NCBI GenBank assembly: GCA_029834535.1
Contig: JAQMWT010000308.1
Location: 124,001-188,000 of the forward strand
Length of the DNA stretch: 64,000 nucleotides
Direction: 5' to 3'
Origin: Chrysophaeum taylorii
Lineage: Eukaryota; Sar; Pelagophyceae; Pelagomonadales; Pelagomonadaceae
In this document: one piece after another, positions 1-64,000 of the stretch
How positions within the stretch are numbered: position 1 is the first letter of the stretch
Layout of the letters: each line of letters opens with the position of its first letter
Program-made: the position numbers and the translations under genes
Notes under the pieces: generated by a model
The model's input: only the letters and a program-made list of their open reading frames with translations
The model's database searches: none
What the model was told of the DNA's origin: nothing

Positions 1-742
1 AATGTTCTTTCGCCAATCGGACCGTTTGTTATCCGGAATCCGAAAGATAACGAACTTACCATGCTTGTAATCATCCCGAAAGGTCTCCTTGGGCTTGGGC
101 ACAGCTCGATCGACCACTGGGGAACCATCACAGGGGTGATCTGGCTAACATGAACACAACGGCGTTCAGGAGGAGAATCAAGAGACTCAATCCTGTAAGT
201 GGCCGGGGACAAACGTTCTAAAATAACGAATGGACCGCGCCATTCCGGTCGAAGCTTGTTCTGAAGAAAAGGAATGTAGAGCAGAACATGTGAACCTTCT
301 TCATACTCCACATCAACATGGTCCGCATTATAGGCGAGACGTTGTTTACGAAGAGCCTTCTCACGAGCTTCGTTCACCGTGGCGGCACAGAACTTCAGCC
401 TCTCGCGAGTCTCTGCCACAACATCGAAGCGAGTTTTCGGCAAGCGGCGGACATCAAGATCCATGATCGTGTAATCGGTTGGCAATAAAGGCTGCCGGTT
501 AAGACGAAGCATGAAAGGTGAGATCTGAGTCCCCGGAATAAACTTGCAATTGTAGCAAAAAGCAATGTACTCCGCGAATTCGGGCCATTCCGTGATCTTG
601 CGGTTTTGAAGGCACGCACGGAGGAAAGCCCTGATAAAGCGGCTGACCCTTTCCGCAGGATTAGCCTGAGCATGATACGGAATCGTGGTACTATACCGAA
701 CATTGAAAAGATGACAAAACTCTTCCATCAACTTGTTGACGA
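1..742 (-). pseudogene. gypsy integrase, C-terminal half
   Basis: The frame is open from the hAT insertion to the window edge. It starts with the F-V-N-K-L region that follows the second catalytic Asp, continues through Y-H-A-Q-A-N-P-A-E-R (the catalytic Glu of the DDE triad) and ends in the usual gypsy tail: a GPF.I...P.TY.I block near 60-200 followed by V-H-V-S-Q. No chromodomain is visible before the window ends. Together with 2028-2594 it makes one integrase split by the hAT. The enzyme normally joins cDNA ends to host DNA. Confidence 0.85.
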
Positions 743-750
743 ACTCTTTC
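743..750. repeat. 8-bp target site duplication, left copy (ACTCTTTC)
   Basis: The same 8 bases occur at 2020-2027, immediately outside the other end of the hAT element. Removing the transposon and one copy restores the gypsy integrase frame. Confidence 0.9.
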
Positions 751-2019
751 CAGCGTTGTGCATTTACTAAATCAGTTTAGTAATGTAACGAACATTACTT
801 ACCACACCTTTTGAGTAAAGTAATTCGTAAAGTAAAAGTCGAGCATTACAGCAGCCGGGTGGCGCGTAAAGTAAAGGTAAAGGCTGCTCGGGCTGAAAAT
901 TTTTAATTTTGCCGTATTTCTCATCCAGCCGCAGCCTCGTACGGGGACGACGGAGCACAACGCAGCGGTGTGATGAGCGGACTCGCTTGCTTTTAATGGT
1001 TGATCTTCGTGGTTAATCGTATCGTCTCCTTTGTTTTCTTCGAGGGGAATGATCTCGGACTTGTACTCGAACTTCTTGAGGATGTGGCCGTACTTGTCTC
1101 GAGCCCACTTAATAAACTCCTTGTTCAAGCGCAGGGTCGCGAGCATGTCCAGCTCCTCGTCGCTCAGGAGGGTGTTGCCCTCAGTCATGACAGTGTTGGC
1201 AGCGGAGATGATGCACCCGCAGAGGCTCTCAGCTGGCAGCGCGCTGATATTGCCCTTCGAGACTCGTGCAATGTCTGGAAGGTAGCCGTACTGATGCGCT
1301 CGCAGAAGCTCTCAGCAGGCAGCGCGCCGATATTGCCGTTCGAGCCTAGTGCGATGTCTGGAAGGTAGCCGTACTCCTGGTTACCTTCTATTCGCGTGAA
1401 CAGCTTGCCGACGTTGAGCAACATCATGTCCAAGAGCTTGGAATCCTGGAGGTGTCGGAGGAATCCGAGAGGTCGTCAAGAAAGAAATTCCTTGAGCCAC
1501 TCGATGGTAAAAGCGTACTGGACCCGCTTCACGAAGACGTGTTCGAACTCCACCATGAAGTCCGGCATCGCCTCCTCCGATTAATCAGGTTGCTACTCTT
1601 CTGGCTGAGGAATGGCTTCAGCCCAGAAGTCGGGCTCGTTGTCGTCATCGTCATCTGAGTCGGACGCCGGCGCAGTCGCATGAAGCGCGTTGCCGTCCTC
1701 CTCCTCACCGTCGCAGTACCACCCTTGACCTCATTCTCCACGTTGTGGCATGCCATCGGAGGCGACTGCTCCGCTTCGGCCGGCCTGGCCGTCGCATGCG
1801 GGGTCCGTAACGCAGACATCGTCTACAAGACCCCGCGACGTCGCCCAACTCGACTCGTCCACATGGATGACGTACCCGATGTAGTACTGTCATGTAAAAA
1901 AATTAATTTTACCATCATTTTGAAACGACTGTAAAGTAATGGTAAAGTAAAGTAAAATAGGTAAAGTAAAGGAATTTCGTAATATTTTTTACTAACGTTT
2001 GAGTAAATGCACACCGCTG
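751..2019. mobile_element. hAT-superfamily DNA transposon, 1269 bp, non-autonomous
   Basis: The ends are CAGCGTTGTGCATTTACT and, inverted at the other side, CAGCGGTGTGCATTTACT: 18-bp terminal inverted repeats with one mismatch, starting with the CAG typical of hAT. They are flanked by 8-bp target duplications, the hAT length. Just inside both ends (about 770-880 and 1930-1990) there are many GTAAAGTAA-like subterminal repeats, as expected for transposase binding. A decayed hAT dimerisation domain lies inside, confirming the family independently. It sits inside the gypsy integrase, so it inserted after that element. Confidence 0.93.
799..1433 (-). pseudogene. hAT transposase remnant (C-terminal dimerisation domain)
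   Basis: Around 1060-1390 the minus strand encodes Y-L-P-D-I-A, then A-L-P-A-E-S-F-C-E-R, then I-S-A-A-N-T-V-M-T, then L-S-D-E-E-L-D-M-L-A-T-L-R-L-N-K. This is the hAT C-terminal dimerisation signature (LP..A....PA.S...ER.FS.....T..R..LS.E....L..L..N). The block is interrupted by a tandem duplication of about 90 bp (near 1211-1290 and 1301-1380) that repeats the L-P-D-I-A to A-L-P-A-E-S part and breaks the frame. A stop after E-F-L-S near 1480 and the absence of the N-terminal catalytic region show it is not functional. Confidence 0.75.
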
Positions 2020-2027
2020 ACTCTTTC
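2020..2027. repeat. 8-bp target site duplication, right copy (ACTCTTTC)
   Basis: Exact match to 743-750, directly abutting the CAGCG terminus of the hAT element. Confidence 0.9.
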
Positions 2028-2594
2028 CCATTGTCGGTACGAACCCTCTGAGGTAGATAAACTTTGAGCAATATATATTCGCGACAAAAGACTCGAGGAT
2101 TGACTAAGCAGTCTTATGGTGTAGTACGTCAAGAATCAAGAAATGAGAAAATGGATCAAAAAAGATGATCAGATATGTCTCGGGACCAGCACTGGGCAAA
2201 GGTCCAAACAAATCCATGCAAAGGACGGCGCAATCACCATCATACACCGGTTGCTGAAGCAGATCTGCTCTCTTTTGTTCAGGCGTACGAGCTTTCTTGC
2301 ACACTATGCAACCAGCAATGCAAGCACCCACCTCATTAGACATGTGGGGCCACCAAAAACGTTCAAGTATCGACTGCACTGTACTTTGACGACCCATATG
2401 CGCGTCCGTAAAGTTCGGGGTGCGACTATCATCGGGTGCAAGTCGGGTGCGGCACGGTAGAGAACTCCTTTCACCACTTGAAAGCGATAATTGGCTCCGT
2501 ACCGACGAAGAGAATGGCCCTGAGCCATGCGATAACGAATGTCCTCGCAAGTAGCATCAGTGATCTGCTCTTTGGCTATCTCTTCCAAAGTCAC
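2028..2594 (-). pseudogene. gypsy integrase, N-terminal half
   Basis: The minus strand reads an H2C2-type region (F-W-W-P-H-M ... C-I-A-G-C-I-V-C-K-K-A-R), then C-M-D-L-F-G-P with the first catalytic Asp, then R-T-D-N-G-K-E with the second, directly at the hAT border. Upstream, T-L-E-E-I-A-K to L-Y-R-A-A-P is the usual gypsy segment between RNase H and the zinc finger. A frameshift near 2400 (the frame changes from 2304-2594 to 2104-2550) and one near 2104 break it. Confidence 0.8.
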
Positions 2595-2915
2595 TAACTA
2601 ACTAACTAACTAACTTCAGACCTCTCCCGAGCATGGGAGCCAGGCCGGACCGACAGGAGCCAGTCCGGAATCACGGGCCTGTAAACGAGGAGCGCCGAAA
2701 GGTCGGTCGGCGGAGAGTGACCATCAAGCTCGTCGCCATGCGACGAGGAGACCGCGTTGTGACTGACAACCAACTCGTCGATAACCTTCCGTCTTCGCCC
2801 CCCGGCCATACCCCGTCCCACTGCGAACGTTCCGGCTGCCAACCGGCCCGCCCGGGAGGCGAATAGGTGCCAACCTACGCCGGGAGGGCGGATGCCCTCG
2901 CAAGGCTCAGGATTC
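2595..2915 (-). repeat. dispersed repeat with (TTAG)n tail, copy 1
   Basis: The sequence begins with (CTAA)n at 2593-2612 and continues to a G-rich end containing TGCCAACCTACGCCGGGAGG. The same unit, inverted relative to this copy, occurs at about 49770-50056, and a related one at about 42900-43135. This copy splits the gypsy gene between RNase H and the integrase zinc finger, so it is an insertion. With a short tandem tail at one end and no coding capacity it resembles a SINE-like retroposon, but I see no clear Pol III A/B boxes. Confidence 0.6.
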
Positions 2916-5013
2916 ATGAGGCACCGTCCTCCATCGCAACCGCAGTCGGCGATCCAAAGTCAAATTATCCGGAATCTTGTCGATGTACTCTTGGTAATCA
3001 TCGGCATCACGGAAAATACTAGGCTGGGTCTGCAGAAGTTGCTTCTGACGTTGTTTCGTAGCATGAGACGTGACCAATTGCATCGGATCATCGAGGTCTT
3101 CTTCCTCTTCCTCCACAGGCAACTCAGTCGTAACAAACGACAGAATGACATGGCACCCAGGTAAAGGTACTCCTTCATCATCGACAGGGCGAGGGAGTTC
3201 TTGGCACACTAGATACGCGTGGTTGAAGGGTTCACCAAACTCGTCCGTCTCGATGATATGATCTATAGGATTGCGAGAGAGACAGCCAGGGATACTCATT
3301 CCCGGCGACTTCCCTGGTTTGTAACCCAATTCAGGATCAAAGTTGGCGAGCCGCATCGCCCATCGAGCCAACTGCCCAGACGAGTGCTTCGCCTTTCGTA
3401 AAAACGTCAAGTTGCGATGATCCGTTTCAAGGATCGTCTTGTGACCTTCGATATGAGAGCGGAAATGCTCAAGAGAAAGAAGAATAACTGCCAGTAGCTC
3501 TAGCCGGCGAGGCTCATAGTTCCGCATCTCTTTCGGCACAGCTCGGCTCCAATACTCAATTACTCGTTCCTCTCGTGTCACCTTGCCGGTTTCGTCCTTG
3601 ACGTCCACGAGCTGAAAAAGATACGCGCCCAGACCATCCTTGGAAGCATCCGAGCGGATCTGAAAAGGAAGATCGTAGTCAGGATGATAAACTCCGCGAG
3701 AGTCCACCAAAGACTCGATGATCGTGTCCCATGCCTTTTGGCACTCAGGCGTCCACTCAAACTTAACGCCTTCAAGACACAATCGCCCAAGCGGCTCCAC
3801 AATCTTCGAATAATTCTTCACATATCGGCGGCAATAGTTGCTCATGCCAATGAAAGATCGAATCTGGGTCTTCGGGGACGTATTGGGCAACGTACCAGGA
3901 ATCGGCATCTGCTGCAACGCTTCTAACGTCTTGGGATTCGGCTTCAAGCCGTCCGGAGTCGAAATATGTCCCAAAAACTCGATTTCATTCTAGAGGAGGT
4001 GGAACTTCGAAGTTCGTCCACTATATCCTCGCTGAGCTAAATGGCACAAGACTTCAATCAAAACTTGTAAATGTCGGTGGAGTTCATCCGATCCCATCAT
4101 AATATCGTCGACAAACGCGACCAAGTCCTTATACATCCATGTGGACAAATCGCTAGCCATCTGCTTACAAAAGAGAGCTCCTGCTGTTTTTACTCCTAGA
4201 GGCAAGCGCAAGAAACTATGGGCTCCAAGTGGACTAACCATCGTAACGTCGTCCTGAGCAGCGGCGTCCAAACGTAGGTTATGATAACCCCATCGAATAT
4301 CAATGCACGTCCGCCAACGGCGCATGGCAAGAAAAGCCAAAATCATCTTGACGAATATTCGGCCAACTGTCATTGACCAGCTGATCATTGAGCTGACGCA
4401 AGTCAACTGCAGCACGAAAAGCATTCGACGTCCCGGCCTCTGCTCCCTTCTTAGGCAGCATCAGTACAGGGAATCCCCACGGAGAGTTCGCCGGTCGGAT
4501 GACTCCATCGCGACACCACTCAGTGATCTGCTTTCTGAGACACTCGAGCTTTGCTGGCGTCAACCTATAAGGCGACCGATAAGGCGTCATCTTGATCGGT
4601 CGTGGGTTTGCGTCTTTAAATCGTAGAGAAACCGGTGGCGAGTCTACGGGTCTCATAATCGGATCAAAAAAAGCCCACGCGTATTGCACGCAGTGGCTCA
4701 ACATCATCTTCGCATCATCATCCAGATGCGGGTTGTCGGGAATTCCCAGTCCTCGAACAACCTTTTCGACTTCTTCCTTCGTCGGAATTACGACTTTCAT
4801 CGCCTCGTTGTCCTTGACGTGCTCAGGAGTCTGCGGTAACGGTACACCGTCCGCATCGCGCGGCGCATCCTTCCATGGCACATCGAACTTTTCTTCGTAT
4901 TTGAATCTCACCTCAGGGTGGCTCTTATTGATCTTTTCAACTTTGACGGGCACATTCGGCTCGCTCCTTACTTTCGGCTCCTGTTCAGGTTCAGGATCCG
5001 GCGGAACGTCCAC
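2907..5013 (-). pseudogene. gypsy reverse transcriptase and RNase H
   Basis: The frame starting near 5013 carries the RT fingers: D-G-V-I-R-P-A-N-S-P-W-G-F-P-V-L, then A-A-V-D-L-R-Q-L-N. After a frameshift near 4310-4420 the palm follows, with R-L-P-L-G-V-K-T-A-G-A and the catalytic F-V-D-D box near 4110. A TAG near 3990 and another frame change lead to 2907-3974: G-H-I-S-T, F-I-G-M-S-N-Y-C-R-R-Y, then RNase H with S-D-A-S-K-D-G-L-G, E-L-L-A-V and T-D-H-R-N-L. All RNase H carboxylates are visible. Copying element RNA to DNA is the family role; three frame breaks make this copy inactive. Confidence 0.9.
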
Positions 5014-5029
5014 TTTTGATTGTCGGGGG

Positions 5030-5606
5030 GGGGCAGCAGAAAAAGCATGAGCCGTCCCCGGCGCATCTGTTGGAAGCGGAAGCGTGACTGGAAACCAACA
5101 ATCGCACGCGAGAGCTCATCAGAGTGGGCGTGATATCATGAAAATGGACGACGTACACGTAAGGGTGCAAGCGTGCTATATAAGAAATAATGGACGCCTC
5201 CTGGTCGATCAGCCGCATCATGAAGCCAGCCATTTTGCACAGCTTCATCGTCCAGTTAGTGGCCGTAACACCCCTGCCAACATCTCTGGATGTCAAGTTG
5301 CAGAGTGCGGAATGAACACAGGGTGGAGACGCTATACACATCGACGATGACCATTCCGCTTCAGGCAAATAAGCCTTGATCAATCGGAGGGTCGAGTCAT
5401 ATCGTCCGCAGAGCGTGTGCTGAACCACAGGTATCTTCGGAAAATTTTTCTGTTGAACCTTGTTGGCAGTTGTTGAAGAGTCAAGAGCAAGGACGACTCG
5501 AAACTACGTCCCGCACAACTCGTTCGCTCGTTGCAGTCCTAAAGTACTTCCTCCGGCGCCGCTAAAGAGCATCACAACCTTGCGATACGTGATCGGCACC
5601 CAGTGG
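5030..5606 (-). pseudogene. C5 cytosine DNA methyltransferase domain inside gypsy pol
   Basis: The minus-strand frame from about 5606 reads V-V-M-L-F-S-G-A-G-G-S-T-L-G-L (motif I, SAM binding), then L-A-L-D-S-S (motif II), N-F-P, and C-I-A-S-P-P-C (motif IV with the catalytic Cys, near 5318-5333). It ends with M-S-S-R-V-R-L-L-V-S-S, matching the motif VIII Q-x-R-x-R region with Ser in place of Gln. Between them, T-N-W-T-M-K-L and I-D-Q-E-A-S fill the motif VI region. One in-frame TAG (5504-5506) interrupts it. The frame passes into the RT frame through a run of nine C (5025-5033). The domain lies between protease and RT, an abnormal place. Family role: transfer of a methyl group to cytosine C5. 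Confidence 0.82.
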
Positions 5607-6527
5607 ACCTTTCAAACCTTCGGCGAATCTCGCCTTCTGTAACTTCTCGGCATTTCTTTTCCTCCTCGTCAGTTCTTCGGTCGAAATCGTCGTTACCGAG
5701 CGATTCTTGACGAGAATTCTTCTTCTTATCGGCAGAAGGAGGCGCCTTCTGCACCGAGCTCAAAAGCATCGGTTCGGGAGCCGCATCGCCTTGAGTAAGA
5801 TGGCTTGCGACCGAAACAGTGAATGATAGGTTAGCCTTGTTAGATTCGGCTTCACCATCCTTCGTTAAATCGTCGACCGTCTCAGCATTCAGCTCGTCAT
5901 CGAAACGAACAACATCGCCCAAAGCAAGGACTTCACCTTGAGTAATCACGGTCGGCACATCCCGGGTAGAGGATATCGCCACTCGAGCTGCGAACTTATC
6001 ATGATCCTCAGGAGAAGAACACATTCCATCGACTACCCCGAGTTGCTCGTACCCAGAAGACGTAGCAACGAAAACTTGCCCAGTTTCCACGGGCTCTGAA
6101 AGAGCACGCAGTAGGTGCGCCCAGGCTCGACCTTCATCGTGCGTGCAGCATAGGCTATCACTTCATAGGCATCGCTGTTCGAACTTTGAGAAGGCGTAAC
6201 TGGAGGGACTCCCCAAATCGTCGAAGCTCCCGCTCGTTTCGGCGGTGGACGCTGGAGGTCTTCAATCTTGCACAAGCGAGCGTAGACTCGGCTCTCAACT
6301 GTGCTCAGGCTCTTTTGCATCGCATGGTGCTGTTGCCCATAAACCTGAACTACCACGGGATTGCTCTCGTCATAAGTTGTTCTGAACGTCAAAATCGGAG
6401 AATCGACTCGTCGGTCCTGCACCTTTAACTTCTTGCGCCCATAAGCGACTTGTGTGCGGAGAAACGCAATGCGATTTCGCGGGTAATCCACTATGGCTCC
6501 CAACACCCGAATATCGCGCGCTCCCAG
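5572..6527 (-). pseudogene. gypsy protease C-terminal part and linker to the MTase
   Basis: The frame at 6033-6587 reads L-G-R-S-A-L-G-A, then I-V-D-Y-P-R-N-R-I-A-F, the usual end of a gypsy retropepsin (GRD.L followed by a Y/F-rich strand). It continues with A-R-T-M-K-V-E-P-G-R-T-Y. A frameshift near 6080 moves to 5572-6090, which holds V-E-T-G-Q-V-F-V-A-T-S and a V-A-I-S-S-T...L-A-L-G-D block. This is the beta-rich connector seen between PR and RT in gypsy elements, then an acidic/lysine-rich stretch (D-K-K-K-N-S-R) leading into the MTase. Confidence 0.65.
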
Positions 6528-6808
6528 GGCACTTCTTCCTAACAATATGCACTTACGTACCTGGCGCCGACCAGCTTTATTGATCACAACTCATCCGAGT
6601 TTGGCGCTACTTCTGCATCTCTGGCTGACTTGGAGGAATACCTTCTGGTCTCTACAGAGTTTATCACCCAGGTCTTACGTACCGACCCTACTATCCATAC
6701 CCAACTGGAATCTGCCCCTACTACTCCTACCGACGCTGTTTCCGTTTATCCCGAAGGAGCGCACACTGCCTCGACCGTAACGTCGCTAAACTATAATTCA
6801 CCAGCCAG
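6527..6808 (+). mobile_element. fragment of copia C inserted in the gypsy protease
   Basis: This stretch is nearly identical to 30798-31075 of copia C (pre-RT region), with a 9-base insertion near 6628 and scattered substitutions. It is antisense to the surrounding gypsy gene. The edges fall at short shared sequences (GGCACTTCTTCCT on the left, CCAG on the right), and I see no target duplication and no LTR. That fits template switching or microhomology repair rather than normal integration. It includes one copy of the S-T-x-T-S-L-N-Y coding motif (6771-6794). Confidence 0.85.
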
Positions 6809-8758
6809 ATGATTAGTATCGGTCACAATAGCAACAAATGGAACGGCCACGTCGTCCGCAAGCGCAATCCGCAATGCGACCCATTTGTGGATAATCGTCT
6901 TGTTCAGTCCTGACCCGTACAGGGTGCGCTCGACTGGAAGATCGCCCCGGTCAAGGATGATGCTATCCTTTGCCAGTTTTTCGACCATCCCACGACAAAT
7001 ATAGGAGACATCAGCCATTCCATCCACGCCTAAAGTCGTTGCGAACTTCGGCCCGTCTCGTCGTCTATAAATATGACCAACTATAAACGTAAGTGTACCA
7101 GGGTCCAAACAACCAATGGTGATGAGATCTTGCTCGATCTTTTCCCCATCGCTCGGCGAAAGTGCAGTGTGATGACATCGTATCTCCGGTTTCGCATCGC
7201 CCGGCATCTGCATCGTCACCGCTGCCATATCTGGCGTTCCACATCTCGCCGCTGAATCTATATTGGCGCTCGCCGCTTCGGCTGCTTCCTCATTCCCCAG
7301 TTTCGCTGACAACAAACTCTGACACTTCTCAGTCGGAGGCACATATATCTCCTCCTTTATCTCTTCTGGCAATCGTCGTTTCTCGTCCATCAAATCGGAC
7401 ATTCCCGTCAACTTCTCCTCCATCGGCGCCGCTGTGGTCTGCTCTGCTGCGACCAAAACTGTATCGGCTAAAACGGTCTCGGGTAAAACGGTCTCGGGGG
7501 GCCTTGTAGGAAATGAAGACGTCGTCCCCGACGTCAACTCAAAAGGTCTAACGTCATCATCGTGAACTGCCCTGCAAGACATGCACATTGACGAATGGGG
7601 GGACACTGGAACCTGCGGCATGGGTTCGTCGGTCTCCGAATCTGAGTCTTCCCAGTAGTGCGGAGAATCCAAAGTATCATCTGATATTGCTTCCACATAC
7701 AATGTAGAAGGCCACCGAACGATCCGAGCGTTGGTGGTATTTTGCTCCTGTTGCAAACGATGGCTGCTCGTCACAGCGACATCGGCAACATCATCGGAGA
7801 CTCGGGCGGGGCGCGCCGTCGGGTAAAAGACAACTCCCGACGATGGCGGCGCGTCGCATAAAGATTGGAACGCGAAAGTTGCGCTCGAATGTCCCGAACT
7901 ATCCTGATATCGACCTCCGTCATATTCGTCATCGTAATGTCGATGACGTCGGCGCCGGCGCGAATTGCGACTAGAGCTCCGGTGACGGCGAGGACTCGGG
8001 CTGCTTTGAGGAGTATTAGCTTTTTGATCGGGGCTCTGGCTTCGACGTCGGCGGGACGATCGTCTAGGAGGTGATCGTCCGTCTCGCTGTCGTGTAGAAA
8101 ACGAAGTAGTATCCTTAATGCCTCTGACCTCGCTCACCATGGTCGCCATTGTGGTTCCAAGATCGGTGAGGGCCGATTGAATTTCATTAGAAGGCTCCGA
8201 TCCGCGCGTGGCGTTCGCATGAGATGCATCATCACGCTTCGCCCAATCGGAACGCGATATGGGTTGCTTCTTCTGCTTATGAATACGCTTCCACATCGCA
8301 CAGTAATAACGATCCGGATCGCGGTTGCAAACCACGCGATTTCCGTGTTCATCTTCACCATGGGTGGTCCAGAAGAACCCGCAGTGCTTGCACGTCTTCT
8401 TGCCCCACAAAAAAAGGATCTCGTAAGATCAGCGGATCTGTATTCCCAGACGGTTTATCCGCATCTTGCTGGCAAAACGCTCAGCTAATCGTTCATTTTC
8501 GCGACGTCTCCGCTCGAGGTCTTCACGAAGTCGACTTCGGGCTGCAGATCCGCGCTCAATCGTAACACGCTCGCCACGGTCCGGGGTCGTGGGACTCAAC
8601 GGCGTAAAAATGGCAGTATCCGGAGGCACGTCAGGGGGCACGTCAGCAACGTCGGCTGCCTCGGCCTCTCTTAATTCACCTTCCTCGCGGCCTATATCAG
8701 GGGCAGCGGGAAGAACTGGAGGAGATTCTTCCTCACGCACGTCTGCGTTTATATCCAT
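6809..8758 (-). pseudogene. gypsy gag/zinc-knuckle-like region and protease start
   Basis: The ATG at 8758 opens an acidic, then Arg/Glu-rich segment (R-S-R-L-R-E-D-L-E-R-R-R-R-E-N). An in-frame TGA near 8430 precedes a Cys/His cluster, C-K-H-C-G-F ... C-N-R ... Y-Y-C-A-M-W-K-R, then a long Ser/Arg-rich stretch (S-P-P-R-R-S-S-R-R-R-R). The C-terminal part (about 7110-6809) reads G-V-D-G-M-A-D-V-S-Y-I, aligning with the retropepsin V-D-T-G-A-D-V-S-x-I active site but with Thr-Gly replaced by Gly-Met. The frame is then cut by the copia shard. A gag this short may be missing its N-terminus. Confidence 0.7.
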
Positions 8759-9044
8759 ACTGTATCAAAAAATATCGATCAAGAATCTCGAAACACGTCC
8801 GGATCCGATCATTCGAAGTAATGCACGTTGATTCCAACAACGCTATCTGTCGCTGTAAAAACAGCACTCGCGAAATTCCAATCCGCTGGCAATTCAAAAA
8901 CGCCCGTGGGTAGCGATCCCACTCGCTAAACAGCTTTCACCGTTCAGCTATACCAAAGTCAATTCCCGAGAGAATGCGCTGCGATTTCCAACTCGCACGC
9001 GTGTTCGTCGTCACTCGGATCACACCCGAAGAGAGAAGAAGCCC
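8759..9044. other. non-coding stretch upstream of gypsy gag
   Basis: This should be the 5' leader of the gypsy element. I find no confident LTR end, TG/CA terminus or primer-binding site in it, and no repeat shared with the rest of the window. Confidence 0.4.
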
Positions 9045-9048
9045 TTAT

Positions 9049-10888
9049 TCATGTCTTGGCAGCATGATGGTGAGCATGACCATCTGGCAAAGAGCTGTCT
9101 TTTGATAGTTCGGAACTTGTCGACTCTTGATGTGGGTGGTCTTGATTCTTGGTGGGACTTTGCACGTTGTGATCTTCGCTGGTGGTAGGGGTACGGTCGC
9201 CGGTGTTGAACGTACGCCCTCGCAACTCGGACGCGGGGATGTGGTCGAGTTGGAATGAACCAGGTAGCTGATAAGGCGAGCGGACGCAAAGTGGTTCAGG
9301 GGGTGCCATAGAGGCGAGGAGTGATTTGGCGGAGGAGGAGGGGCCAGAGATGGCGGGATGTGGAGAACAGAGAGACAGAGTGGGTGGTGAACCAGGAGAA
9401 CCGGGTCCGGGGCATCCGTGGAGGTGGTGATGATACTCGGGGAGAATCGGGGGAGAGGCAGTGGAGGTTGGTTCGGAAGGGGATGAAGGTTGGTTGTGGA
9501 TGGGGAAAGGAGGTGAAAGATGCGATGCAGCATCTTGGGTGGGGTGGGTGGCATCCAATGAGGTAAGAGTGGTTTGGAGGACGGCGTTGATGTCAAGGTG
9601 GGAGCTGCGGATGTCAGCGTGGGTAGTTTCGAGTGCCTTGAGCTGGGTGTGGGTGAGATGGTGTTCGGCTTGGGTGGAGACCAGTTCGTCGGCTTGGATG
9701 GCGAGCTGGGCAGTGGCGAAAGCCAGGGCGGCGTCGGTGGTGGTGAGTTTGTTGGCTGTGGAGGACAAAGCGTCATCCTTGCGAATGAGCATGGCTTTGG
9801 TTGCGGCCAATTCAGCGGTTTGGGAGCGGAATGCAGCCGTAGTTGTGGCCAACTCGCGTTGGAGCTCAGACGGAGGTGCATTGGAACTTGGATGAAGGAG
9901 GTGGAGTGTTGCTTGAGTGGGGACTCGAGTGGGGACGGAGGAATGGTCGTAGTCGTAGAATGCATAGTCACGCGGGTGGAGGTGCAAATCGGGGGAACAG
10001 CGACTTTCGAAAGGTGATGAAGGTCTGTCAGGAGGGTCCGATGGTGGGGCGGTAGGAACTTGAGCCGCGGAAGGAGCTGTGGTAGAAATGGAAGTGCCGG
10101 GGCCGTCGTGGCCGTAGGTGGCATGGTCTTGTGGATGGAGAGGAAAGTCCTGAGGAGAATGACGTGGGGAAGATGAAGGATATCGGACAAGGGAATCCGA
10201 CAGTGGGGCGGCATGAGCTTGAGCCGCGGTGGGGGCGTGGTCAGGGATGAAGGTGCCGGGGCCGTCATGGCCGTATATGGGATGATCATCAAGGAAATGA
10301 ATGGTGCGGCGAGGGGGTTGACGAGGATGTTAGGGAACTACAAGTTGTATAGGTGGTGTAGCGGGAGTCGCCGATAGTGGGGAGTTAGGCACCAGTGAAG
10401 GAGGTGGAGGCTCCGGTGGGGTTGGTGGAGTAAAGGGAGTAATGTTTATTGGTGGTGGTGTGTTCAACATTGCTGGTGCGATATTTGAACAAGCTGGAGT
10501 GTCCTCGTGAATGTGGGGTGTGCCAGGTTGTGGAGTAACCTTGGCTATGCCTGGGTCCGGAGGGAAGGCAGTTGGGTCTGAGACTTTGCCGTGGGGTGTT
10601 TGGCATCCGGTGGAGTTGTCGGCATGAGGGGGGGTGACCATCGAGATGATCGGGTCTTGGGTCGCGACTTCGGGAGAAGTTTGCTTGGGCTTAAGGGGAG
10701 TGGCCGCATGAACAGTTTGTTGGGGAGCTTGTTCAAGTTGCTCGTCTTGATCGAGTTGCACTTCTTGATCGAGTTGCTCGTCTTGGTCACTTGCGGCAGT
10801 GCGTTTGGCTCTGATATCAGCGTAACCAGCAGCAATTTTGGCTTGCAAGGCAGCATTATCAGCGGCATGTCGATCTAAGATATCATCT
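9049..10888 (-). pseudogene. unrecognised proline-rich, coiled-coil ORF with one in-frame stop
   Basis: A single minus-strand frame runs from about 10888 to 9049, broken only by a TAA at about 10330. It starts with A-F-W-Q-P-L-N-Q-L-L-D-D-I-L and contains D-E-Q-L-D-Q repeats, then a Pro/Thr-rich region. Next come two diverged repeats near 10050-10290, each with Y-G-H-D-G-P-G-T followed by A-P-x-A-A-Q, then a heptad-like stretch E-L-Q-R-E-L...A-E-L-A-A-T-K...A-D-E-L-V-S-T (about 9890-9580) and a Ser/His-rich tail. It lies between gypsy gag and copia A on the same strand. It could be a gag-like protein of a transposon, but no family signature is visible. Overlapping longer proline-rich frames are shadows. 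Confidence 0.4.
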
Positions 10889-11320
10889 AGGAGCTGGTTG
10901 AGCGGTTGCCAGAAAGCTTGTGGGTCTTGCGGTGTAGCGAATGGCTTCGCTACTTCCAGACTCGTGACTTGTGGGTCTTGAGTCGCCGTCGTTTTCGGGG
11001 TTGCGGTTTGCGCGTTGTTGATTGCCTTTCACACTTTGTTCACACTTGTTCACCAGTAGCAAGCGATGAAACTTGTCTACGGTCTTAAAACTTTCAGGAA
11101 CTTCAGGAGATTGCTCTTGCCTGGAAGTCCTGAGCCTTTTTCCGAGACGTCGATCGAGATCGATGTCTTTCGGAGGACGTTTCTCTACCAGTACCGGACT
11201 GGGCCCAGAACCTAGAGAACAGTAAAAATCACTGTGCCTCTGGTAGAGAATGATGGCAGTGGTAGTGCTGCCTTTCGTCATGTCCTCTAACGACACAAAG
11301 AGCAGCACGGTGTGCGACAC
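10883..11320 (-). CDS. hypothetical ORF, 145 aa, probably a frameshifted upstream part of the previous ORF
   Basis: It contains S-F-K-T-V-D-K-F-H-R-L-L-L-V-N-K and a charged N-terminal half (D-L-D-R-R-L-G-K-R-L-R-T-S-R-Q-E). It sits one frame off and directly upstream of the coiled-coil ORF, and the two may once have been continuous. No domain recognised. Confidence 0.25.
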   Translation of the reverse strand: MSHTVLLFVSLEDMTKGSTTTAIILYQRHSDFYCSLGSGPSPVLVEKRPPKDIDLDRRLGKRLRTSRQEQSPEVPESFKTVDKFHRLLLVNKCEQSVKGNQQRANRNPENDGDSRPTSHESGSSEAIRYTARPTSFLATAQPAPR

Positions 11321-11384
11321 GGCGTTTAGTGGTTGTAAGTGTGAAGTGATGGGGTTAAGGCGGGGTGGGGGGGGGTTCCTAGTC

Positions 11385-13709
11385 CTAAATGGAATTTTCT
11401 ATCTCTAGTAGTATGAGCACAAGGGTGTTTTCGACAAGTTGAACAATTAGTAGAGGAGCATCGCCAAAGTGGGCCTCAATGTAATGAGATTGCACGGTGA
11501 TGTAGTCTTCGATGGCGGAGAGGTGAGGCTCGGAGGCACCATAAGAAGCGTCATTATGATCCAAAATGGAATGGGGTGTGAGCAAAGCATAAGCATATTG
11601 AGCGGGAGGAACTTGAAAAGCGTGAGCATGTTCGGAAATGAGATGAACGAGAGCACGAGGAAGGTGAAAGTCTGTAAGGCTGAAGTCGTCAAAGAGATGA
11701 ACAGGAGTGATCTCCGGCAATGGATGGCTAAAGCTCCCATGACACAGAGCGGAAGAAGAGTGAGAAAGTGCTTGGTGAACGTGATGATGAAGGGATTGTG
11801 TGAATTCCCCCTCTGGAGGTATAGCCGTCCAGTGGATGCCATGTGCACGATGAAGGGAGTGGAGGGTGGGGTCGCAAAAGGTTATATACTGCTTGGAGAG
11901 GTCATACTTGAAGTCGGCAAGCGTACCACTAGCTTGTTTATAAGCGGCAACAGCGGGCGAAGCAATACGAGTAAGAACGTCCTTGAGATTGGTTTTGCGA
12001 CGAGGTTGAGGGTGATGAGGACCACGGGTGAGACAGAGGACATCCTGGGAATAGAGAGACCGATAAGATGGTAGAAGGGGCAAAGTGTTGGAGGACACTT
12101 CAGATGGAGGTGTGGTGGCGGAAGCAGCGGGTGCAGAAGCAGCTGGAGCACATGCGGGAACGGGAGATGGAGCATGGGTAGGAGAAGAAGGAATCCCCCT
12201 CTCGTGTTCAGTGTCGGTGGACGTAGCATTCCCCCTCTGCGCCGCATCATTGGGGGTGCTGTGAACAGAGAAGGGAATGTCAGGCGGAGGTGCGGGAGGG
12301 GGATGTTGTTCATATTCAGGAGGAGTTTCCGAAATGAGGTGAGGAAAGGTAAGTTTGGAGGAGACACGGACTTGGCCGTTTTCAGGATTAAGGACAACAT
12401 CAGCTAAATGATTAACATGGGGTGTTATTAATGGGTTTATGACATTAGCACCACATAAGTAGATGTAAGGACGACATCGAGGCTCATATTTATGAAATTC
12501 GTTGGGTTCCAAATGCAAGTAACAAACAGAACCAAAAGGTTTGAGGTAGTCCTGTTGGGGAACATTACATTGATCCAACAAAACTTGTTGGGGGCTTAGG
12601 ACTTTATTATAAACACGTTCGAGGGAAACGTTAGGAAGGAGATTATAAGATTGGACAGCATGTATAACAGCCCACGGGTAGTGTGGTGCCGGATCTGTTC
12701 GGGGGTGATCTTTATAGGATACATTAAGCATATGCCACAGTCGTGTAGACGCGGCAGTTGCAATATGACCAACAGCGGCTTCGACTTCATGATTAAAAAC
12801 ATGTAAGTAAGGGGGGAACGCGGACATATTAATACCGTGTTCAACACGAAAGGGAGTTGTAACATGCTGAGATAAATAGGGTTTAAACGAATCACAATAA
12901 ATTTGTTTTAGTTGTACATGGACATAAGTAGAACAAAATTTGCGGACAAACTCGAGGGCGTTACAAAATTCGCTAGAGTTAGTGCTACGACAAAAGTACA
13001 CTAACAAAAATTTAGAAATGAGACACTTAAAAACAATGATATGGCGAAAGGCTCCCCATTCCGAGAGAACAGATACGTAACCACCGTCACATGCCCATGC
13101 TTCACCAGGTTGAAAAATTTTTTCGAATGATGGTTGCTTGGTAAGATGATGTGGATGAGGAAAGCGTTTTTTATGTATTGTACAGTCCACACAGAACTTA
13201 CGGTAGGGTACGTCAGATGGGTGATGTCCCGGACTGGCAATAACCTGAACAGCTTTTATAGCTTGAGAATCGCTAGAATGGTGGATGTTGTGAAAATTGG
13301 TAGCTCGTTGTTGCGCATCTCGAAATGCGAGGGTGCCCCTGGCATGAACTTTTCTATCAAAGGGTGCATGCTTCTCATGGAGCTGTCTTGGCGTTATGAG
13401 AGGAATTTGTCTTTCTTTAGTAGGAGATGATATATCTGCGGATGAGGTGTTAGAGAGGAAGACATGAGCCACTGAATCGAGATGAAAAGGTGGAAGTTCG
13501 TGGTTAGAAGCAAGATTATCACAACATGAAAGTTTTTTATTAGAGATGTATAACATTGTAATGGAACTCTGGTGTAATATTAAGGATGTATCTGTTGGGA
13601 ATATATTTGTGAAAAAGGTTGACCTATAGTTTTTGGTTAGAGAAGCATGATCAGGGTCAAAGGATGGTGATAGCGTTAATTTACGCAAGTCATAGACAAG
13701 CTGACACAA
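11385..13709 (-). pseudogene. copia A: integrase and pre-RT region, truncated at both ends
   Basis: One 774-codon frame. After about 120 residues of linker comes a GAG-pre-integrase/zinc region (H-E-K-H-A-P-F ... F-C-V-D-C-T-I-H-K-K-R). The integrase core follows, with W-A-C-D-G-G-Y (first Asp), I-Y-C-D-S-F-K-P-Y (second Asp) and H-E-V-E-A-A-V-G-H (catalytic Glu), then W-A-V-I-H-A-V-Q-S-Y-N-L-L and V-L-S-P-Q-Q. A long Pro/Ala/Ser stretch and the L-L-P-S-Y-R-S-L-Y pre-RT segment, related to copia C at 30330-31000, close the frame. It stops at 11385 where RT should begin, and no RT follows. The N-terminal side ends near the plus-strand LTR at 13733. Confidence 0.85.
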
Positions 13710-13732
13710 ATGTGTTTATAGATTACATGATA

Positions 13733-14186
13733 TGTTCCAGCCGGAATAGCATTAGCGATTATGTCACAGCATAGGTCCGGGGACTCCAGAGAGCTACACT
13801 ATTATGTGTGCGACACTGGAACATTTTCACACCTATCTCTACACGAGGGTTTTCCCTCCGTAATACGGCTTTCCCTCTCTCCTTCCTTCCTTGCCCTTCC
13901 GCCCTTTTATTTCATGACTATGAAGAACCCAGTGTCTGAAGCTCTTTTCCAACATGGAGTAGGCCTCCAGGTGCGTACCGTCAGGTACGGGGTTGTCTGT
14001 TTAATTAACAGAGGCTTCGCTCCTCGTTGTCAGTGTAAACGCTTCTATGGGACTTAATGTCCTTAAGGAGTTAGGGCTTAAATCCCTACCTTGTGTAGTA
14101 GCATGTGACTAGCGGAATGGTCTGTACACGCCGAAGACTGCGCGCAGTCTCTACCATGTACCCGGAGAGGGTCAAATCTCTCTCCA
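13733..14186 (+). repeat. probable copia 5' LTR (boundaries approximate)
   Basis: The segment starts near TGTTCCAGCC and ends in CTCTCCA directly before a primer-binding site and a downstream gag. TG...CA termini fit an LTR, but no second copy is present in the window, so the left edge is a guess. Confidence 0.45.
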
Positions 14187-14206
14187 GGTTATTATGGGCC
14201 CAGATG
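14187..14206 (+). promoter_or_regulatory. primer-binding site for half-tRNA-iMet (copia type)
   Basis: TTATGGGCCCAG (14192-14203) is complementary to the anticodon stem-loop region of eukaryotic initiator tRNA-Met, not to its 3' end. Drosophila copia primes from the 5' half of tRNA-iMet with the same complement. Three extra bases (ATT) separate it from the GGT at the LTR edge, compared with copia C. Confidence 0.65.
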
Positions 14207-14666
14207 CGTAGGTGTGTCAGCCCAACTGTGTTGTACGTCTAAATGGAGTGATCAATTTACGCCTGATCACGAGTACAACGCGACAATGTGTTTGGCAGTG
14301 GTCTACTGTACATATTTGTTGTGTGACGGTATGTGCCCACCAGTTAATTTGGTTTGTGACCGAGTTGGGTCGGTCACTGGTCACATGCACTCGCATAACC
14401 AATAAAATTAAAATTTTTCCTATACAAGCCGCGGAAACTTGGACGGGTTTTTCCTTCCATTCCCCAACAAAAGACTGACTGCTCGAGAACTAATCCATTC
14501 TTCAGTCTCAAGTCACCCTGTTTTAAATAGCATGTTGATTTGTTTGGTCTTGTCCCACGTTTAAAATAGCGTACTGTACATAGAACCCGCACTTGAGAAA
14601 CCCTTCATTCTTATGTGTCGAATCTGTCTATCAATCCTCTAACCTATCTCTTAATAGGTCACAGTC

Positions 14667-15462
14667 ATGTCAAAACAAAAAACAATATCCACCACGGATA
14701 TCTACAAACAAGAACAAATCCTCGTTGATAAAATTAACGCAGGATTGCGTTTCCAAGATAACTCAACCAAGGTGAGCTTGCAAATTGAGGCGCTTCGCAG
14801 GCATATGACAAGTCCATATGTGAACGCGTTATTCTGCTTCGATTTATATGAAGCTTACATCCGGAATGCTCCGGAATATAATCAACTTCTTGAACAAGAA
14901 GTTGATATCATCTTCGCTCAATGGAAAGCTGAACAAATTAATGATTTAAACTTACCTGATGAAGATGCCCTGCCCGAACATTTAAAGACTTGGCACGTCA
15001 ACTCTTCCCATCAACTAACAGTTGATGCCCGTAATAATCTTGAACGACTTTACTACCAAGAGTCGTATAACCCTTGTGCGTCCTGAATTAAATAAGGATG
15101 TCAAACGTGTCCTCACTTTATTAGATACCCGATTCCCGAAATCAATTGTGTATGATTCATCTTTAACTAACATATCCTTTACAGGTCTTTCTAATGCCGA
15201 TTGGATCAAACACTGCGAAACTTATGCTGGTTTCTTGTACACATTCTTTAACCTGGAGTCCCAGGAAAAGCCCGCTCTCGCTATGTGGCCTCAACTAAAG
15301 AAAATTTATGCAATTACTGCACATCCCAATAAATTACGTGCCGTAATGCTTTTAGCCTATCATTACTATGAGATAGTGTCGCGTTGTTCAAAGAAAGAAA
15401 CGCCAAACACCACTGGTGAGTACGACACCGAGGTCGATGATGAAGAATCCGGCGCCTTTTGA
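14667..15462 (+). pseudogene. copia gag, N-terminal part, frameshifted
   Basis: The ATG at 14667 opens a frame with K-V-S-L-Q-I-E-A-L-R-R-H, D-L-Y-E-A-Y and F-A-Q-W-K-A-E, each matching copia C gag (25667-27724) in order. A frameshift near 15055 moves to 15022-15462, which has L-V-R-P-E-L-N, W-I-K-H-C-E-T-Y, F-L-Y-T-F-F-N-L-E-S and P-N-K-L-R-A-V-M-L, again in the copia C order. The match stops at the H-Y-Y-E-I-V position and unrelated GC-rich DNA follows. Confidence 0.8.
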
Positions 15463-16340
15463 AAACACCTGATCGCACCTGATCGCCTGTAGTCCTCGCA
15501 CCTCCTCTGGGCGTTTTATCGCTCTTCCCTTGATGACACCCTTCCTTTTCTTTTCACCCCTCTTTTGTGTTTCCACTCCTGCGGCCCAGCGCCTACGCTC
15601 TTAGCGCGAACACCAACTCCCTGCCCCTGGCTTCTAGGCAATCTTCTCGTCGGCAGCTCTCTCCCTGCCTTGAGCTTGCGCTTTGCCCTTGCCGCCACCT
15701 CCTTCGTGTTCGCACCGCCGGATCCTGTCCATGTCGCAGCCTTGAGCCGCGACCAAAACACCGCTCGCGCCTCTCCTGGCTCCCCGGCTCGCCGCCCCCC
15801 CGGCGGGCTTCAAGATCGCGCACCATGCACGTAAACAGACTTCCGATCAAACGGGCGAGGGCCCAGTTACGTAATTGAACGTGTTTGATGGCAATGGTGG
15901 CATGAATTCGAAGTTGCCTCTTTTCCCTACAAGTGCGGACACGGTGCACACTCGGAGCAGCCGCACGCGCAGGTGTGCCTTGGACGCGTGTATACGGGGC
16001 TCGGGACGCAGCTTCGTAGTAGAAGCGGACAGCCCCAGATGCGGGCACGGTCACAGATGCGGATAATACGCGGATGCAGACACGTCGCGGATGCGGACAC
16101 GTCGCGGATGCGGACACGTCGCGGATGCGGTTATGCCTCGGGTTAGGGTAAAGTGTCCGTGAGCATCTTTAGGTGACTCTGAGGATTTAGGTGATCTGAG
16201 GACGTCGACTCTCGTCTGATGGAATCGACTCTCGTCTGATGGAATCGACTCTCGTCTGATGGAATCGACAGCGGCTTTCGGCGCTTTTCCACGTTTTTGC
16301 CTCGAGATACGTCGCTGCTCGATCCAAGCAAACGTCGGTT
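15463..16340. other. GC-rich DNA of unknown origin between two gag relics, with short tandem repeats
   Basis: No supported gene. Near 16066-16133 a 17-bp unit, ACACGTCGCGGATGCGG, is repeated about three times. At 16206-16269 a 20-bp unit, GACTCTCGTCTGATGGAATC, is repeated three times. ORFs on both strands are low-complexity Arg/Ala/Pro products of GC bias. Confidence 0.6.
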
Positions 16341-16344
16341 TTAT

Positions 16345-16840
16345 CCTCGTCTTGTTCGCTCCGAGATTAATAATGCTCAACGTGTAGATGTTGTCGACAG
16401 TCTTAACGCCACTTATTATCCCAAACGCAGAATTTTAAAGGCAAAGCCAAGGCCTCTGTACACAGTACTGTAATGTCAGCTGTTGTTGATTGGCACAGTA
16501 ACCAAGATGAGTATGAATCTTTCTTGTATACATTCTTGAATCCATCGATTTTCAACCGCGTATCGATTAACGCGGCGTAAGATAAATCCTAGTAGCAAAT
16601 GTCGCGTTGTTACGTAAATTGCTTATGACTGTAGTCACTTCCGCTGCTGATGTTAGACACTTCAGGCAGCAAGTCAACTTCTTTATGGTGTTTAACCCGA
16701 ACAGGTATGTACATTTCTTTGTAGAATAAATGCGCACACTCTTTCAGACAATTAACAGCTTCTCGTGAAGAAAGTGAGATGCAGTTTGATGAAGCAGCTT
16801 TGTGTGAAAAAATATATGAAGAAGCAATGGTGCTCAGAAG
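16345..16840 (+). pseudogene. second, diverged copia gag relic
   Basis: Short in-frame islands match copia gag in order: V-R-S-E-I-N-N-A-Q near 16350, D-E-Y-E-S-F-L-Y-T-F-L-N near 16507, A-D-V-R-H-F-R-Q-Q-V-N near 16645, R-Y-V-H-F-F-V-E near 16705, and F-D-E-A-A-L-C-E-K-I-Y-E-E near 16782. Several stops and frameshifts separate them. It is a different family copy from 14667-15462. Confidence 0.6.
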
Positions 16841-17026
16841 CGGGCATTTCCTAGTTTGCGCAACGCGAAACCTCCCTGGACACGGCCGGAGAAACGGCGG
16901 ACGGAGACGTCGGAAGGGGCGTCTCCAGCGGTCCGCGAAGATTCGAACGTCCGTTGTGGCGACTCGGCGAACACAATCCCTTAATTCTGACCGATGATCA
17001 CCCTAGGGGAGTGTCGCACCATGTCT

Positions 17027-17422
17027 TCACCGCCGCCAAGGCATCGTCTTGTTGGTGCGGTCGAGCTCCCAGCGCTGCGGCGAGACCCAGAGGGCGCTGG
17101 AAGAGCCCGCTGTCGCGCGAGTCTTCTTCGCTGGCGAACCGCCTTTACCTTGCGTCTCTTTCTTCTGCCAGCGTTGGCCTCGTGCTCGGTGATGCGCGCC
17201 ATAGATACCTAGCTTAACGGTCTTTTCTCGCTCCAGCCCTCGATCGTGGTAGTCAAAGCACACCAAGTACTTCCCCGCGTGCTTCTGCGACTTAGGGGTG
17301 CGTCCTTCGGGAAGAGTCCTCCCGTGCCTTTGGAGCCCAGAGCTGTACTCCGTCTCTTCACCTCCGACTGCAGCTATGATGACGAAAGCCACCAGGCTGC
17401 GAGGAAGCATCGACGACGACAC
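17027..17422 (-). CDS. hypothetical ORF, 131 aa
   Basis: The central part G-K-Y-L-V-C-F-D-Y-H-D-R-G-L-E-R-E-K-T-V-K-L-G vaguely resembles a Tudor/PWWP-like beta barrel, and the rest is Lys/Gly-rich. It overlaps another minus-strand ORF (17374-17754). Whether either is translated is unclear. Confidence 0.2.
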   Translation of the reverse strand: MSSSMLPRSLVAFVIIAAVGGEETEYSSGLQRHGRTLPEGRTPKSQKHAGKYLVCFDYHDRGLEREKTVKLGIYGAHHRARGQRWQKKETQGKGGSPAKKTRATAGSSSALWVSPQRWELDRTNKTMPWRR

Positions 17423-17754
17423 TGTCCAGACGCGCCGGCGTCGCGTGCGCCTGCCTCGTGGTAAAATCCGTCCGTTGCGTGCGAGTTTTTGTTCCTTGTG
17501 TGCGCGTCTAGAACGGACGACAAAAATGCTTCCCGCAACTCAGGATCGTCATCCCACGTGTTCTGACGAAGCAAGCCCGAGTCAGTCGATTGCGGGCTAA
17601 CGACGTTCGACCCGCGAAACTCGATGCCCCCGAGCGACCCAAAGCATCGCCGAAACCTCGCTAACCATGGGTCTTCACCGCCGATCGACGCCCTTTGATA
17701 GATAGAGGCGCACTCGAGAAAGTGGGGCTGGAGTTTCGGGAGGAAACTAAACAA
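17374..17754 (-). CDS. hypothetical ORF, 126 aa
   Basis: Middle section E-D-P-W-L-A-R-F-R-R-C-F and D-D-D-P-E-L-R-E-A-F-L-S-S-V-L looks like ordinary protein rather than repeat translation, but I recognise no family. It may be an exon of a gene whose other parts I cannot see. Confidence 0.2.
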   Translation of the reverse strand: MFSFLPKLQPHFLECASIYQRASIGGEDPWLARFRRCFGSLGGIEFRGSNVVSPQSTDSGLLRQNTWDDDPELREAFLSSVLDAHTRNKNSHATDGFYHEAGARDAGASGQCRRRCFLAAWWLSSS

Positions 17755-17912
17755 AACAAAACCAAGTTTAGCGCCTGTAGGGTTTTGAAGGTCGACTACT
17801 GACGGGGTTTTGGTCCGTTGTGTGTGGGTGACATAAGAGGGATGTGCCTGCCTGAAACCGTTCAGGTGTTTGGTGTAAAGACTTTGGGGCTGTCCGAAAG
17901 GCGGGGCCTAGC

Positions 17913-17973
17913 ACAGGGGTATATATAGCCCCGGGCACTCGCACACACCAGGACCGGCATTCCTACCCTCGCC
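17913..17973 (+). promoter_or_regulatory. TATA-bearing module, copy 1
   Basis: ACAGGGGTATATATAGCCCC is followed by GGGCACTCGCACACACCA and CCGGCATTCCTACCCTC. The whole block recurs at 60505-60576 with one inserted base and a single change, while the flanks differ. A strong TATA box with a conserved stretch about 25-45 bases downstream looks like a core promoter plus transcription start. No ORF of note follows at once, so it may drive a non-coding RNA or be a transposon fragment. Confidence 0.55.
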
Positions 17974-18502
17974 TTATGTGGGAAAGTAAAAAGCGCTGCC
18001 AGTAGGGGCATGCACTAGGGGTAACTAACTCACCGGAGGAGAAAGAAAGAAAGGGTTTAGGGGGAGAAAATCCAAAGGTCAAGACCACCGGGCGTGCGTG
18101 GAAGGAGGCTTGGCAACCCAGGTGGCGTTGAGCTGCGTGGAAGGGTTTTAGGAGTAAACAACTCAAAGGTTAGCGAACGTGCGGTGCTGATCAAAGCAGC
18201 TTAGATTGGCGGGGGTGAGAGCGTCGAGCTCAAACGAGAGTGGGGTGAGTGGGAGTAAAGGCAAGGCGGCAAGGCGTTAGCCTAACCGTCCGGCCGCGGG
18301 TGCAGGGAACTGGCGGCGGCCGGCCGAGAGACAGACGTAAGGGCAACAAGTTTGCGTTTCTGTAAGCGTACTGGCGCTCCCTGAAGTGCGCCTAATGCCG
18401 GAGGCGGGCGGTGGCTGCACCGCCTTCGACATACCGGAGACCTGCTAGAAGGAGACGGGCGCGCTCGCGGTGCACCGTGATGGAGAGACGCCGCCGGTAG
18501 AG
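17974..18502. repeat. segments shared with the 45-kb and 51-kb regions
   Basis: 18188-18252 closely matches 51275-51339 (GATCAAAGCAGCTTAGATTG then GGTGAGAGCG). 18353-18445 matches 45394-45496 (TTTCTGTAAGCG, GGCGCTCCCTGAAGTGCGCC, CTCGACATA). No gene is seen here. The pairs suggest pieces of one dispersed repeat scattered over the window. Confidence 0.6.
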
Positions 18503-19172
18503 GCGCGTTGTCTGAGCCGCCGTGGCTGCCGCGAGGGAAGGGTGTTGATGCCAATTGACGCTGAGAAGACCACGTAGACTGTCACTACTACACTCGAGCG
18601 CGCGTTGTCTGAGCCGCCGCGGCTGCCGCGAGGGAAGGTTGTTGATGCCAATTGACGCGGAGAAGACCACGTAGACTGTCACTACTACACTCGAGCGCGC
18701 GTTGTCTGAGCCGCCGCGGCTGCCGCGAGCGAAGGGTGTTGATGCCAATTGACGCGGAGAAGACCACGTAGACTGTCACTACTACACTCGAGCGCGCGTT
18801 GTCTGAGCCGCCGCGGCTGCCGCGAGCGAAGGGTGTTGATGCCAATTGACGCGGAGAAGACCACGTAGACTGTCACTACTACACTCGAGCGCGCGTTGTC
18901 TGCGCCGCCGTGGCTGCCGCGAGGGAAGGTTGTTGATGCCAATTGACGCGGAGAAGACCACGTAGACTGTCACTACTACACTCGAGCGCGCGTTGTCTGA
19001 GCCGCCGCGGCTGCCGCGAGCGAAGGGTGTTGATGCCAATTGACGCGGAGAAGACCACGTAGACTGTCACTACTACACTCGAGCGCGCGTTGTCTGCGCC
19101 GCCGTGGCTGCCGCGAGGGAAGGGTGTTGATGCCAATTTGACGCGGAGAAGACCACGTAGACTGTCACTACC
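18503..19172. repeat. 97-bp minisatellite, seven units
   Basis: The TGTCTG landmark recurs at exactly 97-base spacing (TCTG at 18511, 18608, 18705, 18802, 18899, 18996, 19093). Units differ by a few substitutions, such as GAGCCGCCGC versus GCGCCGCCGT, that do not alternate regularly. The last unit has one extra T and then diverges. 97 is not a multiple of three, so the array cannot encode a repeating peptide in one frame, and the similar small ORFs in it are by-products. Confidence 0.95.
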
Positions 19173-20158
19173 CTCAGAGAAATTACCAACTACAAACCCC
19201 AGACCCCAGGCCAGAACTCCTCCGCGAGGCGGTTCCGGCCCCGCGAGGCTGCCGGGTCGACCCCGCAGAATTTCCTGTCGACGTCGCGCGCGACGAATTC
19301 GTCTTCTATGTCGTTGCTTGGCGACCGGGCTCGGGGTGCCATGATGATTCGCGCGCGGCGATCGATGTTAGTGGTCGGATACCGCGATGGGCAGAAGACG
19401 ATCGTTTCGCGCTCGGCGGAGACCGCCGAGAGAGTAGGCGGCTCCCCGATTGAAAAGGACGAGCCTCGCCGTGGACTCGAAAGAACGGAAAGCACGCCGG
19501 GCGAGGGGTGGGACGGAATTCCAAAACAAGCCCGAAAAAAGGCTCGACCGCGTGCCGGACGCCCCCTTTATTTTTTCCACGTCGAGGCCACGCAGTACTC
19601 AAAGGCGCGCGGAGTCGCGCGCGCGGGACCGTCGAGCTCTGTTGCGGTTGACCAAGCGATTGTCCGCGAGCAAGCCCGCACAGAACCCGCTGGGTGTCGC
19701 CAAGAATGCCGCGCCCGGACAGCGGCCGGCGACGGCAGCCCAAAGAAGTTACCGCGACGACTTCCTGCGGCGGCGGGAAGTCGCCGTTCGAGAATGCCAG
19801 AAATATCGCGAGGGCCACCCAGGCGGTGGAGAGCTCGTCGGCGCACAGGAAGGACACCACCTTGAGCGGACGCCACGCGCAGGGAGAGCACGAAGGCCTG
19901 CCTCGAGGACGCGAAAAGCCTCGAGTTGTCTCGTCGCGGCTTACCGTACGGGGTGCGACGCGTCAACGCCTCCAACTGGCGCGGCCAACGGGCCCTCGTC
20001 AGGCCTCCCGGCGTCCGCCTGCAAAAAACGGACCCAAGCGCCACAGAAAGAAAAGAAAAGAAAAGAAAAGCGAGGGCCAGCAAAAAAGGACGTTCGTCCG
20101 GGAATAGGGGCGTGGGCCAAAAAACCAGGGTTTTGATTGATTCGCTGCTTGCTTGATC
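19173..20158. other. unresolved region upstream of the glycosyltransferase gene
   Basis: Both strands carry open frames because of GC bias. The most protein-like pieces are on the minus strand: V-S-F-L-C-A-D-E-L-S-T-A-W-V-A-L-A (19860-19800) and R-S-P-S-N-D-I-E-D-E-F-V-A-R-D-V-D (about 19330-19280). They could be exons of a minus-strand gene with introns, or relics. (GAAAA)n-like sequence lies at 20050-20070. No firm gene model. Confidence 0.3.
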
Positions 20159-21325
20159 ATGTTGTTGTTGTTGTTGTTTGGGCTAGGCTCTGGCGGAGTG
20201 GTGCCCGTGTTTGACAACACGTGCTGGGACAACGATCCGTCGACGGCCTGTCCCGCGAGTTTAACAGCCCGGGCGCGGTACGTGTCTCTCGCGATGGCGG
20301 GCGGCGTGGCGCCGCCCGAGCCGTCGGACCCCGCCTGCCGCCTCGCGGAGCGGTCCGTTCGAAACGGCGGGTCGAACGTCTCCCAGTGTCTCGGTGCGCT
20401 TCGGAAACGCGCCGTCGCGGACATCAGGGAGGCGCGGGACGTGCACTGCGAGAAAACCGCTTGTCTGTTTCACACGTGGTGGGACGGTCCTCTCGCGAGA
20501 GTAGTTCAGTTGTTTTTGCGAAGCTTTCGCGCCACGCAACACCCCGAGTGCGCCAAGCTCGTGGTCTGGACGCCGCGGGCGGGCTCCGAAAGGTCCACGC
20601 CCGCAGCGGAAGCGATGGTCGCACAGGTCGAGAGCATGCGAGGGGCACCCGTAGTGTTCCGAGAGCTCGAGCTAGAAGCGATGGCAAAAGACACTGTTTT
20701 CGAAGACTTCGTGCGGCGCGCCGTGCTCCCCGTTGCGTGGGAGACGAGCGACTCGAAGCGCGAAGGGACCAAGCACTTCTCGGATTTTCTTCAGCTCTTC
20801 GTTTTGCACAGGTACGGCGGTATTTACCTCGACGCGGACATGGTTTTGCTTCGAGATTTTTACCCGCTCTGGGGCCTTAACTTCGAATATCAATGGAGCT
20901 TCATCCCCGAACAATTCAACAACGCGGTCCAGGGCCTCCGGAAGGACGAGGGTAAGTCGCTGATCACCGCGGGTCGGAAGCTCGACTCGGATCAGTGCTG
21001 TCGCGGCTGGGGCCAGACCTTGTGGCGCGCCAAGATCCTCAAAGCGCAAGGATCCTACGGCCTCCCCTGCACGGCCTTCGACCCCTTCTGGCTCCGCATG
21101 GACGGCCACCACACGGGCGAACGCAAAAACCCCTCGCTCAAATACCCCCCCTTCGATCGCGCTTGGCTCTTCAAAGCGCCTTACGAAGGCGACTGGTACG
21201 ACGGTGCCTTTGCGATCCACTGGCACGGCGGCGCGGGCGGACCCCACGGCGGCGACACCAACGCCTGGACACCCACCTTTGCACCCGACTCCTACGCGGT
21301 CCACTTCGAACACATCTTCTCGTAA
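20159..21325 (+). CDS. secretory-pathway glycosyltransferase, DXD sugar-binding (GT32-like)
   Basis: Starts at the ATG at 20159. A hydrophobic Leu-rich signal peptide or anchor follows (residues 1-15). The core reads H-F-S-D-F-L-Q-L-F-V-L-H-R-Y-G-G-I-Y-L-D-A-D (about residues 206-227). This is the Gly_transf_sug signature (sD..R...L..YGGiYlD.D), with the metal/nucleotide-sugar DXD at residues 225-227. F-H-T-W-W-D-G near residue 103 is the usual beginning of the fold. C-terminal H-W-H-G-G-A and A-V-H-F-E-H resemble the closing His motifs of the family. Six or more Cys in the luminal part fit disulphides. It probably acts in the Golgi on glycoproteins or glycolipids; donor and acceptor cannot be inferred. 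Intact, about 388 aa, no intron needed. Confidence 0.82.
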   Translation: MLLLLLFGLGSGGVVPVFDNTCWDNDPSTACPASLTARARYVSLAMAGGVAPPEPSDPACRLAERSVRNGGSNVSQCLGALRKRAVADIREARDVHCEKTACLFHTWWDGPLARVVQLFLRSFRATQHPECAKLVVWTPRAGSERSTPAAEAMVAQVESMRGAPVVFRELELEAMAKDTVFEDFVRRAVLPVAWETSDSKREGTKHFSDFLQLFVLHRYGGIYLDADMVLLRDFYPLWGLNFEYQWSFIPEQFNNAVQGLRKDEGKSLITAGRKLDSDQCCRGWGQTLWRAKILKAQGSYGLPCTAFDPFWLRMDGHHTGERKNPSLKYPPFDRAWLFKAPYEGDWYDGAFAIHWHGGAGGPHGGDTNAWTPTFAPDSYAVHFEHIFS

Positions 21326-22463
21326 ACTAAGCAACTTTCCAACCAACCGACCGACCTACCGACCAAAATTGGCCTACCCTCAAGCCGGTAAGTCGGTCGG
21401 TCGGCGACACCTTAGCGCCGGAGTACCCTGGACACGTCGGTTTTGCGAGTCGGCGTCGGCTCGGTCACTCACCGCAAAATTAGTTTGTTTACCTGCTCGA
21501 GCCTGGCCTCGACGTCGTCGTCGTCGTCGACGCTAGTCTTTCGCGTGCGCCACGATGGTCAATGGTCCAACTCGGGCTTCTTGCCGACCGGTGGAAGAAT
21601 GCATCACCATCCGATTACGACGCGCGTTGGCGACGAGACCGGTGTTCAGGGCATCGAGATTTTTTTTTCGTAGTACTTCTCCGTAGTATCGAACGCCTCG
21701 TGGATATTGGGGTCCAGGGCCTGGAGGAAGCCGGACGGCTCGAAGCAAGAGCCGGATGCCGCCGCCGCGCAGCACTCGACACACTTCTGCGACTGGCGCA
21801 GTTGTTCTTCTTCTTCGCGAAGAAGGCAACATGCCGAGCTATGTGAGCTCCCCGTCTTTTATCCGCTCGAAAAGCGACTTCTCGGTCTTGACGCCGCCGC
21901 CGCCGCCGCCGCACGAAGGAACTGTGCTCGAAAATAATATATCTCGTCTCTCGGTGATGTCTTGCGCGACACAATGAACATTGAGCACAGCGACGTACTC
22001 GCAGCTCGACGTCTTGAAAAAGAAGAAGCTCGCGGCAAGAAGAAAAGTAGGATGCCGCCGACGTCGAAGACCTCCGACAATGACCGCAGCGGCGCCGCCG
22101 CCGACGACGACGACCAGGTCGACAATTTCGTGAACCAATCGGCATTCCGTCCAAGCCGCGACGCCTCCTTTGCTCGGATTCCCTTCAACAACGGTTCTGT
22201 TCATGTCGTCGTCGCGCTGTGGTGACTCCGGAGCGTCCTTCGACTTCGAAACGACGATGACGAGGACGGTATCGATGCGGGGGTTTCGTCGTCGCTCGGG
22301 TCGCGTGGTGGTAACACGCCGACGTCGGTTGACCACGACGCCGATAAAGAAAAAACAAGAAGTCGCGTGTTCTGAGACGAAGGTGGTAAACGATTATGAG
22401 AGATTGCCGCGTACGTCGTCGCGTGAAAACAAACACGAGGGTAGTCCACTTTACTCAACCTAG
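21326..22463. other. microsatellite-rich intergenic DNA
   Basis: Many GAC/GTC and GCC trinucleotide runs (for example 21512-21532, 21895-21912, 22095-22115) produce low-complexity ORFs on both strands. One plus-strand ORF starting with ATG at 21975 (M-N-I-E-H-S-D-V-L-A-A-R-R-L-E-K-E-E, ending near 22225) is protein-like at its start, but I recognise nothing in it. Confidence 0.45.
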
Positions 22464-23035
22464 CCGTACAATGCCAAGTTCAGCATGTGTGTTCTCGAGG
22501 CCGACTTGCAGCAGCAGATGACGTTCGACGCGGGCGGCAAGTTTTTAGGCGGCGCGTACAACGACAACATGGTCTACAGCCCGCTGTCGTTCTTCTTTTA
22601 TGCTATATGCAAGATGCAGCTTTTGTGTGCGTGCTGCTCGTTGTGATGTGCGAGTAGACAATATCGTTACGTGTGTTGTGAAAGGCACGCCTGCTCTCGG
22701 AACCTTCGTGCCGACAAAAAATATCCAGCTATCGCGCGAAGAAAATCACGAGGCCGTCTCGGTCCTCATCAAGGGCTGCTTTATGGAGGGCAAGTCAGGC
22801 TCCTCCTCTTCTCGGCATATGCGTTTGATAGACATCTGCAACACGATGTCATCCGCTACTAAAGGCACGAGATGACCACGAACCGGGATCGGTCGCTCTA
22901 GTCTGTCATAAACATCGAACTAATAAGGTGCATCCGAAAAATCTTGGGGGACGAAGAAAACAACGCGGTATCAGCGCTGTCTTGCGCAGGCCTTGTTTTT
23001 TGTGGATGTTGTTCTGCGAATATTCGCACGTTGTT
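22464..23035 (+). other. possible coding relic of unknown identity
   Basis: Around 22480-22600 one frame reads M-C-V-L-E-A-D-L-Q-Q-Q-M-T-F-D-A-G-G-K-F then D-N-M-V-Y-S-P-L-S-F-F, faintly serpin-like (N-x-V-x-S-P-L-S). An overlapping frame (22600-22875) has L-S-R-E-E-N-H-E-A-V-S-V-L-I-K-G. The two are not in frame and no other serpin motif follows, so this is an unassigned relic or a coincidence. Confidence 0.2.
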
Positions 23036-23255
23036 GATGCGTGTGTATGGTCAAACTTGGAGGCTGTGTGACCAAACTTGTAATATCGTTGATCAAACTT
23101 TGTGACCAAACTTGCGACGACGACCTTGTGATCAAACTTCATTTCCAGTAATCAAACTTAAATAATAGTGACAAAACTTGCATCTTTTTGTGATCACACC
23201 TAATTCAATGTGGTGTGATCAAATTTCGAACAATCACATCAAACTTGTCGTATTT
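23036..23255. repeat. cluster of TGATCAAACTTG / TGACCAAACTTG motifs
   Basis: About nine copies of (T)GA(T/C)CAAACTT(G) occur in 220 bases, mostly in one orientation. The same motif clusters at 24150-24290, 24797-24825 and, past copia C, at 35286-35375. Such reiterated subterminal motifs are typical of DNA-transposon ends. Confidence 0.75.
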
Positions 23256-24149
23256 GATACACGTACTGATGATAACTGGGTTAGATAGAATTATAATTAC
23301 AGGGGTGGTGTCAGCGATCTTCTGGACCGAGGCTGTCGACGTCTTGACATCCCTTCGCGCCGCAGCTTGTATTTGCCGACTTTCTCGTAGTACAGTGCTC
23401 GACGGTGCAGCAGCAGCTCCCGGGGAGATCTTGCGGCGGGACGGGGTTGTCGAGGTGCTCGAGGAGGAGGAGGATAAGGAGGTGTTCACACTTACGGTCG
23501 TGCGAGTTGTTTATGCTGGCGTAACGGCACGTGTTCGCGTTGCCGTCCCATGATCAAGCTGGACAGCTAACTCCGGATCGGGTACGCGACGGTGAGGAAC
23601 TCCTGAACGTGGTCCTTTACGGTCCCGCACTAGCGTGGTGGGACTACAATCTTTGGGTGCGCCAGGGGCGTTCCTCGCGCAGTTTCTCGGGGTCGTCGAG
23701 TTTCGCGTTCTCGACCCCGAGTCGATTATCAAAGACGCGCTCCCTCTCGGAGAGATTTTGGGATGCAGAATGGGGTGATCCGTCTCACGCAGGCCATGTA
23801 AGTCTGGTGTCTGATGTCCGCTTGTTGCTGAAGAATGACGTACGACCACGGCAACACCACCGTGGTGAGTCGCGGTTTGGGTGGCTTCTACGAACGATGG
23901 AAGGTACGAGAATGGGCCCAGCTTAAGTACGCCAAGCCGTGGGAATCTGCTCTCGAGGCCGCGCGTCGCTGCCCGCTCTCCTTGCGTATCGCCGCGCTGT
24001 CTCAAGATCTCCTTCTAAGGCGGTCATTGGGGGGTGCCCATGCCGCGCGTGTAACGCCACGGTAGATTCAGCGTGGCTGCAGCACCCAGCTTTCGTTTTT
24101 ACAGCAGTTTCGTGCCAAAAGCGCTCACGCGCCCCTTGAAAAGCCTTCT
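23256..24149. other. interior between TGATCAAACTT clusters, no supported gene
   Basis: ORFs on both strands are short. If the flanking motif clusters are transposon ends, this would be its interior. No transposase signature was recognised. Confidence 0.3.
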
Positions 24150-24290
24150 TAAGTTTGATTTTAAAAGCCAAAGTTTGGTCAATACTGTGGAAGTTTGAGG
24201 GGTAGTGATCAAAACTTGTTGACCAAACTTACAAGGCTTTTATTATTAAGTTTTAATCAAACTTTAAGGGTTGATTGATCAGACTTAATG
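24150..24290. repeat. second TGATCAAACTT cluster, mixed orientation
   Basis: It contains AAGTTTGGTCA, GATCAAAACTTG, TTGACCAAACTTA, AATCAAACTTTA and TGATCAGACTTA. Both orientations are present, as expected where two inverted arrays meet. Confidence 0.7.
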
Positions 24291-24295
24291 CAACT

Positions 24296-24790
24296 TTGGT
24301 GTGAGAACTGAAATGGGGATGTGAGAACTATAATGGGGACGTGGTGCAGGGGTAAGTGTCATAGCTTCCTCACACACGTGCTGGAAAAGAAAGAGAAGGA
24401 AAAAGGGGTAAGTGAGGTCCTCACACAGGTGCTGGAAAAGAAAGAAAAGGAAGAAGGAAAAAGGGGTAAGTGAGACGCTCACAGAGGAGAAGCTTGAAGG
24501 AAGACGTCAGGAGAGGCAGTGTGGTAGAAAGAGACAGGAGATATCAGGGCGAAGTCACGAGGTGAGGTAACGAGCTCGAGGCCAGAGGAAGGAAGGAGCT
24601 TCCGTACTGCGGGTGAAGATATCGCTAAGGATGTCAAGGCGGGTGATGTGCTGGAGATCAATGATGTGGTTGCGATGATATTCGGCGGTGCTGTAAACGA
24701 ACACCTGCTACCATGTGAGAACTGAAATGGGGATGTGAGAACTGAAATGGGGGTGTGGTGCAGGGGTAAGTGTCATAGCTTCCTCACATT
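24296..24790. repeat. local duplications around TGAGAACTGAAATGGGG
   Basis: GTGAGAACT(G/A)(A/T)AATGGGG occurs four times (about 24300, 24322, 24716, 24736). The stretch TGGTGCAGGGGTAAGTGTCA with CTTCCTCACA occurs at about 24340 and 24757. GTGCTGGAAAAGAAAGA occurs twice between (24378, 24431). It is a nested local duplication with no gene. Confidence 0.75.
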
Positions 24791-24825
24791 CGGAGTGACC
24801 AAACTTAACTGATCAAACTTCTATT

Positions 24826-24830
24826 GAAAG
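24826..24830. repeat. 5-bp target site duplication of copia C, left (GAAAG)
   Basis: GAAAG immediately precedes the 5' LTR and recurs at 35282-35286 immediately after the 3' LTR. Confidence 0.9.
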
Positions 24831-25144
24831 TGCAGAGAAATCTGCTGCCTCTTACCCTTATCCGTCCGTTGAGAACGTGATCTCTTCCTTACCCTTCTTC
24901 TTCCGTTCTACACAATCAAATAGTCCTCTGATTTGTGCCTACGGTCATCATCATGGTCTAGCGCGTCCCGAGGTATGTAGCACTATACACTTAGCCTTTC
25001 TCGTGTAGTGCTAGATGCCGCCTGTCGTGTTCTGAGGATATAGGGAACATAGCCTTTCATTCCCCGAATTAACCTTCCAGACGTTCACGATGAGACGGGA
25101 TGGTTTCCCAGGTGACTTACCACTGCTTGCTAAATGCTTCTGCA
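24831..25144 (+). repeat. 5' LTR of copia C
   Basis: TGCAGAGAAATCTGCTGCC to ATGCTTCTGCA, 314 bp, with TG/CA ends. It matches 34968-35281 with nine substitutions and no gaps by eye. Confidence 0.95.
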
Positions 25145-25163
25145 GGTTATGGGCCCAGGCGGG
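25145..25163 (+). promoter_or_regulatory. primer-binding site, half-tRNA-iMet type
   Basis: GGTTATGGGCCCAG starts at the base after the LTR. It is complementary to the anticodon stem-loop (CUGGGCCCAUAACC) of eukaryotic initiator tRNA-Met, as in Drosophila copia, which uses a tRNA 5' half as primer. Confidence 0.8.
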
Positions 25164-25666
25164 TCCCTGAGAAACCATGTGTCAACATGCACGTAATAAC
25201 CTATGGGTATTGGGCTGTTACCGCGCCAGCTCAGCCTCGTCATGTGACACGCTTGTCAATATATCGCCATTACCATTGGGCTGTATATAATATCTTTTTG
25301 CACACGTGATCGTGTAACCTTGTGTGCACCTGTTCATAGCATCGTATTGTCATGTCGATGTTGATGTGTGTGTAATTGGCTAACCTGTACTCTTGCACAC
25401 ATGTTATGGAATATTTTGGGTACGTCCACTCGTACATTCCATGGCAATGCTTAACAAGCTCCTTGAGAGCACCAAAACTAACCAGCTGCCTGAGTGACTA
25501 CGCTTAGCGACACTACTCTGGACTCACAGCTTGCACAGTCGTCATATAGACACATTTTCCATCGAAAAATCGATGAGTGTACATAGACACCGATAGACAG
25601 ACCCCCTTAGAATGTCTAGACAGTGTCAACTGCGTGACTGAACCCACAGGTTCCCCGTCAACTGCT
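25164..25666 (+). other. leader of copia C, no gene
   Basis: Untranslated region between primer site and gag. The gag frame is open from 25577 through a GTG, but ATG at 25667 is the likely start because it places the protein in register with the related gag at 14667. Confidence 0.6.
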
Positions 25667-27724
25667 ATGGCAGAACACGCAGCACGAGCCGCACCTAAGG
25701 CGATCACAGGTGCGGATATATTGAAGCTCGAAGCTCCTGTAGTTGAGTTTCTTAATGAGGGGAACCGCTTCCAGCTTCAGAACCGCAAGGTATCCTTGCA
25801 AATCAAGCATATCAAGCAATTACTACGGTCCAGTCATGCCGATGCTTTCCTCGAGTACGACTCGTATGAAGCATATACTCGGTCATGCAAGGACTACGAA
25901 ATCCTCCGGAATCAAATTCTCGATCGCGTTTTCCTGGAATGGAAGACCGATAGGGCTGCTGATCTCCGTTTAGCTGTTGATGAATTACCCCCTGAGTATC
26001 AGGAATGGCATTTCACCAAAGAAGCTTTCCCCCACCTACCTGACGCAGAAGTAGCTCAGCTAACTACTGTCTGTTACGACTATGAAGTCAAGGCATTACG
26101 TCCTGAAATCAATGCTCGTTTCTTAGAAGAGGAACGAATCTTAAATCGCGCGCACCCGAAGGCACTAGCTTTCGACACTCGTGTTCGTGCCCCGGTTACC
26201 ATGTTTTCGTTAACTGCAGCTGGCTGGCACACTTACCAGAACACGTACGCTACATTCTTGCATACTTACTTCAATCTTGAAAGTGTTGGAAAACCGGCAC
26301 TTGCGGCCTGGCCCGCCATCAATGAGGTATACAACAAAAGTTATTTACCCAACAAGGCTCGAGCTATTATGCTCATTGCCTTTAGTCACTACGAGTCTGT
26401 TACGACTACTGATGTGTCTTATTTGAAACAGCAATTTAACCCTGTTGTTTATAATCCTTTCTGGTATGTCCATGTATTTATCGAAGCTGTCCTAGCATTT
26501 AGGCAAATCTCTTACCAACTTAACCAGGAAGAGACTGACCTTCAATTCGACTTTGGCACTCTTTGCAGAAAAATCTATGAAGAGATACATCGGCATTATG
26601 CCTATAATACCAGCAACAACCGCCACGATCGTGGTTGGGTAGATTGGTGTTATATGTACGAAACCCGATCTTCATCTCGACCTGTACCAGAAGCTGAACG
26701 ACTGTGTCACCCTACCAACCCGAGCTACATTTTAGAATACGCATTAGACCTTTACAGTGTCGTATCAAATGGGTCGAACAAAAGACGCTTAGAACGCCCT
26801 GTTTCTTGGCAACCCTATGTCGAAGGTTTATCATCTCAACCAAAGCCAAAGTTACTTCTTGCACATACTTTGGACTCATCGGACAAAAGTCTGACTCAAA
26901 CTGCTAACACACTCGCCTTCATCACTTCGCCCCAACCTGGTACATCTTCCACGTTTAATGCTAGACGCTTGCGTAACTCTAATGATGCTCGCCAGCCTTT
27001 CTCTCGCAGTGATTTATCGTATTATCGTCCTGGTGATTCTTACGTCACCAAGAAAACTGCCGGACAGTCCCATGACCGTCCAATTTATCCCCGCACTTTT
27101 GACAGGTCCTCTCGGTCTAACATGAAATTATTAGATCGAACAAGTCACACCTTAAACACCCTGCGAGAACAGTGTAGCGAACTCACGAAGCATGTGACAG
27201 ATAATGATACCACGGCTCAGCTACAACATAATATCAACAAGTTATTTGAGACCTTGCTACAATCAGCCGATATCCTGTCAGCGACATCTACTGAGGACAA
27301 CAGTAGTTTACTTCGTCTAAACGAACAGCTCATGTTTGCAGAAGACATCATTTATGATGTAGACGTTCATCTATCCTCGACCGAAAAGTCGTTAAACTAC
27401 GTGGAGCCACAACACCATACTGTCGTTACTGCTCCCACCCCAACAACAACTCCTCCTACTACAAACAAACAGGGTAATCCTTCCAATACTGTGTCTAACC
27501 TCTTTACCGCTTCCGCCATCTCGGCTTTACCACCAGCATTATTGTCCTCGCTATCTTCACAGGTCCAATCTGCCCTCAACCTACCATCACAAGCCGAAAC
27601 CAAAAGGGATGCCGATCACACTCTCTATCGTCATTTGACGAAAAGCACGGCATGGCTGATGAGGCTGACGAACCATCACCACCTGTTCAACCGATCATTA
27701 TTCCAACGAATCTGTTATTGCTGA
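25667..27724 (+). CDS. copia C Gag
   Basis: About 685 aa from ATG 25667. The helical N-terminal part (K-V-S-L-Q-I-K-H-I-K-Q-L, F-L-E-W-K-T-D, L-H-T-Y-F-N-L-E-S, F-G-T-L-C-R-K-I-Y-E-E) matches the two gag relics at 14667 and 16345. No CCHC zinc knuckle is visible. The C-terminal region has helical segments (L-D-R-T-S-H-T-L-N-T-L-R-E-Q), then S-T-E-K-S-L-N-Y at 27377-27400, a Pro/Thr-rich linker, and an overlap with the -1 frame that begins protease. It packages element RNA in virus-like particles. This is the only long intact frame of the element. Confidence 0.85.
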   Translation: MAEHAARAAPKAITGADILKLEAPVVEFLNEGNRFQLQNRKVSLQIKHIKQLLRSSHADAFLEYDSYEAYTRSCKDYEILRNQILDRVFLEWKTDRAADLRLAVDELPPEYQEWHFTKEAFPHLPDAEVAQLTTVCYDYEVKALRPEINARFLEEERILNRAHPKALAFDTRVRAPVTMFSLTAAGWHTYQNTYATFLHTYFNLESVGKPALAAWPAINEVYNKSYLPNKARAIMLIAFSHYESVTTTDVSYLKQQFNPVVYNPFWYVHVFIEAVLAFRQISYQLNQEETDLQFDFGTLCRKIYEEIHRHYAYNTSNNRHDRGWVDWCYMYETRSSSRPVPEAERLCHPTNPSYILEYALDLYSVVSNGSNKRRLERPVSWQPYVEGLSSQPKPKLLLAHTLDSSDKSLTQTANTLAFITSPQPGTSSTFNARRLRNSNDARQPFSRSDLSYYRPGDSYVTKKTAGQSHDRPIYPRTFDRSSRSNMKLLDRTSHTLNTLREQCSELTKHVTDNDTTAQLQHNINKLFETLLQSADILSATSTEDNSSLLRLNEQLMFAEDIIYDVDVHLSSTEKSLNYVEPQHHTVVTAPTPTTTPPTTNKQGNPSNTVSNLFTASAISALPPALLSSLSSQVQSALNLPSQAETKRDADHTLYRHLTKSTAWLMRLTNHHHLFNRSLFQRICYC
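27377..27400 (+). other. T-S-L-N-Y-type motif 1 (Gag/protease border)
   Basis: Codes S-T-E-K-S-L-N-Y followed by V-E. It is one of four in-frame copies in copia C (also 31037-31060, 32943-32966, 34183-34206), each at a domain border. Proposed protease cleavage site after Tyr. Confidence 0.5.
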
Positions 27725-28440
27725 AGAACTTCTTTACAGCCAGCCTCTCCACTACTTGCCCACATTCGGAAAACGCCTTCCTCACCAACTACATGAAGGT
27801 AAACAGTGTCCCTCCACATTGCTCTTTTCTATATTTTGACTCTTGTGCTACCATCTCATTGATGTCCACCTACGATTTCGCAATACCCAGTCATATAATT
27901 CCATTGGACTCCACGTACGCTCCGATTGTTATTCAGACGGCAACAGGACAACAACGGGCATCACACATGATGTTAACACGCAACATCGTTATTCCCCTAC
28001 CAGATCATCCACAAGTTGGCTACGTTAAGATCGACTTCGCTTTATGTCTTCAACCAGTGCATGACCGACATCTCGCTATCCTGAGCACGCTCGAATGGAA
28101 CCAGACCAATCTTACCACCGTGTTCGACGATCGAGCTGAGCCAAAGCTCAGCGCTGTCACGAGCCGCATAGACAAAGATGTACGTATACCCATACACTAT
28201 GTCGCAGCTAATTTACCCGCTCTCCCTTGTATCACTTACAACATCGCGCGCGACAAGCGGCTGGAACTTCGCTCCCTTGCATTTCCCCTCAAGCGATACC
28301 ATGAAAACAGGGACCTACTGGCATACTACAATTACCTACTCCAACGAGTTTTACCAGATCGGCCGTGGATTCGCCCTTTGGTTCTCAATCTTCGGAAACA
28401 GAACAAATTTGTTCAGCAAAATACGCAGCCATTAACCTGA
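27652..28440 (+). pseudogene. copia C protease region (-1 frame relative to gag)
   Basis: The frame overlaps the gag end in the -1 register. F-L-Y-F-D-S-C-A-T-I-S-L-M near 27830-27870 aligns with the copia protease active site (W..DSGAT.H..), with Cys in place of the Gly after Asp-Ser. The following I-V-I-Q-T-A-T-G-Q is the usual flap region. The frame ends at TGA 28438-28440 but continues in the same register into the MTase, so this is a nonsense mutation or readthrough stop. Retroviral-type aspartic proteases act as dimers on the polyprotein. Confidence 0.7.
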
Positions 28441-28455
28441 CTACTCTCACGCCCA

Positions 28456-29250
28456 GTGTTTCTCTCACAAGAGTCCAATCTCCGCAAACCCTCTGTCATG
28501 TTACTTTGTTCTGGTTTGTCAACTCCGGCGTTCCTGTCTCAAGCCACTAATGACTTAGGCTTAAATATCAATGTAAAAGTTGTTGTTGAGTCTGATGATA
28601 CGCCTGTTCGTATGTTACGCCACCGTTTTCCTACTGTACTATTATTTGAATCTCTCCCCGCCTTTATTAATCATCTTCACCTAATCTCACCAGAGGAAAG
28701 GCGCACATTCTATTGTGATATAATTGAGATCACTTCTCCCTGCACAAACAGGAATTTACTAAAACAACAAAAGTCAGAAGACTTACACAGCCTGCTGGAC
28801 GATTCTCTTTTCGACAGCATGCTGTCTGTCATCAAGTTACTCCAGCCCTTGGTACTACTGGCTGAGATGACGCCTCCGCATAAGTACTGTCACCAAGACC
28901 ACATCACAGTGGCCAACCTTATCTATGCTACTCTTGATTACTGTGTCGATGTTGTTGATAGGTTCCCGACCTACCTATGTGGCGACTACCAATCTAGAGA
29001 AAGGTGGATATGCGTCGCACGCAGATATTCTACTGGACCAATTAAACTATCATCGTGGCCCATCCTCCATCCACGCCCCTTCCTAAAGATCGTGGATGAT
29101 CTACAAGCTATTCCCAAGCGCCTTTGGCTACCTAACCACATATCCAAAGACTGGATCCGGGTGTTCCCCGATCCTCCATATATATCCGTTCCTAAAACGT
29201 TTGCACCTTACTCTCGCACAGGTTCTGCTCAGCTTACTATGGCTGACCTT
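28456..29250 (+). pseudogene. C5 cytosine DNA methyltransferase domain inside copia pol
   Basis: In the protease frame. Motif I: V-M-L-L-C-S-G-L-S-T-P-A-F-L-S (near 28492). Motif II: V-V-V-E-S-D-D. R-F-P follows, then motif IV: D-I-I-E-I-T-S-P-C (catalytic Cys codon 28741-28743). Then L-F-D-S-M-L-S-V-I-K-L-L-Q-P, motif VI-like L-A-E-M-T, and motif VIII: C-G-D-Y-Q-S-R-E-R-W-I-C-V-A-R-R (ends near 29026) with the full Q-x-R-x-R. Order and spacing match bacterial-type and eukaryotic C5-MTases. The catalytic Cys, Glu and Arg residues are all present, unlike the more eroded gypsy copy. No stop lies within the domain. Copia pol normally has nothing between protease and integrase. Confidence 0.85.
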
Positions 29251-30105
29251 GAATCCCTCAATATGTTACTGCTTCGCCTTCACTCACAACAGGCTCACGA
29301 GCAACGTACTCACTCTGTTCAATCCGAGTGTACTTACCATCAGTTGTGCTTTAAACGCTCCTCTATGGAGCCATTACCCAATGCAACACATCCTATACAC
29401 GTCAAGATTTTTACAATCCTCTATAACGTGTTTGCAAGCTTACATACTAACTCACCCACTCCTGTGTCCTATTACATAACCGTTTTCGAAACTAACCAAC
29501 CGTCACACAGGTTATTACTTACAACCTCATCAACATCACACAACTCCTACTTCTTAACTGGTGGCCACCATTCCGACGGCGACCTCACCATAGAGAACGC
29601 CACCACAAAACACTCCACCCCCATTAACGCCTTTGGGAGCACGTATACGTTCACTGCTTCCGACATCCCCCGCGACCGGGACAGGTCCATATATCTGGAG
29701 CCGTTTATGGGTTACTTGTGGATAGTCCAAGCCCTTCCCCAAGTTGGCTCCGCTACCACCTATGGCACCGCCATACAAAACCTCGTGTCCAGATGCGATC
29801 TCGTGATGCCTGGCTGCCTTACCTACAAGGCCACCGACAACTCTTTCAATTACAAGGATTCTCTTTTTAGTGACCGCAAACTCGGCTCTAAAATCCACTC
29901 AGTGCTTGCTCCATTGCCAACCGTCCGAGGGTATGCCAATATTATTTTACTCGACCCTCGCAACGGGAAATTACGCTACTGGGCGGTGATACACACCGGT
30001 CAAAGCTATAACCTTCTCTCGAACGCCACGCTCGAGCGCATTCATCATGCTATTCTGAGTCCGCAACAGCTACTCTACAACCAACTTGCAGCATCCTACT
30101 CCTGA
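29251..30105 (+). pseudogene. copia C linker with integrase core lost
   Basis: The same frame continues to 30105. The beginning (Y-H-Q-L-C-F to S-Y-Y-I-T-V-F) aligns loosely with the N-terminus of copia A at 13709. The end (Y-A-N-I-I-L-L-D-P-R-N-G-K-L-R, then W-A-V-I-H-T-G-Q-S-Y-N-L-L and I-L-S-P-Q-Q) matches two copia A integrase C-terminal segments, but in swapped order. No zinc finger and no DDE residues are seen between, so the catalytic core has been deleted, apparently by template switching. Confidence 0.6.
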
Positions 30106-31489
30106 TCCTGAATTAGCTCCTCCGCCACATGCTCCTTCCGCGCCTTTCTCGCTCACACCCCACACCACTATGCAAGATCATGTCATTCAGAGGGGGACAA
30201 GGACTTCTCATCCTCAGAGGGGGCACTCCCCACCTCCTTCAGCTCCTCCTTCTTCGTCCCCTACTCCGGCCTCTTCTCCCTCTTCTGACGCTACCGCTGA
30301 CGAATCTGGCTCTATGTCACCGCCGCCCTTGCTTCCTTCTTACAAAGACCTTTTTGCACAAGATGACCTCATTCTTGTTCCAGGTTCCAAACAGCCTAAC
30401 ACTCGCAAGGCCACTTCTATGAAAACTATCCGAGCCCGGTTACAAGCGTCTACTATTGGTGCTTACAAAGCCGCTGGTGGCAAGCTCGCCGATTTCCGCT
30501 GGGATCTTCGCCACCACTTTCTTACGTTCAAGTCTCCCGCCCTCTCCGCCCTTCATCTCCGTGGTGGTATCCTCTGGTCTGCTATCTGCTCAGAGGGGGA
30601 ACATGCGTTGTTAGCTCGTCTTCTTCTCCCGTTGCGTACTGACTTACTTGCCCGCTACCCGCACGTCGATGGTTACTTCGCCCACGCCAAGAGCGCATCC
30701 AGCATCCCAGCTGCAACCTTTTTAACTGCTGATGGTTCACCTACGTGCCCTATTCCTCAGCCCCTTTTATCTGCGTTCACTGAACACGCTGCTGCCTTCG
30801 GCACTTCTTCCTTACAATATGCACTTACGTACCTGGCGCCGACCAGCTTTATTGATCACAACTCATCTGAGTTTGGCGCTACTTCACTGGCTGACTTGGA
30901 GGAATACCTTCTGGTCTCTATAGAGTTTATCACCCAGGTCTTACGTACCGACCCTACTATCCATATCCAACTGGAATCTGCCCCTACTACTCCTACCGAC
31001 GCTGTTTCCGCTTATCCCGAAGTTGCGCACACTGCCTCGACCGCAACGTCGCTAAACTATAATTCACCAGCCACTGTTGGTCCTGGCGAATATAAGGTCC
31101 AAGAAGCTGACGTTTCCATTGACGAATATAAACTTAAGTGCCTCCACGGTTTGTCGCCTGAAATCAGGCACGCCTACCTCAAGGCCACCGCCAAGGAACT
31201 CCTCGACATTATCCGCTTTGGCTGCTTCAAACTTTCCTTACCCGACAGTGTCTCTCGTCCTATTGACAGCAAGATGGTGCTGAAGATTAAAACAGACTCT
31301 GCAGGCAAATACGTTAAGCACAAGGCTCGCCTCGTACTACATGGCTTCCTAGCATCTCTTGGCGCCGATTTCTTTGGTACCTTCAGCCCCATGGCCACTA
31401 TGACCGCAATCCGGGTACTACTAGCTATTGCAGCATACAAGATTGCCTGTTCACCATGCAGACGTCCCGAACGCCTTCGTTCAGTCTGA
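30086..31489 (+). pseudogene. copia C pre-RT region and start of RT
   Basis: Pro/Ser-rich, then L-L-P-S-Y-K-D-L-F and I-G-A-Y-K-A-A-G-G-K-L-A-D-F (shared with copia A). S-T-A-T-S-L-N-Y follows at 31037-31060, then RT proper: L-K-A-T-A-K-E-L-L-D-I, V-L-K-I-K-T-D, Y-V-K-H-K-A-R-L-V-L-H-G-F. It shifts frame near 31430-31460 into the next ORF. Part of this region (30798-31075) is duplicated inside the gypsy protease at 6527-6808. Confidence 0.85.
31037..31060 (+). other. T-S-L-N-Y-type motif 2 (pre-RT/RT border)
   Basis: Codes S-T-A-T-S-L-N-Y followed by N-S, just before the conserved start of RT. See motif 1. Confidence 0.5.
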
Positions 31490-32927
31490 CATTGATGCCA
31501 ATGTCTATGTTCAATTACCAGACGGCATCAAGCTTATCGACCCCGATGACGCTAAGTACAAGGGCCGACGTCTACCGAAACTGCTGAAGTCACTTTATGG
31601 ACTTCGGCAATCACCATCCCTTTGGAACAAAGAGATAGACGACTTCTTCCGTAGCCTTGGTTACAAACGCCTGCACTCGGACTCTTGCCTATATGCTCGA
31701 ATATCCGCACATGCTAAGTTCGTCGTATGCAGTCTGTCTGTAGACGACATTGTTATTGTGTCCAATGACGACCCTCTTCGTACAGAATTACAGGATGCCC
31801 TCCACAAACGGTATGCTGTAGAGCAGTTTGAACCTGTCCATACCCTCCTAGGCATGCGTGTGTGTCGCACATCTGACGGCTCCATTTCTCTGGATGTGCA
31901 AGCCAAGCTGGATGAACTCTTCGCTGATCACCCAGTCTTGCAGCAACTGACCCCGCTTAAATATCCTATGTCATCGTCCTTCAAGTATAAAGATGGCACT
32001 CCCAGCACTGAAACAGAGTTGTACATCAACTCGCACTTTGCCACCCTCCTTGGCAAGCTGGTGTTCATGCAAGTTGCCTGCAGACCTGACTTCTCGCAAG
32101 CCTTGGGCAGATGTTCGCGTGGTATGCATGCACCCACATATGTTCACGTCCAAATGCTAGAGCATTTACTTCGCTACCTCAAGAAGCCGGAAAACCGCTC
32201 ACTTCGCCTCTGGTTTCATCCTAAAGGTAATGCCATTGAAGCTCACCTTCGCACTGTCTCCGCTAATCGAATTGATCTATCCACTGTGGTCGACTACCAA
32301 CCACAGGATGTATCTACTGGACAGTTTGACCCCTTAGTTGCCATGGTTGACGCTGACAATGCCCCTTCCTTAGCACAGGAAGATAGGAAATCTACCACCG
32401 GGTTTGTCTTCTATCTTTTCAACTGCCTTATTGGTTGGAAAAGCAAACTTCAACCGATTGTCTCCTGCTCAACTCACGAAGCTGAGTTGATTGCCCTCAG
32501 TATTTGTGCTGATGAAGCTGTTTGGCTACGCAAGCTGCTGTTGGAACTCTCCTTTGTCGTCAACCCCACCTTCTACGTCAACAATGCTAATGGTGAGAAC
32601 ACCGCTGACCCTGTTGACTTCGATGACAATGACAACCCAATTGCTGAAGATATGCGCTTCATCAGAAGCCTACCTCTTTTGTCTGACAATGCTGCCGCTG
32701 TTCACACCTCTAATAACCCAGATGGGTCCTCTCGATCCAAGGCACTGTCGACTAGATGGTTTAAGATTCGTGAGTACATATCGCTTCAGAAAATACGAGT
32801 CCATCATGTTCCCGGCAAGCTGAACGTGGCGGATGGCTTTACAAAACCACTTGCGGCTGAGTTCTCCACTTTTCGTTCTCTACTCGGTATGCATCATGCC
32901 TCTCACGACAATCCTTTACAGGATTGA
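31428..32927 (+). CDS. copia C reverse transcriptase palm and RNase H
   Basis: H-H-A-D-V-P-N-A-F-V-Q-S (first RT Asp), Q-L-P-D-G, K-S-L-Y-G-L-R-Q-S-P, then the catalytic S-L-S-V-D-D-I-V (YxDD equivalent, about 31737-31760). RNase H follows, with M-V-D-A-D-N-A, T-H-E-A-E-L-I-A-L and L-S-D-N-A-A-A-V carboxylates, closing with H-V-P-G-K-L-N-V-A-D-G-F-T-K-P. About 499 aa in one frame. The TGA at 32925 is followed in frame by more coding-like sequence that includes T-S-L-N-Y motif 3. Confidence 0.92.
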   Translation: MQHTRLPVHHADVPNAFVQSDIDANVYVQLPDGIKLIDPDDAKYKGRRLPKLLKSLYGLRQSPSLWNKEIDDFFRSLGYKRLHSDSCLYARISAHAKFVVCSLSVDDIVIVSNDDPLRTELQDALHKRYAVEQFEPVHTLLGMRVCRTSDGSISLDVQAKLDELFADHPVLQQLTPLKYPMSSSFKYKDGTPSTETELYINSHFATLLGKLVFMQVACRPDFSQALGRCSRGMHAPTYVHVQMLEHLLRYLKKPENRSLRLWFHPKGNAIEAHLRTVSANRIDLSTVVDYQPQDVSTGQFDPLVAMVDADNAPSLAQEDRKSTTGFVFYLFNCLIGWKSKLQPIVSCSTHEAELIALSICADEAVWLRKLLLELSFVVNPTFYVNNANGENTADPVDFDDNDNPIAEDMRFIRSLPLLSDNAAAVHTSNNPDGSSRSKALSTRWFKIREYISLQKIRVHHVPGKLNVADGFTKPLAAEFSTFRSLLGMHHASHDNPLQD

Positions 32928-32942
32928 AGATACCTAACTCTA

Positions 32943-32966
32943 GTGACCGCAACGTCGTTAAACTAT
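32943..32966 (+). other. T-S-L-N-Y-type motif 3 (RNase H/3' ORF border)
   Basis: Codes V-T-A-T-S-L-N-Y followed by P-W, five codons after the RT stop and in the same frame. See motif 1. Confidence 0.5.
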
Positions 32967-34182
32967 CCCTGGCCTTACCTTCTCTTGCCACATTTTTTTT
33001 TGTACACGGGCGAGTGTTGTTCATGTCTTCTTGACACTCCCGTGGCCGTGGCATCTCTCCAGTCGTTCGAAGGACAATTCCACGCTCGCTCTCCACGGCC
33101 GAGCCTTCTCCCAAGTTGGTTCAAAAGCGACAACCCATAACTACTGTCACTCCTACTACCTCCCAGGCTGCTACTGTCTCACCGACACCAGCTGAACCTG
33201 TTTTACTACAATCCCTAACACTCCAGGATGGCCTCAACATGGATTTTGCCCTGATTGAACGAGGATTCTCTCGTTCTGAGAGCTTCCGTACTCCTGCTAC
33301 GCCCTTTCTCTCTTCTGTTATGCGAGCGGAAATCTCTACGGCACTCAACTCGATATATGAATCTGCTGACTCTTTACTGTTTGTGGAACTTACGACGTTC
33401 ATATCCATGCGCCTACCCATTACTACATTTTGGGAAGCTGCTCCTGCTATTACTTCTATTGGCTGCTACAGAGGCCCCAAACGTGAACGTTTCATCCTGT
33501 CATCCTACATTTCTTGCTTCTACCACATATAATTCGAAGCCACAAGCACCTAGTGAACTCTCCACTGAAGTGCTGAGTCACCTTAACACAGATGACCACA
33601 AGAAGAATGACCATATTCCCATCTCAACTATCACCACTAACATTTGTTGTGCTTGTCACGACACCGATCAGGCGCCCATACAACCTAACGTATGTGCACG
33701 TAATGCTACTTCCTTCCAACCCTCCTGTAACGGGTGCTCAGCTGGTCATATGCGCGCAACCATCATACGCACGTATCATTTGCCAAAGGAGCTACATATT
33801 CTCTTGACCAGAAATCTAACGCAACATTCGTCACTTGCTCATTTAGTCTTATCAGTAACCGATGCAGCCACAGACTCCACTACTCAATTACCATTGGCAC
33901 TGGATCTTCGGCTTATTACTCAGATGCACCTGGAGCATCTTAACTTTCTTGTAACGCTCGAGCGAACACAAGCTCGTAAAACTCAGGCTATGTTCAAGCC
34001 CACCAAATACCACCATGTGATTCATACTGTTATCCGATCGCGTGTACAACATCTTAACAACTACGCATCATCCTCTGATGATACAGAACCGCTATCACTC
34101 CGGGATGTAATGTTCGGCCACACTTATGTTCAGGCAGAACATTAAGGCTTCCTGCACCCCCCTTTTTTTTTTTTTTTTAACG

Positions 34183-34206
34183 TTGACCGAAACGTCGTTA
34201 AACTAC
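34183..34206 (+). other. T-S-L-N-Y-type motif 4 (inside 3' ORF region)
   Basis: Codes L-T-E-T-S-L-N-Y followed by S-H, in frame with the ORF 34126-34728. See motif 1. Confidence 0.5.
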
Positions 34207-34960
34207 TCACACTCCACGCTCGACGCTATTCTCTGGAGATATCTTCGCCACCGTTACCTACGCCTTCTGCTTCGCTTGTTGATTCCGACTTCTTGTGCCA
34301 ACAAGTCCACCAACTCGAGGAAACACCTCCCTGGAGAACCGGCTCTTCCCTCCTACAGCCAACACCCACGTGTTACTTATACACTGTACAAGATCACAGA
34401 GCTGTTGTCTCGCTTAATACTCACCGCTCATGATCAACATGCTACCAACTACTCCTCCCCGGACGATCACCTCCTTCATCTACGTGACAAGTTGCTCTCA
34501 TGCTTCAGAGCATTCCGTCCGCTCTCATGTGAATCTGAAGACTCTTCTATCTTCGTTCTTCGTTCGCCAAGTCCAACCTTTTTTTTGGAAAACCAACTGG
34601 ACACCTTTCAACTAGATTCTCTATCGCCATCCATACTGAATGCTCCACTTGCACTCACCCTTCTCTTCGCACCACATCGTTCAGCTATTGGTGTTCACCA
34701 CCTTACGGCAGAAGCTGACGATGATTAATAATCCTAACACACTGTCTGTTGTATCTGTGTTTCTTAATGTTCTGTTCAAAAGGGTCAAATCGACTCTCAG
34801 TTCCACCAAGTCCAAGTCCAACTCCTAAGACCCTTCTATACTCTTGATGCTTCGTATGTGACCTCTGTGACCATCAAGACCGTATTCCTTCCTTTTTTTT
34901 CTTCATCATCATCTTTCTCAAGAGATGCTCTACAGTCGCACCTTGCGCTTAAGACATCTC

Positions 34961-34967
34961 GAGGGGG
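34961..34967 (+). promoter_or_regulatory. polypurine tract of copia C (GAGGGGG)
   Basis: A purine run directly against the TG of the 3' LTR, the expected plus-strand primer. Confidence 0.8.
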
Positions 34968-35281
34968 TGCAGAGAAATCTGCTGCCTCTCACCCTTATCC
35001 GTCCGTTGAGAACGTGATTTCTTCCTTACCCTTCTTCTTCCTTTCTACACAATCAAATAGTCCTCTGATTTGTGCCTACGCTCATCATCATGGTCTAGCG
35101 CGTCCCGAGGTATGTAGCACTATACACTCAACCTTTCTCGTGTAGTGCTAGATGCCGCCTGTCGTGTTCTGAGGATATAGGGAACATAACCCTTCATTCC
35201 CCGAATTAACCTTCCAGACGTTCACGATGAGACGGGATGGTATCCCAGGTGACTTACCACTGCTTGCTAAATGCTTCTGCA
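34968..35281 (+). repeat. 3' LTR of copia C
   Basis: 314 bp, TG...CA, about 97% identical to 24831-25144. Confidence 0.95.
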
Positions 35282-35286
35282 GAAAG
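35282..35286. repeat. 5-bp target site duplication of copia C, right (GAAAG)
   Basis: Exact match to 24826-24830. Confidence 0.9.
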
Positions 35287-35434
35287 TGATCAAACTTGTG
35301 AATTTTTCCTTACGCATGCATCAAAATCGAGCAAACTTAAAAGAAATTGACCGAACTTGTTGACCAAACTTGACCGATCCCTTTTTTTTTATCCAACATT
35401 CGAGAGGACGGTGGACGATGTTCACCAGATTTAC
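35287..35434. repeat. continuation of the TGATCAAACTT-rich repeat
   Basis: TGATCAAACTTG, GAGCAAACTTAA, TTGACCGAACTTG and TTGACCAAACTTG occur within 90 bases. This is the same motif family as 23036-23255 and 24150-24825, so copia C split one older repeat. Confidence 0.7.
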
Positions 35435-35624
35435 TGGAGATAGAAAAGGGTTAGTACCCCCTATTCTAGGGTTAGTTCCCTTAACTTTGCCACCCTTTGA
35501 TTTAAGAAGAAAACGCTGTGTTATTCACACCGGCTGTCCTCGTTTAGGAGACAGATTCGAGGACAGACTACCACTGTTCTCACGCTCTGCTGATGGGTAA
35601 CACAGTTGTGATTACTGTTCTCTA
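35435..35624 (+). repeat. 5' LTR of copia B
   Basis: About 190 bp. It shares CCCCCTATTCTAGGGTTAGT, TGTTATTCACACC and GACAGACTACCACTGTTCTC with 41236-41454 and with the arms at 50060-50433, with short indels between copies. Confidence 0.88.
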
Positions 35625-35719
35625 GGTATTGGGCACCAGTCAGTCCCGGTATCAGCAGAGCCTCAGGATTTATATTTCCAGACGAGTCCCGCTCACTGAC
35701 GTTCCTGAACCCAAGCAAA

Positions 35720-36868
35720 ATGCCAGCCAATCAAGAACTCCAAAAGGAGATAAGAGAACAAGAAGCTCGCTTAGAAGCCAAGTACCAAAGAGACATGCAA
35801 CAACAAGCTCAAGCGTACGAAGCTCGGCATCAACGGGAGATGGCAGCACAAAAACAAGACAACGACGCTCGCTTCCAAGCACTCGAAGCGCGATTTAATG
35901 CCATGCAGGCACCACCACCTGCCGTCGCTGCTGCGGCTCCACCCCCCCCTCCAGCTCAACAAGACCCCAAGACCAAAGCTAACACTTTTAGTGACCCACC
36001 TAGCGCCGTCCTCAAGTCAATGGACTCGGCTCAAGTCACACCCCAAATGCTTTCGTTTCGCGTGATGCAGTTGTTCGTCGAACATCTGATGTCTGAAACA
36101 GGCATAACTCAGTACTTCCTACAATGCTTCTAGACGTGGGAATCCGTCTTGCGCGGATCCAACAATCTCGCTGACGCCCTCCTAAGCCACTGTATCGACG
36201 AATACGACAAGGACCCCGACCACCACTCTACCGCCGGGAACACGCCAGATTTCCAAGGTCGTTACGTCTACCACAAGGGTGTCTACCGCAAATTCGGCAA
36301 GCACTTCCTGGAGAACGTCTACGAGCCAAAGCTCCAAGAACTTAAAGATAAAGACAAGGACCCGACCGATATGACAAAAGGCAAGTTATTATCCGATAGC
36401 CTCCAAGGAAAAGAAGCCGACTTCATCGTATATCTCCGCGAGACCGCACACCCCCTCTTTCGCCGTTTCCTACATGCCGGTAGCGACTCCGTCAAGCACC
36501 CAGCATACGACGAAATCGATGCACTCGGATCTTCCTATCCGATAGGACTCGAATTTGTGCTTCAAGTTCGCCTAGCACTCGACAAGCACACGGGCCAGAA
36601 CCACGTCCACCATGCGCATTACGTCTATAATGCCTTTCTGGACACGCCGTTCAACCCAGAAATACATGAGCCTGCTCACTACATTGACTACATGCGCCAT
36701 GTCCAGCAGCAACTGCGCCAGATAACAACACGAGCTACTATCCAACGCCTTGCTGCTGATCTCTCCAGACCACATCCGCTATGCGACCCTCAACGAAATC
36801 GCAGAGTTTGGATCGGACCCGGAACTGCTCCGTCTGTTCCAACAGCACCCACCGTACTTCGCGTTTAA
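35720..36868 (+). pseudogene. copia B Gag, first part
   Basis: ATG at 35720. A Glu/Gln/Arg-rich coiled-coil N-terminus (E-I-R-E-Q-E-A-R-L-E-A-K-Y, then E-A-R-H-Q-R-E-M) leads to a Pro/Ala spacer. An in-frame TAG at 36131-36133 interrupts it, and the same frame continues to about 36780 (D-A-L-L-S-H-C-I-D-E-Y-D, H-Y-V-Y-N-A-F-L-D-T-P-F). Structural protein of the element. The sequence differs from copia C gag, so this is a separate family. Confidence 0.75.
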
Positions 36869-37734
36869 GGCACTGGCCAACGCCCAGTGTCCCGCACCAC
36901 ATGCTGCAGGCAAAGTACAGCGCTGTCCTCGCATTCCACGAATCGCACCACCACGTGAACCTTCACGTCGAATGGGCCACGATACGCCATGGCATCCCCA
37001 GCCCCGGAGACATCAACCAGGTTGCAGAATTCTTCTCGGCCATCTCAAGCCGTCTCTTAGCAGAGGAAGACCTGAACCTCACCTCCCTATTCAATGCTGT
37101 TGCAGATGCTCACCATGATGCGATCCGCAAACCAAGCAAATCGCAAAACCTCGAGACGCTTCTCGCCGAGGCAACCGTTGCCAAAGTCCGAGTTGACAAG
37201 CGACCCAGCCCCCCTAGCGCGTCGACCGCCGCACTACCCCCCTTGCACAAGCCCGGCACCAGTCAGCACGCTAAAAGAGTGCTTCTGGTCACTCGCTGGC
37301 ACCGCATACACCACCAGCAACCAGAGATTCTTCGCCGCACGATGGCCGCTAATGTAATGAATCTTCGCCCAGGTGATGATCGGTATCTGCAAGACTGCAG
37401 CGAATGCAAGCGCTGTCAATCGCATGTCAGCTTCCGTCACAACAACACTTCCTGGTCACCTGATGAACTAGCCTATGCTCCTGGCCAACACCTCCACATG
37501 GATGTATCGTACCCGAGCATCAGCAAGTGCTACGGAGGATTTCGCTACATCATGCACTTCGTGTGTATTATCTCAGCACACAAGTGGGTCTATTTCCTGC
37601 GGAAATTAGACGTACAGGATGTTCTGGCCGGCATCCTCTATGTGGTCAATGTGATTAAAGTCGAATTCGATGTCAGTGTGAAGATCATATCGTCTGATGC
37701 ATTCTCAACTTTCCGCTCTGAAGCTCCGCTCTGA
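36781..37734 (+). pseudogene. copia B Gag end fused by deletion to integrase
   Basis: The frame starts with gag-like sequence (E-W-A-T-I-R-H-G-I-P-S-P-G-D, A-E-F-F-S-A-I-S-S-R-L). After about 37250 it passes straight into an integrase zinc region (C-S-E-C-K-R-C-Q-S-H) and the core beginning H-M-D-V-S-Y-P (first Asp), then I-I-S-S-D-A (second Asp). Protease, and any domain between it and integrase, is missing, so an internal deletion joined gag to integrase. Confidence 0.75.
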
Positions 37735-38581
37735 AGCTTTCCACCCCCTCAAGGTGCAACTTGGCATCCAGTTTCAAATCCTTGGTCGCCACCTCCACCA
37801 GCGGAATTTTGCGGAAAACATCATCAAGGAAAACACCCGAGGCACCGTAGTTCGTCTCCTCAACCTTCGCAGTGTACGCATCGAAGGAAAGTCTATTGCC
37901 GCCGAGTATTATCATCCATTTGCTCTCCTGCATAAGATCCAAGCCGACAACCAGCGCTCTCATGGACTGCCCTCGCGCACAAACATGACATGCACCGTTC
38001 CCCGGCGTATCACGTCACACATGGCACCGCTCTTGAAGCTTCTCCCCTTTGGCGAACCTGTCACTTTTGTCTACCCTCAAAGTCACAAGCTGGAACCCTC
38101 CAGCGTCTCCGCCTCTTACTTTCATAGTAACAACTATCTCCCGAACCTCCCCGGAACGGACCGATTTATCCGTGATGTTCACAGCTCTATCTTGCTTGTA
38201 CATCAGGGGCGATATGGAAAAATCGTCACCTCTAACGACTTTCATGTTGACGCAGACTTGCCTGTCAACCGCAACAAGGAGATCGAACGGATCAAAGCAC
38301 TCGCACAGATCCCAACAGAGGCACGACAAGAGAACCTTCTACCAGCTATAAGCGAACATCAAATGCCGGAAGTTAGACAGGAATCGCAAAATGAGGGCGA
38401 GACTCACGATGACGAGCAGGATGATAAACCTAGCGATGACGACGAACACAAAGAATCGGATCCAACGCTGCTGATTCAAGTCCCGTCAGCGACGAGACAC
38501 CTGAACAGGATTTTTCGTTCCTTAACCGGCCACCTCCGCCGGATGGTAGCATTCCGATGCCCAAACGAAAAGATCGCCTAG
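37697..38581 (+). pseudogene. copia B integrase C-terminal part
   Basis: Shifted frame. It continues after the integrase core with V-T-F-V-Y-P-Q-S-H-K-L-E-P-S-S and an acidic low-complexity stretch (E-T-H-D-D-E-Q-D-D-K-P-S-D-D-D-E). The catalytic Glu region near 37740-37830 is damaged. It connects integrase to RT. Confidence 0.6.
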
Positions 38582-39708
38582 AGGTTGTTCTCGACGATTC
38601 AGGTTTTACCCCAGTTCTCGTGCATCGCAACCAGAGCGATAAGCTCAAGGCAGATCTCAAGGACGAACGTGGATTTCGCATCCCTAAGGATCAACTCTAT
38701 ATCGTGAAACGTGTTGACGATGGAAAGCTCTTCACCAGACGCATTATCGCCTCAGAGTATGGTCGCAACTGGAAATATCAGCAAGAGCAATCCACAGCTC
38801 ACGCCACAGCCAACATGTCCAGCACATTAATGTTCCTCATCAGTGTCAGCGCTCTGCACCAGGGCCACGCCGCCAGCATCGCATCTGATCCCAACATTCG
38901 AAGAGATGCTAAGCCGCCAAATGATGTCCCGAAAGGATGTCTCCTAGCAAGTACCACACAAGACTATCGTATCATGGGCGGCACCGCACTGGATTTGCAG
39001 AGAGAAACCGACGCAGAACTCTTGTATGTTGACTTCCCAAGGAAGCCGCACCACTCATCTGTATTGGTTGACCACCTTGATAACGACAGTTCTGTTCTTG
39101 AGAACTATGTGTGCCACGACGAACTGTCACCGGCAGAGTACTATGCGCGTCAATGGAACCAAGAATTCTGTAGTATGGGTTCCTCTCTTTTGTGTGACAT
39201 CTCCGCGCATCAACACTACCACCTAGCTTCTCGTCACAGGCATGCCTTCATGCATGATTCTGGCGAACTCGGACACCTCTTCCTAAGTCAAAGTGATCCG
39301 AATCAAGATATTCTACAAGAAGCCATGGACTATGATTTGCAGCACATCGATCACGTCGTCTTACAGCTCGTGACCGCTGAAGATATGGTCTATGAGCCTG
39401 AAAAGATTGTCGAACTCAAAGGACTCAGCGAAGAAGATAAGTTAAAGCACATTGCTTCGATTCGCAAAGAAATTGAAGGATTGTGCTCCAATGGTGTCTT
39501 TAAACTCGAGCCTTTACCGCCAGACCGTTCGTCTATCTCGACGAAACTCGTGCTGAAGATCAAATATTTTGCTGACGGCACTCCAGACCGCTATAAAGCT
39601 CGTCTAGTCGCCCGAGGTTTCTTGGCACGTGTAGGCATTGACTTTTATGCCACATCCTCCCCAACGCAGTGCTTGCCACCAACCTGCTACTGCTCGCCGT
39701 CGCTGTGA
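38557..39708 (+). pseudogene. copia B pre-RT and first part of RT
   Basis: The end of the frame reads I-R-K-E-I-E-G-L-C-S-N-G-V-F, S-T-K-L-V-L-K-I-K and R-Y-K-A-R-L-V-A-R-G-F, the fingers of copia RT. A frameshift near 39670 leads to the next ORF. Confidence 0.85.
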
Positions 39709-40487
39709 AGCACAAGCTCCCCGTCGCGCACGCGGACTTTCCTCAGGCATTCATCCAATCGGCACTCGATCGCCCAGTATGGATCGACTTCCCTCGAGGA
39801 ATACGTGTCTCGCAAAATCTTATCCAGCAGATACAGAAGAACCATCCAGAGTCGAAGCTCGCTCTCCGACTCGTCAAGGCTCTCCGTGGCCTCAAACAGT
39901 CAGCTTTGTTGTGGAACATCAAACTCGACTCGTTTCTTCGACAACATGAGTTCGAACGCTCACAAGTCGACACTTGCCTCTATATCAATTGGGATCGATC
40001 TATCAACAAATGGGTTCTACTATCCGTTTCAGTCGATGACCTATTGATCACTGGTACCAACACTGCCAAAATTACATCTCTTCGCACTGCTCTGGAGAAG
40101 GAATATGGCAAAGGTACGTGGCATGACAACATCAGATCCTTTCATGGCATCGATGTTCACTACAATGCCACCGCTGGTCATCTCACTATGAATGTAGCAG
40201 CGAAGATCACCAAGATGCTTGCTGAGCATAAGCTCAACCTACATAGTCTAGACGTCCCCTATTCGGACATCCTCACCCAAAAACCTTCTACTAAACTTCT
40301 CTCAGACTTGGCTCCTACCTTAGACGTATTACGCCAAAACTTTCCTTACTACTGTGGCACTAGCATTTACTTGTCTGTCACATGTCGGCCTGATATCACC
40401 ACTTTGTGCAACAAATGCTGCAAGGGGATGCACAACCCCGACCAGACCCACCTTCTGCACTTATATGTTTTACTTCGCTACTTATAG
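39669..40487 (+). pseudogene. copia B reverse transcriptase palm
   Basis: H-A-D-F-P-Q-A-F-I-Q-S, V-K-A-L-R-G-L-K-Q-S and the catalytic S-V-S-V-D-D-L-L-I-T-G near 40030. Thumb region to L-L-R-Y-L, then TAG. Truncated relative to a whole pol. Confidence 0.88.
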
Positions 40488-40559
40488 GGCACTCCGAGTG
40501 ATTCGCTCGACTATTCATCCGACAGCCCCTCTATTACCCCCTTTATTCAGCATCTGATC

Positions 40560-41189
40560 AGCCGCTATCCTGAACTGCATCACATTCGTTTACCTATTAT
40601 TCGTTTTACTGATGCAAGTTTAGCTGATCGTTCTGACCCTCGCTTGCGATAAAATCCTGGTGCATGTATCTTACGAATCTTTGGCAATCTCGTATTTTGG
40701 TCTAGCAAACGACAAACTCTTACTGCCAAAAGCACCATGGAAGCTGAACTCATCGCCGCCAGCGCAGCCGCCGATGAACGTCACTGGCTTTACAAGCTTT
40801 TCTCCTCTCACCCTTATCTGTTTTTGTGTGATCAAGCTCACGCTATTCCCCTGCTTATTGATAACGCTAGCGCATTACATGTCGCTAATCACCCTAAAGT
40901 CAGTGCTCCTTCTCGTCATGTCAATTTACGAGAATTTCGCATTCGTGACTACCAAGCTATTTCGATCATTCGACCTCGCTGGTGTCCTACTCACTACCAG
41001 GTCGCTGATCATTTTTCAAAGCTCCTACCCCGCAATTTATTTTACAAGTTCAAAAACTCCTACGGTGTTCACTCCACCTCATCCTCACCGCCATCACATC
41101 AAGTTACTCTTTCAGCTACTCTTCCACCGTACGACTCTGTCCAGAGCACTCTCTACATTCTTGTCGATGGTAAGACGCTTCCTGCTTAG
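40560..41189 (+). pseudogene. copia B RNase H
   Basis: T-M-E-A-E-L-I-A-A-S near 40737, L-L-I-D-N-A-S-A-L-H-V near 40855 and H-Y-Q-V-A-D-H-F-S-K-L-L-P near 40995 are the copia RNase H blocks. The first Asp region (F-T-D-A-S-L near 40610) is in another frame. Confidence 0.8.
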
Positions 41190-41235
41190 TTTGATCCAGA
41201 TTTTGCTCATCGAGTTCATTCAATCTGTGAGGGCG

Positions 41236-41454
41236 TAGAGATAGAAAGTCTGAATTAGGGTTGTTATTCGTACCCCCTATTCTAGGGTTAGTCCCCTTAA
41301 CTTTGCCACCCCTTTGATTTAGGAAGAAAAAAACGATGTGTTATTCACACCACCGGCTGTCCTCGCTCGCTTAGGAGACAGATTCGTCGAGGACAGACTA
41401 CCACTGTTCTCACGCTCTGGTGACGGGGAACACAGTTGTGATTACTGTTCTCTA
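41236..41454 (+). repeat. 3' LTR of copia B
   Basis: About 219 bp, TAGAGA...TCTCTA. Same sequence blocks as 35435-35624 with several small insertions. Confidence 0.88.
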
Positions 41455-42029
41455 TTTATTTTTTGTGGGATTATTGAAATCACGACCTCAGCGCGTTGAA
41501 GTATTTATTTTTCGAGTCTCAAAAAATCATCGAGTTGCGTCTTAATATCGCTGAACCGCTTCTCTTGTTCGAGGGTAAGCGTCTCTTTTCGTCGAGCTTG
41601 AGCTCGTTCATAGAGGACACCGAAACCAGCAAGATAAGCACCGACCGTCAGCGGATCCTTCGAGAGAAGGCTACCTGAGGTTCAGCATTTCTCTGAGGAT
41701 GGGGGCACAACTGCTGGAAACTATTCACGGGGCCTAGAAGGAAAGCAACGCGCCACATCGGAAATGCAGTTGAGTCTCCCCGCTCAGGCGGCCAGGATGC
41801 ACGCGCGCGAAAGTGCACTTTTTTGATGGATATGAGAAGGATGACCCAGGGGATGCTGAAGCAGAGATGCGAGGCTGTCGCGTTGGAGCTATTACCTCTT
41901 CGCTCGAGCGTCGTCATGGTTTTAATCAGGAGAGGCTCGAGATTCGAGGGCGAGGATGCCTGAAGCGGAGATGTAAGCCCTGGAGGGATACCAGACATCA
42001 GCGTGTTGTGGTTCCTCGCTAGTTCCGAC
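41455..42029. other. no supported gene
   Basis: AT-rich near the LTR, then a minus-strand frame (41648-42061) that may be the tail of the repeat-containing ORF to its right. Nothing recognised. Confidence 0.35.
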
Positions 42030-42590
42030 TTAATCTCGTCGAAGCCCTTCATTTGTTCCAATCTTATTGAAGCCCTTCATTTGCTCCAAGCCAATCTTAT
42101 TGAAGCCCTTCATTTGTTTCATCTCAATCTCATTGAAGCCCTTCATTTGTTTCAACCCAATCTTATTCGCGGGAGCGAACGGAGCGGGCGCCGCGGCTTT
42201 GGCCGAGGGGCGGAGTGTCCCGAGGAAAGCCTTGCGGAGCTCGGCGACTTTCATCTGGCGCGTGCCGGGCTTGCCATCGGTCCTAGGGACTTGGAGCTTG
42301 AGGCCCATCAGCTTGACCCTTCGCACGAGGTCCATCTTTTTAGCCGTCTCGATCGACGTTGGCGGCAGCTCCTCGCACAGGGCCGCGAGGGCATCACATT
42401 GGTCATCTCGGGTGGCCTCCTGAGCAGCAAGCCGTTCGCCCGTCGAAGGCTGCGGCGCCGAGGGCTTGAACCACTTGACCCTGGCATACTTGTGTTCGAA
42501 CTGGTCGAGGAAGGCGTCGAGCTTCTTCCAGCCGATCTCGACGTAGTTGACCGGCCGCTACAGCTGCTCACCGCCGTTCAGCTGATTCTT
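42030..42590 (-). CDS. hypothetical protein with K-Q-M-K-G-F-N repeats
   Basis: A minus-strand frame runs from about 42560: W-K-K-L-D-A-F-L-D-Q-F-E-H-K-Y, then M-D-L-V-R-R-V-K-L-M-G-L-K-L, A-E-L-R-K-A-F-L-G-T-L, then three to four 33-bp repeats coding K-Q-M-K-G-F-N-(E/K)-I-(E/G) at about 42035-42170. The middle segment has a SAP-like helix-helix feel, but I cannot name it. The region lies between repeats and may belong to a mobile element. Confidence 0.3.
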
Positions 42591-42699
42591 GAACTTCATG
42601 ACATGCCGATTTTTGATATTCTAGCGGGCTTACTTTTGCTTCTCGCTCCTCGCGCCCTACTCGTGTATCTGGCTGCTGCTGTCACCACCAACTAATAAA

Positions 42700-43160
42700 C
42701 TAAATGCATGGGGCGTCGGCTATTTACTCCCAGCACCGTGGCGCGCACATTCAGAGTCGCCGGGCGGTCAGAGGGCACGTAGATGGTCTGTCGCCAGTTG
42801 TCACGGTCTTGAGCGAGGGAGTACCATATCTTCGTGCTCGTGTAAAATATTCGGAGTGCCTTGATGAGACCCGGCCGTACGTGAACTATCTTCGCCTCGT
42901 TTTTGAGACCGCGGACTTTCGGACTCACTGTCAACTTCGTCGTCAACTTCCTTCCACGCCCCCCGGCCATACGTCGTCCCGCTGCGAACGTTCCGGCTGC
43001 CAACCGGCCCGTTCGGGAGGCGAAGAGGTGCCAACCTACGCCGGGAGGACCGGTGCCGTCACAAGGGAGGCGAACAGGTGCCAACCTACGCCGGGAGGAC
43101 CGATTCCTTCACAAGGAGCGGGTTCAGAAAGCACCGTCCTCCATCGCGAGAAGTATGGCG
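42700..43160 (-). repeat. dispersed repeat, copy 2 (with duplicated GCCAACCTACGCCGGGAGG block)
   Basis: 42950-43110 matches the G-rich end of the unit at 2770-2890 and, inverted, 49775-49880. GAGGTGCCAACCTACGCCGG / ACAGGTGCCAACCTACGCCGG occurs twice here. The (TTAG)n tail is not present in this copy; 42700-42920 is a different sequence. Confidence 0.55.
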
Positions 43161-43206
43161 CTATGAGAGAGAGACTTAATGGTTGAGTGTACAACCAGGG
43201 TAAGGG

Positions 43207-43869
43207 TCAAGAGCGCGTCATTAGGGCCTCTGTGTGGCAGGGCTTTGGTTGAAAAAAAAAAAAAAAAAAAAAGGGGGGGGGGGAGTGCTGGTGGTGACGA
43301 CGAGCTCGTTTAGCTCCCCTGCGACTCTTGCGGCATACGGCGTGGCGCAGACGATCACTCTCGCGTTCGTCCTCGAGCGCACGCATCGCGTCCTCGTCGC
43401 CGGCGTGCGCTTCTTCTAAACGTTTGTCGCGCCTTGCGACGTGGCGCAGACGATCAGCCTCGCGTTCGTCCTCGAGCGCGCGCATTGCGTCCTCGTCGCC
43501 GGCGTGCGCTTCTTCTAGACGATCATCACGCCGCTCTGCAATTGCAATACGCTTGGCCTCGCGTTGACGCTCAAGCAGCATCGCCGCATCCTCGTCGCCG
43601 GCGGCAAGAGCTTCACGACGAGCGGCCCGCAATCGCCCAACTCTTGTCGCGAAGGACCGCACGTTCTTCGCGCTCGAGAAAGCAATCATCTCCAACACGC
43701 CACAAGCGCTTCCACGCATCAACAGCGCGCTTGTACACTTTCTCTTCGCCATTCCACTTTTTATCATCTTTTTTGGCATCGCGTGCGGCGAGTCGCGAAC
43801 GACAAGGACCCGTTCCTCTTTCGAAACGTGTGACTTTCTCTCAATACAACTAAATCGAGAGCCACACAT
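43207..43869 (-). CDS. hypothetical protein with A-G-D-E-D-A-M-R-A-L-E-D-E-R-E repeats
   Basis: A minus-strand frame of 220 codons. Two near-identical 99-bp units (about 43330-43430 and 43430-43530) code R-R-x-x-R-L-E-E-A-H-A-G-D-E-D-A-M-R-A-L-E-D-E-R-E, and a third diverged unit precedes them. The translation is alpha-helical and highly charged. The C-terminus runs through poly-G/poly-A (43248-43283), translated as Pro and Phe runs. It could be a fragment of a coiled-coil gene. Host gene or repeat cannot be decided. Confidence 0.3.
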   Translation of the reverse strand: MCGSRFSCIERKSHVSKEERVLVVRDSPHAMPKKMIKSGMAKRKCTSALLMRGSACGVLEMIAFSSAKNVRSFATRVGRLRAARREALAAGDEDAAMLLERQREAKRIAIAERRDDRLEEAHAGDEDAMRALEDEREADRLRHVARRDKRLEEAHAGDEDAMRALEDERESDRLRHAVCRKSRRGAKRARRHHQHSPPPFFFFFFFQPKPCHTEALMTRS

Positions 43870-44360
43870 TGATCCTCCAAGCCGTCTACGGCGACCTCGC
43901 AGACTATTTCCACGAGCCGCGGCGGCTCTTTCAGCGCGCCATTCTCACGCCCCGTCGAAACGATGTTGTCGATGCTGACAACGCGCGCATGACCGCGGCC
44001 TTTTTCCCGGAGACGAGGCGGCCGACTAGGTTGGGTCGGAAGACGACGCCTCGCTCTCAAGAGTCGAGTTTTGAACTCCCTGACAACCAACGGCATGCTG
44101 ACTTTGATCGCGAGCTTAAAGTCTTCGCAACCTCGACCCGTCGCACGGCCACTGCAACGGTACCAGATACATGATCGATCGTGTCGTTGTCACCGAGGCT
44201 CCTCCAACCTGTATCCCGTAAGGCCCGCCGACGCCAAACGATCACTTTAGACGCCCCGCGATGTCGGCGTCACGTCCAGCTCTACGTGGCTCTCTGTCAA
44301 GTCGACGACTCTGCTGCGCAATACCGATAATTCTACACGCGCACTGTAGGTGAACTTTAC
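43868..44360 (+). mobile_element. Helitron helicase (PIF1-like) fragment, copy 1
   Basis: L-F-Q-R-A-I-L-T-P-R-R-N-D-V-V-D-A-D-N-A-R (43925-43990) is the PIF1/Helitron helicase motif (ILtP.N..Vd..N.r). The region is closely similar to 50545-51135 but lacks the internal block that holds T-I-N-K-S-Q. Frameshifts and stops make it inactive. GTAGGTGAACTTTACTGGGG follows at about 44346. Confidence 0.7.
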
Positions 44361-46459
44361 TGGGGTTTGATTATGTTATTACTTCCGTTCTTCCGTACTG
44401 GCCTTAAGCTGGACAGTGCTGTCAAGAGGTCATCCTAGTCTCTGCCGTTTGCCAACGCGACGACCCTCGCATTTTTTTTTCCGGCTAGAACTTGGCACCT
44501 GTACAAATTCCATTCGCTTCTCTTTCTCCGGAGTCGTCTTGGGTTGCGGACGATCATCGGGCACTCTCGGCGTCACCACGGATATGCGTGCTATTTTCGG
44601 CTGGAGCCAGGCGTCGATCATGGTGTGGGCGTTGACGCCTTGCGGGGGAATGATGCGCCGGTGGTCGGGGTGATGGTGTCGGATAGAGGCGGCGGCGCCG
44701 GCTACTTCTCGAGAGCTCGGAGGGGTCGACTCGGAGGGATCGCATCCACGTGCCGCGCTCGACACATTTCCTGATGGGTCGGCAGCTCGCTCGACATCAA
44801 GCTCCTCGTTGCCGTGTCGGGACGAGGGGCGGTGGTACACACGCGCTTCTTGCCGAAAGCCCCGAGAACTTCGAGCTCGTCCCGACACAGCTTCTTATCG
44901 GCCGCTATAGTAAGACACCGACGAGATCACCAGACCCCCCCCCCCTGGACTAACGACTTGCTTCTCTCGAGCTCCAGGAAGAACTCGTGGATATCCAGAA
45001 TCTCGACTTTTGACCATACGTGTGCGCGGAACATACCCGGGGGGAAATAAATCGTCGGCACCCCACAGCAGCGCTGTGACAGTCAGTACCTCGATCCTTA
45101 CTGCCCGGCGGTGCAAATTTACATTGACCGCAAACTCGAACCGCCATTCCAACTAAAGCGAAGTAACGACGAGCCTTTCACTAGGTAAAGGCGCCTATGG
45201 CCGGGGGATGGACAACGACTGTGTTGGGCTTCCTTCACGCCTCGGGCACTCTGGGCGACGCACAACGAAAGCCGAAATTGACGTTGGATTACACGAACTT
45301 GAGGGTTTCGGGATTTCATTTCGCAAATGGATTGGAGGGGCCTAACAGCCCGGGCGCCGCCAGGGACCCGGCGTCCGGGAGACGTAGGGACCGTTGGCGT
45401 TTCTGTAAGCGGCTTGGCGCTCCCTGAAGTGCGCCTGCGAGTGATGCCGCTGCTGGAGGTGGCTGGACCGCCCTCGACATATGGTATAGGCCCGCTATAA
45501 TTCATTCATAAGGGCTAGGATTGAAAGTTTTGCGGCCCACATCACACAGCCTCCTCCTCCTCCTCCTCCTCCTCTTGGGCACGGGGGCTCGCAGCGTCGA
45601 CGAGACGCGTCGCATGGACAGCCACCACAATCCGAATTCGTCTCGTCGAGGGGCGAAGCAAGCGACGAAGCGTCTTCGCAGCAGCTATGGGCCGCAGAGC
45701 TTGCAATCCCAGGCCTTTAGAAATCGACAATCTCTACCTAGGTACCTGTGGGGGGTGGACTTGGGACAGGTAGGAGCGCGGGAGCCGCGCTTGCGCGCTT
45801 CCCCCAGCGGGCAGGCAGAGGGAACTGGATGATGGTAGGGAGAGGTCGAGTTAGGGGATCCCATGGTACGCTCGCCGTTTACCCAGAACGATAGGGACGA
45901 GAATCATTCGACCACAACGCTCCTCGGCTTTGTCAACAACCAGGACTGCAGCTTCCAGGTGTCGTGGAGGTCCGCGCTAGTCTCTCCCGAAACGCGAGGC
46001 TTCCGGGAAGCGTGTTGGCTGCGCATTTCTTATAAGTAGTGGAGGTTCGCCATTTACGCTCAGCTGGACGATCAAACGACGGAGAAGAAGCGCACGCACC
46101 AAATTGAAGCTTGGACCGTATTTACGACGACGTCATCACCGAGGTGTTTTTTTGTGCCGGGGATGGATGCCAACTACCAATCCTGGCTTGGACCCTTGTG
46201 ACGCGCGCCATTTTTCTCGAATGCTTCCGGTTGTTCCCAAGCACTTAGCCCTTGTAATGAGAAAAAGATACCAAGAGGTTAGGTTAAACTGCGCCCAACT
46301 GTCGATTCGAAAGTACCCCCCGACGAAAAACAGACAGACAGACAGAATAGGCGACCGAGGCTCATCATGTCGCGAAAGGAACCCAAGAAGTGTAGCGAGC
46401 CGCGTTGCACATCCCCCCAGTAATTAGGTATTAGCATCGTCTGTCTCAGTCCGAGGTCG
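44361..46459. other. long stretch without a supported gene
   Basis: ORFs of 60-150 codons on both strands lack recognisable domains. 45394-45496 repeats 18353-18445. (TCC)n lies at 45548-45575. One minus-strand ORF (44430-44888) has I-D-A-W-L-Q-P-K-I-A-R-I-S-V-V-T and may be a relic, unidentified. Confidence 0.4.
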
Positions 46460-46996
46460 CTAGAGGTCGTCGTCGTCGTCTTGGAGGCGGAGGGCGCCGA
46501 AGCCGGCGTAGCCCGGTCCGAGGGGGAGGAAGGCGTCATCGTCGTCTTCTTCGTCGTCCTCGAGGAAATCGTCATCTTCGTCGGGGTAGTCGTTCGCATA
46601 GTAATCCTCGGCGTTGGAGTCTTCGGTGTCCGGTGCGAGCGAACTTAGGGAACTGGAGGAGTCGAAAGTGATACCCGCGCCAGAGAGTGCGGACTCGAGC
46701 TCGGCCGTTATACCCACCAAAAGTCTTCGCGGAGAATTCGCGACGCACCGGGTCGAGACGTCGTCGGAATCGTACTCGTACACGTCGTAGACGTAATCGT
46801 CGCGGTCATTGTCCTCCGGCACGCACAGCTCTTCGCGCTTCAGTTCCGCCAATACGACGGACCTCACGTGCGGCGGTCTCGTCCGGACAGCTCGCGCTTC
46901 GAGGGTCTCGACCAATCGAAACGGCTTCTTCCGCTTTATTATCAACGTCTCCAGGGCCTCGTCCTCGCGCTTCCTCTTCACTCGCATCAAAATCAT
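46460..46996 (-). CDS. Iwr1/SLC7A6OS-family RNA polymerase II nuclear transport factor
   Basis: 178 aa. N-terminal R-V-K-R-K-R-E-D-E-A-L (residues 5-15) matches the family start (rvKRkR). D-D-Y-V-Y-D-V-Y (66-73) and D-S-N-A-E-D-Y-Y-A-N-D-Y-P-D-E (126-140) are the two conserved Iwr1 blocks, followed by an acidic tail and G-Y-A-G-F-G-A-L-R. In yeast Iwr1 binds assembled RNA polymerase II and directs its nuclear import. Met1 or Met4 may be the start; Met4 directly precedes the conserved block. Single intact frame with no close partner gene. Confidence 0.82.
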   Translation of the reverse strand: MILMRVKRKREDEALETLIIKRKKPFRLVETLEARAVRTRPPHVRSVVLAELKREELCVPEDNDRDDYVYDVYEYDSDDVSTRCVANSPRRLLVGITAELESALSGAGITFDSSSSLSSLAPDTEDSNAEDYYANDYPDEDDDFLEDDEEDDDDAFLPLGPGYAGFGALRLQDDDDDL

Positions 46997-48050
46997 CGTC
47001 CGACACCAGTGAAAGAAACACCAAGGGTAATAACTCTTACAATAATATAAACCTTCTTCATCTATTTACCCCACCTATGGTGAAGACGTCTAGACACCTG
47101 CGCTACTCATGCCAAGCGCCGCCGGGGGGGGCGAGAGGCGAAGACGACTACAAAGCTCGGAGCGATGCGCGCGCGTCGACATCAGCGACCCGTGGGCGCA
47201 GCTCAGTCCAGGAGTCGCGGGAAGCCGGTAAATTTTTCTGACAGCAGAGCCCGACTGCCGGCTTTGTGATGAGCGTCGTCGTCCGCCGGTCGGTGGTGGA
47301 CAGCTGCCCCGTTGTTTGGTTTGCTCGCTCTTGGAGAAAGAGAGCTTGCGGCCTATTGTCCAACGACCAGCTGATGATAAATCGTGATCTGGCAACTTTT
47401 TGCTCGGTGACGTTGTCGCAGCAGTAGTACCGCAGAATGAGCGGCGCGGAGAAAGAAGAAGAAGAAGAAGTCTAGCCTTGGAGGCAAAGCAAAGCAAAGC
47501 GGGGACGTCGGTTGTTTGTTCACAACTTAAGGGCTTGTTTACGTCTAGGACTCTGGCCACCTCCCGGCGGCTTGCTGGGCGTCGGACAGTCACCAAAGTC
47601 CGCAGATATTCATCGAAGGCTCCTTGGCTCGGTTTGTGCGACGTGTCCTGGTGCTCCGGACGAGGTCGCTCGTTGCGTAGTCGCGGCCTTCGCGATGTTC
47701 AACAATGTTCCCTAACCGGAGGCGTAACCGCAAGCCATTCGATCTTTTAAAGCGCGACGATCGGGAGGTCTGGCGTTGGCCGTTCTGCTCGAATAGGCAG
47801 TTCTTCGATTCAAAAGCGAATTCCGTAAGAACGAGAGTGCAGCCGCCAGATATCCACTGGCACTCGGCAAATTACGCGGTATTTGTTCGCTGAAGATAGT
47901 GGCGAAAGACCATCCATCCGCCGCGGCGCGGTTGCGCTCTGGCCCTCGTACCCGCGCGCGGCGCGAGACAATGCGGATGTTGGCACCACCCTAGTGATAA
48001 TAACTTTGATCCCCCACGTCGCGTCATTGGCGGCGGTCGGTCGGTCAAAA
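46997..48050. other. intergenic, nothing recognised
   Basis: GAA-type microsatellite near 47455-47470. ORFs on both strands are GC-bias products without domains. Confidence 0.4.
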
Positions 48051-48803
48051 TTAAGAGCCGTTGATGATCGGCCGCGTCGCCGCCAGGTCCAGGTCCAGGT
48101 CCAGGTCCAGGTCCAGGTCGTCGTCCTCCTCCTCCAAAGGCTCGAGTTGGTCGTACTGGACGAGGGAACAGAGCGTGCGCCAGTGAGCCTTTTCGTCGTC
48201 CCGGACGTTGAGGAAGACGTCGTAGAGGGAGTGGAGGTCGTGCGGGGGGCGGTTGAGGAGGCGAAAGTAGGGCGAGGAGTAATATCGCTTCGCGATTTCG
48301 GGGACCGGACTCCGCTTGAGGGTTTCCGCTTCGCGTCGAAGAAAGTCGTCGTAGGTCTCGTAGGCGTGGGCTTCGATGAGCTCGGACAAGTGGTATGCCG
48401 CGCGCGGGGCGCACAAAAAGACAACAACCGTATACCAATATAGAGCGCACGCGAGCGTCTTAGCGATTATTTCGTCGGTTCTAGTCGCGCCGCCGAGGCT
48501 CTCCATAATCAACAAATGATGAAGCTCGTTGTCTGCTTCGGCGTAGTGCTGTCGTAGCCGGTCGACCTCGTCGCGCTGCCCCAAAGTCTCGCGCAAATGA
48601 AGCACCGAACAATAAGCGAAGTATGGGACGCGCGCGACGGTTTCGAGGACGTAAAATCTCGGAATATCCTGTCCGTTGTACAACGTGTCGATGCCCCTCT
48701 TCACGACGTTTATGATTCCGCAGTTGGCTTCGAACACGCCAGCGTCGAGACCTCTTGGCGGGGCGAGCGCCATGGCGGCGGTCACGGGGAGCACCACCCA
48801 CAT
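48051..48803 (-). CDS. plastid terminal oxidase (alternative oxidase family)
   Basis: 250 aa. All six diiron ligands are visible: Glu54 in V-L-E-T, Glu93 and His96 in N-E-L-H-H, Glu144 in E-A-H-A-Y, Glu204 and His207 in R-D-D-E-K-A-H. R-F-Y-V-L-E-T-V-A-R-V-P-Y-F and Y-D-V-F-L-N-V-R-D-D-E are the PTOX (not mitochondrial AOX) versions. The enzyme oxidises plastoquinol with O2 and supports carotenoid desaturation and photoprotection. The N-terminus (M-W-V-V-L-P-V-T-A-A-M-A-L-A) is short and hydrophobic, more like a signal peptide of a complex-plastid bipartite leader than a long transit peptide. The C-terminus carries a D-L-D-L-D-L run from a (GGTCCA)n repeat. Intact, single frame. Confidence 0.9.
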   Translation of the reverse strand: MWVVLPVTAAMALAPPRGLDAGVFEANCGIINVVKRGIDTLYNGQDIPRFYVLETVARVPYFAYCSVLHLRETLGQRDEVDRLRQHYAEADNELHHLLIMESLGGATRTDEIIAKTLACALYWYTVVVFLCAPRAAYHLSELIEAHAYETYDDFLRREAETLKRSPVPEIAKRYYSSPYFRLLNRPPHDLHSLYDVFLNVRDDEKAHWRTLCSLVQYDQLEPLEEEDDDLDLDLDLDLDLAATRPIINGS

Positions 48804-49769
48804 ATTTTTCGCTTCAACTCTTAAAACATAACCCTATGTGTTAAAAAAACAAAAAAAAACAACCGCTCTTGTTTGTGGCTGCCCTGACAAGTCTCCAAAA
48901 GTTCACGTCCAGGGCTCAGCTCGTCAAGGCCTTCGAAATCACGCTTAGGACTCTTGAGTGCGAAAACGGCGCTTGAGTGCGAAAGACGAACACATCTGAT
49001 CGGCATTAGCCAGATGCGAGCACGTCCGATCTCGCACTTCCTACCGACGGACGGACGGACGTCCTGCCCGCATCCTTTCCTGTTGCCTTTTAGTAGTCAA
49101 AGCCCCGAGCCCCGAGCCTTACTACGCCGCTCTCTCGACTCACTCGAGAGAGGCTCTTCTCCAATCCCGGCCTGCGCGCCATTCAAAAAAAAAACAAGCA
49201 TTACGAATATTTCGTTCATTTTTGTGGCAAGAGCGCCACGAACACACTGAGCGGTCGCAGAATCATGCGGAGCATCGCTAGACGGCACGGTCTGTGTGCG
49301 CTTAGCCAGTGGCAGACGCATGCGGAGATTGGGTCCGTTCTCTCGGAGTCAACACTTGCAGAACAAAGTTAGTTGTCCCGACGGGGCGCAAAAAGATCAT
49401 GGCACAACGTCAATGGTTCAACGAACTTCTCTCGAGCGTACTCGTCCCGCTATCGTGATGTCGCCCAGGCGAGCAGCTCGGCTGGCTCTGAAGGTTCGCC
49501 TCAAAATGACTACTTGTGGTGGGACATCATCTGCTGCTCGAACTTGGGCGTGTCGTAATGCTATCGATCGTGGCGTGGATTTTTATGCCGAGACGTAGGT
49601 TGCTCTTGTTGCATCTGGATGCGCAATCCGAAAGCTCTCCACAAGCCTAGGTGCTGTATAAAGAAAAAGCGCGCCATGCTCGGCGACGAGGCCGGTGGTC
49701 GATCATCCGCTCAAGGTGAGGGCCGCCTTCCACCAGAATATATAGAGATATTATAAATACATATATATT
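48804..49769. other. intergenic, nothing recognised
   Basis: A/T-rich just upstream of the terminal oxidase (poly-A near 48844-48860), then GC-rich sequence with short ORFs that have no known motif. Confidence 0.4.
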
Positions 49770-50056
49770 TAATCCTCCCGGCGTAGGTTGGCACCTATTC
49801 GCCTCCCGCGCGGGCCGGTTGGCAGCCGGAACGTTCGCAGTGGGACGGGGTATGGCCGGGGGGCGAAGACGGAAGGTTATCGACGAGTTGGTTGTCAGTC
49901 ACATCGCGGTCTCCTCCTCGTCGCATGGCGACAAGCTTGATGGTCACTCTCCGCCGACCGACCTTTTTTTCGGCGCTCCTCGTCTACAGGCCCGTGATTC
50001 CGGCCTGGCTCCCATGCTCGGGAGAGGTCTGAAGTTAGTTAGTTAGTTAGTTCGTT
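49770..50056 (+). repeat. dispersed repeat with (TTAG)n tail, copy 3
   Basis: Inverted, nearly full-length match to 2595-2890: CTCCCGGCGTAGGTTGGCAC at the start, GAAGACGGAAGGTTATCGAC in the middle, and (TTAG)4 at 50035-50050. It abuts the copia-B LTR arm at 50060. Confidence 0.75.
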
Positions 50057-50059
50057 CTA

Positions 50060-50433
50060 TAGAGAGAGAAAATCTGAATTAGGGTTATTAGTACCCCTTA
50101 TTCTAGGATTAGTTCCCTTAACTTTGCCACCCTTTGATTTAAGAAAAAAAACGCTGTGTTATTCACACCAGCTGTCCTCGTACTCGAATTTGTGCTTCAA
50201 GTTCGCCTAGCACTCGACGAGCACTAGAGAACAGTAATCACAACTGTGTTACCCTTCAGCAGAGCGTGAGAACAGTGGTAGTCTGTCCTCGACGAATCCG
50301 TCTCCTAAGCGAGCGAGGACAGCCGGTGGTGTGAATAACACAGCGTTTTTTTCTTCTAAATAAATCAAAAGGGTGGCAAAGTGAAGGGAACTAACCCTAA
50401 TAGGGGTACTAATAACCCTAATTCAGATTTTCC
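50060..50433. repeat. inverted pair of copia-B LTRs with a gag shard between
   Basis: 50060-50180 is the first part of a copia-B LTR in plus orientation. 50182-50218 is 37 bases identical to copia-B gag 36547-36583. 50225-50433 is a whole LTR in minus orientation. The two arms can form a long hairpin. No internal element remains. Confidence 0.9.
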
Positions 50434-50544
50434 TAACTACTAATCGACAGATGTTTGTCTGTTTGTCTGTTTGTCTGTCCCTCGATTTAGGGTAAGGACC
50501 AGGTAGGCGCGAGAGTAAGGATCAGGTAGGCGCGAGAGCCAGAC

Positions 50545-51135
50545 AGTGATCCTCCAAGCCGTCTACGGCGACCTCGCAGACTGTTTCCACGACCCGCGGC
50601 GGCTCTTTCAGCGCGCCATTCTCACGCCCCGTCGAAACGATGTTGTCGATGCTGACAACGCGCGCATGACCGCGGCCTTTTTTTCCCGAAGACGAGGCGT
50701 CGGAGTTCTTTTCGGCTGACTAGGCTGGGTCGGAAGACGACGCCTCGCTCTTTACAGTAGAGTTTTCAACTCCCTGACAACCAACAGCATGCTGACTTTG
50801 ATCGCGAGCTTAAAGTCTTCGCAACCTCGACCCGTCGCACGGCCACTGCAACGGTACCAGATACATGATCGATCGTGTCGTTGTCACCGAGGCTCCTCCA
50901 ACCTGTATCCCTCAAGCCCCGCCGACGCCAAACGATCAACAAGAGCCAGAGGCAGACGCCCCGCAAGGTCGGCGTCCTCTTGCCCAAGCCCGTCTTCTGC
51001 CACGTCCAGCTCTACGTGGCTCTCTGTCGATCGGCAACCCCGAGGATATACTCATCTGGGTCGACGACTCCACCCTACTCCACACGTGCTGCTCAATACC
51101 GATAAGCCCCCTCACGGCGTCTACACGCGCACTGT
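50545..51135 (+). mobile_element. Helitron helicase (PIF1-like) C-terminal fragment, copy 2
   Basis: R-A-I-L-T-P-R-R-N-D-V-V-D-A-D-N-A-R near 50610-50665. Then, in another frame, T-I-N-K-S-Q-R-Q-T-P-R-K-V-G-V-L-L-P-K-P and V-F-C-H-V-Q-L-Y-V-A-L-C-R near 50930-51035, the last PIF1/Helitron helicase motifs (TINKSQGQT, GQLYVALSR). It is disrupted by frameshifts. The ATPase N-terminal part and the Rep endonuclease are absent. Nearly the same sequence is at 43868-44360. Confidence 0.8.
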
Positions 51136-51470
51136 AGGTGAACTTACTGGGACCAGGTGAACTTACTGGGGTGTGAGATTGGGACTAGGTGAACTTAGTG
51201 ACCAGGTGAACTTACTGGGACCAGGTGAACTTACTGGGGTTTTTAGAGTGAACGCAAAGGCTAGCGGCGTGTACGGATCAAAGCAGCTTAGATTGGCGGA
51301 GGTGAGAGCGACGAGCTCGAAGGAGAGTGGGGTGAGTGGATGTGAGCACGAGTGGGCTTACGCCGAACTTACTGGGGTTAGAGATTGGGACTAGGTGAAC
51401 TTACTGGGACCAGGTGAACTTACTGGGGTTAGAGATTGGGACCAGGTGAACTTACTGGCCTGCACTTGTC
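51136..51470. repeat. reiterated AGGTGAACTTACTGGG motif
   Basis: About nine copies in two clusters (51136-51240 and 51364-51460), spaced either 18 or about 33 bases. A 65-bp piece shared with 18188-18252 lies between (51275-51339). The motif follows the Helitron helicase fragment here and also follows copy 1 (44346). Confidence 0.85.
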
Positions 51471-52300
51471 TCTATTATAATTACATTCCGAGGTCGGGCC
51501 CGCATCTTTGATTATCACTAACCCAAAAAATTGGGGGCTGAAATGGAAATGAGACTCCCCTCTGTGCGTCCCCTATGTCTGAAACTAGGCCCTAATTTCA
51601 ACTAATCTGAGTCATCGATTTGTGGCGTGCTAACATTTGCGTGTCGGCTCCCCGAATCTTTGTGTGGAGAAATCCGCTGGAGGTGACGTCGAAAAATGGC
51701 ACAATATGTTCTAAATCGAACACCAACTTCCGAAAGCACGTGATCGGAGCAGCGCTGCGCTATCCGCACTTTGCGTCAACGGAAAGTTCACGACCTTGTT
51801 TGTCGGTCAGGCCATTTCGCGGAGGGCAAGCGGTGTTGTTGTAATCGGAGTGTGCTGTGGCAGCGTCCTTATGGTACTTCTCGCATCAGCTGCGGATCTT
51901 TATTTATGCGGCAGCGATGGCATTAGACACCGAATGCTGGTGGGAAATCGACGTTGGCTTCGCACGACGCCTTAGCGCGAGTCTAAATCGCCGCACTGTC
52001 AACTACGAAGAAGAACTCAACGCCGCGCTTGCTAGAAATCTTGGTCAGACTCTTCTTCGACGACACGACTACAAAGATACGGCTGGCCGCAAGCACAGGT
52101 TCGTACTGCAGCAACCCGACGAAGTTCGCGGACACCCCCCCCCCCCGACGTAATCTTTGCCAGTGCGGCGCAGGCGGAAGCCGCGGGACCAACCACCTAC
52201 CCAGCTGTCAGTCCTGGGACTGGCCGATTACAACGACGTTGGCCATCCTCTCGGAGTACGGCGCCGGCGCCGGCCTTTATCCCAAGCCGCGTGCTGTGGA
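51471..52300 (+). other. no firm gene; possible coding relic 51857-52153
   Basis: An ORF with W-W-E-I-D-V-G-F-A-R-R-L and Y-E-E-E-L-N-A-A-L-A-R-N-L-G-Q-T is protein-like but unrecognised. It ends in a poly-C run (52136-52147). Confidence 0.25.
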
Positions 52301-52499
52301 GGCCCCAGTCCCCGCAGCGGCCCCCGACTTCGCCACGGCCCTGGCCTCCACCGAGACCCACGTCGACCCAATACCAACAAGAGGCGGGCTCAGACGACGC
52401 CGAGCAAAGCACCTCCAAAGTCGGACGACGACACGCCGTCGCCAGCCCCGTACCGGCAACCCGAGCCCGTCACGGCTTTAAAAGCCCAAACTCCAAGCC

Positions 52500-52881
52500 G
52501 AGGATCACTCAACGGAGATCGCGATGCTAAGAGCGCGCGTCGGGCACCTCGAGGAGAATACTCGAGAAAGAGGACGTGAAGACCAAGCTGCAGAAGGCTG
52601 AGACCGAGCTCGCCGCCTACCACCAGGTCGACGATCTTCAAGTCGAACTACTCCGGTATCAAGAGCTCGTGACTTTCAACGCCAGCACGATAAAGAAGCA
52701 GGAGTGCGAGCTTGCGGCGCGCTGCTGATGGAGCTCGACGCCGAGTCGAGATGGCGTCAGAGGTGCGCGTCCGGGATGCCGAGGCCCGCGCCTCGGCGGC
52801 GGAGGTGCGCGCGTGGGACGCCGAGGCCCGCGCCTCAGGGGCCAAGGCGTGGTTCTTGGCGGAGAGGTCAATGGGTCGATG
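52500..52881 (+). pseudogene. coiled-coil coding relic, frameshifted
   Basis: Helical heptad-like pieces in successive frames: E-K-E-D-V-K-T-K-L-Q-K-A-E-T-E-L near 52562, D-L-Q-V-E-L-L-R-Y-Q-E-L-V near 52635, then M-A-S-E-V-R-V-R-D-A-E-A-R-A-S-A-A-E near 52750, ending at a TGA near 52880. Identity unknown. It could be a gene with introns, but no splice sites were convincing. Confidence 0.3.
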
Positions 52882-53072
52882 AAATTATCGTGGGGGAATC
52901 GAGGGGGAACTGGTTGAAGGATATATACTGCGCCTGTACACTTAAGCTTTTCAGTGACGCTCGTCGGGAACAGAGTCAGAACTTCAAAAATAGGGTCTAG
53001 GTCTGAACCTAGGGGACCCTCTTTTAAAAAAAGAAAAGAGGTTCTGATGATTTTTTAGCCTTTAGTGGCGAA

Positions 53073-54629
53073 ATGTTTTTTGTGGCGACGGTGCTGCTGG
53101 CGGCGGTCAGCGCGCAGAGGCTCGTTGGGACCGTCGCCACCGTCCGCAGTGGGCCGACAATCGAAGAGGCCGTTGTGGTCGACCCTGGAACAGAATTCGA
53201 GCTCAGCGACTCCACGATTGACGTCAGACCCAGCGGAGTTCGCATTGTGACGACTGGCGGGGTGGTTTCGTTGACGTTGGGCTTGGGGGTTCGGTCCGTC
53301 GAGCAGGTCTCGGGTCCGGCATCGGGTGTCTACTTGAACGAATCGACCATCGACTTTTCTCTGAATAGTGGCGATTATCTTTTCGAGTTCGAGCTCGTGG
53401 TGGCCGAGAGTTCGAGTTACGAACTCGTGGCCACCGAGACGCGTGTGGCGGTGGTCACCAACAAGACTCTCGTCTTCGAGGCCTATTTGACCTGCGATTC
53501 GGCGTCGCTTTACGCGTTTCTCGACGGCGTCCCGATCCAAAAGGATGTGTCGTACGATGCGCGGGGCATCACCGCGGTAGCGACTGACTCAGATCTTAGC
53601 TTCCACGGCTTGTTGCTCGACACGATTAAGGTTGTGACCTCAGACTTCAAATTTACCCTCGACACAAGAGTCAAAAGGAACAACTTATTTCCTCGATGCT
53701 TGGCGACGCCACACCCGTCTGCGGGACCAACGGTGGGGTTGCCGCCTCCGCCTCCGCCACCTCCGCCTCCGCCTCCGCCACCTCCGCCGCCGCCGCCGCC
53801 GCCACCTCCGCCGCCGCCGCCGCCGCCGCCACCACCACCGTTGACGCCAACAACGATGCCATCAGCAGGATCCCCGCCACCACCGCCGCCGCCGCCAAAA
53901 CCAACAGCAAAACCAACAGGGTCCCCGCCACCGCCGTCGCCTCTGACGCCAAAACCAACAGGGTCCCCGCCACCGCCGCCGCCGCCGCCAAAACCAACAG
54001 GGTCCCCGCCACCGCCGTCGCCTCTGACGCCAACACCAACAGCATTCCCATCAGAGGGATCGCCGACGCCTTCACCTTTGTCAGCGCTGCCAACAGCGTT
54101 TCCATCAGAGGGATCGCCGTCGCCTTCATCAACGTCAGCACTGCCAACAACAGAGGGATCGCCGCCGCCTTCATCAACGTCAGCACTGCCAACAACAGAG
54201 GGATCGCCTTCACCTTCGTCAGCATTGCCAACAGCATTGCCATCAGCTCGATCGCCGCTATCACCACCAACATCAGCACTGCCAGCAGCGTTGCCAACAG
54301 CGTTGCCATCGGTAGGATCGCCGCCGCCGCCACCACCGCCGCCGCCACCACCATCAGCATTGCCAACAGCATTGCCATCGGCAGGATCGCCGCCGCCGCC
54401 ACCTCCGCCGCCGCCACCACCATCAGCATTGCCAACAGCGTTGCCATCGCGGCCACCTCCGCCGCCACCACCGCCGCCGCCACCACCATCAGCATTGCCA
54501 ACAGCGTTGCCATCGGTAGGATCGCCGCCGCCACCACCTCCGCCGCCGCCGCCGCCGCCTCCGCCATCAGCGTTGCCAACAGCTTTACCATCGGTAGGAT
54601 CGCCGCCGCCGCCACCGCCGCCACCACCT

Positions 54630-54667
<38 letters not shown>

Positions 54668-54734
54668 TCCGCCGCCTCCGCCATCAGCGTTGCCAACAGC
54701 TTTGCCATCGGTAGGATCGCCACCGCCGCCACCG

Positions 54735-54781
<47 letters not shown>

Positions 54782-55028
54782 TCCGCCGCCGCCACCGCCG
54801 CCGCCGCCGCCACCGCCGCCGCCACCATCACCATCACCCTCAACAACACCATCACCGTCAGAAATGCCGACACCATTACCGTCAGAAATGCCGACACCAT
54901 TACCGTCAGAAATGCCGACACCATTACCGTCAGAAATGCCGACACCATTACCGTCAGAAATGCCGACACCATTACCGTCCGAAATGCCAACGCCAGCACC
55001 ATCTGCGTTACTATCATCACGACTATGA
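53073..55028 (+). CDS. secreted proline-rich (extensin/pherophorin-like) protein
   Basis: 651 aa. Signal peptide at residues 1-15 (M-F-F-V-A-T-V-L-L-A-A-V-S-A-Q). A beta-rich globular part runs to about residue 220, with N-x-S/T sites (N-E-S-T, N-K-T). A very long polyproline region follows, with spacers such as S-A-L-P-T-A-L-P-S-V-G-S, then six P-S-E-M-P-T-P-L repeats (24-bp units, about 54857-54995), then a stop. This layout is that of hydroxyproline-rich cell-wall or extracellular-matrix proteins of algae. The globular domain is not one I recognise. CCG/CCA runs make length variation between alleles or assemblies likely. Large Ala-rich frames in other registers and on the minus strand are shadows. 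Confidence 0.8.
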
Positions 55029-55220
55029 TGAGCAGCCTCGCGTCGTTGCCATCAACCACAGCCACGCCCCGGCACCATAATATTATACGCCACCTTGATT
55101 ACTCCTACCAACTGCAGCGACAGCACCTCGGCCGCCGTCAGTATCCAACCACCAACAACAAGCTGCTGCTTTTTAGTACGCACAATAACCTTCAGCGGGA
55201 ACGACCGCCGGTTAGATATA
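55029..55220. other. short intergenic region between convergent genes
   Basis: 3' ends of the proline-rich gene (plus) and the GT15 gene (minus) face each other here. No other signal recognised. Confidence 0.5.
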
Positions 55221-56531
55221 CTACTCTAGTTTGGTGGTGGCATCGGGGCCACAGTAGGGCGACTCGAATCGGTTGACGGCCGCGGAAGCAGCGGGGTCGT
55301 CGGGGCTGCTATTCTCATCGTCCGCCTCCTGCTTGTCGCGTGCCGCCGGCGAAACGTAGTAGATGGGATGGAGGTCCCCGGAGTGGGTGGACTGGACGTG
55401 GCACTTGTGGACTTTGGCGGGAAACTTTTCCCGAAAGCGCGCGAGGTTGAGGTGTGCTCGATGGTCGCGAGTGCCCGTCTCGATTCCGCCAAAGGTAACC
55501 ATGCCGTTCGAGACCGTGGTGTGCTGGTAGGTGAAGTCGATGTAGCGTTTTCGCTTTGTTTTGGGCATGTAGAGCTTGATGGCTGCGGTCTGAAAGATGA
55601 GGTCGTTGCAGCGTCGCGAGAAGATGAGATTGCTCCTGTCGAAGGCGGAAATCATGCGAGCAACCTTTGGCGCGAACCACCAGTCGATCTGAGTGACGAA
55701 CCAGTTGTTGTAGTACCCGAGTCTCCCCGGACCCTGGCAATACCAGGAGACCATGGGCGGCTTGTCCTCTTCGGGGGGCTGGTGGGCTTTTCTTAGCGCC
55801 GCCCGCAGCGCCTCGCGCATCGAGGGGTGTCGGCAGTGGCGCGGCCAAGTTCCACAAAATTTGATGACGTGTTTGGATTGTTCGTCGAGTTCGACCGGTT
55901 CTTCGGTTTTGGCAGAAAACGAGTCGACGAAGTCCCCGAAAATCGTCGGACATTCCTTCGAGAGCATTCTGTAGCCGTATAGAAGGCCTCTTCGCCTCAT
56001 GTCGCCAAAAACGTTGTATTTTATAGGACTCAAAATAAACGAGTCGTCGTCCATGCGCATCACCCACGAGTACCCGAGGGCCTTGAGGGTGCGCCAGATC
56101 GTGACGGCATAGAATCGAATCATAAACCTGTAGCCGGGGCTAAATTTAGACTCGGGCATCGTCGGCAGCCAAGGCGGAGCCCCCCAGCCCGTCTCCCGCG
56201 TGAGCAGGCAGAACCGCACGTTCGTCACGCCGTTCAAGGCGGTTGCATCGTGGGGCGTCAGGTCGCCCTCGTGCCACACGATCACGTCGCTCTGGTGGAT
56301 CAACCGCATGTTATGTCGAAGGGATTCCATCGACGCGTTCAGCGTGTTCTTGTGGGTCGCGTCGTAGGACGAATGGGTCTTTTGTCCCAAGTACACGATC
56401 ACGTCGCGGCTCCGCCGCGTTCCCGTGCAGAACTCTTCCACATCCGCGCCGGAGCAGCAGCAGCAGCAGCCGCCGCCGCCCCGGTGGTGGTCGGAGGAGA
56501 TAAAGAAGACGAGCCATCGCAATGATAGCAT
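55221..56531 (-). CDS. GT15 (KRE2/MNT1-type) alpha-1,2-mannosyltransferase-like protein
   Basis: 436 aa from ATG at 56531. F-S-P-G-Y-R-F-M-I-R-F-Y-A (about 130-142) and G-Y-S-W-V-M-R-M-D-D-D-S (153-164) correspond to the GT15 Y..M.RF and YW.R.EP/D metal-binding blocks, here with a D-D-D triplet (161-163). Y-N-N-W-F-V-T-Q-I-D-W-W-F, R-R-C-N-D-L-I-F-Q-T-A-A and Y-Q-H match the later GT15 blocks (sNFei.d..ff, GDApvhsla, YxH). The N-terminal hydrophobic segment (L-R-W-L-V-F-F-I) could anchor it in the Golgi; a Gly/Cys run follows. Family role: adding mannose from GDP-mannose in protein O-/N-glycan building. Divergently placed, 101 bp from the next gene. Confidence 0.8.
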   Translation of the reverse strand: MLSLRWLVFFISSDHHRGGGGCCCCCSGADVEEFCTGTRRSRDVIVYLGQKTHSSYDATHKNTLNASMESLRHNMRLIHQSDVIVWHEGDLTPHDATALNGVTNVRFCLLTRETGWGAPPWLPTMPESKFSPGYRFMIRFYAVTIWRTLKALGYSWVMRMDDDSFILSPIKYNVFGDMRRRGLLYGYRMLSKECPTIFGDFVDSFSAKTEEPVELDEQSKHVIKFCGTWPRHCRHPSMREALRAALRKAHQPPEEDKPPMVSWYCQGPGRLGYYNNWFVTQIDWWFAPKVARMISAFDRSNLIFSRRCNDLIFQTAAIKLYMPKTKRKRYIDFTYQHTTVSNGMVTFGGIETGTRDHRAHLNLARFREKFPAKVHKCHVQSTHSGDLHPIYYVSPAARDKQEADDENSSPDDPAASAAVNRFESPYCGPDATTKLE

Positions 56532-56632
56532 TCCAATGTACTACTACTACTACTACTATCCGTTGAAAAAAAAAACGGAATAAAGTTCTACAAGTAACGC
56601 GTACCAACAACAACAACAACAACATCATCATC
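56532..56632. promoter_or_regulatory. short divergent promoter region
   Basis: Only 101 bases separate the starts of the GT15 gene (minus) and the dynein docking gene (plus), so both promoters must lie here. It contains (CTA)n, a poly-A of ten, GGAATAAAG, and (CAA)n/(CAT)n just before the plus-strand ATG. No clear TATA box. Confidence 0.5.
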
Positions 56633-58294
56633 ATGCGTGACGATGATGTGCTGGAAGTACGGCAAGAGATCGAGAAAATCCAAAACACGAACGAGCAGCT
56701 CAAGCAGGAGCTCGCGCGGGAGAGTCGGCAAGCGCGACTCACCGCACAGGTGATGAGGTCGTCACAAGAGCATCACGGCGGAGAAGTTGAAAGGTTGGAG
56801 AAGGAAGCTCAGACTTACCTTCGGAAGATCGAAATTGAGCGCAAGAAGATCGAGGTATTGGACAAAAAAGTGGCCGAAGCGGAGAAGGCGTTGTGCGAGC
56901 AGCGGCAGCGCATGGGCGGCGTGAACGCGTCCAAGGAGAACCACGCGATGTTGACGCGACAGATAAAAATCCTAGAAAACAGGCTGGCCAAGGCGCTGCA
57001 GAAGTTCAACGAACAGAACGCGGCCAACAAGCAGATCCGGGACCGGATCGACGAGCTGCGGCGCGAGCGGGTGGTGTACGACGGAATTTACAAAAAGTTA
57101 GAAAAAGAGCTTCACCAAAAGCGGAAGGAGATGGTCGCGATCATCGAAGATTCGAAAGTCGCATATCAAAAATCGGACAAAGCAAGGGCGGAGTTGAAGG
57201 CGATGAAGGCGCAGGTGGCCAAGGAGAAGGAGGACTTCGAGCGCGAGTGGGCCGAGCTCGGACGGCTCATGGAGCAAGACCGTCGAGAGCGCGACGCTCT
57301 CGCTCTTCGAGACGCGAAATCCCCGGACGCCCGCCCCCCCCGCGACGTCATCGAGGAGTCGGTCCCATCATCCAAGGAGGATCAGGCGAAGAAAGAGGAG
57401 GAGAAGAAACCCCAACCGACGCAGCAGCAGCAGCAGCAGCAGCAGCAGTTCACGCGCGAACAAATCCAGAATTTTGAAGAAACTTTCGCGAACATAAAAG
57501 AAGCGACGGGCGCGACGAGCATCAAGGAGCTGGTGGATATGTTCCAGGATATCGAACAGAAGAACTTTTCGTTGTTCAACTCGATCAACGAGTTGAACTC
57601 TGACATCGAGCAGTCCGAGCTCGCGATAGCCGAGACAAAGTTGGAGATCGAAAGGTATAAGGGGCAGGGCGTGTCGACCGACACGCAACGAAAGAAAATA
57701 ATACGGAGCCTCGAGGAGCAGCTCGCCAGGACCGAACAGAAGACGGAAGAGTACGAAGTAAAGCATCAAAACGCGCAGAGGAACATCAACCAGCTCAAAA
57801 CGGGAATACATTCGATTTTCTCTCGACTCGGCTGTGCGTCCACCAGCGTCGAGGAGATGCTGGGGAATCAGGGCGTCACCGAATCAAACATGATGCAGTA
57901 CCTCGAGATCATCGAGCAGCGAACTACCGAGATCCTCCAGACCTACGCGCAGTCCCAAACCGCGAGCTCGGGCAAGGTCGACTTGAGTCAAACGTCGGCT
58001 CTCGAACAAGGGATCCTGCAGCCGGCGACGGCGCGCCTCTCGGTCCAGCCCCCTACCTGGGACGACTTTTCCTCGGGAGACGATTCCGACCAGGACGACG
58101 ACGAACGGCCTCTCACGCGCGAAGAACTCCAGCGCAAGACATTCCGTTTTCTCGGCCTCAAGGACAACAACCTCGCCCAGCGCGCCGGCGGCGGCGGCGG
58201 CCCTTCTTCTTTTACAAAAAATGCTGCTGCTGCTGCTGTTCATACTGCATCTTCTGCCCGGGGGTCCGCGTCGACGCAGGTTCCAACCATATAA
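56633..58294 (+). CDS. outer dynein arm docking complex coiled-coil protein (CCDC63/CCDC114/DC2 type)
   Basis: 553 aa, almost entirely coiled coil. I-K-I-L-E-N-R-L-A-K-A-L-Q-K-F-N-E (about 111-128), I-D-E-L-R-R-E-R-V-V-Y-D (138-149), Y-K-K-L-E-K-E-L and E-R-E-W-A-E-L-G-R-L follow the signature of ODAD1/CCDC63 proteins (LE.RL.k...kfN, LR.eR..f, Y.kLE.eL, ew.eLgr.i). A Gln run from (CAG)n sits near residue 265. The C-terminus is acidic then Gly/Ala-rich. In cilia and flagella these proteins anchor outer dynein arms to doublet microtubules. Its presence indicates a flagellated stage. Intact single frame. Confidence 0.88.
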   Translation: MRDDDVLEVRQEIEKIQNTNEQLKQELARESRQARLTAQVMRSSQEHHGGEVERLEKEAQTYLRKIEIERKKIEVLDKKVAEAEKALCEQRQRMGGVNASKENHAMLTRQIKILENRLAKALQKFNEQNAANKQIRDRIDELRRERVVYDGIYKKLEKELHQKRKEMVAIIEDSKVAYQKSDKARAELKAMKAQVAKEKEDFEREWAELGRLMEQDRRERDALALRDAKSPDARPPRDVIEESVPSSKEDQAKKEEEKKPQPTQQQQQQQQQFTREQIQNFEETFANIKEATGATSIKELVDMFQDIEQKNFSLFNSINELNSDIEQSELAIAETKLEIERYKGQGVSTDTQRKKIIRSLEEQLARTEQKTEEYEVKHQNAQRNINQLKTGIHSIFSRLGCASTSVEEMLGNQGVTESNMMQYLEIIEQRTTEILQTYAQSQTASSGKVDLSQTSALEQGILQPATARLSVQPPTWDDFSSGDDSDQDDDERPLTREELQRKTFRFLGLKDNNLAQRAGGGGGPSSFTKNAAAAAVHTASSARGSASTQVPTI

Positions 58295-58916
58295 TGATCA
58301 GATGATACGGGCGTATTTTTTTTGAAAAAAGTAGTAGTAGTCGTAGTCCCTACTCTTGCTGATCGACGTAGCGATCCCCACCACCACCACCGGGTGAGTA
58401 GTACGACTACTTGGCTCTCCGCTCAGCCTCCCCCCAACTGATGATATGCTTACAACACGGAGGGACAACAACACCGACGACCCTGGGAAAAGCCAACCCA
58501 ACATCGAACACTCGTCGTGTCGTCGTCGCACTGGGGAACATTTTCTTCTTTTTTTCTTCTGAGAGACTCGGTGCCTCGACTAGCCTGGTACGGTCACGCA
58601 GACCTAGACTGGCGAGAGTACTGCCGAGACAGACGACAGCACGTCTCGTATGCAGCCAGCACAATCTCTGCTGCAGCACCTCAGAAAAATTAATTAACAC
58701 CATACCGTCAACGAATCGGTATTACCGAACAATTATAACGAAATTCATAACACACCCCCGACGCCGGGGAAAACAAAACCACTACGTAGACGAGGGGAAA
58801 ACAACCGTCATCCAATTCCATTTCCACAGCAGAGCCCTCGGCCCCTCGCTTGGGCCCAAGTAGCATTATTAGTAAGTCCCTGTTTGGCTTCGTCCTGACA
58901 CACCCCACTACTAATA
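58295..58916. other. intergenic region between convergent genes
   Basis: Contains (GTA)n near 58330, (CCA)n near 58380 and poly-T near 58318 and 58550. No supported gene; likely 3' untranslated regions of the two neighbours. Confidence 0.5.
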
Positions 58917-59261
58917 CTAATCCCGCTTAACTTTTTCTATGGCCTCGATGATGATGATGAGCTGACGAATCGAATCGTCGTCTTCCCCCCAGTCGCCGAA
59001 AATTTGCTTCCGTCGTTCGGGGGTCCATCGCATCTTATCGCCGAATTCGCGAATCGTAGAGACGTCCAAGGCGAAGGCAGTCACACCCGCCACCACGGCA
59101 AAGGCCGAGCAGGACAGGATCGACGCGATGCCCAGGGCGCGGCCCGCGACGAGCGAGGCCCCGGCCTCGGAAGCGACGGGTTTCCCGATTTCGCGGCGCA
59201 TGAGCGCGCGACCTGCGACAAGGCCAGCACTTCCCACCGCGATGAGCCCGAGGCCCTTCAT
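58917..59261 (-). CDS. TMEM242-like small membrane protein
   Basis: 114 aa. Hydrophobic segments at about residues 3-20 and 44-66, then D-V-S-T-I-R-E-F-G-D-K-M-R (66-78). This resembles the TMEM242 pattern: A-L-x-x-x-S second membrane helix followed by (G)VxSxxEFrxkM. In animals TMEM242 is a mitochondrial inner-membrane protein that helps assemble ATP synthase c-rings and complex I. The C-terminus (R-Q-L-I-I-I-I-E-A-I-E-K-V) is helical. The match is short, so the assignment is moderate. Start is ATG 59261, 117 bp from a divergent gene. Confidence 0.58.
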   Translation of the reverse strand: MKGLGLIAVGSAGLVAGRALMRREIGKPVASEAGASLVAGRALGIASILSCSAFAVVAGVTAFALDVSTIREFGDKMRWTPERRKQIFGDWGEDDDSIRQLIIIIEAIEKVKRD

Positions 59262-59378
59262 CCAGCACTAAAGTGTTAGGGTATTATTAATTCATCAAGC
59301 TAATATTAATAATAACCCTGCAAATTCTTCAAACTCCACGCACAAATCTTAAACCCTAAATAAAGTGTAGGGTAAAGA
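59262..59378. promoter_or_regulatory. short divergent promoter region
   Basis: 117 A/T-rich bases between two divergent ATGs, in contrast to the GC-rich genes on both sides. TAAACCCTAAATAAAG lies about 20 bases before the plus-strand ATG. Confidence 0.45.
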
Positions 59379-59915
59379 ATGTGGTTGTTCCTGATCGCGC
59401 AGAGCACGGCGACTGCCTATCGCGTCGCTGGGGAGATCGCCTTCCTCGAGACGAGCGGGTTGCACTTCGGGAAGACCGAAGAAACGACGGCGGCGGCGCT
59501 GAACAGCTGGATTTTGCGCGAGGGTGCCGCTTCCCCCTTTGGGCACGGGGGTTTGCCCGTTGCCGACTTCTTCGCCCCCCCAAACATCAACTTCCGCGTC
59601 GTCTTTGGGGACCCTCCCTTGAATGCGACGACCACAAAACTCGCTGCGAGTCCCTACCGCGACCTTCCGCGCGCAACGGGAGGTGATTGGAACGTCGTGG
59701 CGTACGTCCGTCGGCTCGAAGAAAGTAAAAACGGAACCGCGTACGATATTCCGGAAATACGACAGTACCAACTCAATCTCTGGACGGCCATCGCTCTCAT
59801 CTCGGTCCTCGCCGCGGCGGTCTGGGCGATGGTCAACATGAAACCGGAATATGACTCCCTCCTCTACGCGACGTTCCGAGCCAACGTCCCAAACTCACTC
59901 TCCAAACTCGAATAG
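59379..59915 (+). CDS. ATP6AP2 (renin receptor)-like V-ATPase accessory protein
   Basis: 178 aa. Signal peptide (M-W-L-F-L-I-A-Q-S-T-A-T-A, residues 1-13), a luminal part with N-A-T and N-G-T sites, one transmembrane helix at about 133-151, and a short tail with V-N-M-K-P-E-Y-D-S-L-L-Y (152-163). That tail is the hallmark of ATP6AP2-type proteins (NMDPGYDSIIY). The luminal domain is much shorter than the animal one (about 350 aa in total there). Family role: assembly and function of the proton-pumping V-ATPase in endomembranes. Assignment rests mainly on the tail and topology. Confidence 0.7.
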   Translation: MWLFLIAQSTATAYRVAGEIAFLETSGLHFGKTEETTAAALNSWILREGAASPFGHGGLPVADFFAPPNINFRVVFGDPPLNATTTKLAASPYRDLPRATGGDWNVVAYVRRLEESKNGTAYDIPEIRQYQLNLWTAIALISVLAAAVWAMVNMKPEYDSLLYATFRANVPNSLSKLE

Positions 59916-60504
59916 GTTTTTCTAGAAGACGCATCCATCGAGAAGAGGCCCCTTGGTACAAGGTCTTCGTTAATGTGTGAAATGAATAAACTGGCGGCCT
60001 GCCGGAACTGGCGTCTGTTTGTTTGTCCAGTGGCGCTGCACCCAGGAGGAGAGCACCGTCTTGAATCCGAGGGAGGCGGTTCCGACGTGGCCTGCGGGCG
60101 AGAGATGTGGTGGAGGGTTGTAGTTGTGATATACCATGTCTGTCGCCGACGCGTGTTAAGCACATCGCTCGTTTTTGCGCGAAAGCACCTTTGTGTACAA
60201 CCTCAGTTAGGCATCATGAGTACATCCTTTTCGTATAGAGGAATCGACCGACATATATACACACACTTACCTGGCTCGACCTGTGACGAAGCCCACTACC
60301 CCCCAAGATGTGGAATTCTTGAGACGAGAGTCAACGCCCTCAGAAACACTACAGTTGTGAACGAACGTCGCCAACTCGGAGGGAGTGCGACCGTCACCTG
60401 AGACGGAGAGGTCGGCATCATCGATCGCAGAAAATTCCTGACTTGGCAACAAACAGCGTGTCTCGGATTATCAAAACCCTGCTTCCTTCCAAGCTGGACT
60501 TTTT
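59916..60504. other. no supported gene
   Basis: Short ORFs only. May include the 3' end of the ATP6AP2-like transcript. Confidence 0.45.
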
Positions 60505-60576
60505 ACAGGGGTATATATAGCCCCGGGCACTCGCACACACCAAGGACCGGCATTCCTACCCTCACCTTTTTTCTAT
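60505..60576 (+). promoter_or_regulatory. TATA-bearing module, copy 2
   Basis: ACAGGGGTATATATAGCCCC plus GGGCACTCGCACACACCA, then GGACCGGCATTCCTACCCTC. Same as 17913-17973 apart from one extra A and one substitution; the surrounding sequences are unrelated. Confidence 0.55.
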
Positions 60577-63500
60577 CTGGCTGCAGCTATGTGCGCTCCT
60601 TAAGAAGGGGGGTCTCTTCGTTCACAACAGCACGGCGCCCGGATAACGGAAACGCCACATCATCAGCATACTCTTCTTCTTTTAGTGCGACGTATCCTCA
60701 GCGCATCGTCTACATCGTATTGAAAAACACGAATACGGACCCTCGCGTTGTCGAGAGTGTCGAGGCCGCCATGTACAGAACCAGAAGAACCGGATCTTAT
60801 GCTTGACGCTGATTATCGAGTCGATCGAAGTGGTGGTAGCGCCGGAGTACCGCACTAATGTTGTTGTGGAGCGCTAAGATGCAATTCGGACGAGTTCAAA
60901 TTCGTTGGAACGCCCAACTTCGATAGCACCTGCCAAAGTAGCTACGAACTTCCAGCGGGACGGACCCTGTCGAAAGAAAGAAAGGTAGCCTTGACGAAAT
61001 CAATGAACAGAACCTTCGTTTTGAGGTGAATCACAGCACGACACGACTCGTTTCGTCGTCTGACCGTACAACATCAATTTCATCACGGATTGGCCGCCCT
61101 GCTATAATATAGCAAGATGTGGCGCGCGGAACACTTTTGCATTTAATCTCTCGAGGTGTGCGAACCATCCGGCGGCGACGAACCTCTGACGCGGTGACCT
61201 TAATTTTGACAGACCGCTCTTAAGATGATGATCTCCCAATATCTCTGCGCGTCACTGGTCAAGCGACTCGCGGCCCGCATTCAATCCATCACGTATCGAG
61301 CAGGTAAATCGCTCCTTTGCCTGTACCACGCGGCCCCGCGTTCAGAAACGGCAAGTAATTCGCAGAGGAGTGAGGACCAAGCGACGCGAGGTCTCTGCCC
61401 TTCGAAAGCCGAGTTGCTTGTTCATATCCGGTCCTTTTTGAACAGTGGAGAGAAGGGTGTCGACATTGGTGGTGGTGGTTAGGCCGCCCGAGTCGCGCAC
61501 ATCTGGAGAACGATGCACTTGAGCGCACGGTGATCGATCATCAGAATCGGTAAAAATGTTCTCGGTGATGTCTTCATCCGAGAAACGACCCAACTTTGTG
61601 GCGGTCGAGTTAGTGAGGCAATAAACCCAACCATGCCCCGTGGTTGGGTTTCGCGCAGAAGGCTGTTGCCAGTACCCTCGTAGCGAGCGTGGAATGTGCT
61701 CATCTGGCTGGCGACCCGCGTCGTATCCCGCGTGGTCCACGTACAAGTCTCTCGTTGAAATCACTAGTAGAAAAAAGTTGCCGTACATCCAGTAATAAGA
61801 GTGTCGTCGCGTCGCGCGGTATCATAGAAAAGGCATTACCGACCATCGCATCATAGGCTTTCGCATCATTCGCGACAAAAAGTCGTATCGCCATGACGCG
61901 ACAAGATCATTTCTACGCCACGTTCTCTCGCCATCATACCATCGCAAACCACAACGTGGGTCCGCCAATTTCCTCCGAGAATTGATCGGTCTGTCGCTGG
62001 AGGGAGTCACTGACGCGCGATCAAGTTGGTCGTCCCGGCCATAAAAATCTCGGTGTCGGCTGCCGACCGGCGCGTAAACTTGCGAGGCGAACAACTTACG
62101 ACTCTTCTTTTTTGGGGGGAACACTCAGCTTTTTTTCAAGACCGCCGCGCGGGAGGAGGAGGAAAGGAGCTTCTCGATTCACATCTAGTATTGGTTCTCG
62201 GACTAACTATGGTGGTTCCGACGACCCGCCTGAAACATGATTGACTCTCCACGCGCGACGGCTCCTGCGGCAAACAACGATAATACAGTTTCGCGAAGAC
62301 GGCCAAGCTTCGCGCTTTGCCGTGTGTTAATTGAAAGACGCTCATCGAGCCGCGAAGAAGTTGCGTGGCTGGAACTGTCGAAACGACGAGCAACCCGCAG
62401 AGGTGCGACGCATTGGGCGGCTGAGGATCTGCCGCGAATAGGCGCAATCCCTGTACCACGAAGGGAGGAGTCTATTGGGGGTGCACGACACCTCAATCGA
62501 CGCAGACGAGGAGACCATCATACCTGGGGCGATGTCGGAGATGTCCAGAGGCGTCGCATTCGGGCCGAGGGCGCGAAGAATAAAAGTGACCTTTCGCTGC
62601 CAGGTTCCTATCGCGCCGTGATGATGCTCGGCCAAAAAGCTTGTCTCCAACATCATCATACGCGCGCGTCTCGGTGTCTCGGTGTCAGCCGAGCTACAAC
62701 ACGAATCGAAGGGCGGCCTCGTGTGGCGACGTCGTGAAGGTCGGGAACCAGCATTTCGCGTTCTCGAAGCAGGATATGATGTACTCGCTGGACGTCGCAA
62801 AACGTGGTACTGATGAAGTCGCACTCGAAGGGTCGGCGACTCACAAAGCGCGGGAAAAGGATGAGAAGGCTCGGCGTACGCGCGTCATCATCATCGAGGA
62901 AAATCACACCGATTTTCACCGCGGAGTGAGAAGCCCTGAGGCTGAAGTCGAAGACCAGGCTTACACCACAAGTCGAGTCACGTTCTTCTTCTTCTTCCAA
63001 GTGGCGAGTCTCTCTATACGATGCTCTCCGGCCATCTACGAAGAGATGATCCCTCGGGCGTTTTAATCTTCCCCCGAGCTGTCAAGTACGTGAAAGCGTG
63101 CGCCAGCGAGCTTCGGGCCCTTTTCATTTTCTCATTGGGGAGACGATTTCACATTGAAGCCGAGAGACTGCCGTGCGTCGTCGATGCAATAGAATTGCGC
63201 TCGAACTTGTTAAAAGTAAGAGCGGTGACTCGACTTGCTTCTCTGCTCGTTCCGGGGCGGACGGCGGACGGCACTCCGCACCTCGGAGGATGTGTGTGGA
63301 CAAGAGAAAATGCACCTCTTATATCTTTATTGGCGTCGTGGAGAAAAGCAAATAATTGCACGTTTGCACGCCTCCGGCCGAGGGGCCCGCGCGTACGGAC
63401 GATCCACGAACAAAAGGCTACAGCAACCTCAAGGCCGTCACCATCTTCTTCTGGGCCTCGCTCTCCCTGCCTCGCGAATTTTCTTTATTTCCGCATCCTC

Positions 63501-64000
63501 TCCTGTTCTTCGTCACCTCATGTTTTACCTGTCTACGTAACAGCCTCGAGCCCCACAGAGCTCGAGCCCTTTCGCTCCGAGGACACCCGGAGGACCCGTT
63601 CAAGATCGGCAGATGACAAGCGGGCGTCAAAGACGCGCCGCGGATGCGGACGATTGACCCGCCACGAGACAGACACCACGCGGATGACCAGCGGACGCAG
63701 GATTGATTGCCAACGGCTGCGAGCAAGATGAGCGTCCCAATCGACGCGAACCTCGCCACGCTTGCGCTTTCGAAGCCGAACTTATGACCGTAGGTACTGA
63801 AAGCGCCAAATCACAGGCCTAAATGGAGACACTCTGTCCAACGTCCTCGGTCGACCTCTTTCGCTACTCTGGCGGCGACGCGAGCCTCCACTACGATCAG
63901 CACCGTGTTCTCGCCGCCGCCGCCGCTATGTGTCTCGCAGTTTGAGAATGATGCCTTCGACTTTAGAAATGCCGTTCGCCTTGTCGTGACTTATTGACGA
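60577..64000. other. long region without a recognised gene
   Basis: ORFs on both strands reach 236 codons but none shows a domain I can name. The more protein-like stretches are minus-strand 62656-63000 (A-V-K-I-G-V-I-F-L-D-D-D, F-I-S-T-T-F-C-D-V-Q-R-V-H-H-I), 62530-62650 (H-H-H-G-A-I-G-T-W-Q-R-K-V-T-F-I-L) and 61342-61788 (G-H-G-W-V-Y-C-L-T-N). They might be exons or relics of one or more minus-strand genes. No repeats were noted except the TATA module at its left edge. Confidence 0.35.

What the first reader, a model, noticed from the sequence alone, without database searches (positions are those of the whole stretch)
5030..5606. C5 cytosine DNA methyltransferase embedded in a gypsy polyprotein between protease and RT
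Seen: motif I L-F-S-G-A-G-G, motif II L-A-L-D, motif IV S-P-P-C and motif VIII S-R-V-R in correct order, flanked in the same strand and order by gypsy protease and RT. Known: standard Ty3/gypsy pol has no such domain; capture of C5-MTases by retrotransposons has been reported in Symbiodinium-type dinoflagellates and in the charophyte Klebsormidium. Inference: the element could methylate its own new copies, either masking them from other host responses or tuning its silencing.
Basis: partly seen in the sequence, partly recalled or inferred. Interest (0 to 1): 0.92.

Follow-up and report, generated by a model that had tools for sequence, protein, structure and literature searches.

The report
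Methyltransferase domains inside algal LTR retrotransposons
In the genome of an unnamed photosynthetic alga, hundreds of copy-and-paste DNA elements from at least three families carry a built-in domain of the cytosine-methylating kind, which could let these elements chemically mark their own genetic material.

Summary
Minus strand 5608-5084 holds the first 175 residues of a C5-methyltransferase (MTase) between a protease-like domain and the reverse transcriptase (RT) of a Ty3/gypsy element. This copy is dead: one in-frame stop and a 551-bp deletion of the MTase's C-terminal half.
It is no one-off. A genome search scored 113 places with this domain, 90 without stops. One copy of a second subfamily encodes it in a single 3063-residue frame with RT, RNase H and integrase. 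dN/dS between subfamilies is about 0.07, with dS near saturation. Of 150 RT places, 80 have a scored MTase upstream; 8 of 8 sampled from the other 70 carry MTase sequence too.
Two Ty1/copia families, both represented in the window, carry different MTase or MTase-like domains between protease and integrase. Host-type C5-MTases seen: one Dnmt2-like, one DNMT5-like.
Retrotransposon DNMTs, one in a gypsy element, were published in 2018, so this is a new variant of a known kind. Self-methylation is untested; CpG statistics give it no support in family 1.

The parts
5084..5608 (-). C5-MTase remnant of the Ty3/gypsy element (family 1), residues 1-175 of 359
   Evidence: tblastn of L010 MTase: 96.6% identity over residues 1-175; MTase identity of the relatives
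5549..5566 (-). motif I, FSGAGG
   Evidence: translation
5504..5506 (-). in-frame stop inside the MTase of this copy
   Evidence: translation; position counted from the residue mapping
5318..5329 (-). motif IV, SPPC (catalytic cysteine)
   Evidence: translation
5102..5110 (-). motif VIII, RVR
   Evidence: translation; position counted from the mapping
5083..5084 (-). junction of a 551-bp deletion relative to L010 that removes the C-terminal half of the MTase
   Evidence: blastn of window against L010; split match
6423..7117 (-). protease-like domain (VDGMADVS), interrupted between 6806 and 6527
   Evidence: tblastn of L061 ORF pieces; read by eye, no Pfam protease hit
5611..6425 (-). linker between protease-like domain and MTase, frameshifted
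   Evidence: tblastn
4456..5082 (-). segment between MTase and RT
   Evidence: tblastn
3951..4455 (-). reverse transcriptase (RVT_1), frameshifted
   Evidence: tblastn; Pfam 5.7e-9 on 3990-4460
3339..3755 (-). RNase H
   Evidence: tblastn; Pfam RT_RNaseH 1.5e-24
135..2403 (-). integrase in two pieces (2403-1939 and 782-135), interrupted
   Evidence: tblastn; Pfam Integrase_H2C2 2e-10
6809..9025 (-). upstream part of the same element (gag region and start of pol), with a deletion
   Evidence: blastn to L010, 95-96% in two blocks
27499..28440 (+). protease-like ORF of a Ty1/copia element (family 3), LYFDSCATISLM
   Evidence: ORF list; motif read by eye, no Pfam protease hit
28441..29340 (+). MTase-like domain of family 3 (TSPC, AEM, GDYQSRERW)
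   Evidence: PHROG 116 DNA methyltransferase 0.0014, 9 of 11 copies at E up to 1; no Pfam hit; 131 candidates scored
31097..32927 (+). reverse transcriptase and downstream region of family 3
   Evidence: Pfam RVT_2 1.4e-25; tblastn of family-2 RT
36741..40292 (+). remnant of the family-2 Ty1/copia element: end of the MTase (motif X), integrase, RT
   Evidence: tblastn of L062 ORF, 90-97% identity

Best explanation
The finding is a dead copy of a Ty3/gypsy LTR retrotransposon family whose Pol includes, after the protease-like domain and a linker, a complete single-domain C5-MTase, then RT, RNase H and integrase. Shown: the domain is a long-standing, conserved part of the family. Inferred: it is made as part of Gag-Pol, packaged with RT in the virus-like particle, and uses S-adenosylmethionine to methylate cytosines of the element's own nucleic acid (new cDNA most likely, genomic RNA or primer tRNA next), marking the copy before integration so that it is tolerated or handled differently by the host. 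Two Ty1/copia families in the same genome have MTase or MTase-like domains after the protease, which suggests that early Pol is a workable place for such an enzyme.
For: MTase identity: PF00145 in 15 of 15 members, TIGR00675 in 14 of 15 far below its cut-off, PHROG 9.4e-8, profile match to the host Dnmt2-like protein above 24 of 24 shuffles with PPC on PPC. The catalytic Cys97 and Glu135 of the degenerate motif VI (E-Q-E for ENV) are 38 residues apart, the HhaI spacing (recalled). Integral part: single 3063-aa frame in L061, a 3067-aa frame listed for a second copy; 90 of 113 scored domains without stops; near-fixed position before RT in 80 of 150, MTase sequence in 8 of 8 sampled others. Constraint: dN between L061 and three A copies 0.12-0.135 in the MTase against 0.28-0.30 in the linker and 0.03-0.07 in RT. 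True LTR insertion: LTRs in 2 of 5 regions searched and a 5-bp target duplication, CGAGT. Precedent: both SymbioDIRS-Dnmt3 domains tested methylate CG in yeast (PMC5890265).
Against: No activity, expression or methylation data. Sequence significance rests on residues 10-66; in five longer ORFs PF00145 falls under its cut-off (four of six, L061). Motifs VI, IX and X are degenerate and were read by eye. The protease-like motif lacks D[ST]GA. Family 1 shows no clear CpG depletion and no CpG hypermutability. In the 2018 yeast assay the gypsy (KnitGypsy) and LINE domains showed no activity, which the authors call inconclusive (PMC5890265). No usable structure model: both AlphaFold runs were below pLDDT 34, and intact copies were not folded. 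dS between subfamilies is near saturation. Copy counts include near-duplicate contigs (C10 and C297).
Confidence: 0.5

Rival explanations
1. The MTase acts on RNA: it modifies the element's genomic RNA or its tRNA primer, as Dnmt2 methylates tRNA, and so affects packaging, priming or RNA stability.
For: Of four other MTase profiles tested, family 1 matched only the host Dnmt2-like protein; the best PDB sequences are DNMT2 (E 0.13-0.25, not significant); no CpG signature.
Against: The match covers only residues 11-165; the Dnmt2 CFT motif reads AYT here (by eye, motif recalled); no primer tRNA matched the binding site in one exact pattern search.
Confidence: 0.25
2. The domain is catalytically weak or dead and kept as a structural or nucleic-acid-binding part of Pol.
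For: Motif VI ENV is E-Q-E, motif X lacks NAV, E135 is K in one copy (L018) and D in the window copy.
Against: Motif I, Asp43, PPC and RVR are invariant in 15 aligned copies apart from one motif-I alanine; Glu135 is kept in 14 of 15.
Confidence: 0.2
3. A chance insertion of a host or bacterial MTase fragment into one gypsy copy.
For: The window copy alone is truncated and broken.
Against: 113 scored places with the domain, two diverged subfamilies, purifying selection, one shared open frame.
Confidence: 0.01

Closest known systems
KnitGypsy-Dnmt3 of Klebsormidium nitens (PMC5890265)
   Same: Gypsy-type Pol polyprotein with a C5-MTase, many copies, purifying selection
   Different: Its MTase is Dnmt3-clade and its repeats are arranged as in DIRS (figure legend); here the LTRs are ordinary direct repeats, the MTase was not recognisable as Dnmt3 (no tree made), the host has red-lineage-looking light-harvesting proteins, and copia elements carry MTase or MTase-like domains as well
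SymbioDIRS-Dnmt3 and SymbioLINE-Dnmt (PMC5890265)
   Same: Retrotransposon-encoded C5-MTase in hundreds of copies; DIRS forms share one ORF with RT
   Different: Tyrosine-recombinase or LINE elements in dinoflagellates, not integrase-bearing LTR elements
Dnmt2 tRNA methyltransferases
   Same: Only cellular profile match found for family 1, over residues 11-165
   Different: Degenerate ENV, no CFT (by eye), embedded in Pol
DIRS elements with Dam-like MTases; Sola1-1_Ec32 of Ectocarpus with ParB plus MTase (PMC5890265; PMC12477816 passages)
   Same: Transposable elements carrying a DNA MTase
   Different: Adenine or N4-cytosine type enzymes in other element classes

Membership tests
C5-cytosine MTase (PF00145) | significant profile match | tested here: met
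   15 of 15 isolated domains match; L010 26.0 bits over the 22-bit cut-off, residues 10-66 only; longer ORFs mostly under the cut-off
C5-cytosine MTase (PF00145) | motif I F.G.GG, motif IV PPC, motif VIII R.R in order | tested here: met
   F15, G17, G19, G20, PPC97, R167, R169 invariant in 15 aligned copies
C5-cytosine MTase (PF00145) | motif VI ENV | tested here: not met
   reads EQE at the expected spacing; the glutamate is kept in 14 of 15
C5-cytosine MTase (PF00145) | motifs IX and X | tested here: inconclusive
   LTLEMT..LLTMP and LASVVPPD resemble them by eye; no profile support
C5-cytosine MTase (PF00145) | methyl transfer activity | not testable with these tools
   needs an assay
Ty3/gypsy LTR retrotransposon | RT, RNase H, integrase in that order | tested here: met
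   L061 ORF: RT 1997-2161, RH 2231-2368, IN 2552-2721
Ty3/gypsy LTR retrotransposon | direct LTRs and short target duplication | tested here: met
   LTRs 9.6-9.7 kb apart in L010 and L018, none found in the other 3 of 5 regions searched, which may not span both ends; CGAGT on both sides of the L018 copy
Ty3/gypsy LTR retrotransposon | retropepsin D[ST]GA | tested here: not met
   VDGMADVS; no Pfam protease hit
Ty3/gypsy LTR retrotransposon | tRNA primer binding site | tested here: inconclusive
   TGG two bases after the LTR but no matching tRNA pattern found
KnitGypsy-Dnmt3 type | C5-MTase inside gypsy Pol | tested here: met
KnitGypsy-Dnmt3 type | MTase of the Dnmt3 clade | not tested
   no tree against named DNMTs was made: the protein database was off
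Dnmt2 | CFT motif and ENV | tested here: not met
   AYT and EQE by eye; CFT is present in the host protein L019

The most novel reading that the evidence does not exclude
The genome's only candidate de novo C5-DNA-methyltransferases are those of its LTR retrotransposons. The host keeps a DNMT5-like enzyme (a maintenance type) and a Dnmt2-like one; gypsy and copia elements independently took up MTases at the same place, just after the protease, lay the mark on their cDNA, and host DNMT5 perpetuates it, so that the host's methylome is seeded by its parasites.
Probability: 0.12. Interest if true: 0.88.

Novelty: new variant of a known kind. Interest (0 to 1): 0.62.

Why it matters
One genome holds MTase or MTase-like domains in both main LTR superfamilies, in hundreds of copies, with selection shown for family 1. 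That makes the open question of why a retrotransposon would carry a silencing-type enzyme testable in a 71-Mb alga, with three families side by side. If the mark is set on cDNA and kept by host DNMT5, transposons would be a source of the host methylome and not only its target.

Tried and rejected
Structure prediction: the window's own 170-aa MTase piece and the family-3 domain, folded alone, gave pLDDT 33 and 32; no fold search was run on such models. Intact copies from the fetch from genomes were not folded, because the stated rule of structure prediction names only other sources.

Relatives elsewhere: viral-contig scans with family 1 and family 2 and a genome-contig scan with family 1 found none. 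Each used two short peptides, so they reach close relatives only; family 3 was not scanned.

One MTase for all: profile comparison does not join family 1 to families 2 or 3 (3 of 24 and 2 of 24 shuffles as high). This test is weak: family 2, a clear PF00145 member, also fails to match the host Dnmt2-like (1 of 24) and DNMT5-like (15 of 24) proteins, so no match is no proof of separate origin. Families 2 and 3 do resemble each other along 206 columns (0 of 24).

CpG as a footprint of self-methylation: no support in family 1 or 3; family 2 has a transition ratio of 1.20 and lower CpG o/e, which composition could also explain.

Primer tRNA: exact pattern search empty. Host name: the rRNA search never ran. 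LTRs of family 3 in the window: none of 80 bp or more found; LTRs of family 2 not sought. Rejected: one-off insertion.

Full report
What is in the window. Minus strand 5608-5084 encodes residues 1-175 of a C5-MTase. Upstream lie the gag region (9025-6809, with a deletion) and a protease-like domain; downstream RT, RNase H and integrase. The copy is dead: a stop at 5506-5504, a 551-bp deletion at 5084/5083, frameshifts, and interruptions in gag and integrase.

Relatives. A DNA search of the host genome (70.8 Mb, 697 contigs, unnamed) scored 40 of 445 candidates, at 95-98% identity apart from the window copy itself, and showed the deletion in the window copy. Ten regions were fetched (nine of 10 kb, one of 7.3 kb): all ten have an open frame with motif I, and five of ten keep the full 359-residue domain without a stop. 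A protein search scored 113 of 1090 candidates: subfamily A (this window's) and subfamily B at about 80% identity; by my count of the table 90 of 113 have no stop in the matched stretch. These are lower bounds for copies, but some are near-duplicates: contigs C10 and C297 carry the same elements at nearly the same positions.

Architecture. One B copy (L061) has a single stop-free frame of 3063 codons: protease-like at about 1050, MTase 1433-1791, RT 1997-2161, RNase H 2231-2368, integrase from 2552. Most other copies have shorter frames. Two A copies of five regions searched show direct LTRs 9.6-9.7 kb apart, 91-92% identical with gaps counted. The L018 insertion is flanked by CGAGT on both sides (by eye). 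So this is an LTR element of Ty3/gypsy domain order.

Is it an MTase? The isolated domain matches PF00145 in 15 of 15 members (best 2.4e-6; first member 26.0 bits, cut-off 22; residues 10-66), TIGR00675 in 14 of 15 far below its cut-off, and PHROG DNA methyltransferases at 9.4e-8 and 4.3e-7. In longer ORFs the score drops: four of six were under the cut-off, and L061. Profile comparison with the host Dnmt2-like protein L019 aligns residues 11-165, PPC on PPC, above all 24 shuffles (31.7 against a maximum of 25.7). The PDB search gives only non-significant DNMT2 matches (best E 0.13-0.25). Invariant in 15 aligned copies: F15, G17, G19, G20, D43, P95-P96-C97, R167, R169. Motif VI reads E135-Q-E in place of ENV, 38 residues after the catalytic cysteine; the matching HhaI spacing is recalled. 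Motifs IX and X were assigned by eye. The 15 rows leave out L014 (near copy of L011), L059 (1074 bases) and the truncated copies.

Selection. Between subfamilies A (5 copies, L014 included) and B (11 copies) the MTase has mean dN 0.126 and dS 1.86, median dN/dS 0.069, range 0.052-0.087, 55 pairs. dS is close to saturation, so dN is the safer measure. Between L061 and up to three A copies: MTase 0.12-0.135, linker 0.28-0.30, protease-like 0.20 (one pair), RT 0.03-0.07, RNase H 0.04-0.05, integrase about 0.10. Within subfamilies the ratio is higher (B-B median 0.25, A-A 0.48), as expected of a mix of dead and living copies. The MTase is constrained much more than the linker and less than RT.

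Is it always there? Of 150 scored RT places, 80 have a scored MTase at a near-fixed offset upstream. Eight of the other 70 were fetched; all eight contain MTase sequence, frameshifted, rearranged or partly deleted. The other 62 were not checked. No family-1 copy without the domain was found.

Two more families. The genome search with PF00145 gave 57 matches (123 scored of 474 candidates). Thirty loci were cut: L019 and L020 are host-type proteins, and 28 of 28 others belong to one further MTase family (LPCQ...VENV), 57-100% identical to L062 in the best stretch. A Ty1/copia frame of 1952 codons (L062) has DGGAS, then this MTase (PF00145 1.1e-7), integrase core (rve, E 0.0061, below cut-off) and RVT_2 (1.6e-38). 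Scored: 78 of 770 candidates. A third family lies in the window at 25.6-32.9 kb; its MTase-like domain (28441-29340) has TSPC, AEM and GDYQSRERW, matches PHROG 116 at 0.0014 (9 of 11 copies at E up to 1) and no Pfam family; 131 of 1139 candidates scored. A natural copy (L082) shows protease-like motif, MTase-like domain, integrase motifs and further Pol sequence in that order, read by eye, with a frame break before the MTase. No LTR pair was found around the window copy. Families 2 and 3 resemble each other (25.2 against a maximum of 18.3, 0 of 24 shuffles); family 1 resembles neither above shuffles. As controls, family 2 also fails to match L019 (1 of 24) and L020 (15 of 24), so this test misses true relatives. 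At least two acquisitions are likely from the two superfamilies, not proven.

Host. It is photosynthetic: 84 light-harvesting matches; the one read looks red-lineage by eye. An outer-arm dynein docking protein (ODAD1_CC 2.9e-59) suggests flagella. The rRNA search never ran, so I do not name it. Host-type C5-MTases seen: a 360-aa Dnmt2-like single ORF (L019, with CFT) and a 2086-codon frame with a DNMT domain (7.9e-18) and an SNF2 match (C621:19899-20237, 2.9e-8), the DNMT5 plan; DNMT5 is described as a maintenance enzyme (PMC9998398, passages). No DNMT1 or DNMT3 was recognised among the assigned matches; genes split by introns, the 14 unassigned rows and unscored candidates could hide one.

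Mechanism. Shown: domain, position, conservation. Inferred: packaging with Pol, methyl transfer to the element's nucleic acid, effect on the new copy. CpG o/e is 1.18-1.21 for family 1A, 1.32 for the 1B copy (MTase part alone 1.09 and 1.23), about 1.0 for family 2, 0.89 for family 3, 1.26-1.31 for host loci. Between copies, the CpG to non-CpG transition ratio is 0.88 (family 1A), 0.73 (1B), 0.73 (3) and 1.20 (2) (L014 left out). This neither shows nor excludes methylation, but it does not support CpG self-marking in family 1.

Prior art. PMC5890265 (abstract, Results in full, Discussion read): retrotransposon DNMTs in Symbiodinium (LINE, DIRS) and Klebsormidium (gypsy Pol, KnitGypsy-Dnmt3), purifying selection, and CG methylation in yeast by both SymbioDIRS domains but not by the LINE or gypsy ones, called inconclusive. 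PMC12344493 (section 5 and passages) calls the LTR case Copia, citing the 2018 paper, whose text says Gypsy; it also lists orphan DNMTs. PMC9998398, PMC12477816 and PMC3145265: passages only. In the listings and abstract starts I saw no further report of C5-MTases in LTR retrotransposons; the library holds open-licence papers only.

Noticed in passing
window 25577-32927 +: Ty1/copia element with a very divergent MTase-like domain between protease and integrase region; the integrase core seems deleted in this copy (compare L082)
   Followed up: yes
window 36741-40292 +: Family-2 copia remnant with only the end (motif X) of its MTase, then integrase and RT
   Followed up: partly
window 11385-13715 -: copia ORF whose integrase region is related to family 3; no MTase found upstream
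   Followed up: partly
contigs C10 and C297: Same elements at nearly the same positions on both contigs: probably allelic copies, so copy counts are inflated
   Followed up: partly
C621:16962-20237 (start in L020): Host 2086-codon frame with DNMT and SNF2 matches, the DNMT5 plan
   Followed up: partly
family 1, protease-like domain (L061 ORF residues about 1050): Retropepsin-like stretch reads VDGMADVS in place of D[ST]GA in both subfamilies
   Followed up: no
window 53028-55028 +: Very long proline runs in a predicted host protein, open on the other strand as glycine runs
   Followed up: no
C88, C539: Tandem arrays of light-harvesting protein genes with nearly equal scores
   Followed up: no
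L041 (C114): Family-2 MTase copy only 57% identical to L062: family 2 is itself old and diverse
   Followed up: no
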